Assembly: GCA_964036045.1 (NCBI GenBank)
Contig: OZ038385.1
Coordinates: 63,765,670 to 63,829,669, forward strand
Origin: Eutreptiella sp. 'Long Island Sound 2002'
Taxonomy: Eukaryota; Euglenozoa; Euglenophyceae; Eutreptiales; Eutreptiaceae
Direction: 5' to 3'
DNA length: 64,000 nt
Made by a program: the position numbers and the translations under genes. Each line of letters starts with the position of its first letter. Position 1 is the first letter of the stretch. The notes under the pieces are model-generated. The model was not told the DNA's origin. It saw only the letters and a list, made by a program, of their open reading frames with translations, and did not search any database. Below are positions 1 through 64,000 of this stretch, one piece after another.

Positions 1-172
1 TGGCGAAACTGCCTGAGGGAGCATTGGCGCCGGCGCTGTACTCGCTGGAGTAGCATCAAAGTCGGCATCACAAGCGCCCAGTAACCACCGACCCCCGCCT
101 GGTAACTGCACGCCCCATCATTAAGCACGTCAGGTGCAGTTGGCGTTGCCGCACCCCATTCTTGCGTCCCAG

Positions 173-3100
173 GGGATCTACGTCCGGGACATGAAGAGCG
201 GCACCGTGCGGTCGGTGATGGGCGAGACATACATGCTGGCGCCGGACGAGGAGCTGTGGGAGAAGCCGCTGCCTCCGCTGGTGTTGGAGAAGCTGCAGGC
301 CCTGCCCCGCGACAACAAAGTCCGCGCCGTAGCGCCGCGCGACCCGACGCGTGTAGTGACGTACAACGTGCCACACAACTGCGTCGTGCAGCTGTACGAC
401 TACAAGAGCAAGAAGCCGCGCATTGCTTTCGGACCGGATTTGGTGATGCTCGGGCCCGAGGAAGAGTTCACGGTGCTGAAGCTGTCCGGTGGCAGGCCCA
501 AGGAGCCGGGGAAGATCAAGTCGCTGTGCCTGTCCCTCGGCCCTGATTTCATGACGGACCTCGTGCAGGTTGTGCTTTTCGCATTTCGCATCACTGCCAT
601 GCGGGGTCCTCAGTCCCACAAGGCAACGGTATTGGCAGGGGAGGCCGTAGGTTGATGATGAGAGGAGAGAGATGCACTCTTTGGCACGGCCGTTTGTGCC
701 TCTGATCGTGGGTTACTGCTTTCCCAAAAGGGGAGGGGTTGAGGAACCCCGTGGCTGACGCACCCGTTTCGCTGTTGGTCGCCACCTCACGTTGGCCCCC
801 CGACCGGCTGCTGCCACGATCCCTCGGTTCCCATATGACCTCCCCACCCCCCGTCCAGGCATCTTCGCTTACCTCGCCTCAATCAGGCTTTACCGCCCCC
901 TCGAGGCATCGGCCGGGTGTGTCCAACGGTAGACACGGGTGGGGTAGGGGACACCCGGGCACCGCAGGGGGCCGTGTGTAACGGACGTGTGTGTGTGAGG
1001 ATGTGGCTCACCTCCTGCGCCCGGTGTGAGGACAGGGCCAACACCGCCTCATCATATCACTGGAGAAGGACCACCCCTGTTTCTCCAGCTTTGCCTTCCT
1101 GCTCCCGCGATCAGGGGTGCACCTCGACCCAGTCCTCGGACGCGCCATGCGGCGACTCTCCCTCACAGTGTTTGCTTTGAGCTTGCTGTCATTGGGTGCA
1201 CCCTGCCGTATGGGTGTCACAGGACTGGATGCCCCGCGGCTCTCCCCCCCTGGTTGAAGTGGGGTGACAGGGGGCATCTCAGTTCGTGTTGGACTTTGCT
1301 CGCGTTTTCGGCAGAAGGAGGCGAGGCCTCCGGAGCTTGTGCACTACCCGCGGAGAAATGAGCTCTGGGAAAGGTGCCCCTTTGAGTGTGAACCGTTCAC
1401 TTTTCCGGGAACTCCCTCGGCCTGTGGGGGAAACAGTAACTGCCCAGTTCCCACACACCCCGCGGCTGGTGGTCTGTTGGGTGGATGGCCCTGAGCCAAG
1501 GCCCCCGGCCATACTAGTGCAGATGCCCGTCCTGTAGACCCACCACCACCACCACCACCCTGCCCAGGAACGGCCGGCCCCGGCTGGCGCACGCCCCCCC
1601 CCCCCCCCCCCGCCTCCTAACCGGTCACTTCGAGGGGGTCAATTGCGTAGGTGGTGGTTCTTTACCCCCCCTTCCCTTTCGGCCCTACACAACAGCATGA
1701 CACAGGCCCCCGCGGGTGCCATGGTCGGCTGCGTGCGCTCTTGCTTGAACGGGCCTTCATTTTGTTGTCCGATGTTTTGTGCATGACCACCAAAGAGAAA
1801 CACGCAGATAATCTCGACACACCGCAGGGTTGCCCGACCCCCACCCACCCACGCGCTATGCGCAAACAGCGTGTGGGTGGGTGCCCCCCCCACACCCAAG
1901 TGCACCAACAGACCTTGGTGCGCCAGTGTGATCAGCCTTTGTTGACCCCCCCCCGGCCCCGGCCCCGGTTCCATGACTCTCTGCCACGTCCGCGTGCAGG
2001 TGGAGACCTCGGACCACGCGCGGCTGTCGCTGCAACTGGCGTACAGCTGGTTCTTTGACTGCCCGCATGGGGACGTCGACGCCGCGACCAAGGTGTTCAA
2101 CGTGTCGAACTTCGTGGGGGATGCGTGCAGCGCCATCGCTTCCCGGGTCCGCGGCGCTGTGGCCGGGGAGCCGTTCGACACGTTCCACCGCAACTCGTCG
2201 AGCATCATCCAGGCCGCGGTCTTCGGCATCAACCGTGACACGGGCCGACCCAACCCCCGGCTCGAGTTCAAGAACAACCGGCTCGTGGTCACTAGCGTTG
2301 ATATCCAGGGCGTTGAGCCCGTCGACCCCAGAACACGGGAGGTCTGAGCCATCGGACCTCCACGCCTTTGCGCTGGTGCGAGCGTCCCCGTCCGACCGTC
2401 GTGTTTCAGACCGCAGCTGTTGCGCTGAAGAATGCGATGCCGCTCGTTCCGGTGCCGTATTGTAGTATTGTATTGTAGTGGGAAAGAAGGACCGGGTGGT
2501 GGCGTCTCTGCAAGCGCGGACTGGGGGGCTCCCGCCCTGCGGCGCCTGCGGCGAGCCGTCGGAATATTTCCGCCAACAGAATGGACGTGTGATTTGTGTT
2601 CGTAGGGGCCGGGGCCGTTGTCTCTCTTTTGTAAAGAGCGATGGTGTCAACGGGATCAATGTGCATCTTCGCCCCGCGCCCCCCCCCTCCTGCCGCTGCT
2701 CTCCTATCCGCACTGCCGGCGGCACCCACCATGTCTCGCCTCATCTCGCTCTCGACATCGCATGCACGCCTCCCTGCATTACCTCACTTGCCTGCCATGC
2801 CATGTGGATTGCCATCATGTCTCCATGCCGCACTGCCTCACGTCGCCTCCGCTTGTGATCCTTTTTTCACCCTTGCCATACCACTGAAACCCACTCAGCC
2901 TTGATGGCACCCGCCCCCAGTACCATTTTGTGAGGCCGATTTCGGTCTGCCTGTGCGTCTTAGTGGCAGTTCCATGCCCCACTTCAGTTCAGGAGCTGCT
3001 GTCGGTTTTTTGGGACCAACCTGCACCTTGTGGCTGTGCCCGTACATCAGCCCAGCGGTACTTCGCCACTGTGCGCACCATCCCCTGCAGGCGCTAATGA

Positions 3101-4610
3101 AGTCTGTACAGTTGGCGATTGAGATCACCACCAAGTCGCAGGAGGCGGCCGCCCGCCACGATGCAGAGCGCCGGGAGCAAGACGCGAAGGGGCATCTGGA
3201 GCGGCAGGTGATCGACGACAGCGCCAAGGCTGAGAAGGAGCGGCTTGTTCTGCTGGGGCTGCAGGCAGAGTCCGCGGCCATCGAGTCCACCGGGGCCAGC
3301 AAGGCCGAAGCGAAGGCCGTGGCCGCCGCCGCAGAGATCGAGGGCGAGTCGCAAGTGCACATCGCGAAACTCCGTGCGGAAGCACAGCGCGTAGCCGTGG
3401 AGGCTGAGCTGAGTGCCACGGAGGCCCAGCAGCAGGTGCTGCTGTGCTGCTTGGCTTGCAGTTGGCGGAAACACCGCAAGTGATGATGGTTTTCATTTGC
3501 TGCTGGTGCTGCTGCTGTTGTAGCTGCAGTCCACACGCATTAACGATTGGACGTCTCAAAGGTGATGGAGGGATGGGCCATTAAGAAGATGGAAAGTCTC
3601 AAAGTGGGTGATGGAGAGTGAGAGACCACACACACACTCTACACACACCGTACACGTAACATGCCGTGTACAAAGGCCGCATATCCGACCAACACGCCAC
3701 ACGCCCCTCAGCCCCCACGCGCGGTGGGACAAACAACCACCGCCACGCACTGCCCAGGCCCCACAGCAGGACATTGGTAGGTAACCACCCACCACACAGC
3801 ACTTGGTGATCCGGAATCCCCTGGACCTGTGTTACATTTCCCACATCGGTGGTGGTGAGCCTGGGTTGGGGGTGAGGAGAGCGGGTCCAAACAAACTGTG
3901 AGGTGGGCAGCCTGTTGGGCTACCTAACAGCCGGGGGAAAATTATTTTTATTGTGTGAGAGTGGGACAATCGTCCCGCTACTCACAAGCGCTGCTTCTGC
4001 CCCTTGGCGTCCCTCCCAACGGGTGGACAATCAACACCTGCAGTTTATCAACGCATCACTTGTACAGGGGAGTAGACCCCCTGCGTTGATACATTGCAGG
4101 GTCTAGACCCTGGCACCGAGTGGAGGGCTCCCTCCTCAAAAGGCGCACACGTACGGACGCCCGAAAGTACCAACCGGCATATTTTTTCAGCCTTTATGAT
4201 ACACCTTGATTCCCGTCATGTCGGATGTGCATCGTGGCATGCGGCGCTTGTGATGGGGCAGACCGTTGCCCCAATAGTTGGGGCTTTAGGCCCTGGACCC
4301 CGGACATGGGGTGTGCCTGTGATGACTTCCTGCTGTCGTACAGGCGGAGCTGTGCTTTCAGGCCGAAATGAACAAGTTGGAGGTGGAGAAAGCAAAGCAG
4401 CTGTCCGAGATTGACACCCTCAAGTTCCAGAAAAGTGTGGGCGCTGTCGGCCGCTCGACCATCGCGGCCATGGCCCGGGCGGGCCCGGAGATGCAGGCCA
4501 AGCTCCTGAAGGGCTTGGGGTTGCAGGGGTACCTGATGACAGATGGCAATTCCCCCATCAACCTCATGAACGCCGCCAGCCAACTGACGGGCGGTGCGGT
4601 GACAGTGTGA
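173..4610 (+). CDS. MVP: Major vault protein, 3' portion in four exons
   Basis: MVP is the shell subunit of the cytoplasmic vault ribonucleoprotein. Four exons join in phase 0: 173-568, 2000-2341, 3091-3435 and 4344-4610, giving 449 codons before TGA. The first begins after a CCCAG acceptor with [13 protein letters not shown], so earlier exons lie outside the window. Exons 1-2 carry the last MVP repeats and shoulder region ([61 protein letters not shown]). Exon 3 encodes the shoulder end and Ala/Glu-rich cap helix ([17 protein letters not shown]). Exon 4 encodes the cap end ([28 protein letters not shown]). Junctions are CAG|GT, GAG|GT and CAG|GT to CAG. Animal MVP is roughly 850-900 aa, so about half is here. 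The exon 4 start is ambiguous: 4344 or 4362, both AG and both in frame. The protein ends soon after the conserved cap, without the long animal tail. Confidence 0.93.
569..1999 (+). other. MVP intron (phase 0)
   Basis: This 1,431 bp intron runs from GTTGTG to CGTGCAG. It is pyrimidine-rich with C homopolymers (about 1591-1610 and 1946-1956) and holds no convincing coding sequence. Open frames inside it are shadows. Confidence 0.85.
2342..3090 (+). other. MVP intron (phase 0)
   Basis: This 749 bp intron has donor GAG|GTCTGA and acceptor CCCCTGCAG. A pyrimidine-rich stretch lies at about 2670-2890. No coding content was recognised. Confidence 0.85.
3436..4343 (+). other. MVP intron (phase 0)
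   Basis: This roughly 908 bp intron has donor CAG|GTGCTG and acceptor GTCGTACAG. If the alternative acceptor at 4360-4361 is used it is 18 bp longer. It contains CA-rich sequence at 3625-3660 and no recognised gene. Confidence 0.8.
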
Positions 4611-5639
4611 GGGAGGATGACTCTATTGGGTCTCTCACCAATGGCAGAGACCCAGCAGTGCACGGAGAGAGAGAAGTAGCGTCCAAGTGATCCCCGGGTC
4701 CAGTTTCAAGGTTTTGATAGCACGCGCTTGAATGATGTTGCCCTGGGCAATGATCTGCACCACCTGCCTTCGTAACCCGTTTGCATGTCCTCGGCACCCA
4801 CAGGCCAGGGAAGCAGCCCCATGTCTGTGCAAATCTGACGTGGACCGGTCAATAGGTGAGGGCATCCACTGACCCATCAGTTCCAATGTAAATTCCGGAA
4901 GGTTATCTGGACGCTGGAGTGGCTTCCGTCCTACACTCCAACGGAGAAATAGGGGGTTGCACGATCGCCTGTGGTAAAAAGAAGGTCAAAATAGAGGAAA
5001 AGCAGGTCGGTCGCTGATATCTTGGCGCAGTGCCGCCCTTATTTGACCTCTTGACAGTATCAGTTGGCAGGGGCCATGCACCACTCATTTCGCAGAACTG
5101 AAGTTGTGTTGCCCTGATGTGTCTATCGTGTGCTCACCCACATTGCGCAAGGGACGCTCAGCTGCGGTGGGGCGGAATTGCGTTATTGCGATGCTTTGGG
5201 CTTGATCTTCGCGGCGGGGCGAGCAGTTGGAGCTTTTCATTGAGAGGCCCAATGCCATCGCCAACAGCCCAAACTGCACCAAACTGCAGGCAACAACGGC
5301 TGACAGATCCCTGGGATGAACAAAAATTGCATGCCCCCTACTTTCTGTGAGGCTATGTGCCGTCTGGGCCTTTACGATACCAAGGACGTTTGGGGTGACG
5401 ACGATAAGCAGGGCTCAGGCACACATCGGGAGCTAATTCCTTTCATGCCACCTGCAATTTGTTCCACATGCAGCAGACCGATTGTCGGTACTGTCCTGCT
5501 TTTTTGTGGCTTGACAATCACCTGGCTCCATCCACATAAACAATCTTGGGTCGACGCTTTTGTGTGACACGTGTTTGTTCTCATGTCATGCACTACTTTT
5601 GTCCTTCATTTGTGCACTGTGTTTGCATATCTGCGGGCT
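4611..5639. other. Intergenic, no gene seen
   Basis: This is the region downstream of the MVP stop. No reading frame, RNA gene or repeat was recognised here. Confidence 0.5.
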
Positions 5640-5940
5640 GTGACGCTGGGACCCCCGAGCTGGCAGGGGGTATGCAGCTACATTGTGGGACCCGGAAACG
5701 GCAGTGGCTAAGTAGCCATTCTTGTTTTGTTCCTGCGCTGAGCGTTGGGGACCCCCGAGACGGCACGGGTTATGTAGCCACTTTGCCTGCATGTGGAACC
5801 CACAGATGGCATGTATCATGTAGCCATTTCTGATTTCGTCCCCGTGCTGAGTGTTGGTGACCCCCAAGATAGTAGGGATGATGTAGCCACATTAGCCATA
5901 TGGGCCCCCAAGACAGCAGGGGTGCCACCGCCCTCTGCAA
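5640..5940 (+). repeat. Dispersed 'GTTATGTAGCCA' repeat, diverged tandem copies
   Basis: Four or five loose copies of a unit combine GGGACCCCCGAGA, a GGCAGGGG-like block and a TATGTAGCCACTT-like end (5650-5685, 5750-5782, 5798-5828, 5861-5892). The same core recurs at 12.0-12.9, 21.8-22.85, 27.8-27.9, 47.4-47.7, 50.7-51.2, 54.2-54.3, 60.0 and 61.7-61.8 kb, on both strands. Confidence 0.7.
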
Positions 5941-6569
5941 CACACATTTTTCATGGAGGGGACCCTTGCGCTTACGCAGATCCAACGACACGAGCTGTGC
6001 ATGGCGCCCCAAACCAAAGCCCGTAGGGCAGTGGGACGCTATCAAACACTTTCGAGGTGTGTTGAATTTGCTCTTCAAAGTATGGGTCTTGGGGCCACAC
6101 AGACCATCAAACACCTTCAATTTCAATGCTCGTTCCGCCATGAATTAAACGCTGGCCAGGCAACTGGCCGAATGGTAAATTTACACGTAAATGCCTAAAA
6201 TTTACGAAAATGCCTGTTTTTTTGGCCATTGCTGCGGTTATACGTGTAAATTCGGTGGAAATTGGTGTATATTGCTATTTGTGTACTGCTTGATGATGGA
6301 TTTGGGCCTCTTTGTCTTCCAATTTGTGTAACGTGCAGATCACAGCCACGGGTGAACAGCATCCAACCAGAGTTAGAAAAAAAAATAAACAGTGGTGTCC
6401 AGGATCACATGCATGAAATCAAAAATAGTCCGTTTTGAAACGGTTGGGGAAGGGAAAGGAAGAAGGAGGCAGGAAGCAGGACAAATGGTAGATTTTTTTT
6501 TTCACATTTTCCGAAAAAGGGGGAAAGACAAAAATTTACACCAAAATATACTATCTACTGGCCGATAGT

Positions 6570-6835
6570 ATGCACGAAGTCGCCCCCCCCCTACCTCCCC
6601 CCCCTACCTACCCCCCCCCTACCTCCCCCCCCTACCTCCCCCCCCTACCTCCCCCCCCCTACCTCCCCCCCCCTTACCTCTTCCCCTCCCTACCTCCCCC
6701 CCCCCACCTCGTCTCCCCCAACCCTACCTCCCCCCCCTACGTTGCTACTCCTACCTCCCCCCCCCCCCCACCACCAACCCCCCATCCCCCCCGCCCTTCC
6801 CGAGCAACCCCCGCCCCCCACCCCACCCACACCCT
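6570..6835. repeat. Poly-C minisatellite (CCCCCCCTACCT)n
   Basis: Imperfect repeats of C7-9 separated by TACCT begin just after GCACGAAGTCGCC. The same GCACGAAGTCGCC joined to poly-C/TACCT appears in reverse complement at about 14527-14550. A related start lies at 12990. The G-rich complement could form quadruplexes. Confidence 0.8.
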
Positions 6836-7815
6836 TGCGTTGGTAGACCGCCTTTTGGCTGCACAGCCTTGTGTGTGCACCGCCTTGCCTGTGGCCCCTT
6901 AAATAACAAGACTCCTGCGGTGGCCACAGACCGCCTTTGGTGTGTTCTGCCTTGTGTGTGCACCGCCTTGTGTGTGCACCGCCTTGCCTGTGGCTCCTTA
7001 AATAACAAGACTCCTGCGGTGGCCACAGGCCGCCTTTTGTGTGTTCCGCCTTGTGTGTGCACCGCCTTGCCTGTGGCCCCTTAAGTAACAAGACTCCTAC
7101 GGTGGCCACAGACCGCCTTTTGTGTGTTCCGCCTTGTGTGTGCACCGCCTTGTGTGTGCACCGCCTTGCCTGTGGCCCCTTAAATAACAAGACTCCTGCG
7201 GTGGCCACAGGCCGCCTTTTGTGTGTTCCGCCTTGTGTGTGCACCGCCTTGCTTGTGGCCCGTCAACTAACATGACTCCTGCGGTGGCCACAAACCGCCT
7301 TTGGTGTGATCCGCCTTGTGTGTGCACCGCCTTGTGTGTGCACCGCCTTGCCTGTGGCTCCTTAAATAACAAGACTCCTGCGGTGGCCACAGACCGCCTT
7401 TTGTGTGTTCCGCCTTGTGTGTGCACCGCCTTGCCTGTGGCCCCTTAAATAACAAGACTCCTGCGGTGGCCACAGACCGCCTTTGGTGTGATCCGCCTTG
7501 TGTGTGCACCGCCTTGTGTGTGCACCGCCTTGCCTGTGGCCCCTTAAATAACAAGACTCCTGCGGTGGCTACAGACCGCCTTTTGTGTGTTCCGCCTTGT
7601 GTGTGCACCGCCTTGCTTGAGGCCCCTTAACTAACATGACTCCTGCGGTGGCCACAGACCGCCTTTTGTGTTTACTGCGTTGTGTGTGCAACGCCTTGCC
7701 TGTGGCTCCTTAAATAACAAGACTCCTGCGGTGGCCACAGACCGCCTTTTGTGTGTTCCGCCTTGTGTTCGCCCCGCCTTCTGTGCGTACCGCCTTGCCT
7801 GTGGCCCCTTAAAGA
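6836..7815 (+). repeat. Two-level tandem array, alternating about 98 and 82 bp
   Basis: About ten units share CTCCTGCGGTGGCCACAG followed by CCGCCTTTTGTGTGTTCC. Alternate units contain the 16 bp block GTGTGTGCACCGCCTT once or twice, so the period alternates near 82 and 98 bp. This makes a higher-order unit of about 182 bp. Open frames on both strands are repeat translations, not genes. Confidence 0.85.
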
Positions 7816-8299
7816 ACTTCACTCCTACGCACCACCTAACCGTTCTTTGCTACGGCTCCCTTCTCGCCCAAACACCTCCACCCCATCTGCAAAGAGGAGA
7901 CCAATGCAAGCACAACAGCCACGAAATCAAAACACGAACTGCGACCCATGGTGAGTGATTGCTACCACTCGAGTCCGATGTGTTGCTGCACCGTATGCAG
8001 CGCCAAAGTCAACACGTGACTATGAACAGAAGAACGAGTATGGACGCAGGGTGCCAAGCATGGCGGCACACCAAAGAATGCAGAAGACAAGCGACAAGCC
8101 ACCGCAGTAGGAACACAATAACACGGCATAGCGGTCCACGCAAAAGGTGCCATATATGATGGACTCAAACAACGGAGGACACAGGTGAAAACTTAAATAC
8201 GGTGTGTAACCAATGGGCACCATGTGCCAATGGCACCATGGGAGCGATGAATGCAAGTAGACGGTGATGTAGACAACACGTACTTACATCGCTGACCGA
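7816..8299. other. 3' flank of the KDZ transposase gene
   Basis: This is sequence between the tandem array and the stop of the minus-strand transposase. It probably contains one end of the transposon, but I could not identify terminal inverted repeats. Confidence 0.35.
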
Positions 8300-11200
8300 C
8301 TACTCCGGAACACCAACCTTCGGCTGCTGCTTCTCCACGGTCTTGTTCGGCAGCAAGAAACTTTTCGGCGGCACCAGCTGCACGCGCCTATTCCAGTCGA
8401 CTTGCTCCACACCATACTGCTGCATAATGGGGGTTGGGCCACGCACAGGCAACAACACGATCCACAGCGAAGGCACCGGTGCCATGGGGGACTTCTTCGT
8501 CAGCATCAGCGACATTCCCTCATACTGAAAGCGCAGCAGCACGGCCTTACCTGTTGCAAGGACAAACGGACGAAAGTAAAGAAGAGATGTATTGCGACCA
8601 ACAAAAGGCCCGTTCGCAACGCATGTGTAGTTGTACACACCCACTGTACTTGGGCACTTCACTTGCCCCTTGCCGAAGATGCCCTTCATCACCGGGCGGA
8701 CCGCGATGGGTTCGTTGCCACGCAAGCGCAACAAGAAGAAGGTCACAATTTTGTCGTAGTTCGCCACAGACAAACCGGCGGGTGGCTCCCGCAACTTTTG
8801 GAAGTTCTGCGCCTCTTTGTCCGCATCCCACTCCTTGAAACCCGCAACTTCAATACTAAGGGTCCTCAGCTGATTCCTGACGCCCTCCGACATTACCACT
8901 TCATGGTGCCTCAACTTGTCGGGGACTAGAAAGACGAAACATACCCATGTGACGAAAGAAAACGTGATATGCGTAAAGTGGCAGCGAAGCTACGGAGCAG
9001 GAACACGACGAAGCAGGAACCTTCGCTATCCTTCTTCTGTGCCACGGCCTTAGGGGCACGGCCCGGAGGAAGGGGTGCAGGAGCTGCTGCCTCATCCGGC
9101 ATCGCGTCATCACCGTGCAATTCACCTTCGTCAACAGTGGCCTCTTTTTCCGCGGCTGGATCACCTACAACGATAAGAGTAACATGATGGCAACATGGAA
9201 CGGAGAAGTGCTTCCAAGGCGTTAGGTTACCGCCACACACCTGCAGCACCAACAAGAGCACCACAGGAAGACGTAGATTCGGCACTGGATGGGGACAAAG
9301 GATCGTCCTTCCCCTTCAAATCGGTGGCAAACAGCTGCTTCGCGATACCGTCCACGTCGGGCTGATCAAGGGCCACTCGCTTTAGGGCCGGTGAGGATGT
9401 TGCTGACGCTGGACTTGGGGGCTGCGCGCGCTTGGACCCAATGCGCCGCGAGACGGAGCCCATGGCCACGAAACTGGACGAACCCGATGCCGTTGACGTA
9501 ACCGGGCGTGCCAAGTGTGCGACGGGGTTGTTAGCCGGGAGCGTGTTGGGGGAAGGCGACGCATACGTCATTGCCCGATGCAAGGCCGCCGATTGCCGCA
9601 GAAGGAAGTTCGACAAGCTAACGGCAACTGTCGGCTCAACGATCAAAATAATCCAAGTAAGGGGATCCTCCAGCTGCTCCTCACGTGCCATAGTTGGTGC
9701 AGAAGGCTTCAAGATGCCAGCCGGGTCGCCCCCTGCCCCCAGGTAGCGATTGTGGGCCTCACAAACGTTCCAAAGCAGGAAGAAGAACCGGACATCATTC
9801 ATGGTAGGTGCAATGTACTTGAAGCGCGACAACCATACGAAGAGCTGCTCGCACGCCTCACTGTTGACGCCTTCCAAGGCAGGGATGTCGTCTGCATTGT
9901 ACTTTGTACACTTGTGGTTCACCTCGTGGAACCTATGAGCAACAGAAGCAAAAGCTTCATCCATGCATTGCATGTATCCTTGTTATGGCAAGGTATGAGG
10001 ATTGCAAGTATACCTGTCCACAAACCAAGTCACGTCCTCCAAAGTCGAAACCTTGTGCTTGCGAACGGATTGGTCGCAGTGACAACCGTTGTCATACCCA
10101 GCGTAATGAATGACGACACCATCCTCCCGCAGAGCGTGGATACCGTTGAGGACATCGTGCGTAGACTCCGGCTGTATCAATTCCGACAACTCAATAATGC
10201 AGTTGCAAGGCCGAGCAGTTGCTAGCAGACCCGACGTCTTGCCCGGGTGCACGACGAAGGTCTTCGTGCAACCCTCTTCGCTCACTGTGCTTGTAGTCTT
10301 GGGCTTGGTCGGTTGTTGTTGTTGCCTGGCCCGCGTACGGAGGGCAATCACCTCATCTTCTTCATCATCGCTCTCATCCAAAAGCTTGGGAACGACCGGT
10401 TGATCCACAGGTTTATGCTCACGGCAGTAGGCAGAACCAGTAGTCTTGTCAGGCCATTGGGAGCATTGCAAAGGGATGTTCAAGCCTGTTGTTGGATGTA
10501 GTCCCCGCTCACCACGTTGATGTTGACACACACGGCGGCAAACCTTCTCGTGCCCGTCCAGAATCACCACCTCCTCAAACCTCTGGAGAGCTGCAGTAAG
10601 GTATGCCACTTTGTCGTCCCCAGCCTTCTTGAAACTCATGTGCCTCACATGCTGGGGCCCCGCTGTTGTGCACCTACACATGACGCAAACAAGAGATGGT
10701 AGTTGTCCACTCACCAAACCGAAGGGTAACACCACTGTAGTAAACACACACCTATGGTGCCGCGAAGGCATTCCATTGTTACGGATGCGGGTGTTCAACA
10801 TCTCAAAGAGTGAGTCATCCCGGAGATCCGTATCGGGCATGACGTCCTGCACCATCTGCTCTCGGTGATAGCGCATGGCCCAACGCAAGAACAAACCCTT
10901 CTTCAAAATCTTTGGTGGTATCCCCAACACAAGACCTTGTGTGTGGAAGCTAGCATGTTGCAGCGTCAACCTCACTTCCGTGTCATCGATGTCGCGCTTG
11001 CGCAAGACGGACCTAAATATTGCACAGATGCTATGCACTGTAGGCACACATCTTGGAAATGGACGCAAAAACGGACATTGCACACACCTATTCGTGACCA
11101 TCATGTATGGCCGTTCCTCGGTGAGTCGATAGGATTTACCACCAACGGTGAAACCATCGTAGGTATAGTGTATGTCGCACGAAGTACAGGTGCCCTTCAC

Positions 11201-11614
11201 AAGTTGAATATCCTTCGGCCTCCCCTAAGGAAGAACGGGAACGCAATATGGTACTTACAACATTGGCAGAGCGGATTACATCGTACGCGGAATGAGCACC
11301 TCTGCATTCCCCAATACTTCCAGAGTGGTAACATGGGCTGCTTCCAGATTCCCACCGCACGCGTGGCAGGCATCACAGAACGGCAACAAATACATCGGCG
11401 GCTGGTATGTCAACTCCAAAACGCCACATTGACGCAAGCGAATGAGGGCGCGGAACACATGCATCGAAGTTGCCTTGATTCCCACGGTCTGCAAGTCTAC
11501 CAACAGTGCGTTGATGGGCCTTGTGGGCCAAGGATGCGACCAGAATTGCCTATAGTGCTCTGCATAGCGAGCAACATATGTTGCAACCACGTCCTCGACT
11601 GAATCGTAATTCAT
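8300..11614 (-). CDS. KDZ-superfamily transposase, five exons
   Basis: This looks like a Kyakuja-Dileera-Zisupton DDE transposase. Read on the minus strand, exons 11614-11300, 11224-10014, 9932-9241, 9164-9021 and 8925-8300 join in consistent frame to 995 aa with no stop. The N-terminus has CxxC clusters (FCDACHACGG, GTCTSCD, RCVQC, VCVMCRC) like the zinc-binding parts of this family. Catalytic-type motifs follow: ILDGHEKVCRRVC, YDNGCHCD, then DRFHEVNHKC formed exactly across the 9933-10013 intron, then GVNSEACEQLF. The ending after AHNRYL is long: a Ser/Pro-rich linker, an acidic Ala/Pro-rich segment and an unassigned domain of about 200 aa. Donors are GTGCTC, GTATAC, GTGTGT and GTTCCT. The first intron (11299-11225) rests mainly on frame, because reading straight on meets TAA at 11276-11278. 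Element termini were not found. Confidence 0.8.
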
Positions 11615-11859
11615 GGTGATGCACAATATCCTGTAGAATGGGTGATGGAAAAGCCGTGGTCACAAATGCACAGGCTGCATGATGCCCTTGCCTTGTAACT
11701 TGCACTTGTAACCCTGTAAACCAGTCTCACTTGTAACCCCGCACTTACCTAAGAAAACGCGGAAAATCGCGACGCAACAGACGCAACAATCAGAATTGGC
11801 CCACTTGTGGGCAAGGTGGCTACGTCACCCCTGCCTACGCCTACGCCTATGAGAAAGGA
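11615..11859. other. 5' flank of the KDZ transposase
   Basis: Upstream region of the minus-strand transposase. It has short direct repeats of CTTGTAACNC (11694-11748). No promoter element was recognised. Confidence 0.35.
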
Positions 11860-12655
11860 AAGGAAGAAAGAAAGCCCCTGAATGCCTCCTTCTCGAGCCG
11901 GGGAAAAGCTCGAGGCAGGGATCTCCAAGCCCCTGATTGCCTCCTCCTCGAGCCGGGGTATGAAAGCTCGAGGCAGGGATCTTCAAGTGCCGGTCTCGGC
12001 GAATTGGCTACATCTCACCATGATGGTTGGGGCCCAAAAGAGGGCGGAAATGCTACATCACCCCTGCATTCTCCGGGGTCCCCAACAAAGGGAACAAAAT
12101 CAGAAGTCAAAACCTACGCCGGGGGTCACCCTGATGCACCACGCAACAAAGCGTGGATTCAAATATTGTCCCGGTTTCCTCAATAGCACCGGACGATTGG
12201 GGCCCAAAAGAGGGCGGAAATGCTACATCACCCCTGCATTCTCCGGGGTCCCCAACAAAGGGAACAAAATCAGAAGTCAAAACCTACGCCGGGGGTCACG
12301 CTGATGCACCACGCAACAAAGCGTGGATTCAAATATTGTCCCGGTTTCCTCAATAGCACCGGACGATTGGGGCCCAAAAGAGGGCGGAAATGCTACATCA
12401 CCCCTGCATTCTCGGGGGTCCCCAACAAAGGGAACAAAATCAGAAGTCAAAACCTACGCCGGGGGTCACGCTGATGCACCACGCAACAAAGCGTGGATTC
12501 AAAGATTGTCCCGGTTTCCTCAATAGCACCGGAAGGTTGGGGCCCAAAAGAGGGCGGAAATGCTACATCACCCCTGCATTCTCGGGGGTCCCCAAAAGAA
12601 GGGGAACAAAATCAGAAGTCAAAACCTACGCCGGGGGTCACCATGATGCCCCTAG
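11860..12655 (-). repeat. E-family internal region, inverted, with 170 bp tandem units
   Basis: This is the reverse complement of the inside of the E transposon (compare 50670-51370). It holds two CTCGAGCCGGGG hairpin blocks at 11895-11990, then four tandem units of 170 bp, each with the GGTCACC, AAAATCAGAAGTCAAAACC and GGGGCCCAAAAGAGGGCGG segments. Neither E terminal repeat is present, so the copy is truncated or belongs to a related family. Confidence 0.8.
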
Positions 12656-12659
12656 GGGC

Positions 12660-12900
12660 CCCTAGTATATCAAAGTATGGGTCTCTAGTACGGCCAGACG
12701 CCCAAATAGCCACCGCTATAGAGCGGGGAGGCAGAATCAGAATTGGCTCACTTGTGGGCAAGGATGGGGCAAGGTGGCTATATAACCCCTGCCGCCTAGG
12801 GGATCCCCACCGCCTCAGAGCGGGGGGCAGAATCAGAAAAGGGCCCACAAGTGGGCAAGGTGGCTACATAACCCCATTGGGCGCCTTCGGCGCCCGTTGG
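12660..12900 (-). repeat. Inverted copies of the 'GTTATGTAGCCA' unit
   Basis: Two units in reverse orientation (GTGGGCAAGGTGGCTA, TAACCCC, CGGGGGGCAGAATCAG) follow a short motif, TATGGGTCTCTAGTACGGCC then AGACGCCCAAATAG. That motif recurs at 46358-46395 and, inverted, at about 55975-56020. Confidence 0.7.
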
Positions 12901-12984
12901 CTCCTTGGGCCCATACCTTTGACAACTAACTGTCGGCCGGAGGCCCCTGGGGGGGGGGGGGGTAGTTGGCGTCCTAGGACCCGC

Positions 12985-14545
12985 GGAGTCGCCCCCCCCC
13001 CTACCTCCCCCCCCCTACCTCCCCCCCCCTACCTCCCCCCCCTACCCCCCCCTACCTGCACGTTGCGTACGCCCCCGGCACGCCCGTCGACCCCTCCGTG
13101 TGGGACTCCCAGTGAGGCCACCGGCCACCGGCCGGCCCGCACACACCGCCCCGCGCTCGCCTCTGGCACTCGTGCCCGTGGACGCCGCTACCCACGCGCC
13201 CGGCCCCGGCCTCAGCCCCCGAGCAACGCTTCCTGCCAGCCGCAGGTCCCACGGCCCGCCGGGGGCCCCCGACAGGCACGCCGACACCCTTGCGCGTGCG
13301 CCCCCCGCAGCTTGGCCTACACGGCGCGCTCTCCCCCGGCACGCCCATCGACCCCACTGTGTGGGGCTCTTGGGGCCTCTGCCGACCGCCGGCTGGACCG
13401 CCCGCACCTCCCAGCGACCGCCACGGGCCCCGCACCCGCATGGCGCCGCCTCCGCCTCGGCTGCCCGCCGCTACCCATGCACCCGGCCCCGGCCTCAGCC
13501 CCCAGGCAACGCAACCTGCTCACCGCAGGTCCCTCGGCCCGCAGAGGGGCCCCCACCGGGCACGCCGACGCCCTTGCGCACGCGCCCCCCGCAGCTAGGC
13601 CTGCAGGACGCGCCCTCCCCCGGCACGCCCACCGACCCCACTGTGTGGGGCGCTCAGGGCCACTGCCAACCGCCGGCTGGACCGCCCGCACCCCCCCGCG
13701 GCCGCCACGGGCCCCGCACCCGCATGGCGCCGCTTCCGCCTCGGCCGCCCGCCGCTACCCATGCGCCCGGCCCGGGCCCCGACCCCCCGCCGGCTGTGCC
13801 GCGCGGCCTCCCGTAAGCAGGACACAGGGACAGGCACCAGGGGACAGCACCTGAACCAAACACAACACGCCAGCCGCCGTATACCCATGACAGTGCTCTT
13901 GTGCTCCCGCCCTTGTGCCCTCCCTCCCCCATGACCGACGCGCGCGCGCGCCCGCACCGCCGGGGACGAGGCGGCCACACCACAGCACGAGCAAAGGTGA
14001 CTAGGCGCCGGCAGACAGCAACTCCCGGGCCTCCCCTCGCCCCCGTAGAAGGCTAGACGCACGGGCCAGCGCCCCCGGCCACGCCACGGCCGCACACGAG
14101 GAACGGCCACCTCGGCGGGATGTTCGGGCAAGGCGCGGAGTGTCCGTGGACCCTGGCGTGCCTTCCCCACCCCAAGGTCACCGCCCCGCCCTCCACCCCC
14201 TCCACAGCCGCTTGGCACAGGACGAGTCACTCTCCCCCCGCGAGACGGGGGAGGGCTCCAGGGTAACTTCCACAGGTGGCCCCACCCTCCTCCACGCGCC
14301 CCCCCCCCCCCCTCCACACCACGGCGGCCCCCCCCCCCTCGGTCGTTGTCGGCACACGCCCGGCCAGCGTGACGCCGGCCGACTGCTCCCTTGCGCCCTG
14401 CCCAGGGAGAGCGTGTCTGGCAATTTCTCCCGCCGGCACGTGCTGGGTGCCCTCACAACAACAACAACAACAACAACAACTACCCCCCCCCTACCTCCCC
14501 CCCCTACCCCCCCCCCTACCTCCAAGGTAGGGGGGGGCGACTTCG
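12985..14545. repeat. GC-rich tandem block bounded by inverted poly-C/poly-G ends
   Basis: The left end is GTCGCC followed by (C)n-TACCT repeats (12990-13060). The right end, after a (CAA)n run (14456-14478), is poly-C/TACCT then AGGTAGGGGGGGGCGAC (14527-14543), so the outer ends are inverted. Inside, 13070-13800 has about 2.7 tandem units spaced 264 and 283 bp (starts near 13072, 13336 and 13619 at CCCGGCACGCCC). Long frames here are composition artefacts. Confidence 0.65.
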
Positions 14546-15237
14546 TGCGATATATGACTGGCCACTGGCCAAAAAGCTTCTGGCCAATGTTTATTTATGG
14601 GCTGTGCTCGTTGAATTTGCAATTCAAAGTATGGGTTTTGGGGGCCACATAGAGTGTTGGGGAAACCACGCATTGGCAATCCAAGAGGCAACACCATGGA
14701 AGCAAAGATAGCTGTTGAAAGGTACAACTGCTTGGGAAAGGTGGAAATAGTGGTGGAGAGCTCCAAAGGTGTGGCCAAGACTGTACATAGAGGTCCTGTA
14801 GTGGCACCTGCAGCCGTTTGCAAATGAGTTCCTTGGAGTCCTAGGATTTCATCACATGTCCCACAGCCGGCGTCGGTCAGGGGGACCATTGAGGCACACA
14901 AGGCAAACGTGGGGGTTGGCATTGATGAGGCGCACGAAGGTGTGCTATAAAGGCTGACATATCGAAGGCTCCCAGCATGTAGATGGCTGAACAGCCCACA
15001 GCCCAAGCAGATATCCAGTGCTGTGGGTATGACCTCAGATTGCTGAGGATACCACAGTATCATCTAAGGGCATCTCCATGGGTGCCGCTTGCAGAGCACC
15101 CTATTCGTGCGTGAATAGGCGGTCTCCCAAATTTACTGGCTTCGCCATATGAATTGCACCGCGCCGGGTCGGTGGGATGGACGTCATGACCAGGCGGTGT
15201 TCTGCTCTCAGGTTCTTTTTGTGAAGGTTCATCTCTC
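14546..15237. other. Upstream region of the RNA-end/primase fusion gene
   Basis: 14546-14655 matches a dispersed segment also found at about 6050-6110 (TTGAATTTGC, TTCAAAGTATGGGT, GGGGCCACA). The rest up to the start codon holds no recognised gene or promoter motif. Confidence 0.5.
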
Positions 15238-18200
15238 ATGGGCCGCAAAAAGCAAGGCGCGGAGCCCACATGTATGGAGAGCACACAGGGACAAAAGAAT
15301 GCCCCATTCACCCCGGCAGATCGGATCTTTCATCGCATTATTTGGGACGAGAGTTTGAATATGAATGACTTTGAGGTTGGCTACGAAGACCGCTTCAAGG
15401 GTCTCCTGTGGACCTCGATCCGGAAATTCCGTTCCGGTGATGATGAAGTGAGTGAAGTGCCTTTCCATCGAGTTCTACAATTCCGATGGCGCGGTCTTGC
15501 AGTCGTATGGGACAAGAAGGCACGAATCAACATTTTGGATCAAGTGGCGGCGGGAACGCTCAATGCCCACAATGCCGTTCCCCGAGCGTTGCAAACAGCT
15601 GCTGGACCTGTTGGGGGTGGCCAGTCCTCATTGTTGAGTGTCGGAAAATGGGACGATGCATTGAAGATCTGGACCTCCTGCGGCGCCTCGGCCTTCGAGA
15701 CTTGCAGCCGCAGGGCAATTAAAGTGTGCACCTACAACGTACTCTTTGATCATTTTGAAGCGGAGAAGTTGCACGTGGACCGGCGATACGACATGCTGCT
15801 GCAGTCTCTACAAGAATGGGATGCGGACATCGTTGGGTTGCAGGAGGTCCCGTCGCACTCCCATCGCACTCCTTTTACCATCTTTCCGTTGCACTACCCG
15901 CCCTCGCATTCTCTTCGCACTGTTGCCGCTTTCTGGTTTGTGGGCCGCCGGTTGTGTGGTGATCGAGCAGTCGTGTTGTTTGTGCGCGTTTGTGTAGTGC
16001 CCTTGGCGCGTTTGCTTGCTGTTGCTGGTTTTTTCGTACATGCTTGCCATTGCTGTACTGTGTGTTGCTTTGCAGTGCTTGTTTTGTTATCCGTTGTGAC
16101 GGGTGGTTTTCTCGCCCGTTGTCCAGCCCGTGCCTTGTTCTGGCGCAGATCAGCCTCCTGTCAAACTCTGTTTGCATCACGTGGAAAGTCTCTGCATCCG
16201 ACGCGCTCCCTCCTGTCGAAATGCTTGCAGCCGGTGCGCACTACCTCCTCACAGTCTTCGCACTCGTGTCGCAGTATTTGCACAACTCCGTTCACACACC
16301 CTCTTCACACGCTTTTCACCATTTACCTTCACACTTCGCATTTCCGGCAGCACGACCGTTCACAATTCCTTCGTACTCCCTTCGCATCCCATTCACACAC
16401 CTTTCGAATTTCCCACATTTTTGCTATTTTTACTTCGCATCCCCTGCGCCTTGTCTTCGCAGGTGACCCCAGCGCTTTTGCAGCAGCTCTTGGCGTCAGA
16501 GTACGTCCAGCAGACGTATTTTGTATCCGATCACAGTTCTGAGAGTGTGAAGCCTTCGGGGCAGCTTTTGCTGTCCAAACTGCCGCTGCGCTCCGCGTGG
16601 ACTTACCATTTCGCTAGGCACTCCTCCAAGAGAGCGCTGTTCGGAAGAGTGCAGATCGGTGGCTGCGACGTGGCCATTGCCTGCGTACACTTGATCAGCG
16701 ACTACGCCGCGAACTGCGTGCAACGCCGATTGTCGCAGCTGCAGGACGTGTTCCTGCAGCTCCGGGACTGCAGCGACTGCCTGATGCTGGGGGACTTCAA
16801 CTTCGGGGACTTGGGGGAGGAGACGCAGCTCGTGCACTGGGGCCGGTACATCGACGTGTGGCGCACCCTTCAGCCCCTTGCGCCGGGATTCACGTTCGAT
16901 CCTGCGACCAATCCCTTGGCAGACCTCACGTCCCGCAACAAACAGCCCCGGCGGCTGGACCGCATCCTGATGCAGTCCGACGTCCTGACCCCAACGGATG
17001 TCTCAATCGTGGGCACCAACTACCGGACGATCACAGTGCCCGCAGCCGGCCCCAGCCCAGCGAGCCTTGGGTTGCCCGCTCCTGCCGCTTCCAGCGGTCG
17101 TCGGGGGTGCGAGGGAACGGATGGGGCAGGTCCTCGGGACCCCGCACCCCCGGAATGTGGTTCCACAAGCAGCAGTGCGGGCGCGGGCGACGCGCCGGCC
17201 GTTGAGGGCCCAGAGCGCGCTCCAGTCGGCGCTGGTCCTGACTACGAAGCCGTACACGACCCCGACGATGAGGCGGAGGGCGCAGGGCCCACGGAGGACT
17301 TCCGGCTGCACGCCTCCGACCACTACGCGGTGCTGTGCACCGTCGCGGTGGCGGCGGCGGTGCCGGCGCCGCTCCCCGACAACGTTCCCCTGAGCCATCA
17401 GACGGCCGTTGTGGTGATCCCGCCGGCGGAGCTCTGGCCGCCGCTGCAGGACATCCGGCGGCATCACGACAAAGCGTACACCCGCTGGCCCCCGCACTTC
17501 AACGTACTGCACCCGTTCATCGCGGAGGAGGTGCTGGAGCTCCACTGCCCCCGAATCGCGCTGGCCTTGGCCCACTTGCCGCCGTTCAGCGTGTCGCTGG
17601 CGCAGGTCGACGCCTTCGACGACCGCAGGGGCTATTTGTGGTTCGGGCCGGGCAGCCTCGAGGAACAGCGCGGCATGTGCCGACTGCACGGCCTCTTGGC
17701 CTCGCAGTTCCCCTTTTGCCGGCGCGAGGGCTACACGCCCCATCTCACGGTCGGTCAGTTCGGGCCCAGCGACATCATCCACCATCGGAAGGAGATCAAT
17801 CGCCGGTGGCGGCCCGTCCGCTTCACTGTCGACCGGGTCCACGTGCTCGCCAAGCCCGCGGGCCACGGGCCCTACCGCGTCGTGTACAGCGTCCCCCTGG
17901 GGCAGGGGCCGCCGGGGGACGTCCCTCAGTGGGAGCCCGCCACCTTCCCGGACTGGGGGCCAGGGACGGGGGCTGCGGAGGAGGAGGAGGAAGCGGAGGA
18001 GGAGGAGCCGCCCGTGCCTTGCGGCAGCGGCAGCGGGACGCCCTTCGCGTGTCCGCCCGACGCGGACGCGATGGTCCTGGACCGCCCCGCCGTCGGGGCC
18101 CGCAAACTGACGCCGTACGCGCCGCGGGACGCCCTCGAACGCTGGATGCTGCGGCACACGCGACGGGGCCTGGCCCGCGCCGCGCCGACGCACGTCTCGC

Positions 18201-19060
18201 AGTTGGGGGCCATGTACCACATCCCCAGTGCACTGGTGGACGGGTACCTCGAGCACTGGGCCCAGAGCGTGCGCGACAGCGACGCCACCCCGTTCTTTAT
18301 GGAGGAGGTCCGGGGGGACGTGTTCCGGTTGTACCTGGACCTCGACCTCAAATGGACCTCCGCAGGCCTCTTCGACCTCCTCCCCTCGGGCCTCCTCTTC
18401 CTCGTCCTCGCCCACACCCGCGCCTTCTGCTCCCTGTGGGACCGGGCGCCCCCGGTGGCCGTCGTGACGGAGTGCCAGGGCCCGTGGTCGGACGAGCGGC
18501 ACCGCGACGCCGTGTATAAGTCCGGGTTCCGCGTGTTCTTCCAGGGGCTGTTTGTGGACTGCGCGCTGTACAAGGCCTATTTGCAGACGCTGGGCGCCAC
18601 GCTGGAGCATGCGGCACGGAGGCCGGAGCGCGCGTGCGCGGGGCAGGGCTGGGCGGATATTTGTGATATGGGGGCCGTGAGTTGGGATCGGGGGCGGTTG
18701 ATGGGGACGGTCAAGCGCCGGCGTAGTCTGCAGCGTCAGTACCGCTACATGGGGGCCTTTTCTCTCGGCGCAGTGGCTGATGCTGCCATTCGGTCGTGGG
18801 CGGACTGTCCGTTGGCCGAGTTGGCCGAGCGGACGGAAGCATTACTTGGCCCCTGGGGCCTGTATGAAGGCCCACCGGGAGTGGTGATAGACACCGCGCT
18901 GCATGAACAGCTGCAGTCCAGCCTGCTGCACGTGCTGCATGCCACCACTCTTCGGGTGTGGGACAGCCCGACGGTGTGCCCTGCAGAGGCACAGGCCTTC
19001 ATGCTTCACGCAGACGTCGATCAGTCTTATGCAGCCCGTCGGGGGGGACTCGAGCTGTGA
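15238..19060 (+). CDS. Fusion protein: MJ1316 - EEP nuclease - 2H phosphoesterase - primase-like
   Basis: Exons 15238-15846 and 16463-19060 join in phase 0 at the EEP motif GLQE|V, giving 1,068 aa. Residues 21-95 match the MJ1316/DUF504 domain (TPADRIFHRI, DFEVGYEDRFKG, VPFHRVL), proposed to recognise cyclic RNA ends. Residues about 160-500 are an EEP phosphodiesterase with N167 (TYNVLF), E203, LGDFNFGD, RLDRIL and SDHYAV. An acidic, low-complexity insert of about 80 aa precedes the last motif. Residues about 520-660 are a 2H phosphoesterase/RNA ligase-like module with PHFNVLHPF and PHLTVGQF. After an acidic linker, residues about 710-990 resemble an archaeo-eukaryotic primase of the viral type: YLDLDLKW (about 827-834), YKSGFRVFF (about 888) and GRLMGTVKRRRS. 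The usual second-motif His is Arg here. A role in RNA-end processing or repair is inferred. A weak donor at 19057 could extend the gene to an exon at 19122. Confidence 0.82.
15847..16462 (+). other. Intron inside the EEP domain (phase 0)
   Basis: This 616 bp intron has donor GAG|GTCCCG and acceptor TTCGCAG. It is pyrimidine-rich with many TTCACAC-like repeats. Splicing it joins GLQE to VTPALLQQLL, which is the expected EEP consensus, so frames reading into it are not coding. Confidence 0.85.
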
Positions 19061-19190
19061 GGGTCGTGCTGCTGCTGCGGGTGTGAGTGTGGATTTTGCA
19101 TGCGCTGGTCTTGCCTTGCAGGGCAATGCGGACATGCAGAAGGACAATACTTGGGTTCTACAAGTGCAGGCTGTGCCTCAGTGTGGCTGA

Positions 19191-21514
19191 TAATTTGGTT
19201 GGGTAGCATTCGGTGTTCGGCGTTCGGCTGGGTGACGGATGGGTTGTCGATCACGAGGTATTTGGATGAAATGCCTGATGGTCCGACCAGATCTTTGAAG
19301 TGACCCTGAAAGGGAACACCCGACGACGTGTCCATGTGGTGCACATACGAAGTGATCATCCTCATTAGGATTTTCCCCTACCACTGGCATGACTTTACAA
19401 CCAATGCGGGCAACGCTGGGCCCGGGCACAGACCCCCCCCCTGGAAATTGGCTGGAAAGTGCCGTACAATCGGCGCCAAAGGCGCCGGAAGCATTTTTGC
19501 TTGATGTGGCAAAAATGGGCATTTTCTCAGTGAGTCTAAAATCATTATCCCACCTCAGAGCAGTGGTGTTGAGTGATGGCCAGCACCCTTGTTGGTGGCA
19601 CACTTCACTTGCCGTGCAAGGATCCTGTGTTTAATTCCTGGGGATTGCAATGTGAGCCCTTGGGAAACAGGGATGGTTGAGGGCTGGACCTTGTTTTTTC
19701 CTTTTTGTTTCCATGGCTCATCACAAATCTACATTAGTCACCCTTGTCCTTCAATGCCGCTGGTTCGGTTTCTCACCCCAGACAAGGTGGATTGCCTTAT
19801 TTGGGGACTCTTTCCAGCCAATAAGAGGCCAAGGTGGGGTGGTGCACTGTAGCTGGAACAGACCATGGATCTTTGTGCCCTTAAACACAAATACCACCCA
19901 TATCGGCTGACACACCAATGGTTACCTTGAAAAATATCCTCCTTGCACCTTCCAAACCCAAAGAGGTGGGGTAGAGGAAAATTCAGCTTTTGGGGTCCGG
20001 AAAACAATTTCGTGCAAATTCTTTTTCGTACCCCCCCCCCCCCTTTCTAGGGGTATCCCCCGAAAAAAAAGCTGTGCGCCGGTACCAGGAGTTTTTTTCG
20101 ACCCGCCCCCCCCTGCGTGTTGCATGCAAGTGTCACACTGCATCCCCGCTCTGCCCCCTCGCAGGACTCCGCCACTGCCCGCCCCAGCAAAGAAGGATGG
20201 GGCGGGGGATGGAGAGGGGAGGGTTTACAGCACGCGACACTTGATGATGTGTCCCAGGCACGCCGTTGCCCCTGCGTTTGTCAATTATCTCCACTGTCAT
20301 TATGATGTGCGCTCAGTAAGTCATGGCCGTGCACTCCTCATGCGTGGGATTCTGCTTTGCAACAAATATGCGTCATCTGCACACTACAACAGGAGGCATG
20401 GCGACATATGCTCCGTGCACAGATGCACTTGTCAGTGAAGTTGTCAAACTGGAAGTATTCAACAGAATCAAAACACCCTCACAATCCTTCTCACCCGTTT
20501 TGGCGGTCTGTGGCCACCTGCAACAGCCATTCTGAGGGTGGTCTGTGGACGCCTACGACAGCCATTGACACCTCGCCTTGCCTATGATGTCCCCCTCAGG
20601 TGTGGCACCCCTACCTCAACACGGCAGCATCTCTACAATCCCCCCACGGTTGTGTTGAATGCCAAGGATTTGGGAATATTTTTACGATGCATTTTTTCTT
20701 CCTGCTCCGAGGCATTAGACATGGAGGAACCGGTCAGAATTGGGCAGGCATTGCATTAGCAGTGTAGGTGCCACCTGGACCTTTGCAATCTTTGCGGGCT
20801 GATCATTTTGATGGTGTGCATTGAGGGCAGCCACCCAGAAAGATACGCTACATTGGCAGACTGCCAGGGACACTCTGCCATTTCACAAGACCCCACGATC
20901 TTGGTCGCAGGATTACATGAGACATGCACTGATGATGTGTTGGTTTTTGCATTTTGAGTAGTGTTTATGCTTCCCAATGCAGCAACCGAGGTTGTGCAGG
21001 AGCTGGGTTTGCAGAGAAATTACTTTTAAGAAAAAGGGTGTTTGCACCTAGGAACAGCTGTTCTCCGAATTATGAGAATAATTGGTCGTCTGGGTTCCAC
21101 CTGGCCGTTTCACCTGAGAGTGAAGATTTTTGTAGTGGTTGTCATTGTGCATTACAAAAAGGGGGAGCACCTAATGTGGCGCGGAGATTGGGCCGTCTCG
21201 CGTGACCAAGCAACCAAACTTTAGCCCGGAGCTAATTCCGATTGCGTTTGTTTGAACCTTCTGGTGCTAGTGAGGGGTTTGTCTCAGTTTGCAATTGTAT
21301 GTTGCTCCGTGTTAGACAGACACCGGAATGCATGGCAGACAGCAAGCAGGAAGACAATTTAGGTTGGATGTGCGAGAGAATACGGATGAAGGGTGCTCAT
21401 TTGATTTGATTATTTTTGACTGAAGCAGAAGGTAGGAAACCAGCGTCTGACAACAGAAGCATGGCCACAAGGCATACCCTGATGGTTGTTTATACCTGTA
21501 CTGGGAATTGGATC
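19191..21514. other. Intergenic; possible SINE-like segment near 19560-19650
   Basis: No gene was recognised. At 19566-19650 the arrangement GTTGAGTGATGGCCAGCAC, CACTTGCCGTGCAAGG, GTGTTTAATTCCTGG resembles a decayed tRNA-derived SINE head. Pairing is too poor for a functional tRNA. Poly-C (20030-20045) and T-rich tracts are present. Confidence 0.35.
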
Positions 21515-21790
21515 CGAGTCTGTAGTAAAACCTAGTGAAGGATTTTTTGAATTTTTTTTTTTACTAGGTAACAGTTTACTAGCTTCACTAGTTTTTACTA
21601 GGTATCAGGAACCTAGTAAAAAAAAGTTTTTTTTTTTACTATTTTCTGAAGCTTAGTAAAAACAAGATTTTTTTACCAGGTTTCAGAACCGAGTAGAAGA
21701 AAATTTCTTTTTTCACAAGGTTCTGAACGCTGTAAAATTTTTTTTACTAGGGTCCAAAACCTAGAAAAAAAAAACTAGGTTTCAGAATTT
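21515..21790 (+). repeat. ACTAGGTT hairpin array
   Basis: Several AT-rich inverted repeats of the form TTTTTACTAGGTT-x4-AACCTAGTAAAAA can fold as hairpins. The array begins at GTCTGTAGTAAAACCTAGT and runs directly into the tandem array that follows. The same order of parts recurs at 27570-27790. Confidence 0.75.
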
Positions 21791-22850
21791 TTGGGCCACT
21801 TCTGGGCCACTGCTGATTTTGTACCCCGCTCTGAAGCATCGGGGACCCCCCAAACGGCAGGGGTTATATAGCCACGCAGCCCACTTGTGGGCCACTTCTG
21901 ATTTTGTGCCCCACTCTGAAGCACAGGGGACCCCGCACACGGTAGGAGTTATGTAGCCACTAGGCCCACTTGTGGGCCACTTCTGATTTTTTTCCGCCAC
22001 TGTGAAGCATAGGGGACCCCGCAGACAGCAGGGGTTATGTAGCCACCCGGCCCACTTGTGGGCCACTTCTGATTTTGTGCCCCGCTCTGAAGCATCCCCC
22101 CCCCCCCCCGACAGCAAGGGTTATGTAGCCACTAGGCCGGCCTGTGGGCCACTTCTGATTTTGTCCCTTGCCTTGAAGCATAGGGGATCCCCCAGATGGT
22201 AGGGGTTATGCAGGCACTGGGCCCACTTGTGGGCCACTTCTGATTTTGTACCCTGCTTTGAAGCATGGGGGACCCCGCAGATAGCAAGGGTTATGTAGCC
22301 ATCCGGCCCATTCGTGGGCCACTTCTGATTTTGTGCCCCGCTTTGAAGCATTGCCCCCCCCCCCCCCCAACAGCAGGGGTTATGTAGCCACCCATCCCAC
22401 TTGTGGGCCACTTCTGATTTTGTGCCCCGCTCTGAAGCATTGCCCCCCCCCCCCCCCCAACAGCAGGAGTTATGTAGCCAGTGGGCCCAGTTGTGGGCCA
22501 CTTCTAATTTTGTCCTGCGCTGTGAAGCATCAGGGACCCCCAAGACAGCAGGGGACATGTAGCCACTAGGCCCACTTGTGGGCCACTTCTGATTTTGTCC
22601 CGTGCCTTGAAGCATATGGGATCCCGCACACAGCAAGGGTTATGTAGCCACCTTGTGGGCCACTTCCGATTGTGTACCCTGCTCTGAAGCATAGGTGACC
22701 CCGTACATGGCAGGGGTTATGTAGCCAGTGGGCCCACTTCTGATTTTGTCCCGCGCTCTGAAGCATAGGGGACCCCATAGACGGTAGGGGTTATGTAGCC
22801 ACCCGGCCCACTTGTGGGCCACTTCTGATTCTCTTCCCCACCGAGGCATG
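21791..22850 (+). repeat. Tandem array of the 'GTTATGTAGCCA' unit, about 13 copies
   Basis: Units of roughly 80-95 bp share GTGGGCCACTTCTGATTTTG, a CCCCGCTCTGAAGCAT block, a variable GGGGACCCC or poly-C segment, and GCAGGGGTTATGTAGCCAC. Units at 22100, 22355 and 22443 have the central block replaced by long C runs. Minus-strand open frames are translations of the repeat. Confidence 0.85.
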
Positions 22851-23419
22851 CACGAAAAAACCACAATGTGTCCAGTGGGCACAGATTTTGCCCTTGGAAT
22901 ACGCATGCAATGGTCTATTGCTTGGTTGTTTGTAAAACTCTACACTTCCTTTCCAAGGGCCAGCCCCCCCCCCCCCCTGCGCAGGCTTGAGCTGTTGTAT
23001 GTCTCACGTAAGTTCCTATACTTCAGGTGATGACCTTCGTGGTCGTGGCAGGCCCCACCTCCTGCATGGAGTGTGCAGTACGCACAGGGACACACTGTAG
23101 TTGGACTTTCGCCTGTGGAGAAATGCTTGACCCGCATCCCATCCGGTGGCCCAGCAAAAACCTTTGCTGTACATAATTTCTAGGCCCAACCGCCTATGCG
23201 CACTGCCTGCCTTGATGGCCGAACCCTTCAGTGTCAGAATTAAAAAAAAGAACAAACAAACTTTTGACTCACCGCCGTGAAACACACCACTTAGCCCTAA
23301 ATGAGTGGTTTTAGCCACAAGTAAGCCCCAACTTCACATTTCCAGGCGAAATGCAGGCATATGGTGGGAGATTAGGAAGCCACAGGTAGGAGGGCTGTGA
23401 TAATTGTAGGTTTAAATCG
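22851..23419. other. Intergenic, no gene seen
   Basis: This is sequence between the tandem array and the retroelement remnant. It contains a C run at 22966-22977 and nothing recognised. Confidence 0.4.
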
Positions 23420-24470
23420 CTAGTGCCCCACAAGTCTTTGGAGTCTCTTCGTCCCAAGGCCGGCACTAGTCCTGTGCAGCCCAACATGGCCCTTAGGGTA
23501 CGCATGGCACCAGCACTAACGATCTTTAGGGCCGAAATGTATGGTGTACGCATCGCGGCGTATTTGCCCAAGCCACGGGACTCCATAGTGCTTGACCATT
23601 GGGTGGCGGCCCGGTTTGTTTCCAAGCTACCCACCCCCGTAGTGTTCTGACTATTGACTTGCATGATGCGGTGTATCAACTCATTAGGGCCAAGTCTCTC
23701 CAAGTACGATGGGCACGAGGGCACCGGGACCCCAAGAAGGCGCATAGTCTGCAGTATCACCAAGCTAGGATCAGGAACGGATATCTTCCTGGACAACCAT
23801 GTGATGCTATCCCCAGCACGCAAGTGGGAGTAAAGTCACACCCGCAAAAGGTGGTCTGTGAAGCGCATTGGACGTCATGGCTGCCCCTTAGTGTTGTCAA
23901 CTGAGACAAGTGGGGGCCATGGCTCTGGGCGACACTGCACTAGTGGCCAGGATACGGAGCAGCTTGGGAAATTGAACCGGCACGATGCCCTCGTTGCGGG
24001 CGGCACCATGGTCAAGCGGTGCAAGAGTGCCTCTTGGCCCGCCCGTACAAGTCCCGGTTTTGGGCATCTAGACCGACGACCTACAAATGTGCACCCGCTT
24101 GCAGTTCCCGCACTCCCTACTACAATGCAGGCACATTGGAAGTTGGTGGTCGCCACGTGGCACTTCCATGTGTTCCAACAATTGCAGGCATGGGTCTTCA
24201 ACAAAATGCGACACTCCCCGTCCTTCCCTAGCAACAAGAGGCTGACACACATCGTCCCGCTTGTTAAAGGGGCCCCGCCACATGTGACTAAACCTACGGC
24301 CCGCAACATATGGAACCACCTCAGGGGGGTCCTATCCATCCAATCACAGACACGGCAAAAGTTCCCTAATACCGCGCCCACGGTGGAGAACCTTAGATGG
24401 CAGTTGACGCAGGCAACCACTGCTGCAAACCGCACATGGGTCCTAGATGCCATGGCCCGGCATTGACACG
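23420..24470 (+). pseudogene. Decayed retroelement fragment with RNase H-like segment
   Basis: Pieces of one coding region are spread over frames. 23423-23650 reads FRAEMYGVRIAAYL and VLDHWVAARFVSKL. 23640-23890 reads DLHDAVYQLIRAKSLQVRW then ARGHRDPKKAHSL. Together these resemble the E, D and WxxGH parts of a retrotransposon RNase H. 24019-24231 (KSRFWASRPTTYKCAPACSS) and 23858-24466 continue with no recognised domain. Several frameshifts and stops show it is dead. It is not the element at 36.7 kb, which lacks RNase H. Confidence 0.45.
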
Positions 24471-26230
24471 TTGCGCTGCGCAAGCGGCCTAGAGAGCCAT
24501 CGCCACCACCAACACCGATGCCGGTCTCGCCGCCAAGCAAAGCGCATGAAATCCCCGCCCCTCCTTGGCGCGGGCCCAACAAGCCACCGCCTAGTCGCCC
24601 CTCTTGCTGGTGCACCACAAGGAGCACCCGTGGCGGCAAATGTATTTCCTTCACAAGGAACAAACGACGCGATAGTACGCAGAGGCACAACATGCGGTGT
24701 GCCGGCCGTCCTGGTCGGTGGACTTTTGCACACTACACCTCCGCCAGCGGCACATGGCCGCATACCTGGAGGCGCGGTCCACGGTCCCTCTGTTCGTAAG
24801 TTTGGTGTGCTATTCAAATGGAGGTCTTGAGACACTCTTTTTCACCATGAGTCAGTGGCACGCCTTCTCTACCGCCCCCCCAAGCCACGGAAGTTGTGTA
24901 AGTCAAGCCGTTTTTTTTTCGTTGTTTGGCGTGCGCACATAGTGAGCAGCGGTACAACCGCACAGCAACGGTTGGAGGTAGTGCATTCTTTTCATGGCAA
25001 AGAAAGCTGATTGGGCTCAACATGACCTGGACGTGGAGTGTTGGATGCCATGGGGCGGGTGTACCCTAGACAATGGACGAAATCATCGGCCGCTAGAGGA
25101 CCTTCGCCTTGAGCCCGGTCGGGTGTGAGACCCATGGCTCCTGTGGGGCATTGGGACCGTGCACAGCAAGCTTCCTCCCTTTGGAGCACCTGAAGTTTTC
25201 ACAACCCCAATTTTAGGGTTCAACGTGTTGTGTTTAGATTTTGGATCGGCTTGTTGGCACGTGTTGGAAGTGTTGAGTTTGTTAGGCTCCCCAAGGGTGC
25301 CCTCATCTAGATCTTCAAGCAGCGGGATTTGGGTTCAATATCAAGGTGTGGCGTAGCAGTGTGAGGAGGGAAATAACTAGGTATGGGGTTTCCATTCTCA
25401 CTGTGGTTGGTGATGGCAAAATGGAGCAAGATGTGTTGGTATACTATTCGCTTGCGATAGGCCACCATAGGTGGAGTTGGTGTGTGTCAAAGAGTGCTCA
25501 GAAGTTTTTTTCGCAGTGGGTTATTAGAAGTTCTCCATTGGAGTGCTTCATGCCCCACAATACGCAAGCCAAAACCCTCTGCTAGTTTCCTATGTTGCAG
25601 CTACATCACTTCTTTAAGGTCTATTTTTGCTTTGCACTCTGCCCCATGGGGGGGGATAACCGCCACAAAAGAAATGAGATGGCATTTTAGTGGACACTTC
25701 TACTGTCATTAGAAAATAGTATTAAGCCCAAACTTTGTCCCTTAGTGGTGCGTGTAGGAAAAGAATACTCTACCCCCAGGGCACACCTCCACCACGACCA
25801 TGACATGAGTACGGCAACCACCGCATGGCACTCAAGGACAAAGTGGACACGGAGGTGGACGATTTGGACCTGGACGGCGATGGGGATCAGGAGGTGGACA
25901 CCTTCTGTGCTTGCATTTCTGAAAGGAGATGGCAATTTTGCAAGCAAACACTTTGCAACATGAACCCTTAACCAGTCCATGTACTGTTAGTCGCCATAGA
26001 CCAGCCGTGGCCAGGAATTCCACAGATGGCCTTTTGGAGGCCCATAGTGTATTTGGTAGACACATTGTTGTGCTGGTGGCTGTTGTCTGCACAAGGTGTC
26101 GTCAAGGAAAGGGATTTCCAAAACCATTGCAGAAGGCCCTGGGTGCAACACATGGCATGCACAACCTACTGCATATCCCTGTTCATACACTCATCTCACC
26201 CAGCTATCACATCTGCTGAAGCAATACAAC
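24471..26230. other. Intergenic, no gene seen
   Basis: Open frames here are short, overlapping and without recognisable domains. 25790-25910 has a GGAC/GTGGAC-rich stretch. Confidence 0.4.
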
Positions 26231-26677
26231 ATGACCCGCATGCCGCTTGCTATTGCTTTGGTTCTCATGCTGCTTGGCTTGGTCAGCATTGATGCCTCCA
26301 GGTGTGGAGTGGACTGGGAGGCAGCATACAAATTGTGCTCCAACACTCCATGTGAAGAGAACGATGAACCATGCCCGGATGGAGAGAAGTGCTTCAAGGT
26401 AGCAGACCCTGATCCATGCACTCCCAATCGATGCGGCAAGAGTTGGGAGGACGCCAACGAAAACTGTGGAAACACAAAGTGTGGCGAGGATGATGTACTT
26501 TGCCCAGAGGGACAGTCATGCTTCAAGCAGTTGGCTCCATGTGGGAAAGTTGGCCGATGTGGTACGTCTTGGGATAAAGCCAATGCTGACTGCAAGAAGG
26601 CCACATGTTACCTAAGTGCACAGTGTGCCGATGGTGAAGCGTGCTATGCTGATGTCCAGGATACCTGTGACGAATAA
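26231..26677 (+). CDS. Secreted cysteine-rich protein with three repeats
   Basis: A single-exon frame of 148 aa. The start at 26231 is chosen because MTRMPLAIALVLMLLGLVSI is a typical signal peptide, probably cleaved near DAS-RCG; the longer frame upstream lacks one. The mature part holds three copies of a module of about 37 aa: CG-x2-W-x2-A-x3-C, then spaced Cys, then CP-x-G-x2-CF. The copies start at RCGVDWEAA, RCGKSWEDA and RCGTSWDKA; the third ends CADGEACYADV. Regular Cys spacing implies a disulfide-bonded extracellular or cell-wall protein. Similar modules occur, as far as I recall, in secreted proteins of algae and oomycetes, sometimes next to carbohydrate-active domains. I cannot assign a ligand. 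Confidence 0.75.
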   Translation: MTRMPLAIALVLMLLGLVSIDASRCGVDWEAAYKLCSNTPCEENDEPCPDGEKCFKVADPDPCTPNRCGKSWEDANENCGNTKCGEDDVLCPEGQSCFKQLAPCGKVGRCGTSWDKANADCKKATCYLSAQCADGEACYADVQDTCDE

Positions 26678-27560
26678 GGTTTCGGATGTCTTGGGCTACC
26701 AGGTTTGGCCCACATTGCGTTTACACAACTAAAGTGTTTGTTTGAACTTCCCTGCTGTGGCGGACATAGTTTATGGCCTGCAACATCTGTTCACATCTCA
26801 GGATGGAGATGATGGTTGCACTTCCACTGCCTGGGAAATTCTGCTGTATACTTTTTCAGCCACAGGAAAGGGGATGGTTTTGTGCTGTACAGTCATGTTG
26901 CATGAACAATGGTTCCAGTATATCAGTGATGTACATGCCTGATTTACCCCCAGTGTGCCACACAGATTGGTTGAGGCCCAACAGAATGTCATATCATGGG
27001 CTCTGTCCCAAACGGGGTGGTACTCATTTTGTGTGTGCAACTGCAACTGCAACTAGAATCAATGCCAAGCAGAGTGCAAGAGATGCCGCCGTCCTGGTCA
27101 ACTCCTGCACAGCATGAAATGTTTTTGTGCAGCTGGTACCCCACATCGCCAGTCACTCAATGGTCAGTACTTGTGATCTTGGGCCCTCGTGCCCCAGAAC
27201 ACACGCTGCAGGGTTGCAATGGTTGCTGTTGCAGAGGCTGCTGCACTCCTTGGTGTGTCGCAGTCTCTTCGATCCGATGTTGTTTTCCATGGACGGAAAT
27301 GATTTGCTGAGCCTCATCCAAATGTTGATTGACATCTGATTGTTACCATTTCGCTCAAATCCACGTCATTCCACTTTGTGTGAAGCTCCATGACCCATTG
27401 TCGAAGCACATTTCAGGAACGTCACTTTTATGCCTTCATTGCACTGTGGTTGTTATATGAATTTCCAGATGCTGCACAGATTCCACAGGATTAGGTGAAT
27501 AGATGGTATGGTGCTGGCATTTTATTCTAGTATCTGCAAATTCATGTTTTTTCACCACCC
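26678..27560. other. Intergenic, no gene seen
   Basis: Region downstream of the secreted protein. No domain-bearing frame or RNA gene was recognised. Confidence 0.4.
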
Positions 27561-27564
27561 AGGT

Positions 27565-27930
27565 TTAGGGTCTGTAGTGAAACCTAGTAGAAAAAAATTT
27601 ATGAAAAATTTTTATTTTTTTACTAGGTAACAGTTCACTAGGTTCACTAGTTTTTTACTAGGTATTGAGAACCTAGTAAAAAAACAGTTTTTTTTTTTAC
27701 TAGGTTTCGGAACCTAGTAAAAATTTTTTTTTTGTTTTTACTAGGTTTCAGAACCTAGTGAAAATTTTTTTTTTTTACTAGGTTACTAGGTAGCCACCTT
27801 GCCCACTTGTGGGCCACCTCTGATTCTGCCCCCCGCTCTGAAGCGGTGGGGACCCCCCAGGCGGCAGGGGTTATGTAGCCAGCTTGCCCACTTGTGGGCC
27901 ACTTCTGATTCTGCCCCCCGCTCTGAAGGG
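27565..27930 (+). repeat. ACTAGGTT hairpin array plus two 'GTTATGTAGCCA' units
   Basis: A second copy of the composite at 21515-22850. It has the GTCTGTAGTGAAACCTAGT start, hairpins TTTTTACTAGGTT-x4-AACCTAGT (27600-27790), then two units containing GTGGGCCACTTCTGATTCTG and CAGGGGTTATGTAGCCAG. The shared order suggests a single mobile or amplified unit. Confidence 0.8.
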
Positions 27931-28154
27931 CTAGAGGAGTGGGTTGACAATGTGGTGATCTCTGTGAGACCGTGGGTGGTTGTGCTGGCCTCGAGAGGCG
28001 GGGCTTTTTGTGTGGTGCATGAGAGTGCGATGGAAACATGCACTTGCGGTGCCTGTGTGTATGTGTTCTGTTGTCATAGCGTGCGTGTTCGTGTGCAGAT
28101 GTATTTCCATCTTGCTACCAACCAATGATTCTGCTGTTTCTTGGTGCTGCTTTC

Positions 28155-28307
28155 AGAAATCCAACTTCTATTGGGTTTGGAGGCTCAGCATCAGGTAGTG
28201 CACTACCAGAAAAGAACATTGGACGTCTCTTTGAGGAGACCAGGAGAGGTCAGGATGGTATAGCCAAGAGGGTCCTGAGGCTCCGAGGTCCTGAGGCATT
28301 GCGGTGA
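28155..28307 (+). CDS. Possible 3' terminal exon of an unknown gene
   Basis: After a TGCTGCTTTCAG acceptor, a frame of about 50 codons reads RNPTSIGFGGSASGSALPEK, then a basic helix-like NIGRLFEETRRGQDGIAKRV, to a TGA at 28305-28307. Composition is protein-like, but no partner exon or domain was recognised. Confidence 0.25.
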   Translation, partial: RNPTSIGFGGSASGSALPEKNIGRLFEETRRGQDGIAKRVLRLRGPEALR

Positions 28308-30170
28308 TCAGTCATTGTTCACCGGATTGGTTTGGGCCCCCTGGTCCTTTACTTGCCATGATGTGTGTGCATAATTGGCCCTTCCCACGGGCTGGCAGGT
28401 AACATGGAGAGCAAAATCCTTTCCTTTCCTGGCCTCCCCTTGCCTCCCTCATCACTCCCTCATCTACCTTGAAAAACCAGCCAGTGCATTGTCTCCCCCA
28501 CGATGCGTGCACGGTATGCACATAGTAGTAACCAGTCAAGGTTGGTTGCATGTGATGGCTCTCTATCGTGTTTAGTTTGCGGAACATTTGAATGATATCT
28601 GAATTGAACTCAGAAGGTACTACCTCCACGCGCTTGATCAAGGGAGTGCTGTCAGCGAGGTACGAAAGAGGGATGGGCGCTAGTGGGGGTGTATGGATGG
28701 AGCGTCATTTCTCATTATTTCAGACCAAGAGGGCTCAGGGGGTCTGGGGATATTTTCGTTTTCAGATGAGGTTCAGTGGATGGAGAGATTGCAGAGTCAA
28801 TGCCAGCGCACATGTCACAAACAGACAGAGTTTTGAGTATAAAGAAGAGCAAATTTCACAACACATAACCAACTCAAAAACAAATCAAACAGCCAAAAAC
28901 TTACCACAATGGACTAAAAGCTTCGAACCACTTTTAGCGTTTTGGACGTTTGTTGATGAATCAGATGACTGTGTGGGATAGTTATGGAAAATTGTTGAAA
29001 GCCATGGCAAGACGCAGGCCCTGCCATTTCCTGGATATGGGTTTGTTGATGGGCGGTTGACGGGGCACACCCCCTTTCTGCTGCATACCCCTCGATTTTT
29101 GTTGTGACTGGCAGAGGGGGTGTAACGGACCGATGCAGATTCTGGCAGCCAGAGCCTTCGACATGTCGTCCCCGACTCCTTCAGGGAACAGTCTGCACAA
29201 AGTCGGCGACCCCCCCAGCCCCCTTTTACGGATGTATGTTCTCTGCATTGTGCCGTGCGAGGGTTGCATCAGGATCTATCGACAAAATATCACCTCTAGG
29301 GACGGACACTGCACATGGACACACAGAGTGGGTCGGCTACATGTGTGGCACGGTGGTGGACACACGTCGCGTCAGGAACCACTCGTGTTGCACCTTGCTG
29401 AAAGGGTGCTAGGTTTCCTTAGGAGCCAGAAAAGGTGGCGCAGGATCTTTTTTTTAAGCGACACACGCAAATGGTGCCCTTTGAGAAGTCACTTGCCCCA
29501 CTCTACTTTTGGCTGCAAGGTGCCAAGACGGGGGAGAGTGGGTCACGCACTCCAAAGGGGTCAGCGCAGGCCGATATCTTAGCAGACACGCGCATGCGTA
29601 GCGCGAGGGGTCAACAACAAACATTTTTTCAGTTTATTCATCCGCTGTTCACATGTTGTATTGTCGCGATGGGTGAGGAGGGTGCAGGGACAGGGTACAG
29701 GGCAGGGCAGAAATGGTGGCAATATGTTGCCTCCTCAAGAGGCAGTCAACACGATTTGCAGCCTCAGCAGAACATTGCATCATGCCAATGGTGAGTGGGA
29801 TGGGCACATGCATACCCCCATGACGGGGGAATACCAGGGATGTCAATAAAAACGGGGTTATTTTTCGGTGGTTATTTTTTGGTGGGGGGGTTGGGGGGTG
29901 GGGAGGTGGTCTAGCTATCTGTCACTGAGTGACAGATAGAGAGTGACAGATGGAGATGATAGCCACTGTCGATAACAGTTACATGTACAGTGGCATTTTG
30001 TTACAAACTACCGTGTCTGTTTCAATCCTTTGTCTATTGCTTTCCTGCTGCGGGTGTCCCTTTGTTTCTTGGTGGTGCACAATGCTGTCAAGGGTAGTTG
30101 ACAAATGCCTTGCACAACTGAGCGTGGAGCTGCTTTGAGTGTCTCATACGGTACCAGCAGTGGCTCTGGG
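28308..30170. other. Intergenic, no gene seen
   Basis: Open frames here lack recognisable domains. 29918-29960 has inverted and direct copies of CTGTCACT/AGTGACAG. Confidence 0.4.
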
Positions 30171-30173
30171 TGT

Positions 30174-30212
30174 GACAGTGACAGTGACAGTGACAGTGAC
30201 AGTGACAGTGAA
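30174..30212 (+). repeat. (GACAGT)n microsatellite
   Basis: About six tandem copies of the hexamer GACAGT. The related AGTGACAGAT unit occurs 230 bp upstream. Confidence 0.9.
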
Positions 30213-30839
30213 TAGGGGCACAATACCAGAAGGCATTGAAGGATGCAAGTGCATGCAACGGATTGCTAGACACGGCTTGCAGGACATTGGACCTTGGCGC
30301 CCAGGACATTGGGACAGCAACAATGTGACAGTATTTTCCAGCATGACTGAATTTCATGTGCAACACCCATGATTTGTCCGGTGTCGCATGTTCCAGGTGG
30401 GGCCATGTTTGTTGGTATCTGCCACTCGTCACTCGTCACGCTGGAGGGGGGGGGGGGTTATTGACATCCCTGGGGAACACTACCCTCTGGTGAAAGCGCT
30501 CTCTGGAAGAGGCAGCCCCACCATTGCCTTGACCAGTGGAAGAAGTATGCGTTGCCAGTCATGTCCTCTTGTGGAGCTTCGCCTTTGCATCACTGCTTGT
30601 TTCTCCTTGTGGTGCCCGCGAAGTACGCTCTTGTCAGAGAAACAGGAGGTGTTGTTTCCATAAAATTCAGTGCTTTCACCGTTGTTCTGGTAAATTGGGG
30701 GGTATCTTTCCTTTCAGATGTTCTGAACGACAAACGGCAGCTGTGACATGTGATTGAGACACCATTATCGCTTACGCTACTCTAGGAAACCGTTAGGAAG
30801 AAACACTTGTCCCTCTTTTACCATTTCTTCCATGTCCAG

Positions 30840-30976
30840 GTACGTAATACGGCATGATTGGGTCGCCTCCGGGAATTTCTGCTCCCCCCCCTGCTCTGCA
30901 CGCCCCTAATGCAGCAGTGTTGCTGTCTCCCCTCCCAATTCTGTGCCTCTGCCTGCACCTTTTTGCCTTCTTCCAG
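30840..30976 (+). other. Probable 5'-UTR intron of the kinase gene
   Basis: A strong donor, CCAG|GTACGTAA at 30840, and a pyrimidine-rich acceptor, CCTTCTTCCAG ending at 30976, lie just upstream of the kinase ATG at 31002. This implies a non-coding first exon ending at 30839. Confidence 0.5.
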
Positions 30977-31001
30977 CAACACACGTTTTAAACATTCAAG
31001 C

Positions 31002-32423
31002 ATGGCTCCCGCTCCAATGAGCACTCCGATCGAGTGGACCCTCACCTCCAATGAAGATTGGCGGAGCATCCAACTGCCGCGGCAGTACACGCCGCTGTCA
31101 TTGCAGGGGGAGGGTTCGGGGGGAGAAGTCTGGGTGTGCAACGATACCTTGCAGAACGTTCAAGTGGCGATCAAGAAGTTCTATGGGCTTGACCCTGCAG
31201 AACCCACTTTTCGCTTTGTGACGGCCCGGAAGGTGTGTCGTGAATTGCTGACCTTACGGCATCTGCAGCGCTGCCCCAACATTGTGAAAGTTGTTGGGGC
31301 TTTTGGCCTTTCGCAGAAAAGCCCCACAACCATGTACACTGTGATGGAATTCATGGAGTCGGACCTGGCGGCCTGCATTCGATGCAAAGGGCTGCAGTCG
31401 ATGGCCTGCATTCAGTACATCATGATGCAGGTCCTGCAGGGGGTGAAGTACATGCACGAGTGCGGCATCGTTCACCGTGACCTCAAGCCGGCAAATATCC
31501 TTGTGAAGGAGGACTGCACAGCCAAGATCGCGGATTTCGGGCTGGCCCGTCATTTGCATGTCGACTGCGACGTGTGCGCGATGCACAAAGACCTCACGCA
31601 GCACGTTGTCACGCGGCCATACCGCGCTCCAGAGGTTGTGTTGCGGCTGCCGTACGACGCAGCAATCGACAATTTCGCCGTCGGCTGCATTTTGGGGGAA
31701 ATGCTGTACAGCCTGCCCTTTACCGAAGAGGAGCTACGCCACAAATTCGACATCGCGTTGTTCTATGCGACCGACCCGTGGCAGCAGCTGCGGTTGATGA
31801 TTGGCCTGGTCGGCGCTCCCTCGGAGGAGGCGTTGGCGGACGTGCCGTGGCAGCACACACGACAGGGGCTGCGGAATCTGCAGCCCGACACGACGAAGTT
31901 TGTGGAGTTCTTCCAGCGGATTGAGAAACAAGGCTTTGCAGTGTGTAGCAGCCTTTGGGATGAGACTGACGGGCAATGGCACACTGCCGAAGAGTGGGTC
32001 CAGTGCACACGGGTGGCGGAGGAGCTGACTCGGGCACTATTGCAGTTCAGCCCGAAGCAGCGCTGCACTGCCGCCCAGGCGCTGCGGTCCCCTTTCGTCG
32101 CTGGCTACGTTGACATTGAAGAGGAAAGGGCAACGCCGCCTCCGCTACACTTTGATGCATCATTTGAGAGTCTGTCTGATGCCGAAGTGTATGACCTGTT
32201 GGGGAAGGTGGTCGCCAACAACAATCCCTCCGCGGCAGTGCGACGAGCCGGAGAGGGCACGTCCGGTGGTCCGATGCTCCTCGATGCGCCAACGGGGGAC
32301 ACGGCGCAGAGCCTGTCTTCATTTGGAATGGAGACTAGTTTGGAGCCTGTGCACGTGGCCTCCCAGGCATTGAGTTTTGAGGATTTATCTTTCAGGCCTT
32401 CAATGGATGTTGACCCTTCCTAA
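31002..32423 (+). CDS. MAPK-like serine/threonine protein kinase
   Basis: A single coding exon of 473 aa from ATG 31002; an in-frame extension back to 30858 looks like UTR/intron. Kinase features in order: Gly-rich loop GEGSGGEV (36-43), VAIKK with Lys58, alpha-C Glu81, catalytic loop IVHRDLKPANIL (Asp160, Asn165), DFG at 178-180, activation loop with TQHVVTRPYRAPE, then the VGCILGEML helix and an insert of about 30 aa before the C-lobe end near 367. The RAPE sequence and CMGC-type insert place it near MAP/CDK-like kinases. MAPKs carry TxY in the activation loop; here it is T199-Q-H201, so the usual tyrosine is missing. The usual D-x-W-S motif reads DNFAVG. A tail of about 105 aa is Ser/acidic-rich. 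Substrates are unknown. Confidence 0.88.
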   Translation: MAPAPMSTPIEWTLTSNEDWRSIQLPRQYTPLSLQGEGSGGEVWVCNDTLQNVQVAIKKFYGLDPAEPTFRFVTARKVCRELLTLRHLQRCPNIVKVVGAFGLSQKSPTTMYTVMEFMESDLAACIRCKGLQSMACIQYIMMQVLQGVKYMHECGIVHRDLKPANILVKEDCTAKIADFGLARHLHVDCDVCAMHKDLTQHVVTRPYRAPEVVLRLPYDAAIDNFAVGCILGEMLYSLPFTEEELRHKFDIALFYATDPWQQLRLMIGLVGAPSEEALADVPWQHTRQGLRNLQPDTTKFVEFFQRIEKQGFAVCSSLWDETDGQWHTAEEWVQCTRVAEELTRALLQFSPKQRCTAAQALRSPFVAGYVDIEEERATPPPLHFDASFESLSDAEVYDLLGKVVANNNPSAAVRRAGEGTSGGPMLLDAPTGDTAQSLSSFGMETSLEPVHVASQALSFEDLSFRPSMDVDPS

Positions 32424-33800
32424 GACTGGCTTTCAGCCCTTGGTAAACACACACGACACATGACGCAAACTGTCCGCATACCCCCCCCCCACACCTCTTG
32501 CGAGAGCAATGCCTTTGTCAGAACAACAGGAGGTGCAGGTTCCGCAACTTAAGGGACCATGTCCTACTTTGCCCTTTATAAATGCCCCACACTTGGTGTT
32601 GTTTGTGTCAAATTGTGGGAGTTGAGTGTTGTTGTCGCCGGGCAGGGGGCTACCTTTACTCCGAACATCCCCAACCTCCTGCATCGTGCCCCTGTTGGGC
32701 ACATGGCACTGCGCCATGCTGGAAGTGGGGGCCCTGGCGCGCAGAGGACACAGGTCACCTCCACCCTGTACCCGGTACCTTGTGAGGCTGTCTTCGGGAT
32801 ATGTCCCTTCCCCTTCGGGTGATGGCACTTCAAAGGGTGCTGGGTACACCGCTCCTCTGCTGCAAAACACTTGTGCCCTCCTGGCCACCCTCGATTTTCT
32901 GCCCGTAAATCATGTTGCCCTGTCTGGCACTGGGTTCAAACGCCCCCCCTTACCCCAAGACAGGCCCTCACACTCCTTCATTCCTCTCACAGGGCATTGG
33001 TCTGGACCAGCCCATGCTGTGAGGGATCGTTGCTGTGCCAGGCGGCGGCCCAAATGTGGGGCACCAAGGCACCCCCTTGTGCAGCGATGCGCTTGTGCCG
33101 TTGTGGCGATTTGATGCACGCGGGGTGACATCCGCCTTGTGGGTAGATCCTCGCCGTGCATCCGCCCTACTCTCTCAGTCCTCATTGGCAGTGTCCTCGA
33201 GAGGGGGCTGGGGATGTCGAGCACGCCGAGCCCTTGCAGAACCTCATGGCTGTCTGGTGGTTTCACGGGGACGCAGTTTCTGGGCAACGGTTTTTTGTTG
33301 CACGGCAACTGCTGTTGTCTTGACTTGTTGGGGTTCGGGACGGCCACACTATGGCCAGCAGCACGCGGCCACTGTTGCCTTGGTGTATGAGTCGCAGTTC
33401 AGGAGTCGCAGTGCCCTACAGTGGCTGTGTTGGTATATGCTTTGATGAGGCAAGGTAACAGTCAAAATGTGTCGGGTGTTGCCGTACCAGTGATGGGGAT
33501 GCGCAGTACTGTGGGAGAACAGGCCATGTGCACGATTCAGGAGTCTGTCGGCACCCTCAATTCTCCTTTTCCACACACACAGTCAACTGTGTCCCGAGCT
33601 TGGGAGGCAGGGACATGGGGAATGCCGTGCACGCAGTGCAAAATTTTGTATGTCGGTAACCACCCGAACCCTGGTTTCGGTCCTTTTGCGGAGGTTTGTT
33701 GTTCCATAACAAGGTTTTTTCAAGTCCTATGCGTTCGGGATATGAATTCATTTTCACCTATCTTCACCCGATGGTATCCATTTCACCCACTTCCACGCTC
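32424..33800. other. Intergenic, no gene seen
   Basis: Region downstream of the kinase. Overlapping frames in all phases lack domain signatures. Confidence 0.4.
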
Positions 33801-33805
33801 CACCG

Positions 33806-33912
33806 TGGCCCCTCGAGTTGAAGTTAAGGACTCCCATGCTTTGGCGTGGCCCCTTGAATTGGGGTTAAGGACTCCCATGCTTTGGCGTGGCCCCTCGAGT
33901 TGGGGTTATGTC
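33806..33912 (+). repeat. Short tandem repeat, about 47 bp unit
   Basis: Two full units and one partial unit of GGACTCCCATGCTTTGGCG then TGGCCCCTCGAGTTGGGGTT. Confidence 0.85.
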
Positions 33913-34124
33913 TCGGAATCCTTTCCATCTCCGCGCCATCATCGTCACTCACCTTCAACGGATGTGTCCCATTCACACCCATGGGCTCCTCTTCCCATTG
34001 TCGTTCGCCATCGCTGAAGAGACCCGAGACGTTGCGCCCCCTTGGATCCCAAGCTAAGTGTACATCACCACCTCCGAGATCAAAGCCATGGCCCCCCAAA
34101 CACTCCAAGACAACGGTCGCCAGA

Positions 34125-34225
34125 CATGTATTAGAACGGCAGTACACCGTAGGAGGAGGGGGGGTACCCCCCCCTGGACCCCCCTCCCCCCCCCCCCTAG
34201 ACCCCCCTCCCCCCCCCCTCCCCCC
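34125..34225. repeat. Small poly-C/poly-G repeat ending in TTCTAATGTG
   Basis: ATGTATTAGAACGG at the left and CCCCCCCTTCTAATGTG at the right form short inverted ends around long G and C runs. A related copy lies at 35040-35133, and one end recurs at about 63745-63800 (ATGTATTAGAATGG). It could be a very small MITE-like element. Confidence 0.5.
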
Positions 34226-34314
34226 CTTCTAATGTGTGATTGAACACCTGATCGGCCTGTTGCTGTCACTGTAAAGATGAGACGCGGTGTCAACTGACAC
34301 TGTGCTCTCTGTAG

Positions 34315-34488
34315 GTCCTCAAGCGTCAGAGTGATTCTGACAGTGACAGCCCTGCATATTACTCAGACCCAGACTCTCAGTCCAGTGGTGGGGATGTCAG
34401 CAGTGTGGACACCAGTGGCACAGATTACTCCAGCTCTTCCGATGGACAGTGTGATACGTCTTCCGAGGAGAGTTCTGATGCCGAGTAA
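34315..34488 (+). CDS. Probable terminal exon: Ser/Asp-rich acidic tail
   Basis: After the acceptor CTCTCTGTAG (ending 34314) a 58-codon frame runs to TAA at 34486-34488. It begins VLKRQSDSDSDSPAYYSD and continues as a Ser/Asp/Glu-rich tail ending SSEESSDAE. The start is basic and the remainder is acidic with many casein kinase II-like sites. The rest of the gene was not found, so this could also be a chance frame. Confidence 0.35.
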   Translation, partial: VLKRQSDSDSDSPAYYSDPDSQSSGGDVSSVDTSGTDYSSSSDGQCDTSSEESSDAE

Positions 34489-34859
34489 CCCGGACCTGAA
34501 TGACCCTGTGTGTACCTGAGTGAACCTGAATGAACCTGTGTGTACCTGAGGGAACCTGGCGCTTGCATTGTATTGCAGATTCACCATCCAGAGACATGCG
34601 GGTGTGCTTTGCAAAGAAAAGGGTGAGCAGAAATGGACAGCCGAACCACCAGGACCCATTTACAAAAATTGGTCCTGCTGGTCTCCCACCCCAGTACTAA
34701 GTGGGCTTGACTTGCCTTAACCTCTGAAATTGGGCAGGGTCACAGGCCCTTCTCACACTGGCAGAGTTTGTGAACACTGTGGTCAACAACCTATAGAGAA
34801 CTTCTGGGAATTTTTTTTTGGATAACATGTCATGCTATGAACCTTGGGATGCATGGGAT

Positions 34860-34945
34860 AAGCAGTTCTGTCTGATAGGTGAGTGGTAGAACAGTGCGCT
34901 GCAGGTTTACAGGTAGCTGGTTCAAACCCCACCGGAGGCATTCTT
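34860..34945 (+). repeat. tRNA-derived SINE-like segment
   Basis: TAGGTGAGTGGTAGAAC (A-box-like) and GGTTCAAACCC (a good B-box) lie about 40 bp apart, as in an RNA polymerase III promoter. The stems do not pair well enough for a tRNA, so a SINE head is more likely. Confidence 0.45.
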
Positions 34946-35039
34946 TTGCTGGTGATGATGTCCCACAGATTTTCGTTTTTTTGGGTGCCATTGCCATCTT
35001 CGGCAGAAAAAAAAAGATTTTTCCCAATTTTTTGCCGGA

Positions 35040-35133
35040 CACCCTAGGAGGAGGGGTGTCCCAGCCAGACCCCCCTCCCCCCCCCCCCCTCCAGACCCCC
35101 CCCACCCCCCCCTCCCCCCCTTCTAATACATGG
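35040..35133. repeat. Poly-C repeat related to 34125-34225
   Basis: It shares TAGGAGGAGGGGTG, GACCCCCCTCCCCCCCCC and the end TTCTAATACATGG with the copy about 0.9 kb upstream. Confidence 0.6.
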
Positions 35134-36660
35134 TTGACGGTCGCTGCCGACAAGGAACGGTGCCAAAAGGGCACAGCGATTGGCATCTTCCTCATTGAAG
35201 ACGGGTGGCAAGAGATTTTCGAGTGGTTGGATGCCCAATTAGTGATGGCCAAGGGCGTCCCTTACACAAGCACAGCTCAACGATTTCTTCCACGGTTTGA
35301 CATAGCCGAACAGGGATGTCCACCAATGAGCATTTGGTTCCAAAGCCCAAGTCCACTAGCGGTATGGTATAACACAACTCCTATTTCTTTGTGCACTGCG
35401 CCACAATGCACTACATTGTTTGTGTTGTAGGACGTGGAAGGGTGAATTCAAGAGAGGCAACAAAGCACGAGTGCAGAAAAGGAGAGAAGAGGACCCGCAG
35501 AAGCATGGGGGAGGTTCTGTTGAACTCCGCTTTGGTACCGTGATTTGGTAATTTGGTTAAAGGCCGGTCGAAGGCCATGCATGTTAAAGAGGTTGCCTCC
35601 CCCCCACCACCCATGAGTGTCCAAAAGTGCTAACCCCTTGAGTGAGTTGTCTTTCTCAACGATTTCCGTTTTACAGAGAGGGGGGGTTTCACGGCAATGT
35701 GCACACGGTGCAAAAACATGGCCATGAAGCAGATTCTAGGGCCATTCAGTCTGGCATTCTGCACAATCGGATCCCATGAGGTTTGAAGTCTCTTCCTTCC
35801 TGTCGACAACCGAACCCCTGCTTGCAAAACACAAAAGCGTCACATGACTGCAAATTACCCTAATGCCTTCACTCCCTTACATCCCCAACACCTTGCTCCT
35901 CTTTGTGGCTCCAGAGCTCCCTCCCCCTTACCCTATTGCCATTGCCAGTAGGTGTCGGGGCACTAGGAGGTGCAGCACAGAACTACCTCAGGGGCACCTT
36001 CAGTATCAAACATGCAGCCCCAAGCGCCACAACGATGAGGATGCCGTCCAAGTTTGCGATGACGGCACCCTCATGGTTCAAGCATCTCGAAATGTCGCTT
36101 CTCGTGACGTATATATACGCGGGCTGTCTACGCATGTAGGCCTGCGGACATTTCTATGTGCATATATCCCCTTTGGCATCTTTGCCGGAAAGTGTTTGGA
36201 CGTTCGGGGCTCTGCCAGCACGCAAGGGAACGAAGTTAAGTGCAATGAAAAGCCCTTTGCATGCACTTCTCCGAAGGTGCATGCATTTGCCCATGCATGG
36301 CACCATTTGAGGAGTACTGTTGGTTGCATGGAAAAGCCACTCGTTTCTGGTGCTACGTGGAGCGTCCCCGAGAGACATGCATACTTCGTGTGCGGGTGTG
36401 GAGCCCCTTTGCAAGCAACAGCCCGGCAGGTTTTTGTGCAGTCTCCCTCATGTTGCGAGATGCATCCCTCTTCCCTTTTGACACGCAATTTTTAGCCGCC
36501 ATTGCCTTCGCTGCCACCTGCACCAGCCCCCAACAGTGTAAGTGCTGGCTGCATCATCTGTGATGGGGACGCCCCATGAGCCTGGAGCTGGGACCGACAC
36601 TGTGATCCTGCACACGAGCTGACCCCGCTGACCTACGGTGGTGTAACCCCACAATATGGG
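35134..36660. other. Intergenic, no gene seen
   Basis: A 210-codon frame at 35863-36495 overlaps frames of similar length on the other strand and has no domain signature. I do not call it. Confidence 0.4.
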
Positions 36661-36674
36661 TCTTCCCCCATCCA

Positions 36675-36704
36675 ACACACACACACACACACACACTCAC
36701 ACTC
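36675..36704 (+). repeat. (AC)n tract at the 5' edge of the non-LTR element
   Basis: About 12 AC dinucleotides, then TCACACTCAGTATC. The retrotransposon begins directly after it. Confidence 0.85.
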
Positions 36705-36728
36705 AGTATCAAGGTCGTTACCAAACGT

Positions 36729-37775
36729 ATGTCTTGGGAAGTCAAGAGAGACCCGGGTGTGACTGTGATCCCGCCTGAGCATTCCATTCTGCTTTGCTGG
36801 GAACGACCCAGGGACGGAGTTGAAGGAAAGGACACGGAGCCAGAGGTTCTACCTCAGGACAAAGCCGCAATTCGGATAGTGTGCTGCTTAGACCCTTCCG
36901 CACTGCGCGCGGGACAGGACAGCACCAAAGTCAAGGCATCCCGCTGGGCTGAAAACACGTGCTGGGAGCTGACAGCCCCCCTACTCCAGCCGGCTCTCAC
37001 CAGTCCCCCACCCATGCAAGTGGGCAAGAGGGGTAGCAAGTATGAAGTCGCGGTGGTGCTACCAGCGCCCATGGCTAAGCAGGTGCTCTGCAGCAGTGGC
37101 AAAATCGCCGGCCTGGAATACAGGTTGTTTATGAGCAAAACAGTCGATGTCGATGACCTGAAGGCCAACATGGTCTGGGTCAAGCTCCCTCCATCCAACA
37201 AGCGCTCCATTTCGGAGCAGTGGCGCAGATTAAGCAAGCAGCCTTGGTTCGCAGGCCTCATGGCAGGGGACAAGGACGACAGACTCGGGGTACGAGTATG
37301 GGGGGGGGCTGTCTTGCCCGAAACCAGGGAGGAGATCGCAGGACTGTTGGGCATACAACTCACCCCCCCAGTGACACGAGTGAGAGTGAGAGGCTATGGT
37401 ATTTCTATGGGCCTTGTCTCAGGGTCGCAGTCTGCGGCCCAAAGGGAGGCTGACCGCGTTTTCGGCGCCAACACTGTCAAAGTGCAACGATGTCAACACC
37501 TGAAACACAGTGGGCTGATCAACCCTGTGTTTGATATGGATATTACGGGAGTCCCCCCAGACTGGGAGGGCTGCACTGCACCGGCGAAAGATTCGCGGAT
37601 GCCTGTCCGTAGGTGGCACCTATGTCTGCGTAAATCCACTGGCCCCTCATACACCCCAGTGGGGAAAAACACGACGCTCCCTGCGATCCAGGGGTGTGTC
37701 TTGCCTGATGATGAAGAAATGGAGGACTCGCCTGCAGGAGCCCCTGCGGCAGAGGAGGATGAGAGCATTCTCTGA
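36729..37775 (+). CDS. Non-LTR retrotransposon ORF1
   Basis: An uninterrupted frame of 348 codons starting ATG 36729 (MSWEVKRDPGVTVIPPE) and ending EEDESIL at TGA 37775. It sits where ORF1, the RNA-binding/chaperone protein, lies in two-ORF LINEs. I see no CCHC knuckle, RRM or coiled coil. The centre (about 100-290) is mixed alpha/beta in character with LPAPMAKQVLCSSG, MVWVKLPPSNKRS and VRVRGYGISMGLVSG. A run of about 14 C lies immediately downstream, before ORF2. Confidence 0.65.
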   Translation: MSWEVKRDPGVTVIPPEHSILLCWERPRDGVEGKDTEPEVLPQDKAAIRIVCCLDPSALRAGQDSTKVKASRWAENTCWELTAPLLQPALTSPPPMQVGKRGSKYEVAVVLPAPMAKQVLCSSGKIAGLEYRLFMSKTVDVDDLKANMVWVKLPPSNKRSISEQWRRLSKQPWFAGLMAGDKDDRLGVRVWGGAVLPETREEIAGLLGIQLTPPVTRVRVRGYGISMGLVSGSQSAAQREADRVFGANTVKVQRCQHLKHSGLINPVFDMDITGVPPDWEGCTAPAKDSRMPVRRWHLCLRKSTGPSYTPVGKNTTLPAIQGCVLPDDEEMEDSPAGAPAAEEDESIL

Positions 37776-37807
37776 ACCCCCCCCCCCCCCCTGGAAGATG
37801 GCACTGA

Positions 37808-40800
37808 GTCACAGGTCCTCTAAAATTCGTTCAGACAAACGTTACCTCTTTGCGCGTTCATCACGAGGACGTATTCAATTTTCAGGCAGATGTGATTGGA
37901 ATGGAAGAAACCCGGCTCACTGAGGCTGGGCAACGCTGCATGAGGGCAATTGCAAAAGATTGGGGCTGGGAATGCCACTGGGGAAAACCCCTGGGCTCCC
38001 CAACGGGGGGCATCTGGGGAGCTCCCCAAGGAGGGGTGGGACTTTTGTTCAGGAAGGGCTGGAGTGTCCGCAAGGTTGAGCCAGATCCAGACGACCCGAT
38101 TGCCTGCAGGCTGTGGCATTCGGGGCGCTGGCTACACACACGGGCAGGAATCGGTGCAGGGCACTGTGTGCTGAACATATTTGTAGCCTATGGCATACCA
38201 GGCAACGAATCTTTGAACCAGGAGTTCTGGGAGCAGGTGGTCTGCTATATGAGCAAACTAGGCAATGCCGGATGCATCCTGCTAACGGACGCAAATTTCA
38301 ATTTCGACCTGCTGCACAAAGTTCCTGCCGCACTCCTGACGGCGCTGGCAGACGGCTGGCTGGTGGATGCCGACCGCACTTTTAGCGTTCTCCATGGCAC
38401 GCCATGTGCATGTGGCTTCACGACAGCAGGCAAACCCCCCAACCGCATTGACGGCCTCCTGGTCACCCCAGCACAAGCAGGCACGTTGACTGATGTCACA
38501 GCGCTGAAGTCTCATTCCCTCCCTGGGCATGCTCCAGTGTGCTTCACTTTCTCGCTTGACGCACCAATGCAGAAAGTTGTTAAAATGAAGAAACTGCCTC
38601 CTTTCTCCCCCCCCCCCAGATCAGCTGAGGACACTCAGAAAATCTGTGACTCGCTGCTCCGGCCACACAAGGCAGGTTGGAATGCCCTGCTGCAACAAGG
38701 GAATGTCAATGACATTTGGAACAGGTGGACCTGGCTGGCCGAGGAAGTAGGCATGGCGCTCACATGCACGCATCTTACACTGGACACCCCCAGCCCCACA
38801 CTCCCGTTTGCACCCAAGAGTGCCCCACGGGGACGTGGCACGGAGCGAATGTTGCAGGACACTACGCTAGCTCCGACAGGCCTGGCGCCCAACGGCGGCC
38901 CACGCACGCGCATACTTTCCAAAATCACGGGGACCTTGGGAGCCCTTCGTTCGGTCATCCAGTGGCAACGTGCCCAGCTGGGCATCAGGGGCAAACGAGT
39001 CCCGGCATCCGCCAAACGCAAAGCCAGCCAGGTTTTCAGGCCAGGGGTGGTGCCCAGACAGGTGGAACTATCGTGGCAGGCCGCGTGCCGCCGCATGCGC
39101 AAAACAGCGCTGGCCTTTCGTGAGGACCTGCTGCTTCATGAATTTGTGGCCAGTGCCCCTGACCCCTCCCTCCCACTCATACGCCCCCTGCCAACGCTGG
39201 TAGACTGCATGTCGCTGTATGACAGCCTGTGCGCACTGGGGAAGAGATATGCCCGATATGAAGAGCGCACGCGCATTGATAAATGGAAATCCAAAATGGA
39301 CCAGGCCTGGCTGGACAGGCCAAAGGAGGTTTATCAGTGGATACAGAACGAGTACCAACCTCCTCTGGTTATGCTCCTGGACCCAGACACAAGCCAACCA
39401 ACGGCGAACATCCCCCGCATGGATGAAATTCTTCATGCCTCTTGGGACCAGGTTATGCGAAAATATGCAGACACCCCAGAGCCAGACGTGCACGCTTTTG
39501 CACAGAAATATGATAAGTTTCTGATAAAGGGAGTGCAGATGCAGTCCACCCCTATCACAGGGTCCCGGCTCGCGCAACGCCTTAGAAAAATGGGTGTTCA
39601 CACAGCCACCGGCCTGGATGGCTGGTGTGTTTCGGACGTACTACTGCTGCCCACCTGTCTGCTGGACATGCTGTCAGAAATTCTGTTTCTAGTTGAGGCA
39701 ACAGGAACCTGGCCCAGGGTCCTGGCGAGGGGATACGTCTCGCTGATCCCGAAAGGGGAAGGGATGATGCCGATGCAGCAACGCCCACTGTCCGTACTGT
39801 CCCAGATCTATAGGGTCTGGGCAGGGATCAGGTTAGAAGAGTGCATGGTGTGGCAGGAACTGTGGATCCACCCGCACGCTTACGGTTTTCGCAAGAAGCG
39901 CGGCGCCACTGATGCGGCCGCCTTTATCTCCATGCTCATTGAGCTACACAAACTGATGAAAGCAGTTCTGCATGGTTTTGGATTAGACTACATAAAATGC
40001 TTCGATTTAATCCCACAATCCATTGTACTGCATATTGCACTGACGCAGGGGATGGATTTGGGCACACACAGGGCCCTCTCTGGCATGTATCGCACTCTCA
40101 CAAGGTGCTTTAAAATAATGGGGTGTTTGGCCAGTTTTTTCGATGCCACCAATGGCATCCTCCAGGGCTGCCCATTGAGTGTGATACTCATCAATCTCCT
40201 GACCTCGGTCTGGAAGCGGGTGCTGGATGCACAGCAACAGGGCATCAAAGTCGCAGTACAGGCCCTCCCCCCCAGCGATCAGCCAGCGCAGGCCCTGCAC
40301 TTCATCCTAACTGCCCTTGGGTATGCGGATGACACTTATGGGTTTGCAGCCTGAAGCAATACCCTCACCCCCCTGCTAGACTGCACCACTGACTGGCTTG
40401 AGGACACGGGTCAAGGGGTGAACGCGAAGAAATCTGTCGGTTTTTCGTCAGACGCCCGTCACCCAGTGAAGGCAGCATTACAGGGGGTGCCCTTCCCTAT
40501 CTCTTCTGAGTTTAAGTCCCTGGGCGCGGGGGTCCGCACCACGGACGCGACTTGTTCGGGACCGCTCATCAAGAAAAGGATTTCCAGAGCCTGCAGCCTC
40601 CTGGATAGGGTGCATGGCGCTCAGGGCAATTTTGAAAGGAGATGCGACATCATCTCCACAATGATCACGGCCACTGGCCTGCACGCAGCAGAAATAGTGC
40701 CACTTCAGCCCAGAGACCTCCTGCCCTTCGAGACTAAGGTCATGCAGACCATTTGGGGACGGTCACGGCCCGGTAGGGCCAAAGAAATTTTTTTCACCTT

Positions 40801-42919
40801 GCTGTGCAAAGGGCACCGGATTGCACCCACCCTGGTACTTAAGTATCATCGCATCCTGTGGCTATCCCAGCTGTGTCGCACCAGGGGTGCTGGACAGATC
40901 ACAGCCCAGGCCATTTGGGAGATGACATCATTTCACAAAGGCTCCGGCCCATACGGCCGAGCCATGTCCACAGCACAGGAGTGTGGCTGGGTCGCTACGC
41001 GGGGATGGTGGGGATGGAAAGTGCCTGGGCGCCAGGAACCCCTCCTCCTATACGGGGATAAAAACACTGTCAAGCACGAGGTACGTGAGCAGCTGCGCTC
41101 GCAAATGCTGGACAGCCTGGTTCAGAGGCGTCCCCGCCTGTTCGCGGGGGCTCATTACACCACATGCCGGCGCCTGATCCAGCCCAGCATAGCGTCATTT
41201 GCCACAGAGCTACAGTGCTCTCTCCTGCGGAGCATCCTATCAGGAGCAACCTGGACAGCCCTCCGGGCCTATCAACGTGGCATGCGAGCCACATCCACGT
41301 GCCCGTACTGCGGCAATGCTCCGGAAAACGAGGAGCACATTTTTTGGCAGTGTTCAGCCTGGAGCACGGTGCGGGACACCCACCTGCCGGGCATCAGGAC
41401 GGCGGCAGCACAGATCACAGGCCTTCCCCTCATGGACCAGTGGCCCTCATGTTTACGACTTTGTGGGTTAGCCCCAGAGTTAGACACAGACAGCGTCAAG
41501 TCAGGGACAGCGCTCGCATTCATGACAGCTCTGCACAATATGTTAGTAGCCGTCTTGCAGGCCCGCAAGTTACGAGACACACAATCCCCCATGCTTTTCA
41601 TGGGGTCGAGCCTCTCACAGCAGCTTCGGCAATACCCGTACCACCAACTGGTGGGACCCCTCCCCAGACCGGAAGACAAAGGGTTACTTCTTTTGCGTAC
41701 CCCTAAGAAGGTGGAATGGCAGTGGGAAATGCCCTTTTTGGCGGACCTGCTGCGCTGGCTGAGGGAACTGCACTGGGCCCCTGAACCAGGCACGGTGACG
41801 TTCTTGGAACTTGCACTGGACTTTGAGGAATTTGCGCAACGCACCCTCCCACACGCTCCACAGGCAAAATTTAAGGGCACCACCCTTTCGCTGCAAGAGA
41901 GAGGCCGGGTCTTACGACTGGCAATGGCAAATGCGCAGCGCCTGGTCACCAAAGGCCATTTGCATCCGGCGCGTGTGGTCACACGCTGCAGCTCTTTAGT
42001 TCCTTTGGGGGGGCCGGCACTCTGCGGCCTGAACTGCCGCCCTTATTTCACTTGCCGCAGTGCCATGAACATGCACGTTCAGCAGTTAGCGGCATACTGT
42101 GAGCGCACATGGGCCACCAAGGTTGGTCTCAACAGGATACACAAATTGCGCCCGCACACACACAGGCCACGCAGAACAGCGCAGGAAGTGGAGGAGCATC
42201 GGCTACAGCGTGCACTCCAGGGGAATCTGCAGTTGGGGCTGGCCCCGCCCTCGGAGCAGACCACTTTTGCCAAAGGGGGGGGGGGCTGCTCCTCCTTTGC
42301 AGCTGATTTCTTCCCTGTGATAGGGGATGGGAAGCTCCCACAGCGCCCCTACACCAGGACACGCAGGCGCGCAAACACACACAGGGGGCCACCACCGGCG
42401 CCGCCGGCTGATCCGTCAAAGTGTGCCCAGCACTCGGCTGACGCATGCACGACCTGCAAGAGATTTCGGCGCACAGCTGAAGCGTGCTGTGCGCTGGGAC
42501 ATCACGCTGATGACCACATAGCACGCAGACCGCAACTGCAACTGTGCCCACTGCATGGCCTGCCACCGTGCCCGAGGTGCACACTCAAGCAAAGGGGAGT
42601 GCGCCACTGCTGTCAGCGGGGACACCATAAAGTGTGCACCCCAGTGCCTGCGCGCCGGAAACGCCCACTTGCTGCACATGCACAACTGCCCAACAAACGA
42701 CCACGCCTGCAAGGGCCTGCACGTATCTCAACGGGTCTGCTGAGGTCCCCACACCAACCCCCCACCCCTCCAGCCCCCAAGCGCAGGAGGCCGAAAACAC
42801 CCCCCCCTCCGTCCCCACCTGCCCCAGTTCCACGGGGGCTGGAGGAGACCGTGGCCGAGGATGTCGCCCGCCCGCTTTTCGTGACGAGGCACGGGAGAGC
42901 AAACACTCTGGATACTTAG
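37808..42919 (+). pseudogene. Non-LTR ORF2: endonuclease-reverse transcriptase, one in-frame stop
   Basis: One frame runs from after a stop at 37805-37807 to TAG 42919, broken only by TGA at 40352-40354. The APE-like endonuclease opens with FVQTNVTSL and has MEETRL, LTDANFNF, NRIDGLLV and LPGHAPV. The reverse transcriptase follows: GYVSLIPKGEG, GLDYIKCFDLIP (motif A), GILQGCPLSVIL (motif B) and YADDTYGFAA (motif C), with the stop directly after this last box. Beyond the stop come the thumb, a CCHC finger (CPYCGNAPENEEHIFWQC) and an unusual Cys/His-rich tail at about 42418-42640 (CAQH, CTTC, CCALGHH, CPLH, CPRC, CCQRGHH). There is no ATG near the frame start; the first initiator may be non-AUG or coupled to ORF1 termination across the C run. 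Confidence 0.85.
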
Positions 42920-43050
42920 CCAGTAAAATACAGAGGTTCTGATTCCGCAGAAGGGAGGGAAACAACGTCACAAAGAGGCCTCAGCAGACCTGAGCCAAAT
43001 GGGGCGTCCAGCCCAACGCTGCACAAGGATCCACCTCTAAAAGTACAGAT

Positions 43051-43078
<28 letters not shown>
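43051..43078 (+). repeat. (CA)n tract at the 3' end of the non-LTR element
   Basis: About 14 CA dinucleotides directly after the element's last bases, AAAAGTACAGAT. Confidence 0.95.
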
Positions 43079-43079
<1 letters not shown>

Positions 43080-43081
<2 letters not shown>

Positions 43082-43240
43082 GAATTTAGGCTGTTGAATC
43101 CGCACTTTGAGCATGAATTGAATTACTACGACGTCACACACGCGCGCGTGCACGCACACACTGTAGGATCGCATAGGAGTTGAACCTCGCAATTTGAGCA
43201 TGATTGGAACTGATACCTTGGCACACATACACAACACACG
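43080..43240 (+). repeat. Flank unit GTTGAACCTCGCA-x-TTTGAGCATG
   Basis: Two copies of a unit of about 30 bp (43093-43122, diverged, and 43179-43210), GTTGAACCTCGCA then TTTGAGCATGATTGGA. The same unit lies downstream of the truncated element (58254-58283). It is either a host repeat carrying AC tracts or an external part of the element. Confidence 0.7.
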
Positions 43241-43247
43241 TACACGT

Positions 43248-43249
<2 letters not shown>

Positions 43250-43312
<63 letters not shown>
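43250..43312 (+). repeat. (CA)n microsatellite
   Basis: About 30 uninterrupted CA dinucleotides, with further CA-rich sequence from 43222. Confidence 0.97.
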
Positions 43313-43313
<1 letters not shown>

Positions 43314-43971
43314 GTGGCAACAAGAATGTGTCATGGACGCGCTGCGACCGAGGTCACAGTGCCCTCCATCGATGGACGTTCTCACCAAGGTGATACATAC
43401 ACTGACAATACTGGAGCCATTTTCCGAGCCCCTTGATACACCGAAGATGTCTGTCTGTTGTATCAACTGCCCATCCGCGCTTTCTGATGGGCCTCCAGGT
43501 TCCAGCAATTGAGATGGGTTGTTCCATGTGGAGTACACCGACCCAAGTTCCCCTGGAATTCCTACATAGGCTCACAGTTGGTGTGCAGTTGTTAGTCCTG
43601 GCGAGGGGAAATGACACACCTCCAGAGCTGCCCAAAGACTAAGTGGAAGCGCCAGCGTCCAGAAGCCCCCTATTTGCTGCAGGCCCCCTGGTCTTATCTC
43701 AGACCATTTCGATACCATCCATCCTGTTCCCTCCCAACTACTGAGCAATATTGATCAGTCTGCATGCCTCATGTTGCCCCTACCGCACCGTGCAGCCCTG
43801 CATGTCCATGCTCCAGTATACTGCGCAAGGGCCTCCCAATGAGGCGTGCTTGCCTCAGCGCACGGAGGCTGATGACCAACACGACACTATTACGAAAGTT
43901 GCAAGTGCTGTTGCACCTTTCGCTGCTGTGTCACACCCCCTGGCGGTCGAAGTGGGGTTGAGACCGACAGG

Positions 43972-44304
43972 TTACACACACAGCCGAAACAAGCGGCCGT
44001 ATTTTGCGAAACAAGATGCCAGTGTGCCCTGCAAGGCAGGCTTCAGGCGTTGTTCTACTTCCTCTGGTGTCCTCCTGTGCCGATGAGTACAGACCCTCTG
44101 TGTGTATGGGTGTAGGGTGGCAACCTTGGTTTCCCAGGACTTTTCGCAATATCGAGCAAGTTTGCACATGTGCTTTATCTCGAAAAGGCTCATGCCGGCG
44201 TCCGACTTCATGATGCTCTCGGCGAAAGGGGAGTATTCGGAACGACGTTTTGCACAGATTTTACCCAATTTTTGGTGACGGCAATTTTTCCAGCCGCCTG
44301 GCAC
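43972..44304 (-). pseudogene. Decayed non-LTR ORF2 C-terminal fragment, minus strand
   Basis: The minus-strand frame reads IKHMCKLARYCEKSWETKV, then RHRRTPEEVEQRLKPALQG. It aligns with ORF2 of the element at 36.7 kb (MHVQQLAAYCERTWATKV, RPRRTAQEVEEHRLQRALQG). It is therefore an old, diverged relative in opposite orientation, with no RT core left nearby. Confidence 0.7.
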
Positions 44305-45345
44305 CGGCGCAAGTTGGAGATTCTCCGGTTGTCACCGACCCGCGCTTAACACAAATGGCCCTTGTCCAGGGCACCAAACAGAGGCTTGTCTGAATTATAA
44401 GCGACTGCAGAAGTCACCAGCCCTTTGTTACTAAACAGGGCATCATGCCACCAACTTCCAGCGCGGCGGCCGCAGCTGCAGGCCTGCAATTTGCACAAGT
44501 TATGGTAGGGGACAGACTCAGACCTGTGCACGTGGTGCATGTACCAGAGATACAGTCCCACAGCACTTCAAGTGACCATACTTCAGCACAGGTGTTGCAT
44601 AGCACTTGTATGAGGGCTTGGTGGCCAGTTGGTAGCCCAACAGACCATTATTACAGGACTGCGAAAGTGAGAACCAGAGGGTCCCCCGCTGCAAGACGTC
44701 CTTGCACGAAGGCACTTTCGCAGTTTTTATGTGCCATACTCTGTGCGGAAAATGGTCCCCCCATGGGAATACTTCACACTGGCGCCTCCACAGCTTTCCC
44801 GCAGCCCGAACCAGGGTGCTATTGGGCATTTTGGACTGCAGGAGGCTGGTCAATAAGTCATGGGGTATGGAAGCAGCTCGGTCTGTCTCCACTGCTTCCA
44901 CTTCTACAGCCATGCTGTTGCTTTGTCAAAAGCGTGCAGGACGGACTTGAGGGCAATGTTATCAAACTGCGTTTTACAGTTAACCTCGACGAGGCTCTGT
45001 GGCCCCTTCGCAGAGCTGCATCTGTTGGATGGCCCGCCCAATAGACGTTATTCCCACTGTGTTTTCTCCCATCCTGTATTCCGAAAATTCTCGGCAATCA
45101 TACCCCCCCCCCCCCTTGCGCTAACACGGGCTTGTCCAAACACGGAGATCCCCTGTTTCCGCACTTTTGGTCCTTTTTTTGAACCGTCGTTTTTGCGGTT
45201 CTGATCCAATAGAGAACGTGGTTTATAGCTTTGTGCAGGATGCAGGAAGCGTCAATATGGGTGACAAAGCGTTGCTACAGCTATAATTCCATGTGCTCTT
45301 GTACTCTGGGGTGTATGCCAGTCTGTTGGACACTCTTTCATAGTC
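44305..45345. other. Intergenic, no gene seen
   Basis: Frames on both strands (for example 44445-45044) lack recognisable domains. It may include more of the decayed retroelement. A C run lies at 45102-45114. Confidence 0.35.
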
Positions 45346-45694
45346 ATGAACGATTCTCTTTTCGCTGCTGGACAGCCTGTCACATACCAGCGGTACACAA
45401 ACAATGAGTTTGTGCCTGCTGGAGTTTTGGGTCCCTCAACACGAGGTGAGCAGTACATTCACATTGTGTATGAGCGCAACGGCATGAACAAGAGCATCAT
45501 GCACCTCTGGAGCGTGTCTCCTTCCCCATACGATCACCTTCACCCTCGGATGGGGCTCCCTCGCCGCCTCTTTCTGCTCCCAAGGCAGCCCCGAAGCCAG
45601 CCCCAAAAGGCAAGCATGTCCAGCTCTTCAAGATGAAGCGGAAGGTTGGCAAGAGGTTCTATTCAGTGCCTGTCAATCAGAGTGAAAGTGACTG
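45346..45694 (+). pseudogene. Frameshifted protein fragment, unknown family
   Basis: The first frame (from ATG 45346) reads FAAGQPVTYQRYTNNEFVPA, then STRGEQYIHIVYERNG. It then loses protein character near 45480-45500. The next frame picks up as EHHAPLERVSFPIRSPSPSD and ends in a basic Lys-rich tail, KMKRKVGKRFYSVPVNQSESD-like, at TGA 45692-45694. The simplest reading is one small ORF with a single frameshift. I do not recognise the family. Confidence 0.5.
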
Positions 45695-46309
45695 AGTGAC
45701 ACCTGAGTTGTGTGGCTAAAGAAAAATGACTTGTGCTATCATGTTGGGAGGGTTAAGGTTGGACTATGGCTGCAACTTGTGTTCCGCAGTACGTGCCGCG
45801 CGCTAACACGGGCTTGTCCAAACACGGGGACCTCTCGGGGTCCCCATGGTGGGCAGAGATCAATATGGCTACATAACCTAAAGTTTATGCAGTAAACTTG
45901 AGTTTAAATTGGGCAAGGGGGTGGGAGGAGGGCACCTCGTGAACACTCGCCTAGTGTTTGTTTGTTTTGTGGTGTGCCGCTCCCTGGTGGTGGTGGTGAC
46001 GGATGGTGCCGCCGGCACAGCAGCACAATGGTCACGCGACACTACGTTCTTTGGGTTCAGCAATGTCCACGACTGTGCACTGTTGTCTCGTCTACTGTGT
46101 GGATGACAGTGAGGGGAGGTGGAAGGAGGTGCGTGGGGTTTGGTTGGGCGAAGCAGCAAGTGCCAAGCCCATGGGGGGAAAACCAATTTAAACCCTACCT
46201 TCTCAAGATCCCCATGGTGATGCGGTGGAAATGAGCAAACAATGTGTGAAAACAGGTGGAAATGGGTGAAACTGGGTGAAAATATAAAGATGCCATATCC
46301 CGTTGTAGA

Positions 46310-46815
46310 AGAAGCATCAAAACCTGCTGTCAAACAACACCGATGCCCAAAGTATCACAAAGTATGGGTTTGTAGTACGGCTAGACGCCCAAATAGTCGC
46401 ACTGCGTGCGCACTGCCCTTGAGAAGTTGCCCAAGTGTGACAAGTGCGATATGCAATATTGTACGGAGTGCATTGACATGCACACATGTGACCAAGTAAC
46501 GGTTGTTTCATTCTACAAGTGGGTCACATTCTGCCACAAGTTGTGCACACAAGTTGCTCTTTTGAGATTGTTCTAAGCGAACAATGAAACCGATGAAACC
46601 TTGCATGTTGTTGAGGGTGTGATGCCCGGGGTGGCCACCATCGCCGTTCATGGCTTTTACCATTTTGCATGATGTCTCAAGGGAAGGTAGCTTGCAACTG
46701 TCTCAAGCTAGGGTAGCTAGGGTGGCCTCATTTTGAGGGTGTTTGGAAAGGGTTAGTCTGGGGGCTCTTCACGGCAGAATCTAGTTGAAAAGTAGCACGC
46801 AGTGTAAGGACCCTC
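46310..46815 (+). repeat. Diverged E-related element with half of the Cys/His ORF
   Basis: It includes the TATGGGT/AGACGCCCAAATAG motif (46358-46395), a coding remnant (46418-46576) and a tail. The tail (GGTAGCTTGCAACTGTCTC to AAAAGTAGCACGCAGTG) aligns with the tail at 59865-59990 and, more loosely, with the E right end (AAAAGTAGTGCGCCGGG). Confidence 0.6.
46418..46576 (+). pseudogene. Cys/His domain remnant
   Basis: The frame reads LEKLPKCDKCDMQYCTECID then MHTCDQVTVV, to TAA at 46574-46576. It matches the second half of the domain in E1, E2 and 59540-59696, with C-x2-C-x4-C-x2-C-x3-H-x-C spacing. The first CxxC pair is missing, so it is truncated. Confidence 0.65.
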
Positions 46816-47694
46816 CCTTGGATGCATGCAGGTGGGCAGGAGCATGGTGCAAAAAGTGCAGAATTTGGGACCTCAAGACATGTTGGAAGCATCAAGCAAG
46901 AAAAATATACATTCCTGGTGCACCAAACCCCTGTCTTAGGTGGCTGCACCACATTTGTTACCAAATTCAATGGCACAGGGACCGTCTTAGTCTTTTGGGA
47001 GTTCTGTGCAGGTCGCTCCATGGGACACTGGATCAGCAGTTGTTTGAGTGCTCCATCCGGGCCGCACGTTCCGGAGGAGGAGTACCCGCATAACGCATGT
47101 GTGGGAGCTGACACAGAATCGGTCGACGTGGAGGGCGTAGGGAGGGTCTGGGGCGGAGGCGGGGGTGGAGGTGTGATGCGACTTCCTGCACACTGTGATG
47201 GAACTATCCACTCCACTGAGGGGTTTGGCGACACTGTGGGGGAACGTTAGCGCGCCGGGCGCGCGCCGGGCATCTTTTTGGACCCGTGCCCCACCGGTGA
47301 CCTTTTAGGGGGTGCGCTAAGGGGGCGCACTTCGGACAATCTTTGAATCCACGCTTCGTTGTGTGGTGCATCATGGTGACCCTTGGCCTAGGTTTTGACT
47401 TCTGATTTTGTTCCCCTTCTTTTGGGGACCCCCGAGAATGCAGGGGTGACGTAGCATTTCCGCCCTCTTTTGGGCCCCAACCTTCCGGTGCTATTGAGGA
47501 AACCGGGACAATCTTTGAATCCACGCTTTGTTGCGTGGTGCATCATGGTGACCCTTGGCCTAGGTTTTGACTTCTGATTTTGTTCCCCTTCTTTTGGGGA
47601 CCCCCGAGAATGCAGGGGTGACGTAGCATTTCCGCCCTCTTTTGGGCCCCAACCTTCCGGTGCTATTGAGGAAACCGGGACAATCTTTGAATCC

Positions 47695-47835
47695 CGAAGT
47701 TTTCCATAAAAACTGAGGTTTTGGGAGGGGGGGGGTACAGTGGCAGAGGCAGAGACTGAGGCTGACCACCCCCCCCCCCCCCCCTGTACTTTTCAGTTGA
47801 TGCTTTTCTTCTGACTGTGCTTTCGGGGGGACTAC
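47695..47835 (+). repeat. Split direct repeat A1
   Basis: CGAAGTTTTCCATAAAAACT, a G run, TACAGTGGCAGAGGCAGAG, a C run, TGTACTTTTCAGTTG to GGACTAC. It is nearly identical to 53868-54006 apart from the homopolymer lengths. Confidence 0.9.
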
Positions 47836-47839
47836 AAGC

Positions 47840-48928
47840 ATGCCGGGGGGTACATCGAATGGGTCATCGGACGCGGCTAGTGGGGAGAGCCGCGGGGCAA
47901 AGCGGGCCAGGCTGGCCTTCAACCGGGACGACATGGACCTGGACCCCGTCAAGACCCCCGAGTACGCACGCTGGGAGCGGTGGCGAGATCACGCAGCGGC
48001 TACCGCGTACGGGTTCCTGGACAGCGCGGACGCCGGCATCATGGCTGCCCGGTACCAGGAGCGGCTGATGGAGGATGGCCTGTCCGTGGCGGGCGTTGAT
48101 CGGGCAGTGGAGTGGGCCGGCGGCGGGCTTGACGCCCCGACGGCCCTGATATACATGGCCCTCTTTGAGCGATCAACGGACCTGCGGCTCGACGTCGAGG
48201 CGGCTGCGTGGAAGGCGGTGCCGCAGCCCAGCCCGCCTGCCCGGGAGCAGGCAGAGCAGACGCCGCAAGACCAGCCGCGGCAGCCGCAGGAGTCCCCGGA
48301 GCAGGCGGAGATACGACGGCTGGAGGCTCGCATCCGGGAGCTCCAGCTACCAAAGGTACCACCCCTATCCGAGGGAGAGCTAGCCAAGATAGCCGCGGGG
48401 CAACTTCCCTGGCTCTGGCAGCAGGAGCTCGTCCAGGCCTTGAGCACCTGGCTCAAAACGGAAGACCCCGTTGGGAGGGGCAATGCGGTTGTGGAAACGC
48501 TGTGGAAGGTGGTCTACAGGGACTGCCAGCCTACGCCCACCCACCCTGCTGGGGCGGCGGCGCGGCCAGCGCCACAGGGATGGTACGCCCAAGCCCAGCA
48601 GCCTACGCCGAGTCAGACCCAGGCTCCGGCGCCGGCTCAGGCGCAGGCCCCGGCCCCTGCCCCCCCTGGGGCATGCTTCCGCTGTGGCTTGCACGGACAC
48701 TGGGCCAGGGACTGTGCCAGTGGTACCCAGGGGCGGGCCCCCTCCGTCGCCGGTTCCGTCGCAGGCTCGTACCGGGGGGGGTTCAGTACCATGGGTAGCC
48801 AGAGCCTGTACACAGCGCACAGCACGGGCCGCACCTATGACGCGACTGGACCCCCCCCGTACCCATGTTTTCGGTGTGGCCGCAACCACTGGGCCGTGGG
48901 CGGCCCGTGCCCGGCGCCGCCTGCCTAG
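47840..48928 (+). CDS. Gag-like protein of the tyrosine-recombinase retroelement
   Basis: An intact frame of 362 aa from ATG 47840, five bases after repeat A1. The N-terminal half is alpha-helical and acidic (KRARLAFNRDDMDLDPVKTP, a predicted helix at about 160-180). The middle is Gln/Ala/Pro-rich. The C-terminus has a CCHC zinc knuckle, CFRCGLHGHWARDC (C-x2-C-x4-H-x4-C), and a second degenerate one, CFRCGRNHWAVGGPC. Together with its position this identifies the nucleocapsid/gag role: packaging element RNA. The next ORF follows in another frame. Confidence 0.82.
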   Translation: MPGGTSNGSSDAASGESRGAKRARLAFNRDDMDLDPVKTPEYARWERWRDHAAATAYGFLDSADAGIMAARYQERLMEDGLSVAGVDRAVEWAGGGLDAPTALIYMALFERSTDLRLDVEAAAWKAVPQPSPPAREQAEQTPQDQPRQPQESPEQAEIRRLEARIRELQLPKVPPLSEGELAKIAAGQLPWLWQQELVQALSTWLKTEDPVGRGNAVVETLWKVVYRDCQPTPTHPAGAAARPAPQGWYAQAQQPTPSQTQAPAPAQAQAPAPAPPGACFRCGLHGHWARDCASGTQGRAPSVAGSVAGSYRGGFSTMGSQSLYTAHSTGRTYDATGPPPYPCFRCGRNHWAVGGPCPAPPA

Positions 48929-48929
48929 G

Positions 48930-50537
48930 CCCCCCAGCCCTTTCCGGCCGGGCCGGCCCCAGCGCCGGCCAGCTGCTGAAGAACCTGGCGCCAGCACCAG
49001 GGATGGGCCCGCCGGCGACGGGGGCGCCGATGACGAGGGGGGCGGAGCACTCAACCTCCGATACGTGGGGTCGGCAGTGGACAGCCTATGGTGGGGCAAC
49101 TACATGAAGGAGCCCCTCGCGCTGGCCATCCGGCGGTGGTCCCCTGGAACCGTGGAGCGGTGGACAGCAATCCTCAGGGATGTGGGCCGGTTCGCGGCGC
49201 ACTGGCCCGAGCTGGACGCGGCGGGGGCACTGTCCCAGTACCTCGTCCGACGCGCCGCCATGGGCCAGCAGCCTGGGACGCTACGAGGCGTCATATCCGC
49301 CCTTCGCCTGGCGGAGAAGCTGGGATGCATACGACCCACGGTGCGGCCCGTGCACTGGCTCATGGCACGAGGTGCCGCCACCACCACTGCCGCGCCACGA
49401 CCCACTCAAGTATGAGCCGAGCTGGTCACCCTCCGACTCATGGCGCGGAGCATCAGGACCACCCTCGACTGGTTCTGCCTGGGCCTTGCCGTCATCTCCT
49501 TCGCCACTCTCCTCAGGGTGGGTGAAGCAGCCAGCGTACGGCCCGTGGACTTGCGGAAGCGGTGCGTGCTGGGGTTCTTCGATGACAAGAAGGACGACGA
49601 CTGGGTCACGGTACGGCTGGGAGCGTGGCCCGATGCATGGCGCGCGGCGATGGCAGCCCACCCGTGGGTGTCCAGCAGGCCCGCGTCAGTGCCGCTTATG
49701 GCTGCCGCGTTCGACCTCCAAGCGGCGATCCATGGCTTGCTGGCTGCCACGGGGTGGGAATCCATGGGGTGGCACGCGTGGAGACGCGGAGGAGCTGCGG
49801 CCATGCGGGCGTTCGGGGCCGCCATCGCCAGCATCGCGGTGGCTGGCCGATGGGACAACGAGGCGGAGGCGCACAGGTATGCCAGCGCGCCCCCTGGATG
49901 GGAGTTCTTCCTGCCCGACAATGTGCCCTGGCCCACGCCGGGATTTGGGGTCGAGATCCGGCCAGTCCACGCGTACCAGCTCTGGGCGCTCGGCACGCTT
50001 GGGCCCCGTGGCCCCGACGGGACGGGAGCCGCCCCTGCCCCACCCGATGTCCGCGCTGGGAACCATGGCGGCCAAGGGACCGGCCTGCGTGGCGATTCCG
50101 ACATGCAAGAGACCATCGTACTGGGCTCCTCCAGTGACGAGTCGCCTGGCACGGTGGCACGCAGGGCCGCCAGCCACCCCCGCGAAGGCCAGCGCAAAGC
50201 CTACGTGCACCGAGCCGTGGCCCGCGGCCGGTCGGCACCCGCAGCGCGGGCAACGCGGGCTGAGCCCGCCCCGAAGCCCCGAGCCAAGCAGGCCGCAGAT
50301 GGAGCGGCTGACCGCCGAGCCGCAGCCCCCCGTTCCGCGGCTGTGCCCCGGGTCACGCCGGCAAGGGCAAGCACCAGAGGCACCCAGGCACCCGGGGGGG
50401 CGCCGGCGAGACGGCGCAGCGGAGCGGCTGGGGATGCAGCTGGCGGTTGCCCGGTGCGCCAGGTGCGGCCTCGACTGGAACGACCACCTGGAGGCGGCGG
50501 CGCGCCACATGGGGCGCAGCCTGAGGGCCCCTGCTGA
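48930..50537 (+). pseudogene. Tyrosine recombinase (YR), one in-frame stop
   Basis: One frame holds an N-terminal SAM-like core-binding domain (RRWSPGTVERWTAILRDVGR, LVRRAAMGQQPGTLRGVISA) and, after TGA at 49413-49415, the catalytic domain. Catalytic-type boxes are FATLLRVGEAASV (Arg I), WHAWRRGGAAAM (His-x2-Arg), GRWDNEAEAHRYAS (GRW and the nucleophilic Tyr). This enzyme would integrate a circular DNA copy without making target duplications. The basic Ala/Arg-rich tail overlaps the start of the RT frame. A single TGA between the two domains makes this copy defective unless read through. Confidence 0.8.
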
Positions 50538-50669
50538 CAATGTCCTGTCCCTCTTGCAGGCGTGGTGGGCGGAGGGGGAACGTTAGCGCGCCGGGCGCGC
50601 GCCGGGCATCTTTTTGGACCCGTGCCCCACCGGTGACCTTTTAGGGGGTGCGCTAAGGGGCGCACTTAG

Positions 50670-51180
50670 GACAATCTTTGAATCCACGCTTTGTTGCGTG
50701 GTGCATCATGGTGACCCCCGGCGTAGGTTTTGACTTCCGATTTTGTTCCCTTTGTTGGGGACCCCCGAGAATGCAGGGGTGATGTAGCATTTCCGCCCTC
50801 TTTTGGGCCCCAACCGTCCGGTGCTATTGAGGAAACCGGGACAATCTTTGAATCCACGCTTTGTTGCGTGGTGCATCATGGTGACCCCCGGCGTAGGTTT
50901 TGACTTCCGATTTTGTTCCCTTTGTTGGGGACCCCCGAGAATGCAGGGGTGATGTAGCATTTCCGCCCTCTTTTGGGCCCCAACCTTCCGGTGCTATTGA
51001 GGAAACCGGGACAATCTTTGAATCCACGCTTTGTTGCGTGGTGCATCATGGTGACCCCCGGCGTAGGTTTTGACTTCCGATTTTGTTCCCTTTGTTGGGG
51101 ACCCCCGAGAATGCAGGGGTGATGTAGCATTTCCGCCCTCTTTTGGGCCCCAACCGTCCGGTGCTATTGAGGAAACCGGA
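50670..51180 (+). repeat. 170 bp tandem units inside E1
   Basis: Three units (period 170 bp), each with GACAATCTTTGAATCCACGC, TGGTGACCCCCGGCGTAGG, GGGACCCCCGAGAATGCAGG, GGTGATGTAGCATTTCCGCC and GGTGCTATTGAGGAAACCGG. Two such units lie in E2 (47334-47690) and four, inverted, at 11.99-12.65 kb. Confidence 0.9.
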
Positions 51181-51414
51181 ACAATCTTTGAATCCACGCT
51201 TTGTTGCTTGTGTTGTTGTTTGTGTCCAATTCGCCGATACCGGCACTTGAAGATCCCTGCCTCGAGCTTTCATACCCCGGCTCGAGGAGGAGGCAATCAG
51301 GGGCTTGAAGATCCCTGCCTCGAGCTTTTCCCCGGCTCGAGAAGGAGGCAAAAAGGGGCTTTCTTTCTTTCTTCTTTGCGTTGTGTTGCGTTGTGTTTTG
51401 TTGCGTAGTTCCTG

Positions 51415-51789
51415 TTGTTTGTGTCCAATTCGCCGATACCGGCACTTGAAGATCCCTGCCTCGAGCATTGGGGTTTGGTTAGGAACATCTGGCGTGGCGG
51501 CCCCAATGAGTTGCACCAGTCAGTCCGCATTTTGTTGCATTTCACTCAGTTTTGCATCCGAAGGCAAGTCCGTCACCCCCCCTACGGACCATGGGAGCAT
51601 GTCCCGCCTCAGGTTTGGACTGACCAAAGCAACTCGGCCGCCACGCAAGATGAGGCAGAGGATGAGGCGGAAGTGTGTGTTTTGTGTTGCCAAAGGCGCT
51701 CCACCGTCGCAGTTTGTGATGAGTGTAAGGAGCACTATTGTAATGAATGTATTGACACCCACACTTGTGGGACCAATGTTGTTTGTTAA
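51415..51789 (+). CDS. E1 small Cys/His-domain protein
   Basis: The frame reaches TAA at 51787-51789. The conserved part starts at FCIRRQVRHPPYGPWEHVP, then an acidic linker, then CVLCCQRRSTVAVCDECK and HYCNECIDTHTC. Spacing C-x2-CC-x8-C-x2-C-x4-C-x2-C-x3-H-x-C suggests two bound zinc ions, B-box- or PHD-like. The same protein appears in E2 (54337-54615) and, diverged, at 59400-59696 (RRQVWYPPYGPWEHVPAHVW, YCTDCIDTHTC). Conservation of residues over diverged DNA argues for real coding. The start codon is uncertain: no ATG is obvious just before FCIRRQ, so this may be an exon. Function is unknown; a DNA-binding or transposase-accessory role is a guess. Confidence 0.55.
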   Translation: MFVSNSPIPALEDPCLEHWGLVRNIWRGGPNELHQSVRILLHFTQFCIRRQVRHPPYGPWEHVPPQVWTDQSNSAATQDEAEDEAEVCVLCCQRRSTVAVCDECKEHYCNECIDTHTCGTNVVC

Positions 51790-51989
51790 GTGCAACACAA
51801 ATGACATTTGGAGTGGTTGAAGTCACAGATATTGCTTTATTTTGCAACGTGCTTTGTAGGGAAGGTGTGCAGTGCAACGTGGTCTACTTGGGGGGCTTCT
51901 CCATGGGAGGGTAAATCTGGGGCTGAAGTCGGGATAGTTAATACAAAAGTAGTGCGCCGGGCGCGCGCCGGGCAAACATTCCCCCGGAG

Positions 51990-53737
51990 TCCATCAAGTG
52001 GGCTGTGGATCGCCCCGCGTGGAAGGAGAGGGCAGCGGCCGCGGACCTGGCGCTGGCGGAGGAGGCACTGCACCTCCTGGCGGGGGGCGAAATCCCGCTC
52101 GATGGGGGCTCCTCGACCCGCCTGAACGACCAGTCGCGCGTCACTGTGGAGCTCGCGGCGCGTGGGCTGGGGGACGCGGGCCGCGTACACGTCCCGCCGC
52201 ACGTCTGGAAGGACTGGGCTGACCCCGAGTTTGGCAGGGCGGGGGGGCGTGTCCATCCCCTCCCCCCTTCCTGCTGCCCACGGGTGGCAGCCCTCCTCTC
52301 CACCCTCGCGTCCCAGGGCCTGGTCAGCGTGGTGGGGGGGGATGCGAATGCGGAGGTGTTCGTCAAGTGGAAATCAGAGCGCAAATGCGCCCTGATTGTG
52401 AACATGAAGATGTTCAACCGGGGGTGCAAGTACAAGGCCCGCCCCTTCAAGCTGCCGTCGCTGGAGGGCCTGGCCATCCTTCTCAGGGACCTGGGGGGAA
52501 GGGTGGGTGAGGCAGGGGGGGGGGGGGGCTGTGGGGCGCCAAGCTGGACATAGCGAACTGCTATTGGAGTGTGGAGCCCCCCCCCCCCCCCCTGGCGAAC
52601 ACCATCCGGGTAGCGGCCCAGGGGCACACATATGCTTTTCTGCGAGTGCCCTTTGGTTGGCACCAGGCGCCTGGGCTGGTCCAGGCCCTTATTTCCGACC
52701 TGCTGCGGGACCTGGGGAAGGGGGGGGTGGTGGTGGTACAGTACCTGGATGACGTACTCTTTGTCGGTCATGATCCGGGGGAGGTGGCCACTGTCACCGA
52801 CAGTGCGGCACGCCTCCTACGACAGGCGGGCTTCCTCATCAGTGAGAAGTCCGTCTTCACGCCGCAGCGCTCCTTGCGGTGGATGGGCAAGGATGTGGAC
52901 CTGGCAGGGTGCAGGGTGGCGCCGGCGGCCTCGGCGGTGGCGGCGGTGGTGGCGGCGTGGGTGAAGCTGGCCCTCAGGCCATACACCTATGTCGCCCTGA
53001 GGCGGCTACTAGGGAAGATCGGGTGGTTGGGGCGCCCAGGGAACCTGGGGGGGTGCTTTCTGGCGGGTGCCCGGTCCTGGCTGCGCTGGGGCCCGCGCTG
53101 GGCCTGGCGCACACCGGCAGCAGTGGTGCGCGGTCTCTGCGAAGCCATAGCCCAGTGCTACCGGGGCTGGGAGCCGGACACTACCGGGGGGGGGCCGGCA
53201 GTGCGCGTGTTTGTGGACGCGGCCAGGTGTGCCCTTACCACGGGGACTGACCCCTCCTACTGCGTCGGCTCTTGGGGACCGGGGGGGGCGGATCTGTCGC
53301 TGTGCCCGGCGTGGGTGACCACCCAGCAGGCGGCTGAGCTGTGGGGGACGCTGGTGGCGCTGGACGATGCGCAGGCGCGACGAGCGCGGCGCCTGGTGCT
53401 CGTGGGGGACAACATGGGGGCGCTGGCCCAGCTCCTTTGGGGGAGGGCGGGGGCAGGCAAGGTCCAGCAGCAGCGCATCCTGCGGAGGATAGCCCACCGC
53501 CTCCGCTGGACGGGGCTGCAACTGACCCTCTGCCGGGTACAGTCCGCACTAAATCCAGCGGACTCCATCAGCCGAGCATGGGACGGGAGGGGGGGCAGGG
53601 CAGCAGTGATCGAGGCAGCGGCGAAAGAGCGCCTGTGGGTGAGCTCGCCGCAATGGGCAGCGTGGGGAGCTATTGCAGACCGCGACAAGGCGGTACGACC
53701 GTGCACGGTCCCCCTTCCTGTCTGGATGGGAGGATGA
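51990..53737 (+). pseudogene. Reverse transcriptase-RNase H of the tyrosine-recombinase retroelement
   Basis: The frame continues from about 50400-50574 across E1. 52005-52553 holds the RT N-terminal part (NMKMFNRGCKYKARPFKLPS). It then shifts at a G run (52516-52528) into the frame that carries KLDIANCYWSV (motif A), FLRVPFGWHQAPG (motif B) and VVQYLDDVLFVGH (motif C, 52737-52775). A connection/thumb follows, then RNase H with FVDAARCAL, QQAAELWGTLVAL, VLVGDNMGALAQ and NPADSISR, supplying the four acidic residues. It ends at TGA 53737. No DIRS-type methyltransferase is seen. E1 plus the G-run frameshift inactivate it. Confidence 0.83.
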
Positions 53738-53753
53738 CAGTCAAAATTTTTAT

Positions 53754-53867
53754 CCCAGGGGGCCTGCAAATACAGTAGCTGGTTGGAGAGTCGATGTCCA
53801 GTGCGCAGTGCAGAGGGGTGCAGGGCAGTGCAGGGCGGTGCAGGGCAGGGCGTGCACATGCCAAAAC
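53754..53867 (+). repeat. Split direct repeat B1
   Basis: CCCAGGGGGCCTGCAAATAC to GCGTGCACATGCCAAAAC, 114 bp, identical as far as I can see to B2. It contains internal GCAGGGCAGTGCAGGGCGGT repeats. Confidence 0.92.
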
Positions 53868-54006
53868 CGAAGTTTTCCATAAAAACTGAGGTTTTGGGAG
53901 GGGGGGGGGTACAGTGGCAGAGGCAGAGACTGAGGCTGACCACCCCCCCCCCCCCTGTACTTTTCAGTTGATGCTTTTCTTCTGACTGTGCTTTCGGGGG
54001 GACTAC
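53868..54006 (+). repeat. Split direct repeat A2
   Basis: A copy of A1 placed directly after B1. It ends GGGGGGACTAC. Confidence 0.92.
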
Positions 54007-54074
54007 TCGCCCGGGAGGTGAGGAACAATGCACTATGTGGCGCTATACGCGCGGCCAAAGGCCATCATCGTGCC

Positions 54075-54188
54075 CCCAGGGGGCCTGCAAATACAGTAGC
54101 TGGTTGGAGAGTCGATGTCCAGTGCGCAGTGCAGAGGGGTGCAGGGCAGTGCAGGGCGGTGCAGGGCAGGGCGTGCACATGCCAAAAC
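54075..54188 (+). repeat. Split direct repeat B2
   Basis: A second copy of B1, marking the 3' end of the retroelement. It is separated from A2 by 68 bp of unique sequence. Confidence 0.92.
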
Positions 54189-54336
54189 ACGCTTTGTTGC
54201 GTGGTGCATCATGGTGACCCTTGGCCTAGGTTTTGACTTCTGATTTTGTTCCCCTTCTTTTGGGGACCCCCGAGAATGCAGGGGTGACGTAGCATTTCCG
54301 CCCTCTTTTGGGCCCCAACCTTCCGGTGCCAATGAG

Positions 54337-54615
54337 TTGCACCAGTCAGTCCGCATTTTGTTGCATTTCACTCAGTTTTGCATCCGGAGGCAAGTCCGTC
54401 ACCCCCCCTACGGACCATGGGAGCATGTCCCGCCTCAGGTTTGGACTGACCAAAGCAACTCGGCCGCCACGCAAGATGAGGCAGAGGATGAGGCGGAAGT
54501 GTGTGTTTTGTGTTGCCAAAGGCGCTCCACCGTCGCAGTTTGTGATGAGTGTAAGGAGCACTATTGTAATGAATGTATTGACACCCACACTTGTGGGACC
54601 AATGTTGTTTGTTAA
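54337..54615 (+). CDS. E2 small Cys/His-domain protein
   Basis: This copy lies in the right half of E2 and appears identical in amino acids to the conserved part of the E1 ORF: FCIRRQVRHPPYGPWEHVP, then CVLCCQRRSTVAVCDECK and HYCNECIDTHTC, to TAA. The few base differences between the copies lie mainly outside the domain (for example CCGAAGG against CCGGAGG upstream). The sequence upstream differs from E1, so only the domain-bearing part is shared. Confidence 0.5.
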   Translation: MHQSVRILLHFTQFCIRRQVRHPPYGPWEHVPPQVWTDQSNSAATQDEAEDEAEVCVLCCQRRSTVAVCDECKEHYCNECIDTHTCGTNVVC

Positions 54616-54990
54616 GTGCAACACAAATGACATTTGGAGTGGTTGAAGTCACAGATATTGCTTTATTTTGCAACGTGCTTTGTAGGGAAGGTGTGCAGTG
54701 CAATGTGGTCTACTTGGGGGGCTTCTCCATGGGAGGGTAGATCTGGGGCTGAAGTCGGGATAGTTAATACAAAAGTAGTGCGCCGGGCGCGCGCCGGGCA
54801 AACATTCCCCCTGTGCCACAGGAAGTCAGGGGTCATGGGTCATGGCATTTGGCCCTGTGGTGCAGTATCCCTGTGATCCCGTTCTTGGGCTGCAGATCGA
54901 CGTCGCAGACGAAGGCGTCTCCACGACGTTGTTAGAGCACAGGGCGGACATGGCTCATGAGTGTCCTCTTGCCCTCGCCCTTGTTTAGAT

Positions 54991-56295
54991 ATGCTTTCGT
55001 CGTTGTTGAGCAAGTTCCGAACGGAGACCCCCTCCGAACCGGCCCCCAACGCAGCAGGCCTGCCCCCCTGCAAAGCCGACAAGCTGAACGTCGCGCTGCT
55101 GATCGACATCACAGGCTCCATGAGTGCCCAAATCGAGGCCGTCAAGTTGATGTCCCGGACGTTTGCCGCGAGCCTGGGTGCCTCGGCATTAAACCTGCAG
55201 TTGCACGTGTTGACCTTCACTGAAAGCTCCAAGGGATGCTACACCTCGCATTTCACGGCGACGGACCCTCATCAGCTTGTGAAATACATCGAGCGCCTGA
55301 CCTTGTGCAGACCCCCCGAGGCGCCCAACGTGTCCGATGCCAGCGGGGGCGATGGGCCAGAGAACACCATGGCGGGCCTCGTGACCCTTGTGGAGAGAGT
55401 CGGCACCGATCGGGACACGTTGTGTTTCATCATTAGCGACGCCCCCCCGCACTTCGAAAACGCGTGCTCTCGTGAGGTATGTCCTTTTCTGGCCTCCTGA
55501 TCTGGCTTTGGGCGTGCCTGATACGTCTGACCGTTCGAGTTGTTTTCTCAGCCCGGAGCAGGGTGCCAGTGCGATGAATAGTTGTGTTGCGCTTTGTGCT
55601 GAACCTCGGAGTTTGAGCAGAGATTGTAATGAGATCACCCCCCCCCCCCCCCCACAGGATTGCTTATTGGCCGGTCAATATCATACTGAGGCCTCAAAAA
55701 AGTTTGTGTCCCTGAAATCGCTTTCTCTGGCCCCTTTAATAGATTTCATTTTTCCCACGAGGAAAAATTTTCTGATCTGGTGGGGGGTGGGTCGGGCAAA
55801 ATCTCAGGAAGGCTAGAATAGCCGCCGCCCCGTTGCACTTGCTTTTTCGCTGCTGGTTGCTGGGTGCTTGGGCTATGTACCCTCTTCGGTTCCGATCCCC
55901 TTTCCGAACCCTTGAGAAGGCAAAGGTACACAGCCACTTTGGGGGCGCACTTAGCGCAGTGCGCGCGCACTGCAACTAATTGGGCGTCTGGCGGTACTAG
56001 AGACCCATATTTTGAGATACTAGGGGCATAATTGTTGCCTCTAGCGTACGTTTTGCCTGAGTGGAACCATGTCCCACACTTTCCCTATTTTTTGACACAT
56101 TATGTGGACAGCATGCCCTTCGGTTGTATAGGAGGCATCCTTTGTGATGTCCTCTTCAATCTGAAATATGCGGGTTGCATATATAAAGTAACGGTTGCCA
56201 TTGATAGTCTTGGCAACATTGTTTGGATTTGTCCGTTGGCCCCGGGGACATCGGCGGATGTTCTCATTTGGGATCGCGAGGCGCCCAAAAGGCCA

Positions 56296-56378
<83 letters not shown>

Positions 56379-59300
56379 TATCAGGAGCAACCTGGACAGC
56401 CCTCCGGGCCTATCAACGTGGCATGCGAGCCACATCCACGTGCCCGTACTGCGGCAATGCTCCGGAAAACGAGGAGCACATTTTTTGGCAGTGTTCAGCC
56501 TGGAGCACGGTGCGGGACACCCACCTGCCGGGCATCAGGACGGCGGCAGCACAGATCACAGGCCTTCCCCTCATGGACCAGTGGCCCTCATGTTTACGAC
56601 TTTGTGGGTTAGCCCCAGAGTTAGACACAGACAGCGTCAAGTCAGGGACAGCGCTCGCATTCATGACAGCTCTGCACAATATGTTAGTAGCCGTCTTGCA
56701 GGCCCGCAAGTTACGAGACACACAATCCCCCATGCTTTTCATGGGGTCGAGCCTCTCACAGCAGCTTCGGCAATACCCGTACCACCAACTGGTGGGACCC
56801 CTCCCCAGACCGGAAGACAAAGGGTTACTTCTTTTGCGTACCCCTAAGAAGGTGGAATGGCAGTGGGAAATGCCCTTTTTGGCGGACCTGCTGCGCTGGC
56901 TGAGGGAACTGCACTGGGCCCCTGAACCAGGCACGGTGACGTTCTTGGAACTTGCACTGGACTTTGAGGAATTTGCGCAACGCACCCTCCCACACGCTCC
57001 ACAGGCAAAATTTAAGGGCACCACCCTTTCGCTGCAAGAGAGAGGCCGGGTCTTACGACTGGCAATGGCAAATGCGCAGCGCCTGGTCACCAAAGGCCAT
57101 TTGCATCCGGCGCGTGTGGTCACACGCTGCAGCTCTTTAGTTCCTTTGGGGGGGCCGGCACTCTGCGGCCTGAACTGCCGCCCTTATTTCACTTGCCGCA
57201 GTGCCATGAACATGCACGTTCAGCAGTTAGCGGCATACTGTGAGCGCACATGGGCCACCAAGGTTGGTCTCAACAGGATACACAAATTGCGCCCGCACAC
57301 ACACAGGCCACGCAGAACAGCGCAGGAAGTGGAGGAGCATCGGCTACAGCGTGCACTCCAGGGGAATCTGCAGTTGGGGCTGGCCCCGCCCTCGGAGCAG
57401 ACCACTTTTGCCAAAGGGGGGGGGGGCTGCTCCTCCTTTGCAGCTGATTTCTTCCCTGTGATAGGGGATGGGAAGCTCCCACAGCGCCCCTACACCAGGA
57501 CACGCAGGCGCGCAAACACACACAGGGGGCCACCACCGGCGCCGCCGGCTGATCCGTCAAAGTGTGCCCAGCACTCGGCTGACGCATGCACGACCTGCAA
57601 GAGATTTCGGCGCACAGCTGAAGCGTGCTGTGCGCTGGGACATCACGCTGATGACCACATAGCACGCAGACCGCAACTGCAACTGTGCCCACTGCATGGC
57701 CTGCCACCGTGCCCGAGGTGCACACTCAAGCAAAGGGGAGTGCGCCACTGCTGTCAGCGGGGACACCATAAAGTGTGCACCCCAGTGCCTGCGCGCCGGA
57801 AACGCCCACTTGCTGCACATGCACAACTGCCCAACAAACGACCACGCCTGCAAGGGCCTGCACGTATCTCAACGGGTCTGCTGAGGTCCCCACACCAACC
57901 CCCCACCCCTCCAGCCCCCAAGCGCAGGAGGCCGAAAACACCCCCCCCTCCGTCCCCACCTGCCCCAGTTCCACGGGGGCTGGAGGAGACCGTGGCCGAG
58001 GATGTCGCCCGCCCGCTTTTCGTGACGAGGCACGGGAGAGCAAACACTCTGGATACTTAGCCAGTAAAATACAGAGGTTCTGATTCCGCAGAAGGGAGGG
58101 AAACAACGTCACAAAGAGGCCTCAGCAGACCTGAGCCAAATGGGGCGTCCAGCCCAACGCTGCACAAGGATCCACCTCTAAAAGTACAGATCACACACAC
58201 ACACACACACACCTCTAACCCATGGTTATTGCAACGATGTAGGATGTAGGAATGTTGAACCTCGCAGTTTGAGCATGATTGGACTGGAAGCCTTGGTATA
58301 TCCTCTAATCTACACCCCTCTCCCCAACTCTAGGTGGCTCCACCATACGGCTCTAAGGTACGTGCGAAGGGCACAACTTGGTGCATACACGTGGCGGAAG
58401 GGGCTAAACTCGGTCAAAACGGGCTCAAAATGGGCTCCAAACACTTGTTTGTGCACCCCCAATAGTCCAGGGTCACTTTTGGAAAAAACACGTTTTCGAC
58501 CCATTTTTCACCCATTTTTGCTCCCAAAACGGCCCCTTTTCAAGGCATATTGGGAATTTTCATGGACCAACCCGTCCCAATGGGCTCAAAATGGGCTAAA
58601 AACTATTGTTTGAGCATCCCAAATGGTCCAGTATCACTTTTGGAAAAACGCGTTTTTGACCCATTTCTGACCCATTTTTGGTCCCAAAACGACCCATTTT
58701 CAAGGCATTTTGGGATTTTCCATGGGCCAAAACCCGTCACCATGGGCTCAAAATGGACTAACAACACTTGTTTGAGCATCCCAAATGATCCAGGATCACT
58801 TTTGGTAAAATGCGTTTTTGACCCATTTTTGGACTCAAACCGGCCCATTTTCAAGGCATTTTGGCATTTTCCATGGCCCAAAACGCGTCACGACGAGCTC
58901 AAAACGGGCTAAAAACACTTGTTTGAGCATTCCAAGTGGTCTAGGAACAACTTTGGAAAAAATGATTTTTTTCGCCCTTGGGACCCTAGTGGACCCACCG
59001 TTGGCCCCCACCGTGTGCGGGCCGAGCTGCCCTCCGGCTCCACCAAAGGACCACTGGTACGGGGGTCTAGGCGTCTCGTTGGGCGAATTTGAGGCTTGGA
59101 AACCACAAAAAGTGGGGGGTTGGGGGTGGACTAGGTGCCCTCAGAATTCGGATTTGAGCCACGTAGCCCAAGATACGGCCCGTTCTTGGTTTTGGGCTTG
59201 TTTGACACAAACAACGCACATTTAGGCCATTTTTAGCCATTTTTGGGCCGTTTCTCGGACATATCGTGGAGCTAGAGGGCAGGAAAGGGCTCTTGGTCAC

Positions 59301-62300
59301 GGAGCAGTCGAGGCGCACGTGCAGTGTAGCAACCGTTTCCCTTCGTTTTGCCGTTTAGACTGGGTTTCGGGGCCGTTTTGGGCCAATAAAGGCTGTTTTG
59401 GGGCACAAATTGCGCAGATTTGGGAGGGCACCTTGCATTTGCAGCAATTTTTGATTCGAAGACAAGTATGGTACCCTCCATATGGTCCATGGGAACATGT
59501 ACCCGCACATGTATGGGCTGCACCTACGCAGGAGGACAATGATGATGAGGATGTTGTGGGTGACAATGGGGATGTATGTGCCCTTTGTTGCACCAAGTCT
59601 GACCCTGAGAAAATGTCCATGTGTGACAAGTGTCAGTTGCAATATTGTACAGATTGCATTGACACGCATACATGTGACAATGTCACGGTGCTTTAATTCA
59701 GCAACTGTGTCATGTTGTGCACACAAGTTGCTCATTCTGATTTTGTACTTACTGGACAATTGAACAGAAAGAAGGCCATGTGTTGTTGAGAGTGGGCATT
59801 TGGGGTTGCAACCATCGCTGTTCATGGCTTTCCGCATTTTGCACGATGTCTTATGTGGAGGGAAGGTAGCTTGCATTTGTCTTCAACTGCGGTAGTTCAA
59901 GTGACCTGAATTTAGGGGCCTTTGGAAGGGGTGGGCCTGGGGTCTCTTCGGGGGGAACCTAGTGTAAAAGTAGCGCGCAGTGCGCGGCAGTGCAAGGGCT
60001 CCCCTTTTGACTCCTCCCCTCTTTGGAGGCCCTGAGAAGGCAGGGGGTATGCAGCCACTTTGATCTTAGTGCTCGCGACGCGGCGTTGAGTGAGGGAGAG
60101 CCCCAAAAGCTCATGTACATTAATGGGCATAAGATACTTTTGTTGTACCTTTCTACTTTTTCCGAAAGGAAGTTTGTATTGGGGCTCTCGGGCTGAAGTA
60201 GTGCTTCTGACATCCGTAGGCGATGGAGGAAAGGAAGTGGCTAGTGGAGCATGACGTGTTGGACGATGTGGACCGATGCGACGCGTACGAAGTGTTGGAT
60301 GGGGTCGTGGACGCCTTCCACGGACGACTGATCCTGTGCCCGATCATGTACGGCTCTCTGCGTTCCCGGTGGTTTGCACAAGCAGCGAGCATCACCCGAG
60401 GCTTGTGTTTGCGTTGCCAGTCTTCAGACCCGCAAACTACGGCAGATGGGCTCATGGAAATCGTTGAAGCGCTGCACTTGTCCCGATCCGAAGGAAGTGC
60501 ACGCTTCAGAGGGGCGTTGCGCGGATTTGAAGCGTTGGATCTCAGTTCTTTGGATGAGGTGTGCGTGTGTGGGCAGGCAAGGGCCGGGTGGTTTTTATGA
60601 ACATATTCTTTCTGATGTCCGACCGCCATGGGTTGCGACCCCCGTCGGTTACCCTCCATTTGATTTGCCTCACGTCTCGAGTGGACGATGGGTTCAATGC
60701 TGTATTGCTTCATCGAAGCTCTTGCACCCCCCCCCCCCCTTCATATATCTCTGTTTCCCAACAACCCCCAATCACCCTCAACAACCCCTCACACCAGCGG
60801 ACACGTCAAAGCCCGCTCGAGCAAATCCTAAAATGTCACGGTGGTCATGCAGCTATCTGATCGTCGCTATGTTGGCTGCTGGTTCTTCACGCATGTCGTT
60901 CACCAACTGCGTCAGCGATGCCTGTATGGCAATGTGGGTGTGGACCTGGAGTCCTTGGATTGGCTATGGGCATCGACGCCCAGGCGCCTGCCACCTCCAA
61001 TGCATGTCCCCACATCTGTGGAGAGGCATAGGGGGGAGGAGAGGGGGTATGCAGTGCAGCAGCCCTTATGAGACCAAAGCTGCCATGCGATGCACAATGG
61101 TGTGACGGTTTGGGTGCATTTCTGCCTTTTTTCTTTCGGGGGGGGGGGGGGGGGACAGCGATCCTCCGCCCGCCCAAGTCCGCACAATTGTTTTGGGTGC
61201 TTCCAGTCTTCGGCTCTCAAGTGGTGCAACTGTATCATTGCAGGTGAGCTTTGCGAGGATGGCTATGGCCGACTGCCCCATGGGTGCCTTTGGCTGTGTT
61301 GGGGGGCTGCAGGTGTCGGTTGGGGAGATTCAGGGCGCCAGTTTGGGTCAGAACTCCTTCAGGGCCGTGGCTGGCCCTTATTCCCGCAGAATGGCATCGT
61401 GCTTCAGGGGCCAGGCAAATATGGGCACCTGAAGACAGCTCTGGGCACTTGTGGTGACGGACTCGTACGGAATTCCACGCGCACGCAGTGCAAAGTTTTG
61501 TATGTGGGCAAATACTGGAACTCTGGTTTTGGCTGCTTTCCACAAGTTTTTTGTTCCATTTGTTCCATTTTTTTCTGGCTTCCTATGCATTTGGGATGTG
61601 GCACCCATTGTCACCCATTTTTACCTGTTTTCAACCATTTTTACCCATTCTCCATCCCCACCATGGGGACCCTGAGAAGGCAGGGGTGATGTAGCCATTA
61701 TGAATGATGCAGCTATGCCGCCCAATTTAGGGCCCCCGAGAAGGCAGGGCATAGGTAGCCACTTCTGATTTTGTCCCCACTAGGGGGACCCCCGAGAAGG
61801 CAAGGCTGATGTAGCCATTCCGCCCACAAGTGGGCCCCCTTGGCCTCACATGCCTGAGTCTGTTTGGGCAGAGGAGGAGGCAACCATTGAGGAGGAGGAA
61901 AAGGATGACAGTATTTGTTGCCGATTGTGTGGCCATCGTCCCGGTGATATATCTGAGTGTGGCACTTGCCTCTTGAACATGTGTGCATGTTGCATGCCAC
62001 TGCATAGTTTTACCTTACGAGACTGAGTGGTTTGTTCATAGATACATTGGAGTACCAATGTGAAGGCAGTTTCATTATTGTCTTGTGGGCTTTGCTGCTT
62101 TGCCTTGCTAGCAGACAGGTGGCAGGTGATCTTGGGTGAGTTTCCCTGTAGGTGCACGCAGTGCGCACGCAGTGCAACAACATCGCCTTGGAGGGCACGC
62201 CGGATCGTGTGCACTCCTGTCCTCTGGTGTTCTGTGCAGGTCGCTTCTGAGGCGGACGCGGGTGGGGATGGCTGCAGCCTCAAAGTGCATGGCGACATCA

Positions 62301-63083
62301 ATGCGGCGATGTATGGGTTGTTGGACTCTGTGCTGACCATCCAGGGCCGGAAATTCACGAAGAGGGCGAAGAAGATTCACCTCGGGTTGGCCGTCAACAG
62401 CCTTAAGCTGCTGGCTCTCGTGAGCAAGTGGATGGCTAATGACAATGCGGACGACGAAGAGCGGGCAAAGATCGAGGTACATCATCGTGATGACGCACAT
62501 GACCCCTCGCAAAAAGGCCAGTCGCTGTTCGCTTGTTTGCGGGCTGTGGCTGCGTGCTTCTGTGCCGTACATATGCTGCGCCCGTGCGCCCGCGTTGTCG
62601 CGTGTGCTCCTGCTCGTGTGCCCTGCGCGCGCCCGTCCTCTGTGTGCCATGGCCTTGGCTGATGAGTGCGCAATGGGACGCTGTCTTCCACGCCTTGACG
62701 TTTCCTTCCATTTTGAAGGAATTGGCCCAAGAAATTGCGGACAAATTGGAGTCTGGAGACCAAGTGTATTTGCAGAGGACCCTGAACAGGTACGCCGTTC
62801 ACACAAGAAAGTGACCGATGTGCGCTTGTGTTGGTGCATGGATCAGCTCATGGCCTGGGTCTTTCGCTGCCCACCCCCCCCCCCCCCCCACCCCCAAGCC
62901 CCTGTTTGCCCAGGATTTTGACTGACCGGCCATCGGTTGCTGCCGCCGCTGAAGAGCAGCAATGCATCGTGTCCTTGGAAACCATCCGAGAGGCGCTGGA
63001 AGATCTCCCGGATGCAGATGAGAGGGATGTCGTGAAGTGGATGGGGGCAATCTTGAGGTGTGGCGCACCAGGTCTAAAAATGG
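54991..63083 (+). CDS. von Willebrand A-domain protein, multi-exon, 3' end outside window
   Basis: Exon 1 (54991-55476) begins ATG after TTGTTTAG and encodes a VWA domain with MIDAS motif DITGSM (D39, T41, S43), then GGDGPENTMAGLV and FIISDAPPHFENA. This resembles the VWA of the vwkA alpha-kinase class, which binds a divalent ion and partner proteins. Exon 2 (60220-60558) continues in phase 0 as ACSRE|AMEERKWLVEHDVL and LILCPIMYGSLRSRWFAQAA. Further exons: 60853 to about 61045 (LSDRRYVGCWFFTHVVHQL; end uncertain), 61244-61312 (FARMAMADCPMGAFG), 62240-62476 (GDINAAMYGLLDSVL), 62719-62789 (ELAQEIADKLESGDQVYLQR) and 62914-63083 (CIVSLETIREALEDLPDADE). No kinase domain is seen; the remainder lies past the window. 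The nested transposon complex ends 176 bp before the ATG. Confidence 0.75.
56300..56378 (+). repeat. (AT)n(AC)n microsatellite at the 5' edge of the truncated element
   Basis: About 28 AT dinucleotides followed by about 11 AC dinucleotides, running directly into retrotransposon sequence at 56379. Confidence 0.95.
56379..58191 (+). mobile_element. 5'-truncated copy of the non-LTR retrotransposon
   Basis: It matches 41238-43050 with a constant offset of 15,141 bp and no visible indel; reading frames in all phases are the same in both copies. It keeps the ORF2 C-terminal part (CCHC finger, Cys/His-rich tail, TAG at 58060) and the 3' UTR, then enters (AC)n at 58192-58211. Severe 5' truncation is typical of target-primed reverse transcription. 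The near-perfect match means a very recent event, or possibly gene conversion. Confidence 0.93.
58192..58290 (+). repeat. (AC)n and shared 3' flank unit
   Basis: The AC tract (58192-58211) is followed at 58254-58283 by GTTGAACCTCGCAG then TTTGAGCATGATTGGA, the same unit found beyond the full-length copy at 43179-43210. Confidence 0.8.
58410..58965 (+). repeat. Four tandem units of about 162 bp
   Basis: Each unit has GGGCTCAAAATGGGCT, CACTTGTTTGAGCATCCC, CACTTTTGGAAAA, TTTTTGACCCATTTTTG and TTTTCAAGGCATTTTGGG. Period checked at the CACTTTTGG blocks (58474, 58636, 58798, 58950). Confidence 0.85.
59400..59696 (+). CDS. Small Cys/His-domain ORF, diverged E-type
   Basis: The frame (open from 59319) reads LHLQQFLIRRQVWYPPYGPW, EHVPAHVW, an acidic Asp/Glu linker, then CALCCTKSDPEKMSMCDKC and QYCTDCIDTHTC, to TAA at 59694-59696. 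The DNA differs strongly from E1/E2, yet the protein keeps PPYGPWEHVP and every Cys/His. The following 300 bp align with the tail at 46.6-46.8 kb. It lies in sense orientation inside the VWA intron, so it belongs to a resident repeat rather than to the VWA gene. Confidence 0.55.
   Translation, partial: GAQIAQIWEGTLHLQQFLIRRQVWYPPYGPWEHVPAHVWAAPTQEDNDDEDVVGDNGDVCALCCTKSDPEKMSMCDKCQLQYCTDCIDTHTCDNVTVL
60000..60065 (+). repeat. Single 'GTTATGTAGCCA'-type unit
   Basis: GGAGGCCCTGAGAAGGCAGG then GGGTATGCAGCCACTTTG, just after the E-like tail GTAAAAGTAGCGCGCAGTGC. Confidence 0.65.
61664..61830 (+). repeat. Three 'GTTATGTAGCCA'-type units
   Basis: Units at 61664-61700, 61731-61760 and 61785-61820 share GACCCCCGAGAAGGCA then GGGNTGATGTAGCCA. 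Confidence 0.75.
61850..62026 (+). CDS. Small acidic Cys/His-domain ORF, most diverged copy
   Basis: After an acidic run (AEEEATIEEEEKDD) the frame reads CCRLCGHRPGDISECGTC then LNMCACCMPLHSF, to TGA at 62024-62026. The spacing C-x2-C-x9-C-x2-C-x4-C-x2-C-x3-H fits the E-type domain. Only the metal-ligand pattern and acidic linker are kept; the PPYGPWEHVP segment is absent. It may be a fragment. Confidence 0.4.
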   Translation: MPESVWAEEEATIEEEEKDDSICCRLCGHRPGDISECGTCLLNMCACCMPLHSFTLRD

Positions 63084-64000
63084 GTACGCTCATGCGCGGT
63101 GCCTTTTGAGCGGCTGTGCGTTGCCCCGCTGCGGAGGGTTTAGGTTCGGGAACACACTAAATGTCGCAACGACAGTCAGGCTATGATGGCCCACGGAGGG
63201 AAAAGATGTGATTAGTCTACATCCTGCTCCCGGATCTCCATGCAGCTGCTGAATGATTGAATTGGACCCTGTTGGCTTTGTCAGCAAAGGTTCGCCTGAC
63301 GTAGAGCTGTGCGGTGGTGTGGCATTCTACAGGGGATGTGCATGTACAAAGGCAATCTGATTTGAAATCAGTATTCGGATAGGCTGTTGGGAGTGACTGT
63401 CATGGGCATCTCCCATCTGCGTTTACACGCGGAGGGCCTCCCATGCCATGTCGGCTCAAAAGGGGGAGGGGGTTTTTTACGGGGGGCTGGGGTCACCGGG
63501 GAGAGGGTGGTGGGATCGTTTTTGAGTAAATGACGAGGTGGTGAAACTCATTGTCGTCACTCCTTGGACCCCCGCCACTCACAGGCATGTGACATTCAAC
63601 ATATGTGGGGTGTCGCCTGAACACCATTTCAGTCCAAAATTCTTTGCAGGCGATCTTCTTGTCAACCACTGATTGGTCCGATTTTTTTGCGTATGGGTCC
63701 AAAACCCTTCCCATGCCATGCTCCTTAAAGGGGGGAGGGCAAGGATGTATTAGAATGGCTGACGACCATTGGAGAAACCCCCCCCCCCCCCCCCGGGCCC
63801 AAGTAACCATAGTGGGAAAAAACGAAACTTGCCATTGGGAAAATTCTTGTCAAGCCATTTATACGCAGCCCCCTCCGCGGCAGAACGGCAGGACGGTCGC
63901 TGGATGTTGGGTCCGGGCTGACAAAAAAGCAACGCTGCACCACTGCCCCGTTCCCGTGGATCTGTCCCTGCGCAACAGGATGCTGCTGGTGAGGCTCGTG
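63084..64000 (+). other. Downstream VWA intron or intergenic, poly-C/G repeat near 63740
   Basis: No clear next exon was found. GTACGC at 63084 is a good donor, so the gene probably continues past the window. 63740-63800 holds ATGTATTAGAATGG and a C run, related to the small repeats at 34.1 and 35.0 kb. An AG acceptor near 63960 is possible but gives a frame shift. Confidence 0.35.

Follow-up and report, generated by a model that had tools for sequence, protein, structure and literature searches.

The question raised by this locus is whether one spliced gene joins an RNA-end recognition domain (MJ1316), an EEP domain, a 2H phosphoesterase and a primase-polymerase (AEP) domain in a single protein and, if so, what such a protein would do. 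The gene lies in a 64-kb stretch of DNA that was analysed as a whole, here called the window. The window also holds a kinase gene and retroelements, and an Rfam search across its full length gave no match at gathering thresholds. Paraflagellar-rod genes are present in the genome (39 matches, the best at 1.2e-105), and the host is therefore a kinetoplastid relative; it is probably a euglenid.

Two open frames joined across a GT-AG intron gave a predicted protein of 1068 aa (Table 1). The EEP domain straddles the junction, and its Pfam match reached 61.5 bits in the spliced protein, compared with 19.3 bits for the exon 1 piece (below the cut-off) and 26.7 bits for the exon 2 piece. We therefore read the locus as one gene, which bears out the single spliced gene proposed in an earlier note on this DNA, and rejected a two-gene reading on the same grounds. 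The length of the intron is not a multiple of three, and its GC content by codon position was flat (0.54/0.54/0.52); the corresponding values were 0.58/0.42/0.60 for exon 1 and 0.70/0.51/0.83 for exon 2. The open run of exon 2 extended over 865 codons, whereas the longest run seen in 500 first-order Markov resamples of this DNA was 530. The predicted splice at 15847–16462 is supported by continuity of both frame and domain.

The 3' end of the gene is less clear-cut. The earlier note had placed a second intron at 19057–19122, where the donor GTGAG is present, with 19121 as the last position of the AG acceptor. Removal of this possible intron would give 1095 aa if it ended at 19121 and 1127 aa if it ended at 19122, and the tail of the 1127-aa version showed GC values by codon position (0.44/0.57/0.52) unlike those of the exons. 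The plain stop at 19058–19060 appears at least as good as the alternative. An antisense frame at 17003–18841 (612 aa) gave no Pfam match at E 0.1 and was set aside as a by-product of GC-rich codons.

Table 1. Predicted features of the gene, with positions in the window.
Feature	Position	Strand	Basis and remarks
Candidate AG acceptor after TTCTGCTCTC	15210..15211	+	Trans-spliced leader or 5' UTR intron; by eye only
Exon 1	15238..15846	+	203 codons; holds MJ1316 and the beginning of EEP; open frame; PF04457 1e-14 on exon 1 alone
MJ1316 (RNA cyclic group end recognition), aa 26-93	15313..15516	+	PF04457
EEP, first part, aa 164-203, N167 and E203 motifs	15727..15846	+	PF03372; residues by pattern
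Intron, GT-AG, 616 nt, within EEP domain	15847..16462	+	Joining gives 1068-aa frame and continuous EEP match
Exon 2	16463..19060	+	865 codons plus stop; remainder of EEP, then 2H, the acidic linker, AEP and the C-terminal part; open frame, Pfam
EEP, second part: H279, D314/N316, D369, S488-D489-H490	16463..17323	+	PF03372 to aa 377
2H phosphoesterase, aa 523-666; PHFNVL (H548), PHLTVG (H630)	17420..17851	+	PF13563
Acidic E-rich linker, 2H to AEP, aa 694-728	17933..18037	+	Sequence
AEP: PPL4 aa 757-915, on to motif III, aa 943	18122..18682	+	PF18188, PF23162, motifs I-III
C-terminal part, no recognised domain	18683..19057	+	Sub-threshold PG_binding_2 match only
Possible alternative last intron, GTGAG..CAG	19057..19121	+	Donor GTGAG, AG acceptor ends 19121; unproven

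A search of the spliced protein (1068 aa) against Pfam at curated cut-offs confirmed a predicted architecture of MJ1316, EEP, 2H and AEP domains within one gene. Each of the four domains named in the earlier note was above its cut-off in a single spliced frame, and the profile search that the note had proposed placed PF04457, PF03372, PF13563, PF18188 and PF23162 all above cut-off. The fourth domain, which the note had considered the weaker one, turned out to be well supported, with matches above cut-off to two Pfam AEP families. The sequence thus supports the four domains, the order in which they occur, their placement in one gene and most of the expected catalytic residues.

The MJ1316 domain (PF04457) scored 51.9 bits in the spliced protein (1.3e-13, cut-off 26.3), and this was the sole PF04457 match in the 2.28-Gb genome. 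EEP enzymes carry the catalytic motifs N, E, H, DxN, D and SDH, and human ANGEL2, a member of this group, removes 2',3'-cyclic phosphates to yield a 3'-OH. The EEP domain here (Exo_endo_phos, PF03372; 1.3e-16, cut-off 24.5 bits) contains the full set as located by pattern, with the SDH motif lying outside the Pfam match, past a low-complexity insert at about 17063–17314, and placed by eye. The 2H domain (2_5_RNA_ligase2, PF13563) gave 100.7 bits (1e-28, cut-off 27). Proteins of the 2H family have two catalytic histidines, each followed at the second position by T or S, and both H548 and H630 were invariant in a three-row alignment with two paralogs from the same genome (L009 and L010). The second motif is HLT, and the first is HFN, as against HxT in the paralogs; an HxN first motif occurs in other members of PF13563. 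The predicted catalytic residues of EEP and 2H are largely retained. In sequence searches of the PDB, 2d4g was a weak match (E 0.0046) for the 2H part, and the N-terminal 504 aa gave nothing at 1e-3. NCBIfam returned MJ1316- and 2H-type matches only, all below curated cut-offs.

According to the relevant part of PMC6514570, MJ1316 recognises RNA 2'-3' cyclic ends and occurs in varied fusions with RNA-repair domains across eukaryotes, and PMC5512222 describes 2H domains as processing 2'-3' cyclic ends, which allows religation of damaged RNA. Activity on 2'-5' linkages is noted for 2H domains as well, together with a proposal that they oppose nucleotide signalling (PMC5512222), and the protein could accordingly turn over 2'-5' oligoadenylate or a similar second messenger, with 2H and EEP degrading it and MJ1316 and AEP binding or making it. 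We consider this improbable, as MJ1316 is an RNA-end domain. To our knowledge, no 2'-5' signal has been described in euglenids, although EEP enzymes with 2'-phosphodiesterase activity, such as PDE12, do exist.

The AEP domain matched PPL4 (PF18188) at 83.4 bits (2.2e-23, cut-off 25) and, more weakly and over motifs I to III, AEP_C962R (PF23162) at 32.4 bits (1.3e-7, cut-off 23). The PF18188 match was the sole one found in the genome; PPL4 and MJ1316 thus match once each, both in this gene, which suggests that the two act together. In an alignment of five sequences (this gene and four other AEPs of the same genome), motif I (hhhDhD/E) is present as LYLDLD, its aspartates D829 and D831 invariant in all five, and motif III (hD/E) is present as ICD with D938, aligned with FDI of L016 and L017; motif III is displaced in L014, and L018 ends before it. 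Both AEP metal-binding motifs are kept as judged from this alignment. AEP motif II is defined as sxH in the corresponding part of PMC5862659. The motif here, K889-S-G-F-R893, departs from this definition by having arginine in place of histidine, whereas the other four AEPs all have the histidine (K-D-G-L-H or K-T-S-F-H); the invariant lysine is retained in this gene.

Polymerase activity may have been lost or altered because of this replacement. Motif II is needed for nucleotide binding in the AEPs studied, as stated in part of PMC5862659, and with the histidine replaced by R893 the domain could be a catalytically dead, RNA-binding scaffold within a three-step end-healer (MJ1316, 2H, EEP) that performs no synthesis. 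Several features speak for activity: the DxD of motif I, the aspartate of motif III and the invariant lysine of motif II are all retained, and the PPL4 match is strong (2e-23), in a family that may itself have arginine at this position. Differences in motif II are, according to a section heading in PMC5862659, a feature of new AEP families, so an altered motif is compatible with activity. We regard a dead domain as unlikely, while not claiming an active primase, which is unproven; family membership is assigned by profile.

Two models of the AEP domain had mean pLDDT values of 34.9 and 39.6, both unusable, and fold searches with the second, low-quality model (39.6) gave no significant match. 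In one of these searches, no AEP chains were among the 50 matches listed, and in a fold search an asfarvirus PrimPol chain stood at rank 8 with E 1.6, a placement that is meaningless at this model quality. The AEP fold is consequently predicted from sequence profiles alone. Sequence searches of the PDB with the AEP part found nothing significant (best E 0.12; best E 0.67 with the alignment profile), and the AEP piece of L014 found nothing there.

Because EEP and AEP domains are both found in DNA-damage enzymes (TDP2 and PrimPol), a role in DNA repair or damage tolerance was considered, in which a TDP2-like EEP would clear blocked DNA ends and a PrimPol-like domain would re-prime. The match to the giant-virus primase family PF23162 agrees with this; however, MJ1316 and 2H belong with RNA ends, the Pfam scan of the 1068-aa protein listed neither a helicase nor a zinc finger, and we judge this role very improbable.

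The PF23162 match also bears on whether the gene, or a fragment of it, was captured from a giant virus. Viral C962R proteins have a helicase part, which was not found in the protein of this gene, and the C962R-type domain of L014, a strong match (1.3e-37) on another contig of the genome, retains the motif II histidine that is arginine here. The presence of L014 would nevertheless fit viral input to this genome, and Euglena gracilis carries Asfuvirales insertions according to part of PMC12455990. Against capture, the gene has a GT-AG intron, shares the window with the kinase gene and retroelements, and fits PPL4 far better than C962R (2e-23 versus 1e-7). Pattern scans of IMG/VR viral contigs with four parts (exon 2, part of exon 1, the 2H part and the AEP alignment) gave no relative, although these scans require near-exact peptides and are insensitive. 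No matches were obtained by tblastn among phages with the AEP part or among GTDB contigs with the AEP core. Three protein pieces gave nothing in PADLOC, and two of the three gave nothing in PHROGs, the third having one chance-level match (E 0.1). Viral capture is, on this evidence, most improbable.

A role in RNA silencing, in which the protein would trim or mature the ends of small RNAs or their targets and the AEP domain would synthesise or prime RNA, deserves more weight, although we still find it unlikely. The genome has 14 Piwi-domain and 5 RNase III matches, and the open frame L016 combines an AEP_C962R domain with a preceding weak, sub-threshold RNase III match and a following G/R-rich tail. 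Kinetoplastid prim-pol domains were reportedly linked to Dicer-like proteins in the abstract of Burroughs and Aravind (2016). On the other side, the Pfam scan of the 1068-aa protein listed no domain of the RNase III, PAZ or dsRNA-binding type, and MJ1316 and 2H indicate cyclic-phosphate ends, which are not products of RNase III.

Comparison with known systems places the protein among several partial relatives. Animal LENG9 likewise has MJ1316 and 2H in one protein, with a CCCH finger and neither EEP nor AEP. L016 resembles this gene in pairing an AEP with a possible RNA-processing domain; it differs in being of the AEP_C962R type with K-T-S-F-H as motif II and in having no MJ1316, EEP or 2H listed. 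The Pfam family PPL4 presumably traces to Burroughs and Aravind (2016). A C12orf65-like release factor fused to MJ1316 similarly couples an RNA-end sensor to an effector, in that case a peptidyl-tRNA hydrolase, and EEP, 2H and AEP are not mentioned for this fusion in the part of PMC6514570 that describes it. The mainly kinetoplastid PPL4/AEP multidomain proteins of that 2016 paper would share with this gene a PPL4-family AEP, RNA-end domains and a euglenozoan origin: as summarised in part of PMC5862659, multidomain proteins with divergent AEP domains, mainly from kinetoplastids, were already predicted there to act in RNA repair. The addition of a primase-polymerase, to which the earlier note had drawn attention, is therefore not in itself new in a euglenozoan host, and the novelty of the four-domain protein is limited when compared with the kinetoplastid proteins as PMC5862659 describes them.

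Our preferred reading, held tentatively with a probability of about 0.4, is a nuclear euglenid gene for a multidomain RNA-end processing protein that performs 3'-end healing and re-extension with no conventional ligase. MJ1316 would bind RNA that a metal-independent RNase has left with a 2',3'-cyclic phosphate at its 3' end, and the 2H domain would open the cyclic phosphate. The EEP domain, as a metal-dependent phosphodiesterase or phosphatase, would then take off the remaining phosphate or trim nucleotides to give a 3'-OH, at which the AEP domain may re-add nucleotides, or it may simply hold the RNA if the changed motif II has cost it activity. RNA-repair systems include a conventional RNA ligase, ATP-grasp or RtcB, and neither ligase domain was found in the Pfam scan of the 1068-aa protein; another enzyme would therefore have to do the sealing, except if the 2H domain can join ends through a 2'-5' link, as some 2H relatives do. 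The RNA substrate, the sequence of steps, the addition of nucleotides and the biological role are all inferred. The RNA-end reading of the earlier note fits MJ1316 and 2H, but its "stand-alone repair enzyme" exceeds the evidence, given the lack of a conventional ligase domain, the arginine in motif II, the unusable AEP fold models and an activity that is predicted.

A fuller version of this reading, in which one polypeptide does the whole 3'-end side by sensing, opening and removing the cyclic phosphate and resynthesising with an AEP polymerase of an arginine-type motif II, is doubtful. If true, it would describe a template-directed or untemplated RNA re-extension enzyme, of a kind that we do not know from model organisms. 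Should the AEP domain extend healed RNA ends, this would be RNA repair by resynthesis within one protein, and it would account for the occurrence of primase-like domains beside RNA-processing domains in Euglenozoa, whose role has, as far as we know, so far been a matter of prediction. Laboratory editing of Euglena gracilis is feasible (PMC13142649). If the host is E. gracilis or a near relative, this gene, present in one copy and carrying a clear chemical prediction, would therefore lend itself to practical testing.

A single spliced gene encoding MJ1316, EEP, 2H and AEP (primase-polymerase) domains in one polypeptide, as proposed in the earlier note, was confirmed by the joined reading frame and by Pfam matches for all of these domains above curated cut-offs. 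Retention of its intron, 616 nt long, would shift the frame. The EEP profile crosses the splice junction, scoring 61.5 bits in the spliced protein versus 26.7 bits for exon 2 and 19.3 bits for exon 1 alone, the last being under the Pfam cut-off. GC content by codon position was 0.70/0.51/0.83 in exon 2, with a weaker pattern in exon 1 (0.58/0.42/0.60) and a flat profile in the intron. The open run of exon 2 (865 codons) was longer than any obtained when this DNA was resampled 500 times under a first-order Markov model, where the longest reached 530. A second intron at 19057-19122, also put forward earlier, is possible but unsupported: its AG would end at 19121, and the tail of that splice version showed no exon-like codon GC pattern.

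Features of the window, with domains of the four-domain protein in residues (aa)
Feature	Position	Strand	Evidence or remark
Four-domain gene, start	ATG 15238	+	open frame
Four-domain gene, exons	15238-15846 joined to 16463-19060	+	unbroken 1068-residue protein on joining
Four-domain gene, intron	15847-16462	+	GT and AG ends, 616 nt
MJ1316 (PF04457)	aa 26-93		above curated Pfam cut-off
EEP	aa 164-377		above curated Pfam cut-off
2H	aa 523-666		above curated Pfam cut-off
PPL4 (PF18188)	aa 757-915		above curated Pfam cut-off
AEP_C962R (PF23162)	aa 779-943, overlapping PPL4		above curated Pfam cut-off
Protein kinase gene	30858-32423		one open frame; Pkinase 2.3e-49
LINE-type retroelement	37808-42919 and 56192-58060		reverse transcriptase 5.7e-8
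Second retroelement	47801-53737		zinc-knuckle gag-like frame and reverse transcriptase frame (7.2e-12)
Long tandem arrays	6845-7780, 12027-12649, 21796-22839, 50669-51207		units of about 83-182 bases

The Pfam scan of the spliced 1068-residue protein revealed no ATP-grasp or RtcB ligase domain. The Pfam name of the 2H domain, '2-5 RNA ligase', derives from the joining activity of some relatives, and such an activity may exist in this domain.

Motif residues were located by pattern search in the same protein. The EEP residues were N167, E203, H279, D314, N316, D369 and S488-D489-H490, the last group sitting past a low-complexity insert. The 2H motifs contain H548 (PHFNVL) and H630 (PHLTVG), and both histidines were invariant in a three-row alignment with L009 and L010, paralogs in the same genome; the first motif reads HxN in the four-domain protein versus HxT in both paralogs.

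For the AEP domain, motif I corresponds to D829/D831 and motif III to D938. Motif III lines up with L016 and L017, is displaced in the row of L014, and is not reached by L018. All five aligned AEP rows share both aspartates of motif I and the lysine of motif II. Motif II reads K-S-G-F-R in the four-domain protein versus K-D-G-L-H or K-T-S-F-H in the AEP loci L014, L016, L017 and L018. The arginine breaks the sxH rule for motif II given in a passage of PMC5862659, and the domain is therefore not described here as an active primase. According to a section heading in that paper, motif II varies between AEP families, so the change decides neither for nor against activity. Two structure predictions of the AEP domain, one without relatives and one with only four, yielded no usable model, and fold searches with the poor second model (built from those four relatives only) returned nothing significant.

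The window belongs to contig 8 of a 2.28-Gb genome of 2205 contigs. MJ1316 and PPL4 each had one genome-wide match, inside the four-domain gene, in profile searches that go exon by exon and score the best candidates only, such that intron-split genes could escape. Searching the genome with the exon 2 protein gave six matches including the gene itself: three to the 2H part (29-32% identity; Pfam confirms 2H in L009 and L010, and the L011 match contains a stop), two short ones to the EEP part, and none further to the AEP part. The second 2H motif of L010 (contig C26) reads AHLGVG, and its catalysis may be changed. The Flagellar_rod family, typical of Euglenozoa, had 39 matches (best 1.2e-105) and none in 14 control genomes, a weak control since those named are bacteria and archaea. 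These matches place the host in Euglenozoa.

AEP_C962R matched five loci: the four-domain gene, L016, L017 and L018, which represent a second AEP type, and L014. L016 (contig C21) has an open frame at 682-3414 (910 aa) with an AEP_C962R domain (1.4e-7) and, after it, a long G/R/K-rich tail. Ahead of the domain lies a weak RNase III match (2.4e-5) that, at 25.5 bits, narrowly misses the cut-off of 27 and was not among the matches listed by the genome-wide RNase III search. L016 is a possible RNase III-primase fusion of the sort described for kinetoplastid RNA silencing. L017 and L018 carry related AEP copies. L014 (contig C1180, 0.95 Mb; 228692-232231) has a strong asfarvirus-type primase domain (AEP_C962R, 1.3e-37) and could be a giant-virus insertion like those reported in Euglena gracilis.

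Elsewhere in the window, the frame after the reverse transcriptase of the LINE-type retroelement has a sub-threshold zf-RVT match, and by eye 56192-58060 repeats much of this downstream frame. The second retroelement is perhaps DIRS-like, although this is a guess. The arrays at 12027 and 50669 appeared similar by eye, on opposite strands.

Kazlauskas and colleagues (PMC5862659) credit a 2016 paper with divergent AEP domains that sit in multidomain proteins of predicted RNA-repair function, mostly from kinetoplastids. No description of an MJ1316, EEP, 2H and AEP fusion was found in the listed titles and abstract openings of open-licence literature, nor in the excerpted text of PMC6514570, which names MJ1316; PPL4 (PF18188) was not mentioned among open-licence papers sharing at least two related terms. 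There is a modest chance that the exact four-part architecture is unpublished.

The RNA-end repair reading of the earlier note is partly supported: the domains and residues are shown, from them we infer substrate, order of action and extension, and primase activity is not part of the claim. EEP enzymes can strip a remaining phosphate, with ANGEL2 as precedent. In the proposed mechanism, the MJ1316 domain would sense an RNA 2'-3' cyclic end, the 2H domain would open it, the EEP domain would clean off the leftover phosphate to give a 3'-OH, and the AEP domain would extend this 3'-OH, the end that an AEP-superfamily polymerase would need. According to the respective papers, RNA 2'-3' cyclic ends are recognised by MJ1316, a domain with widespread fusions to RNA-repair domains (PMC6514570), and are processed by 2H domains (PMC5512222). 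For diplonemids, which are sister to kinetoplastids, an RtcB-type ligase has been proposed to seal mitochondrial transcripts (PMC12699882). The four-domain gene is a good single-copy target for a direct biochemical test.
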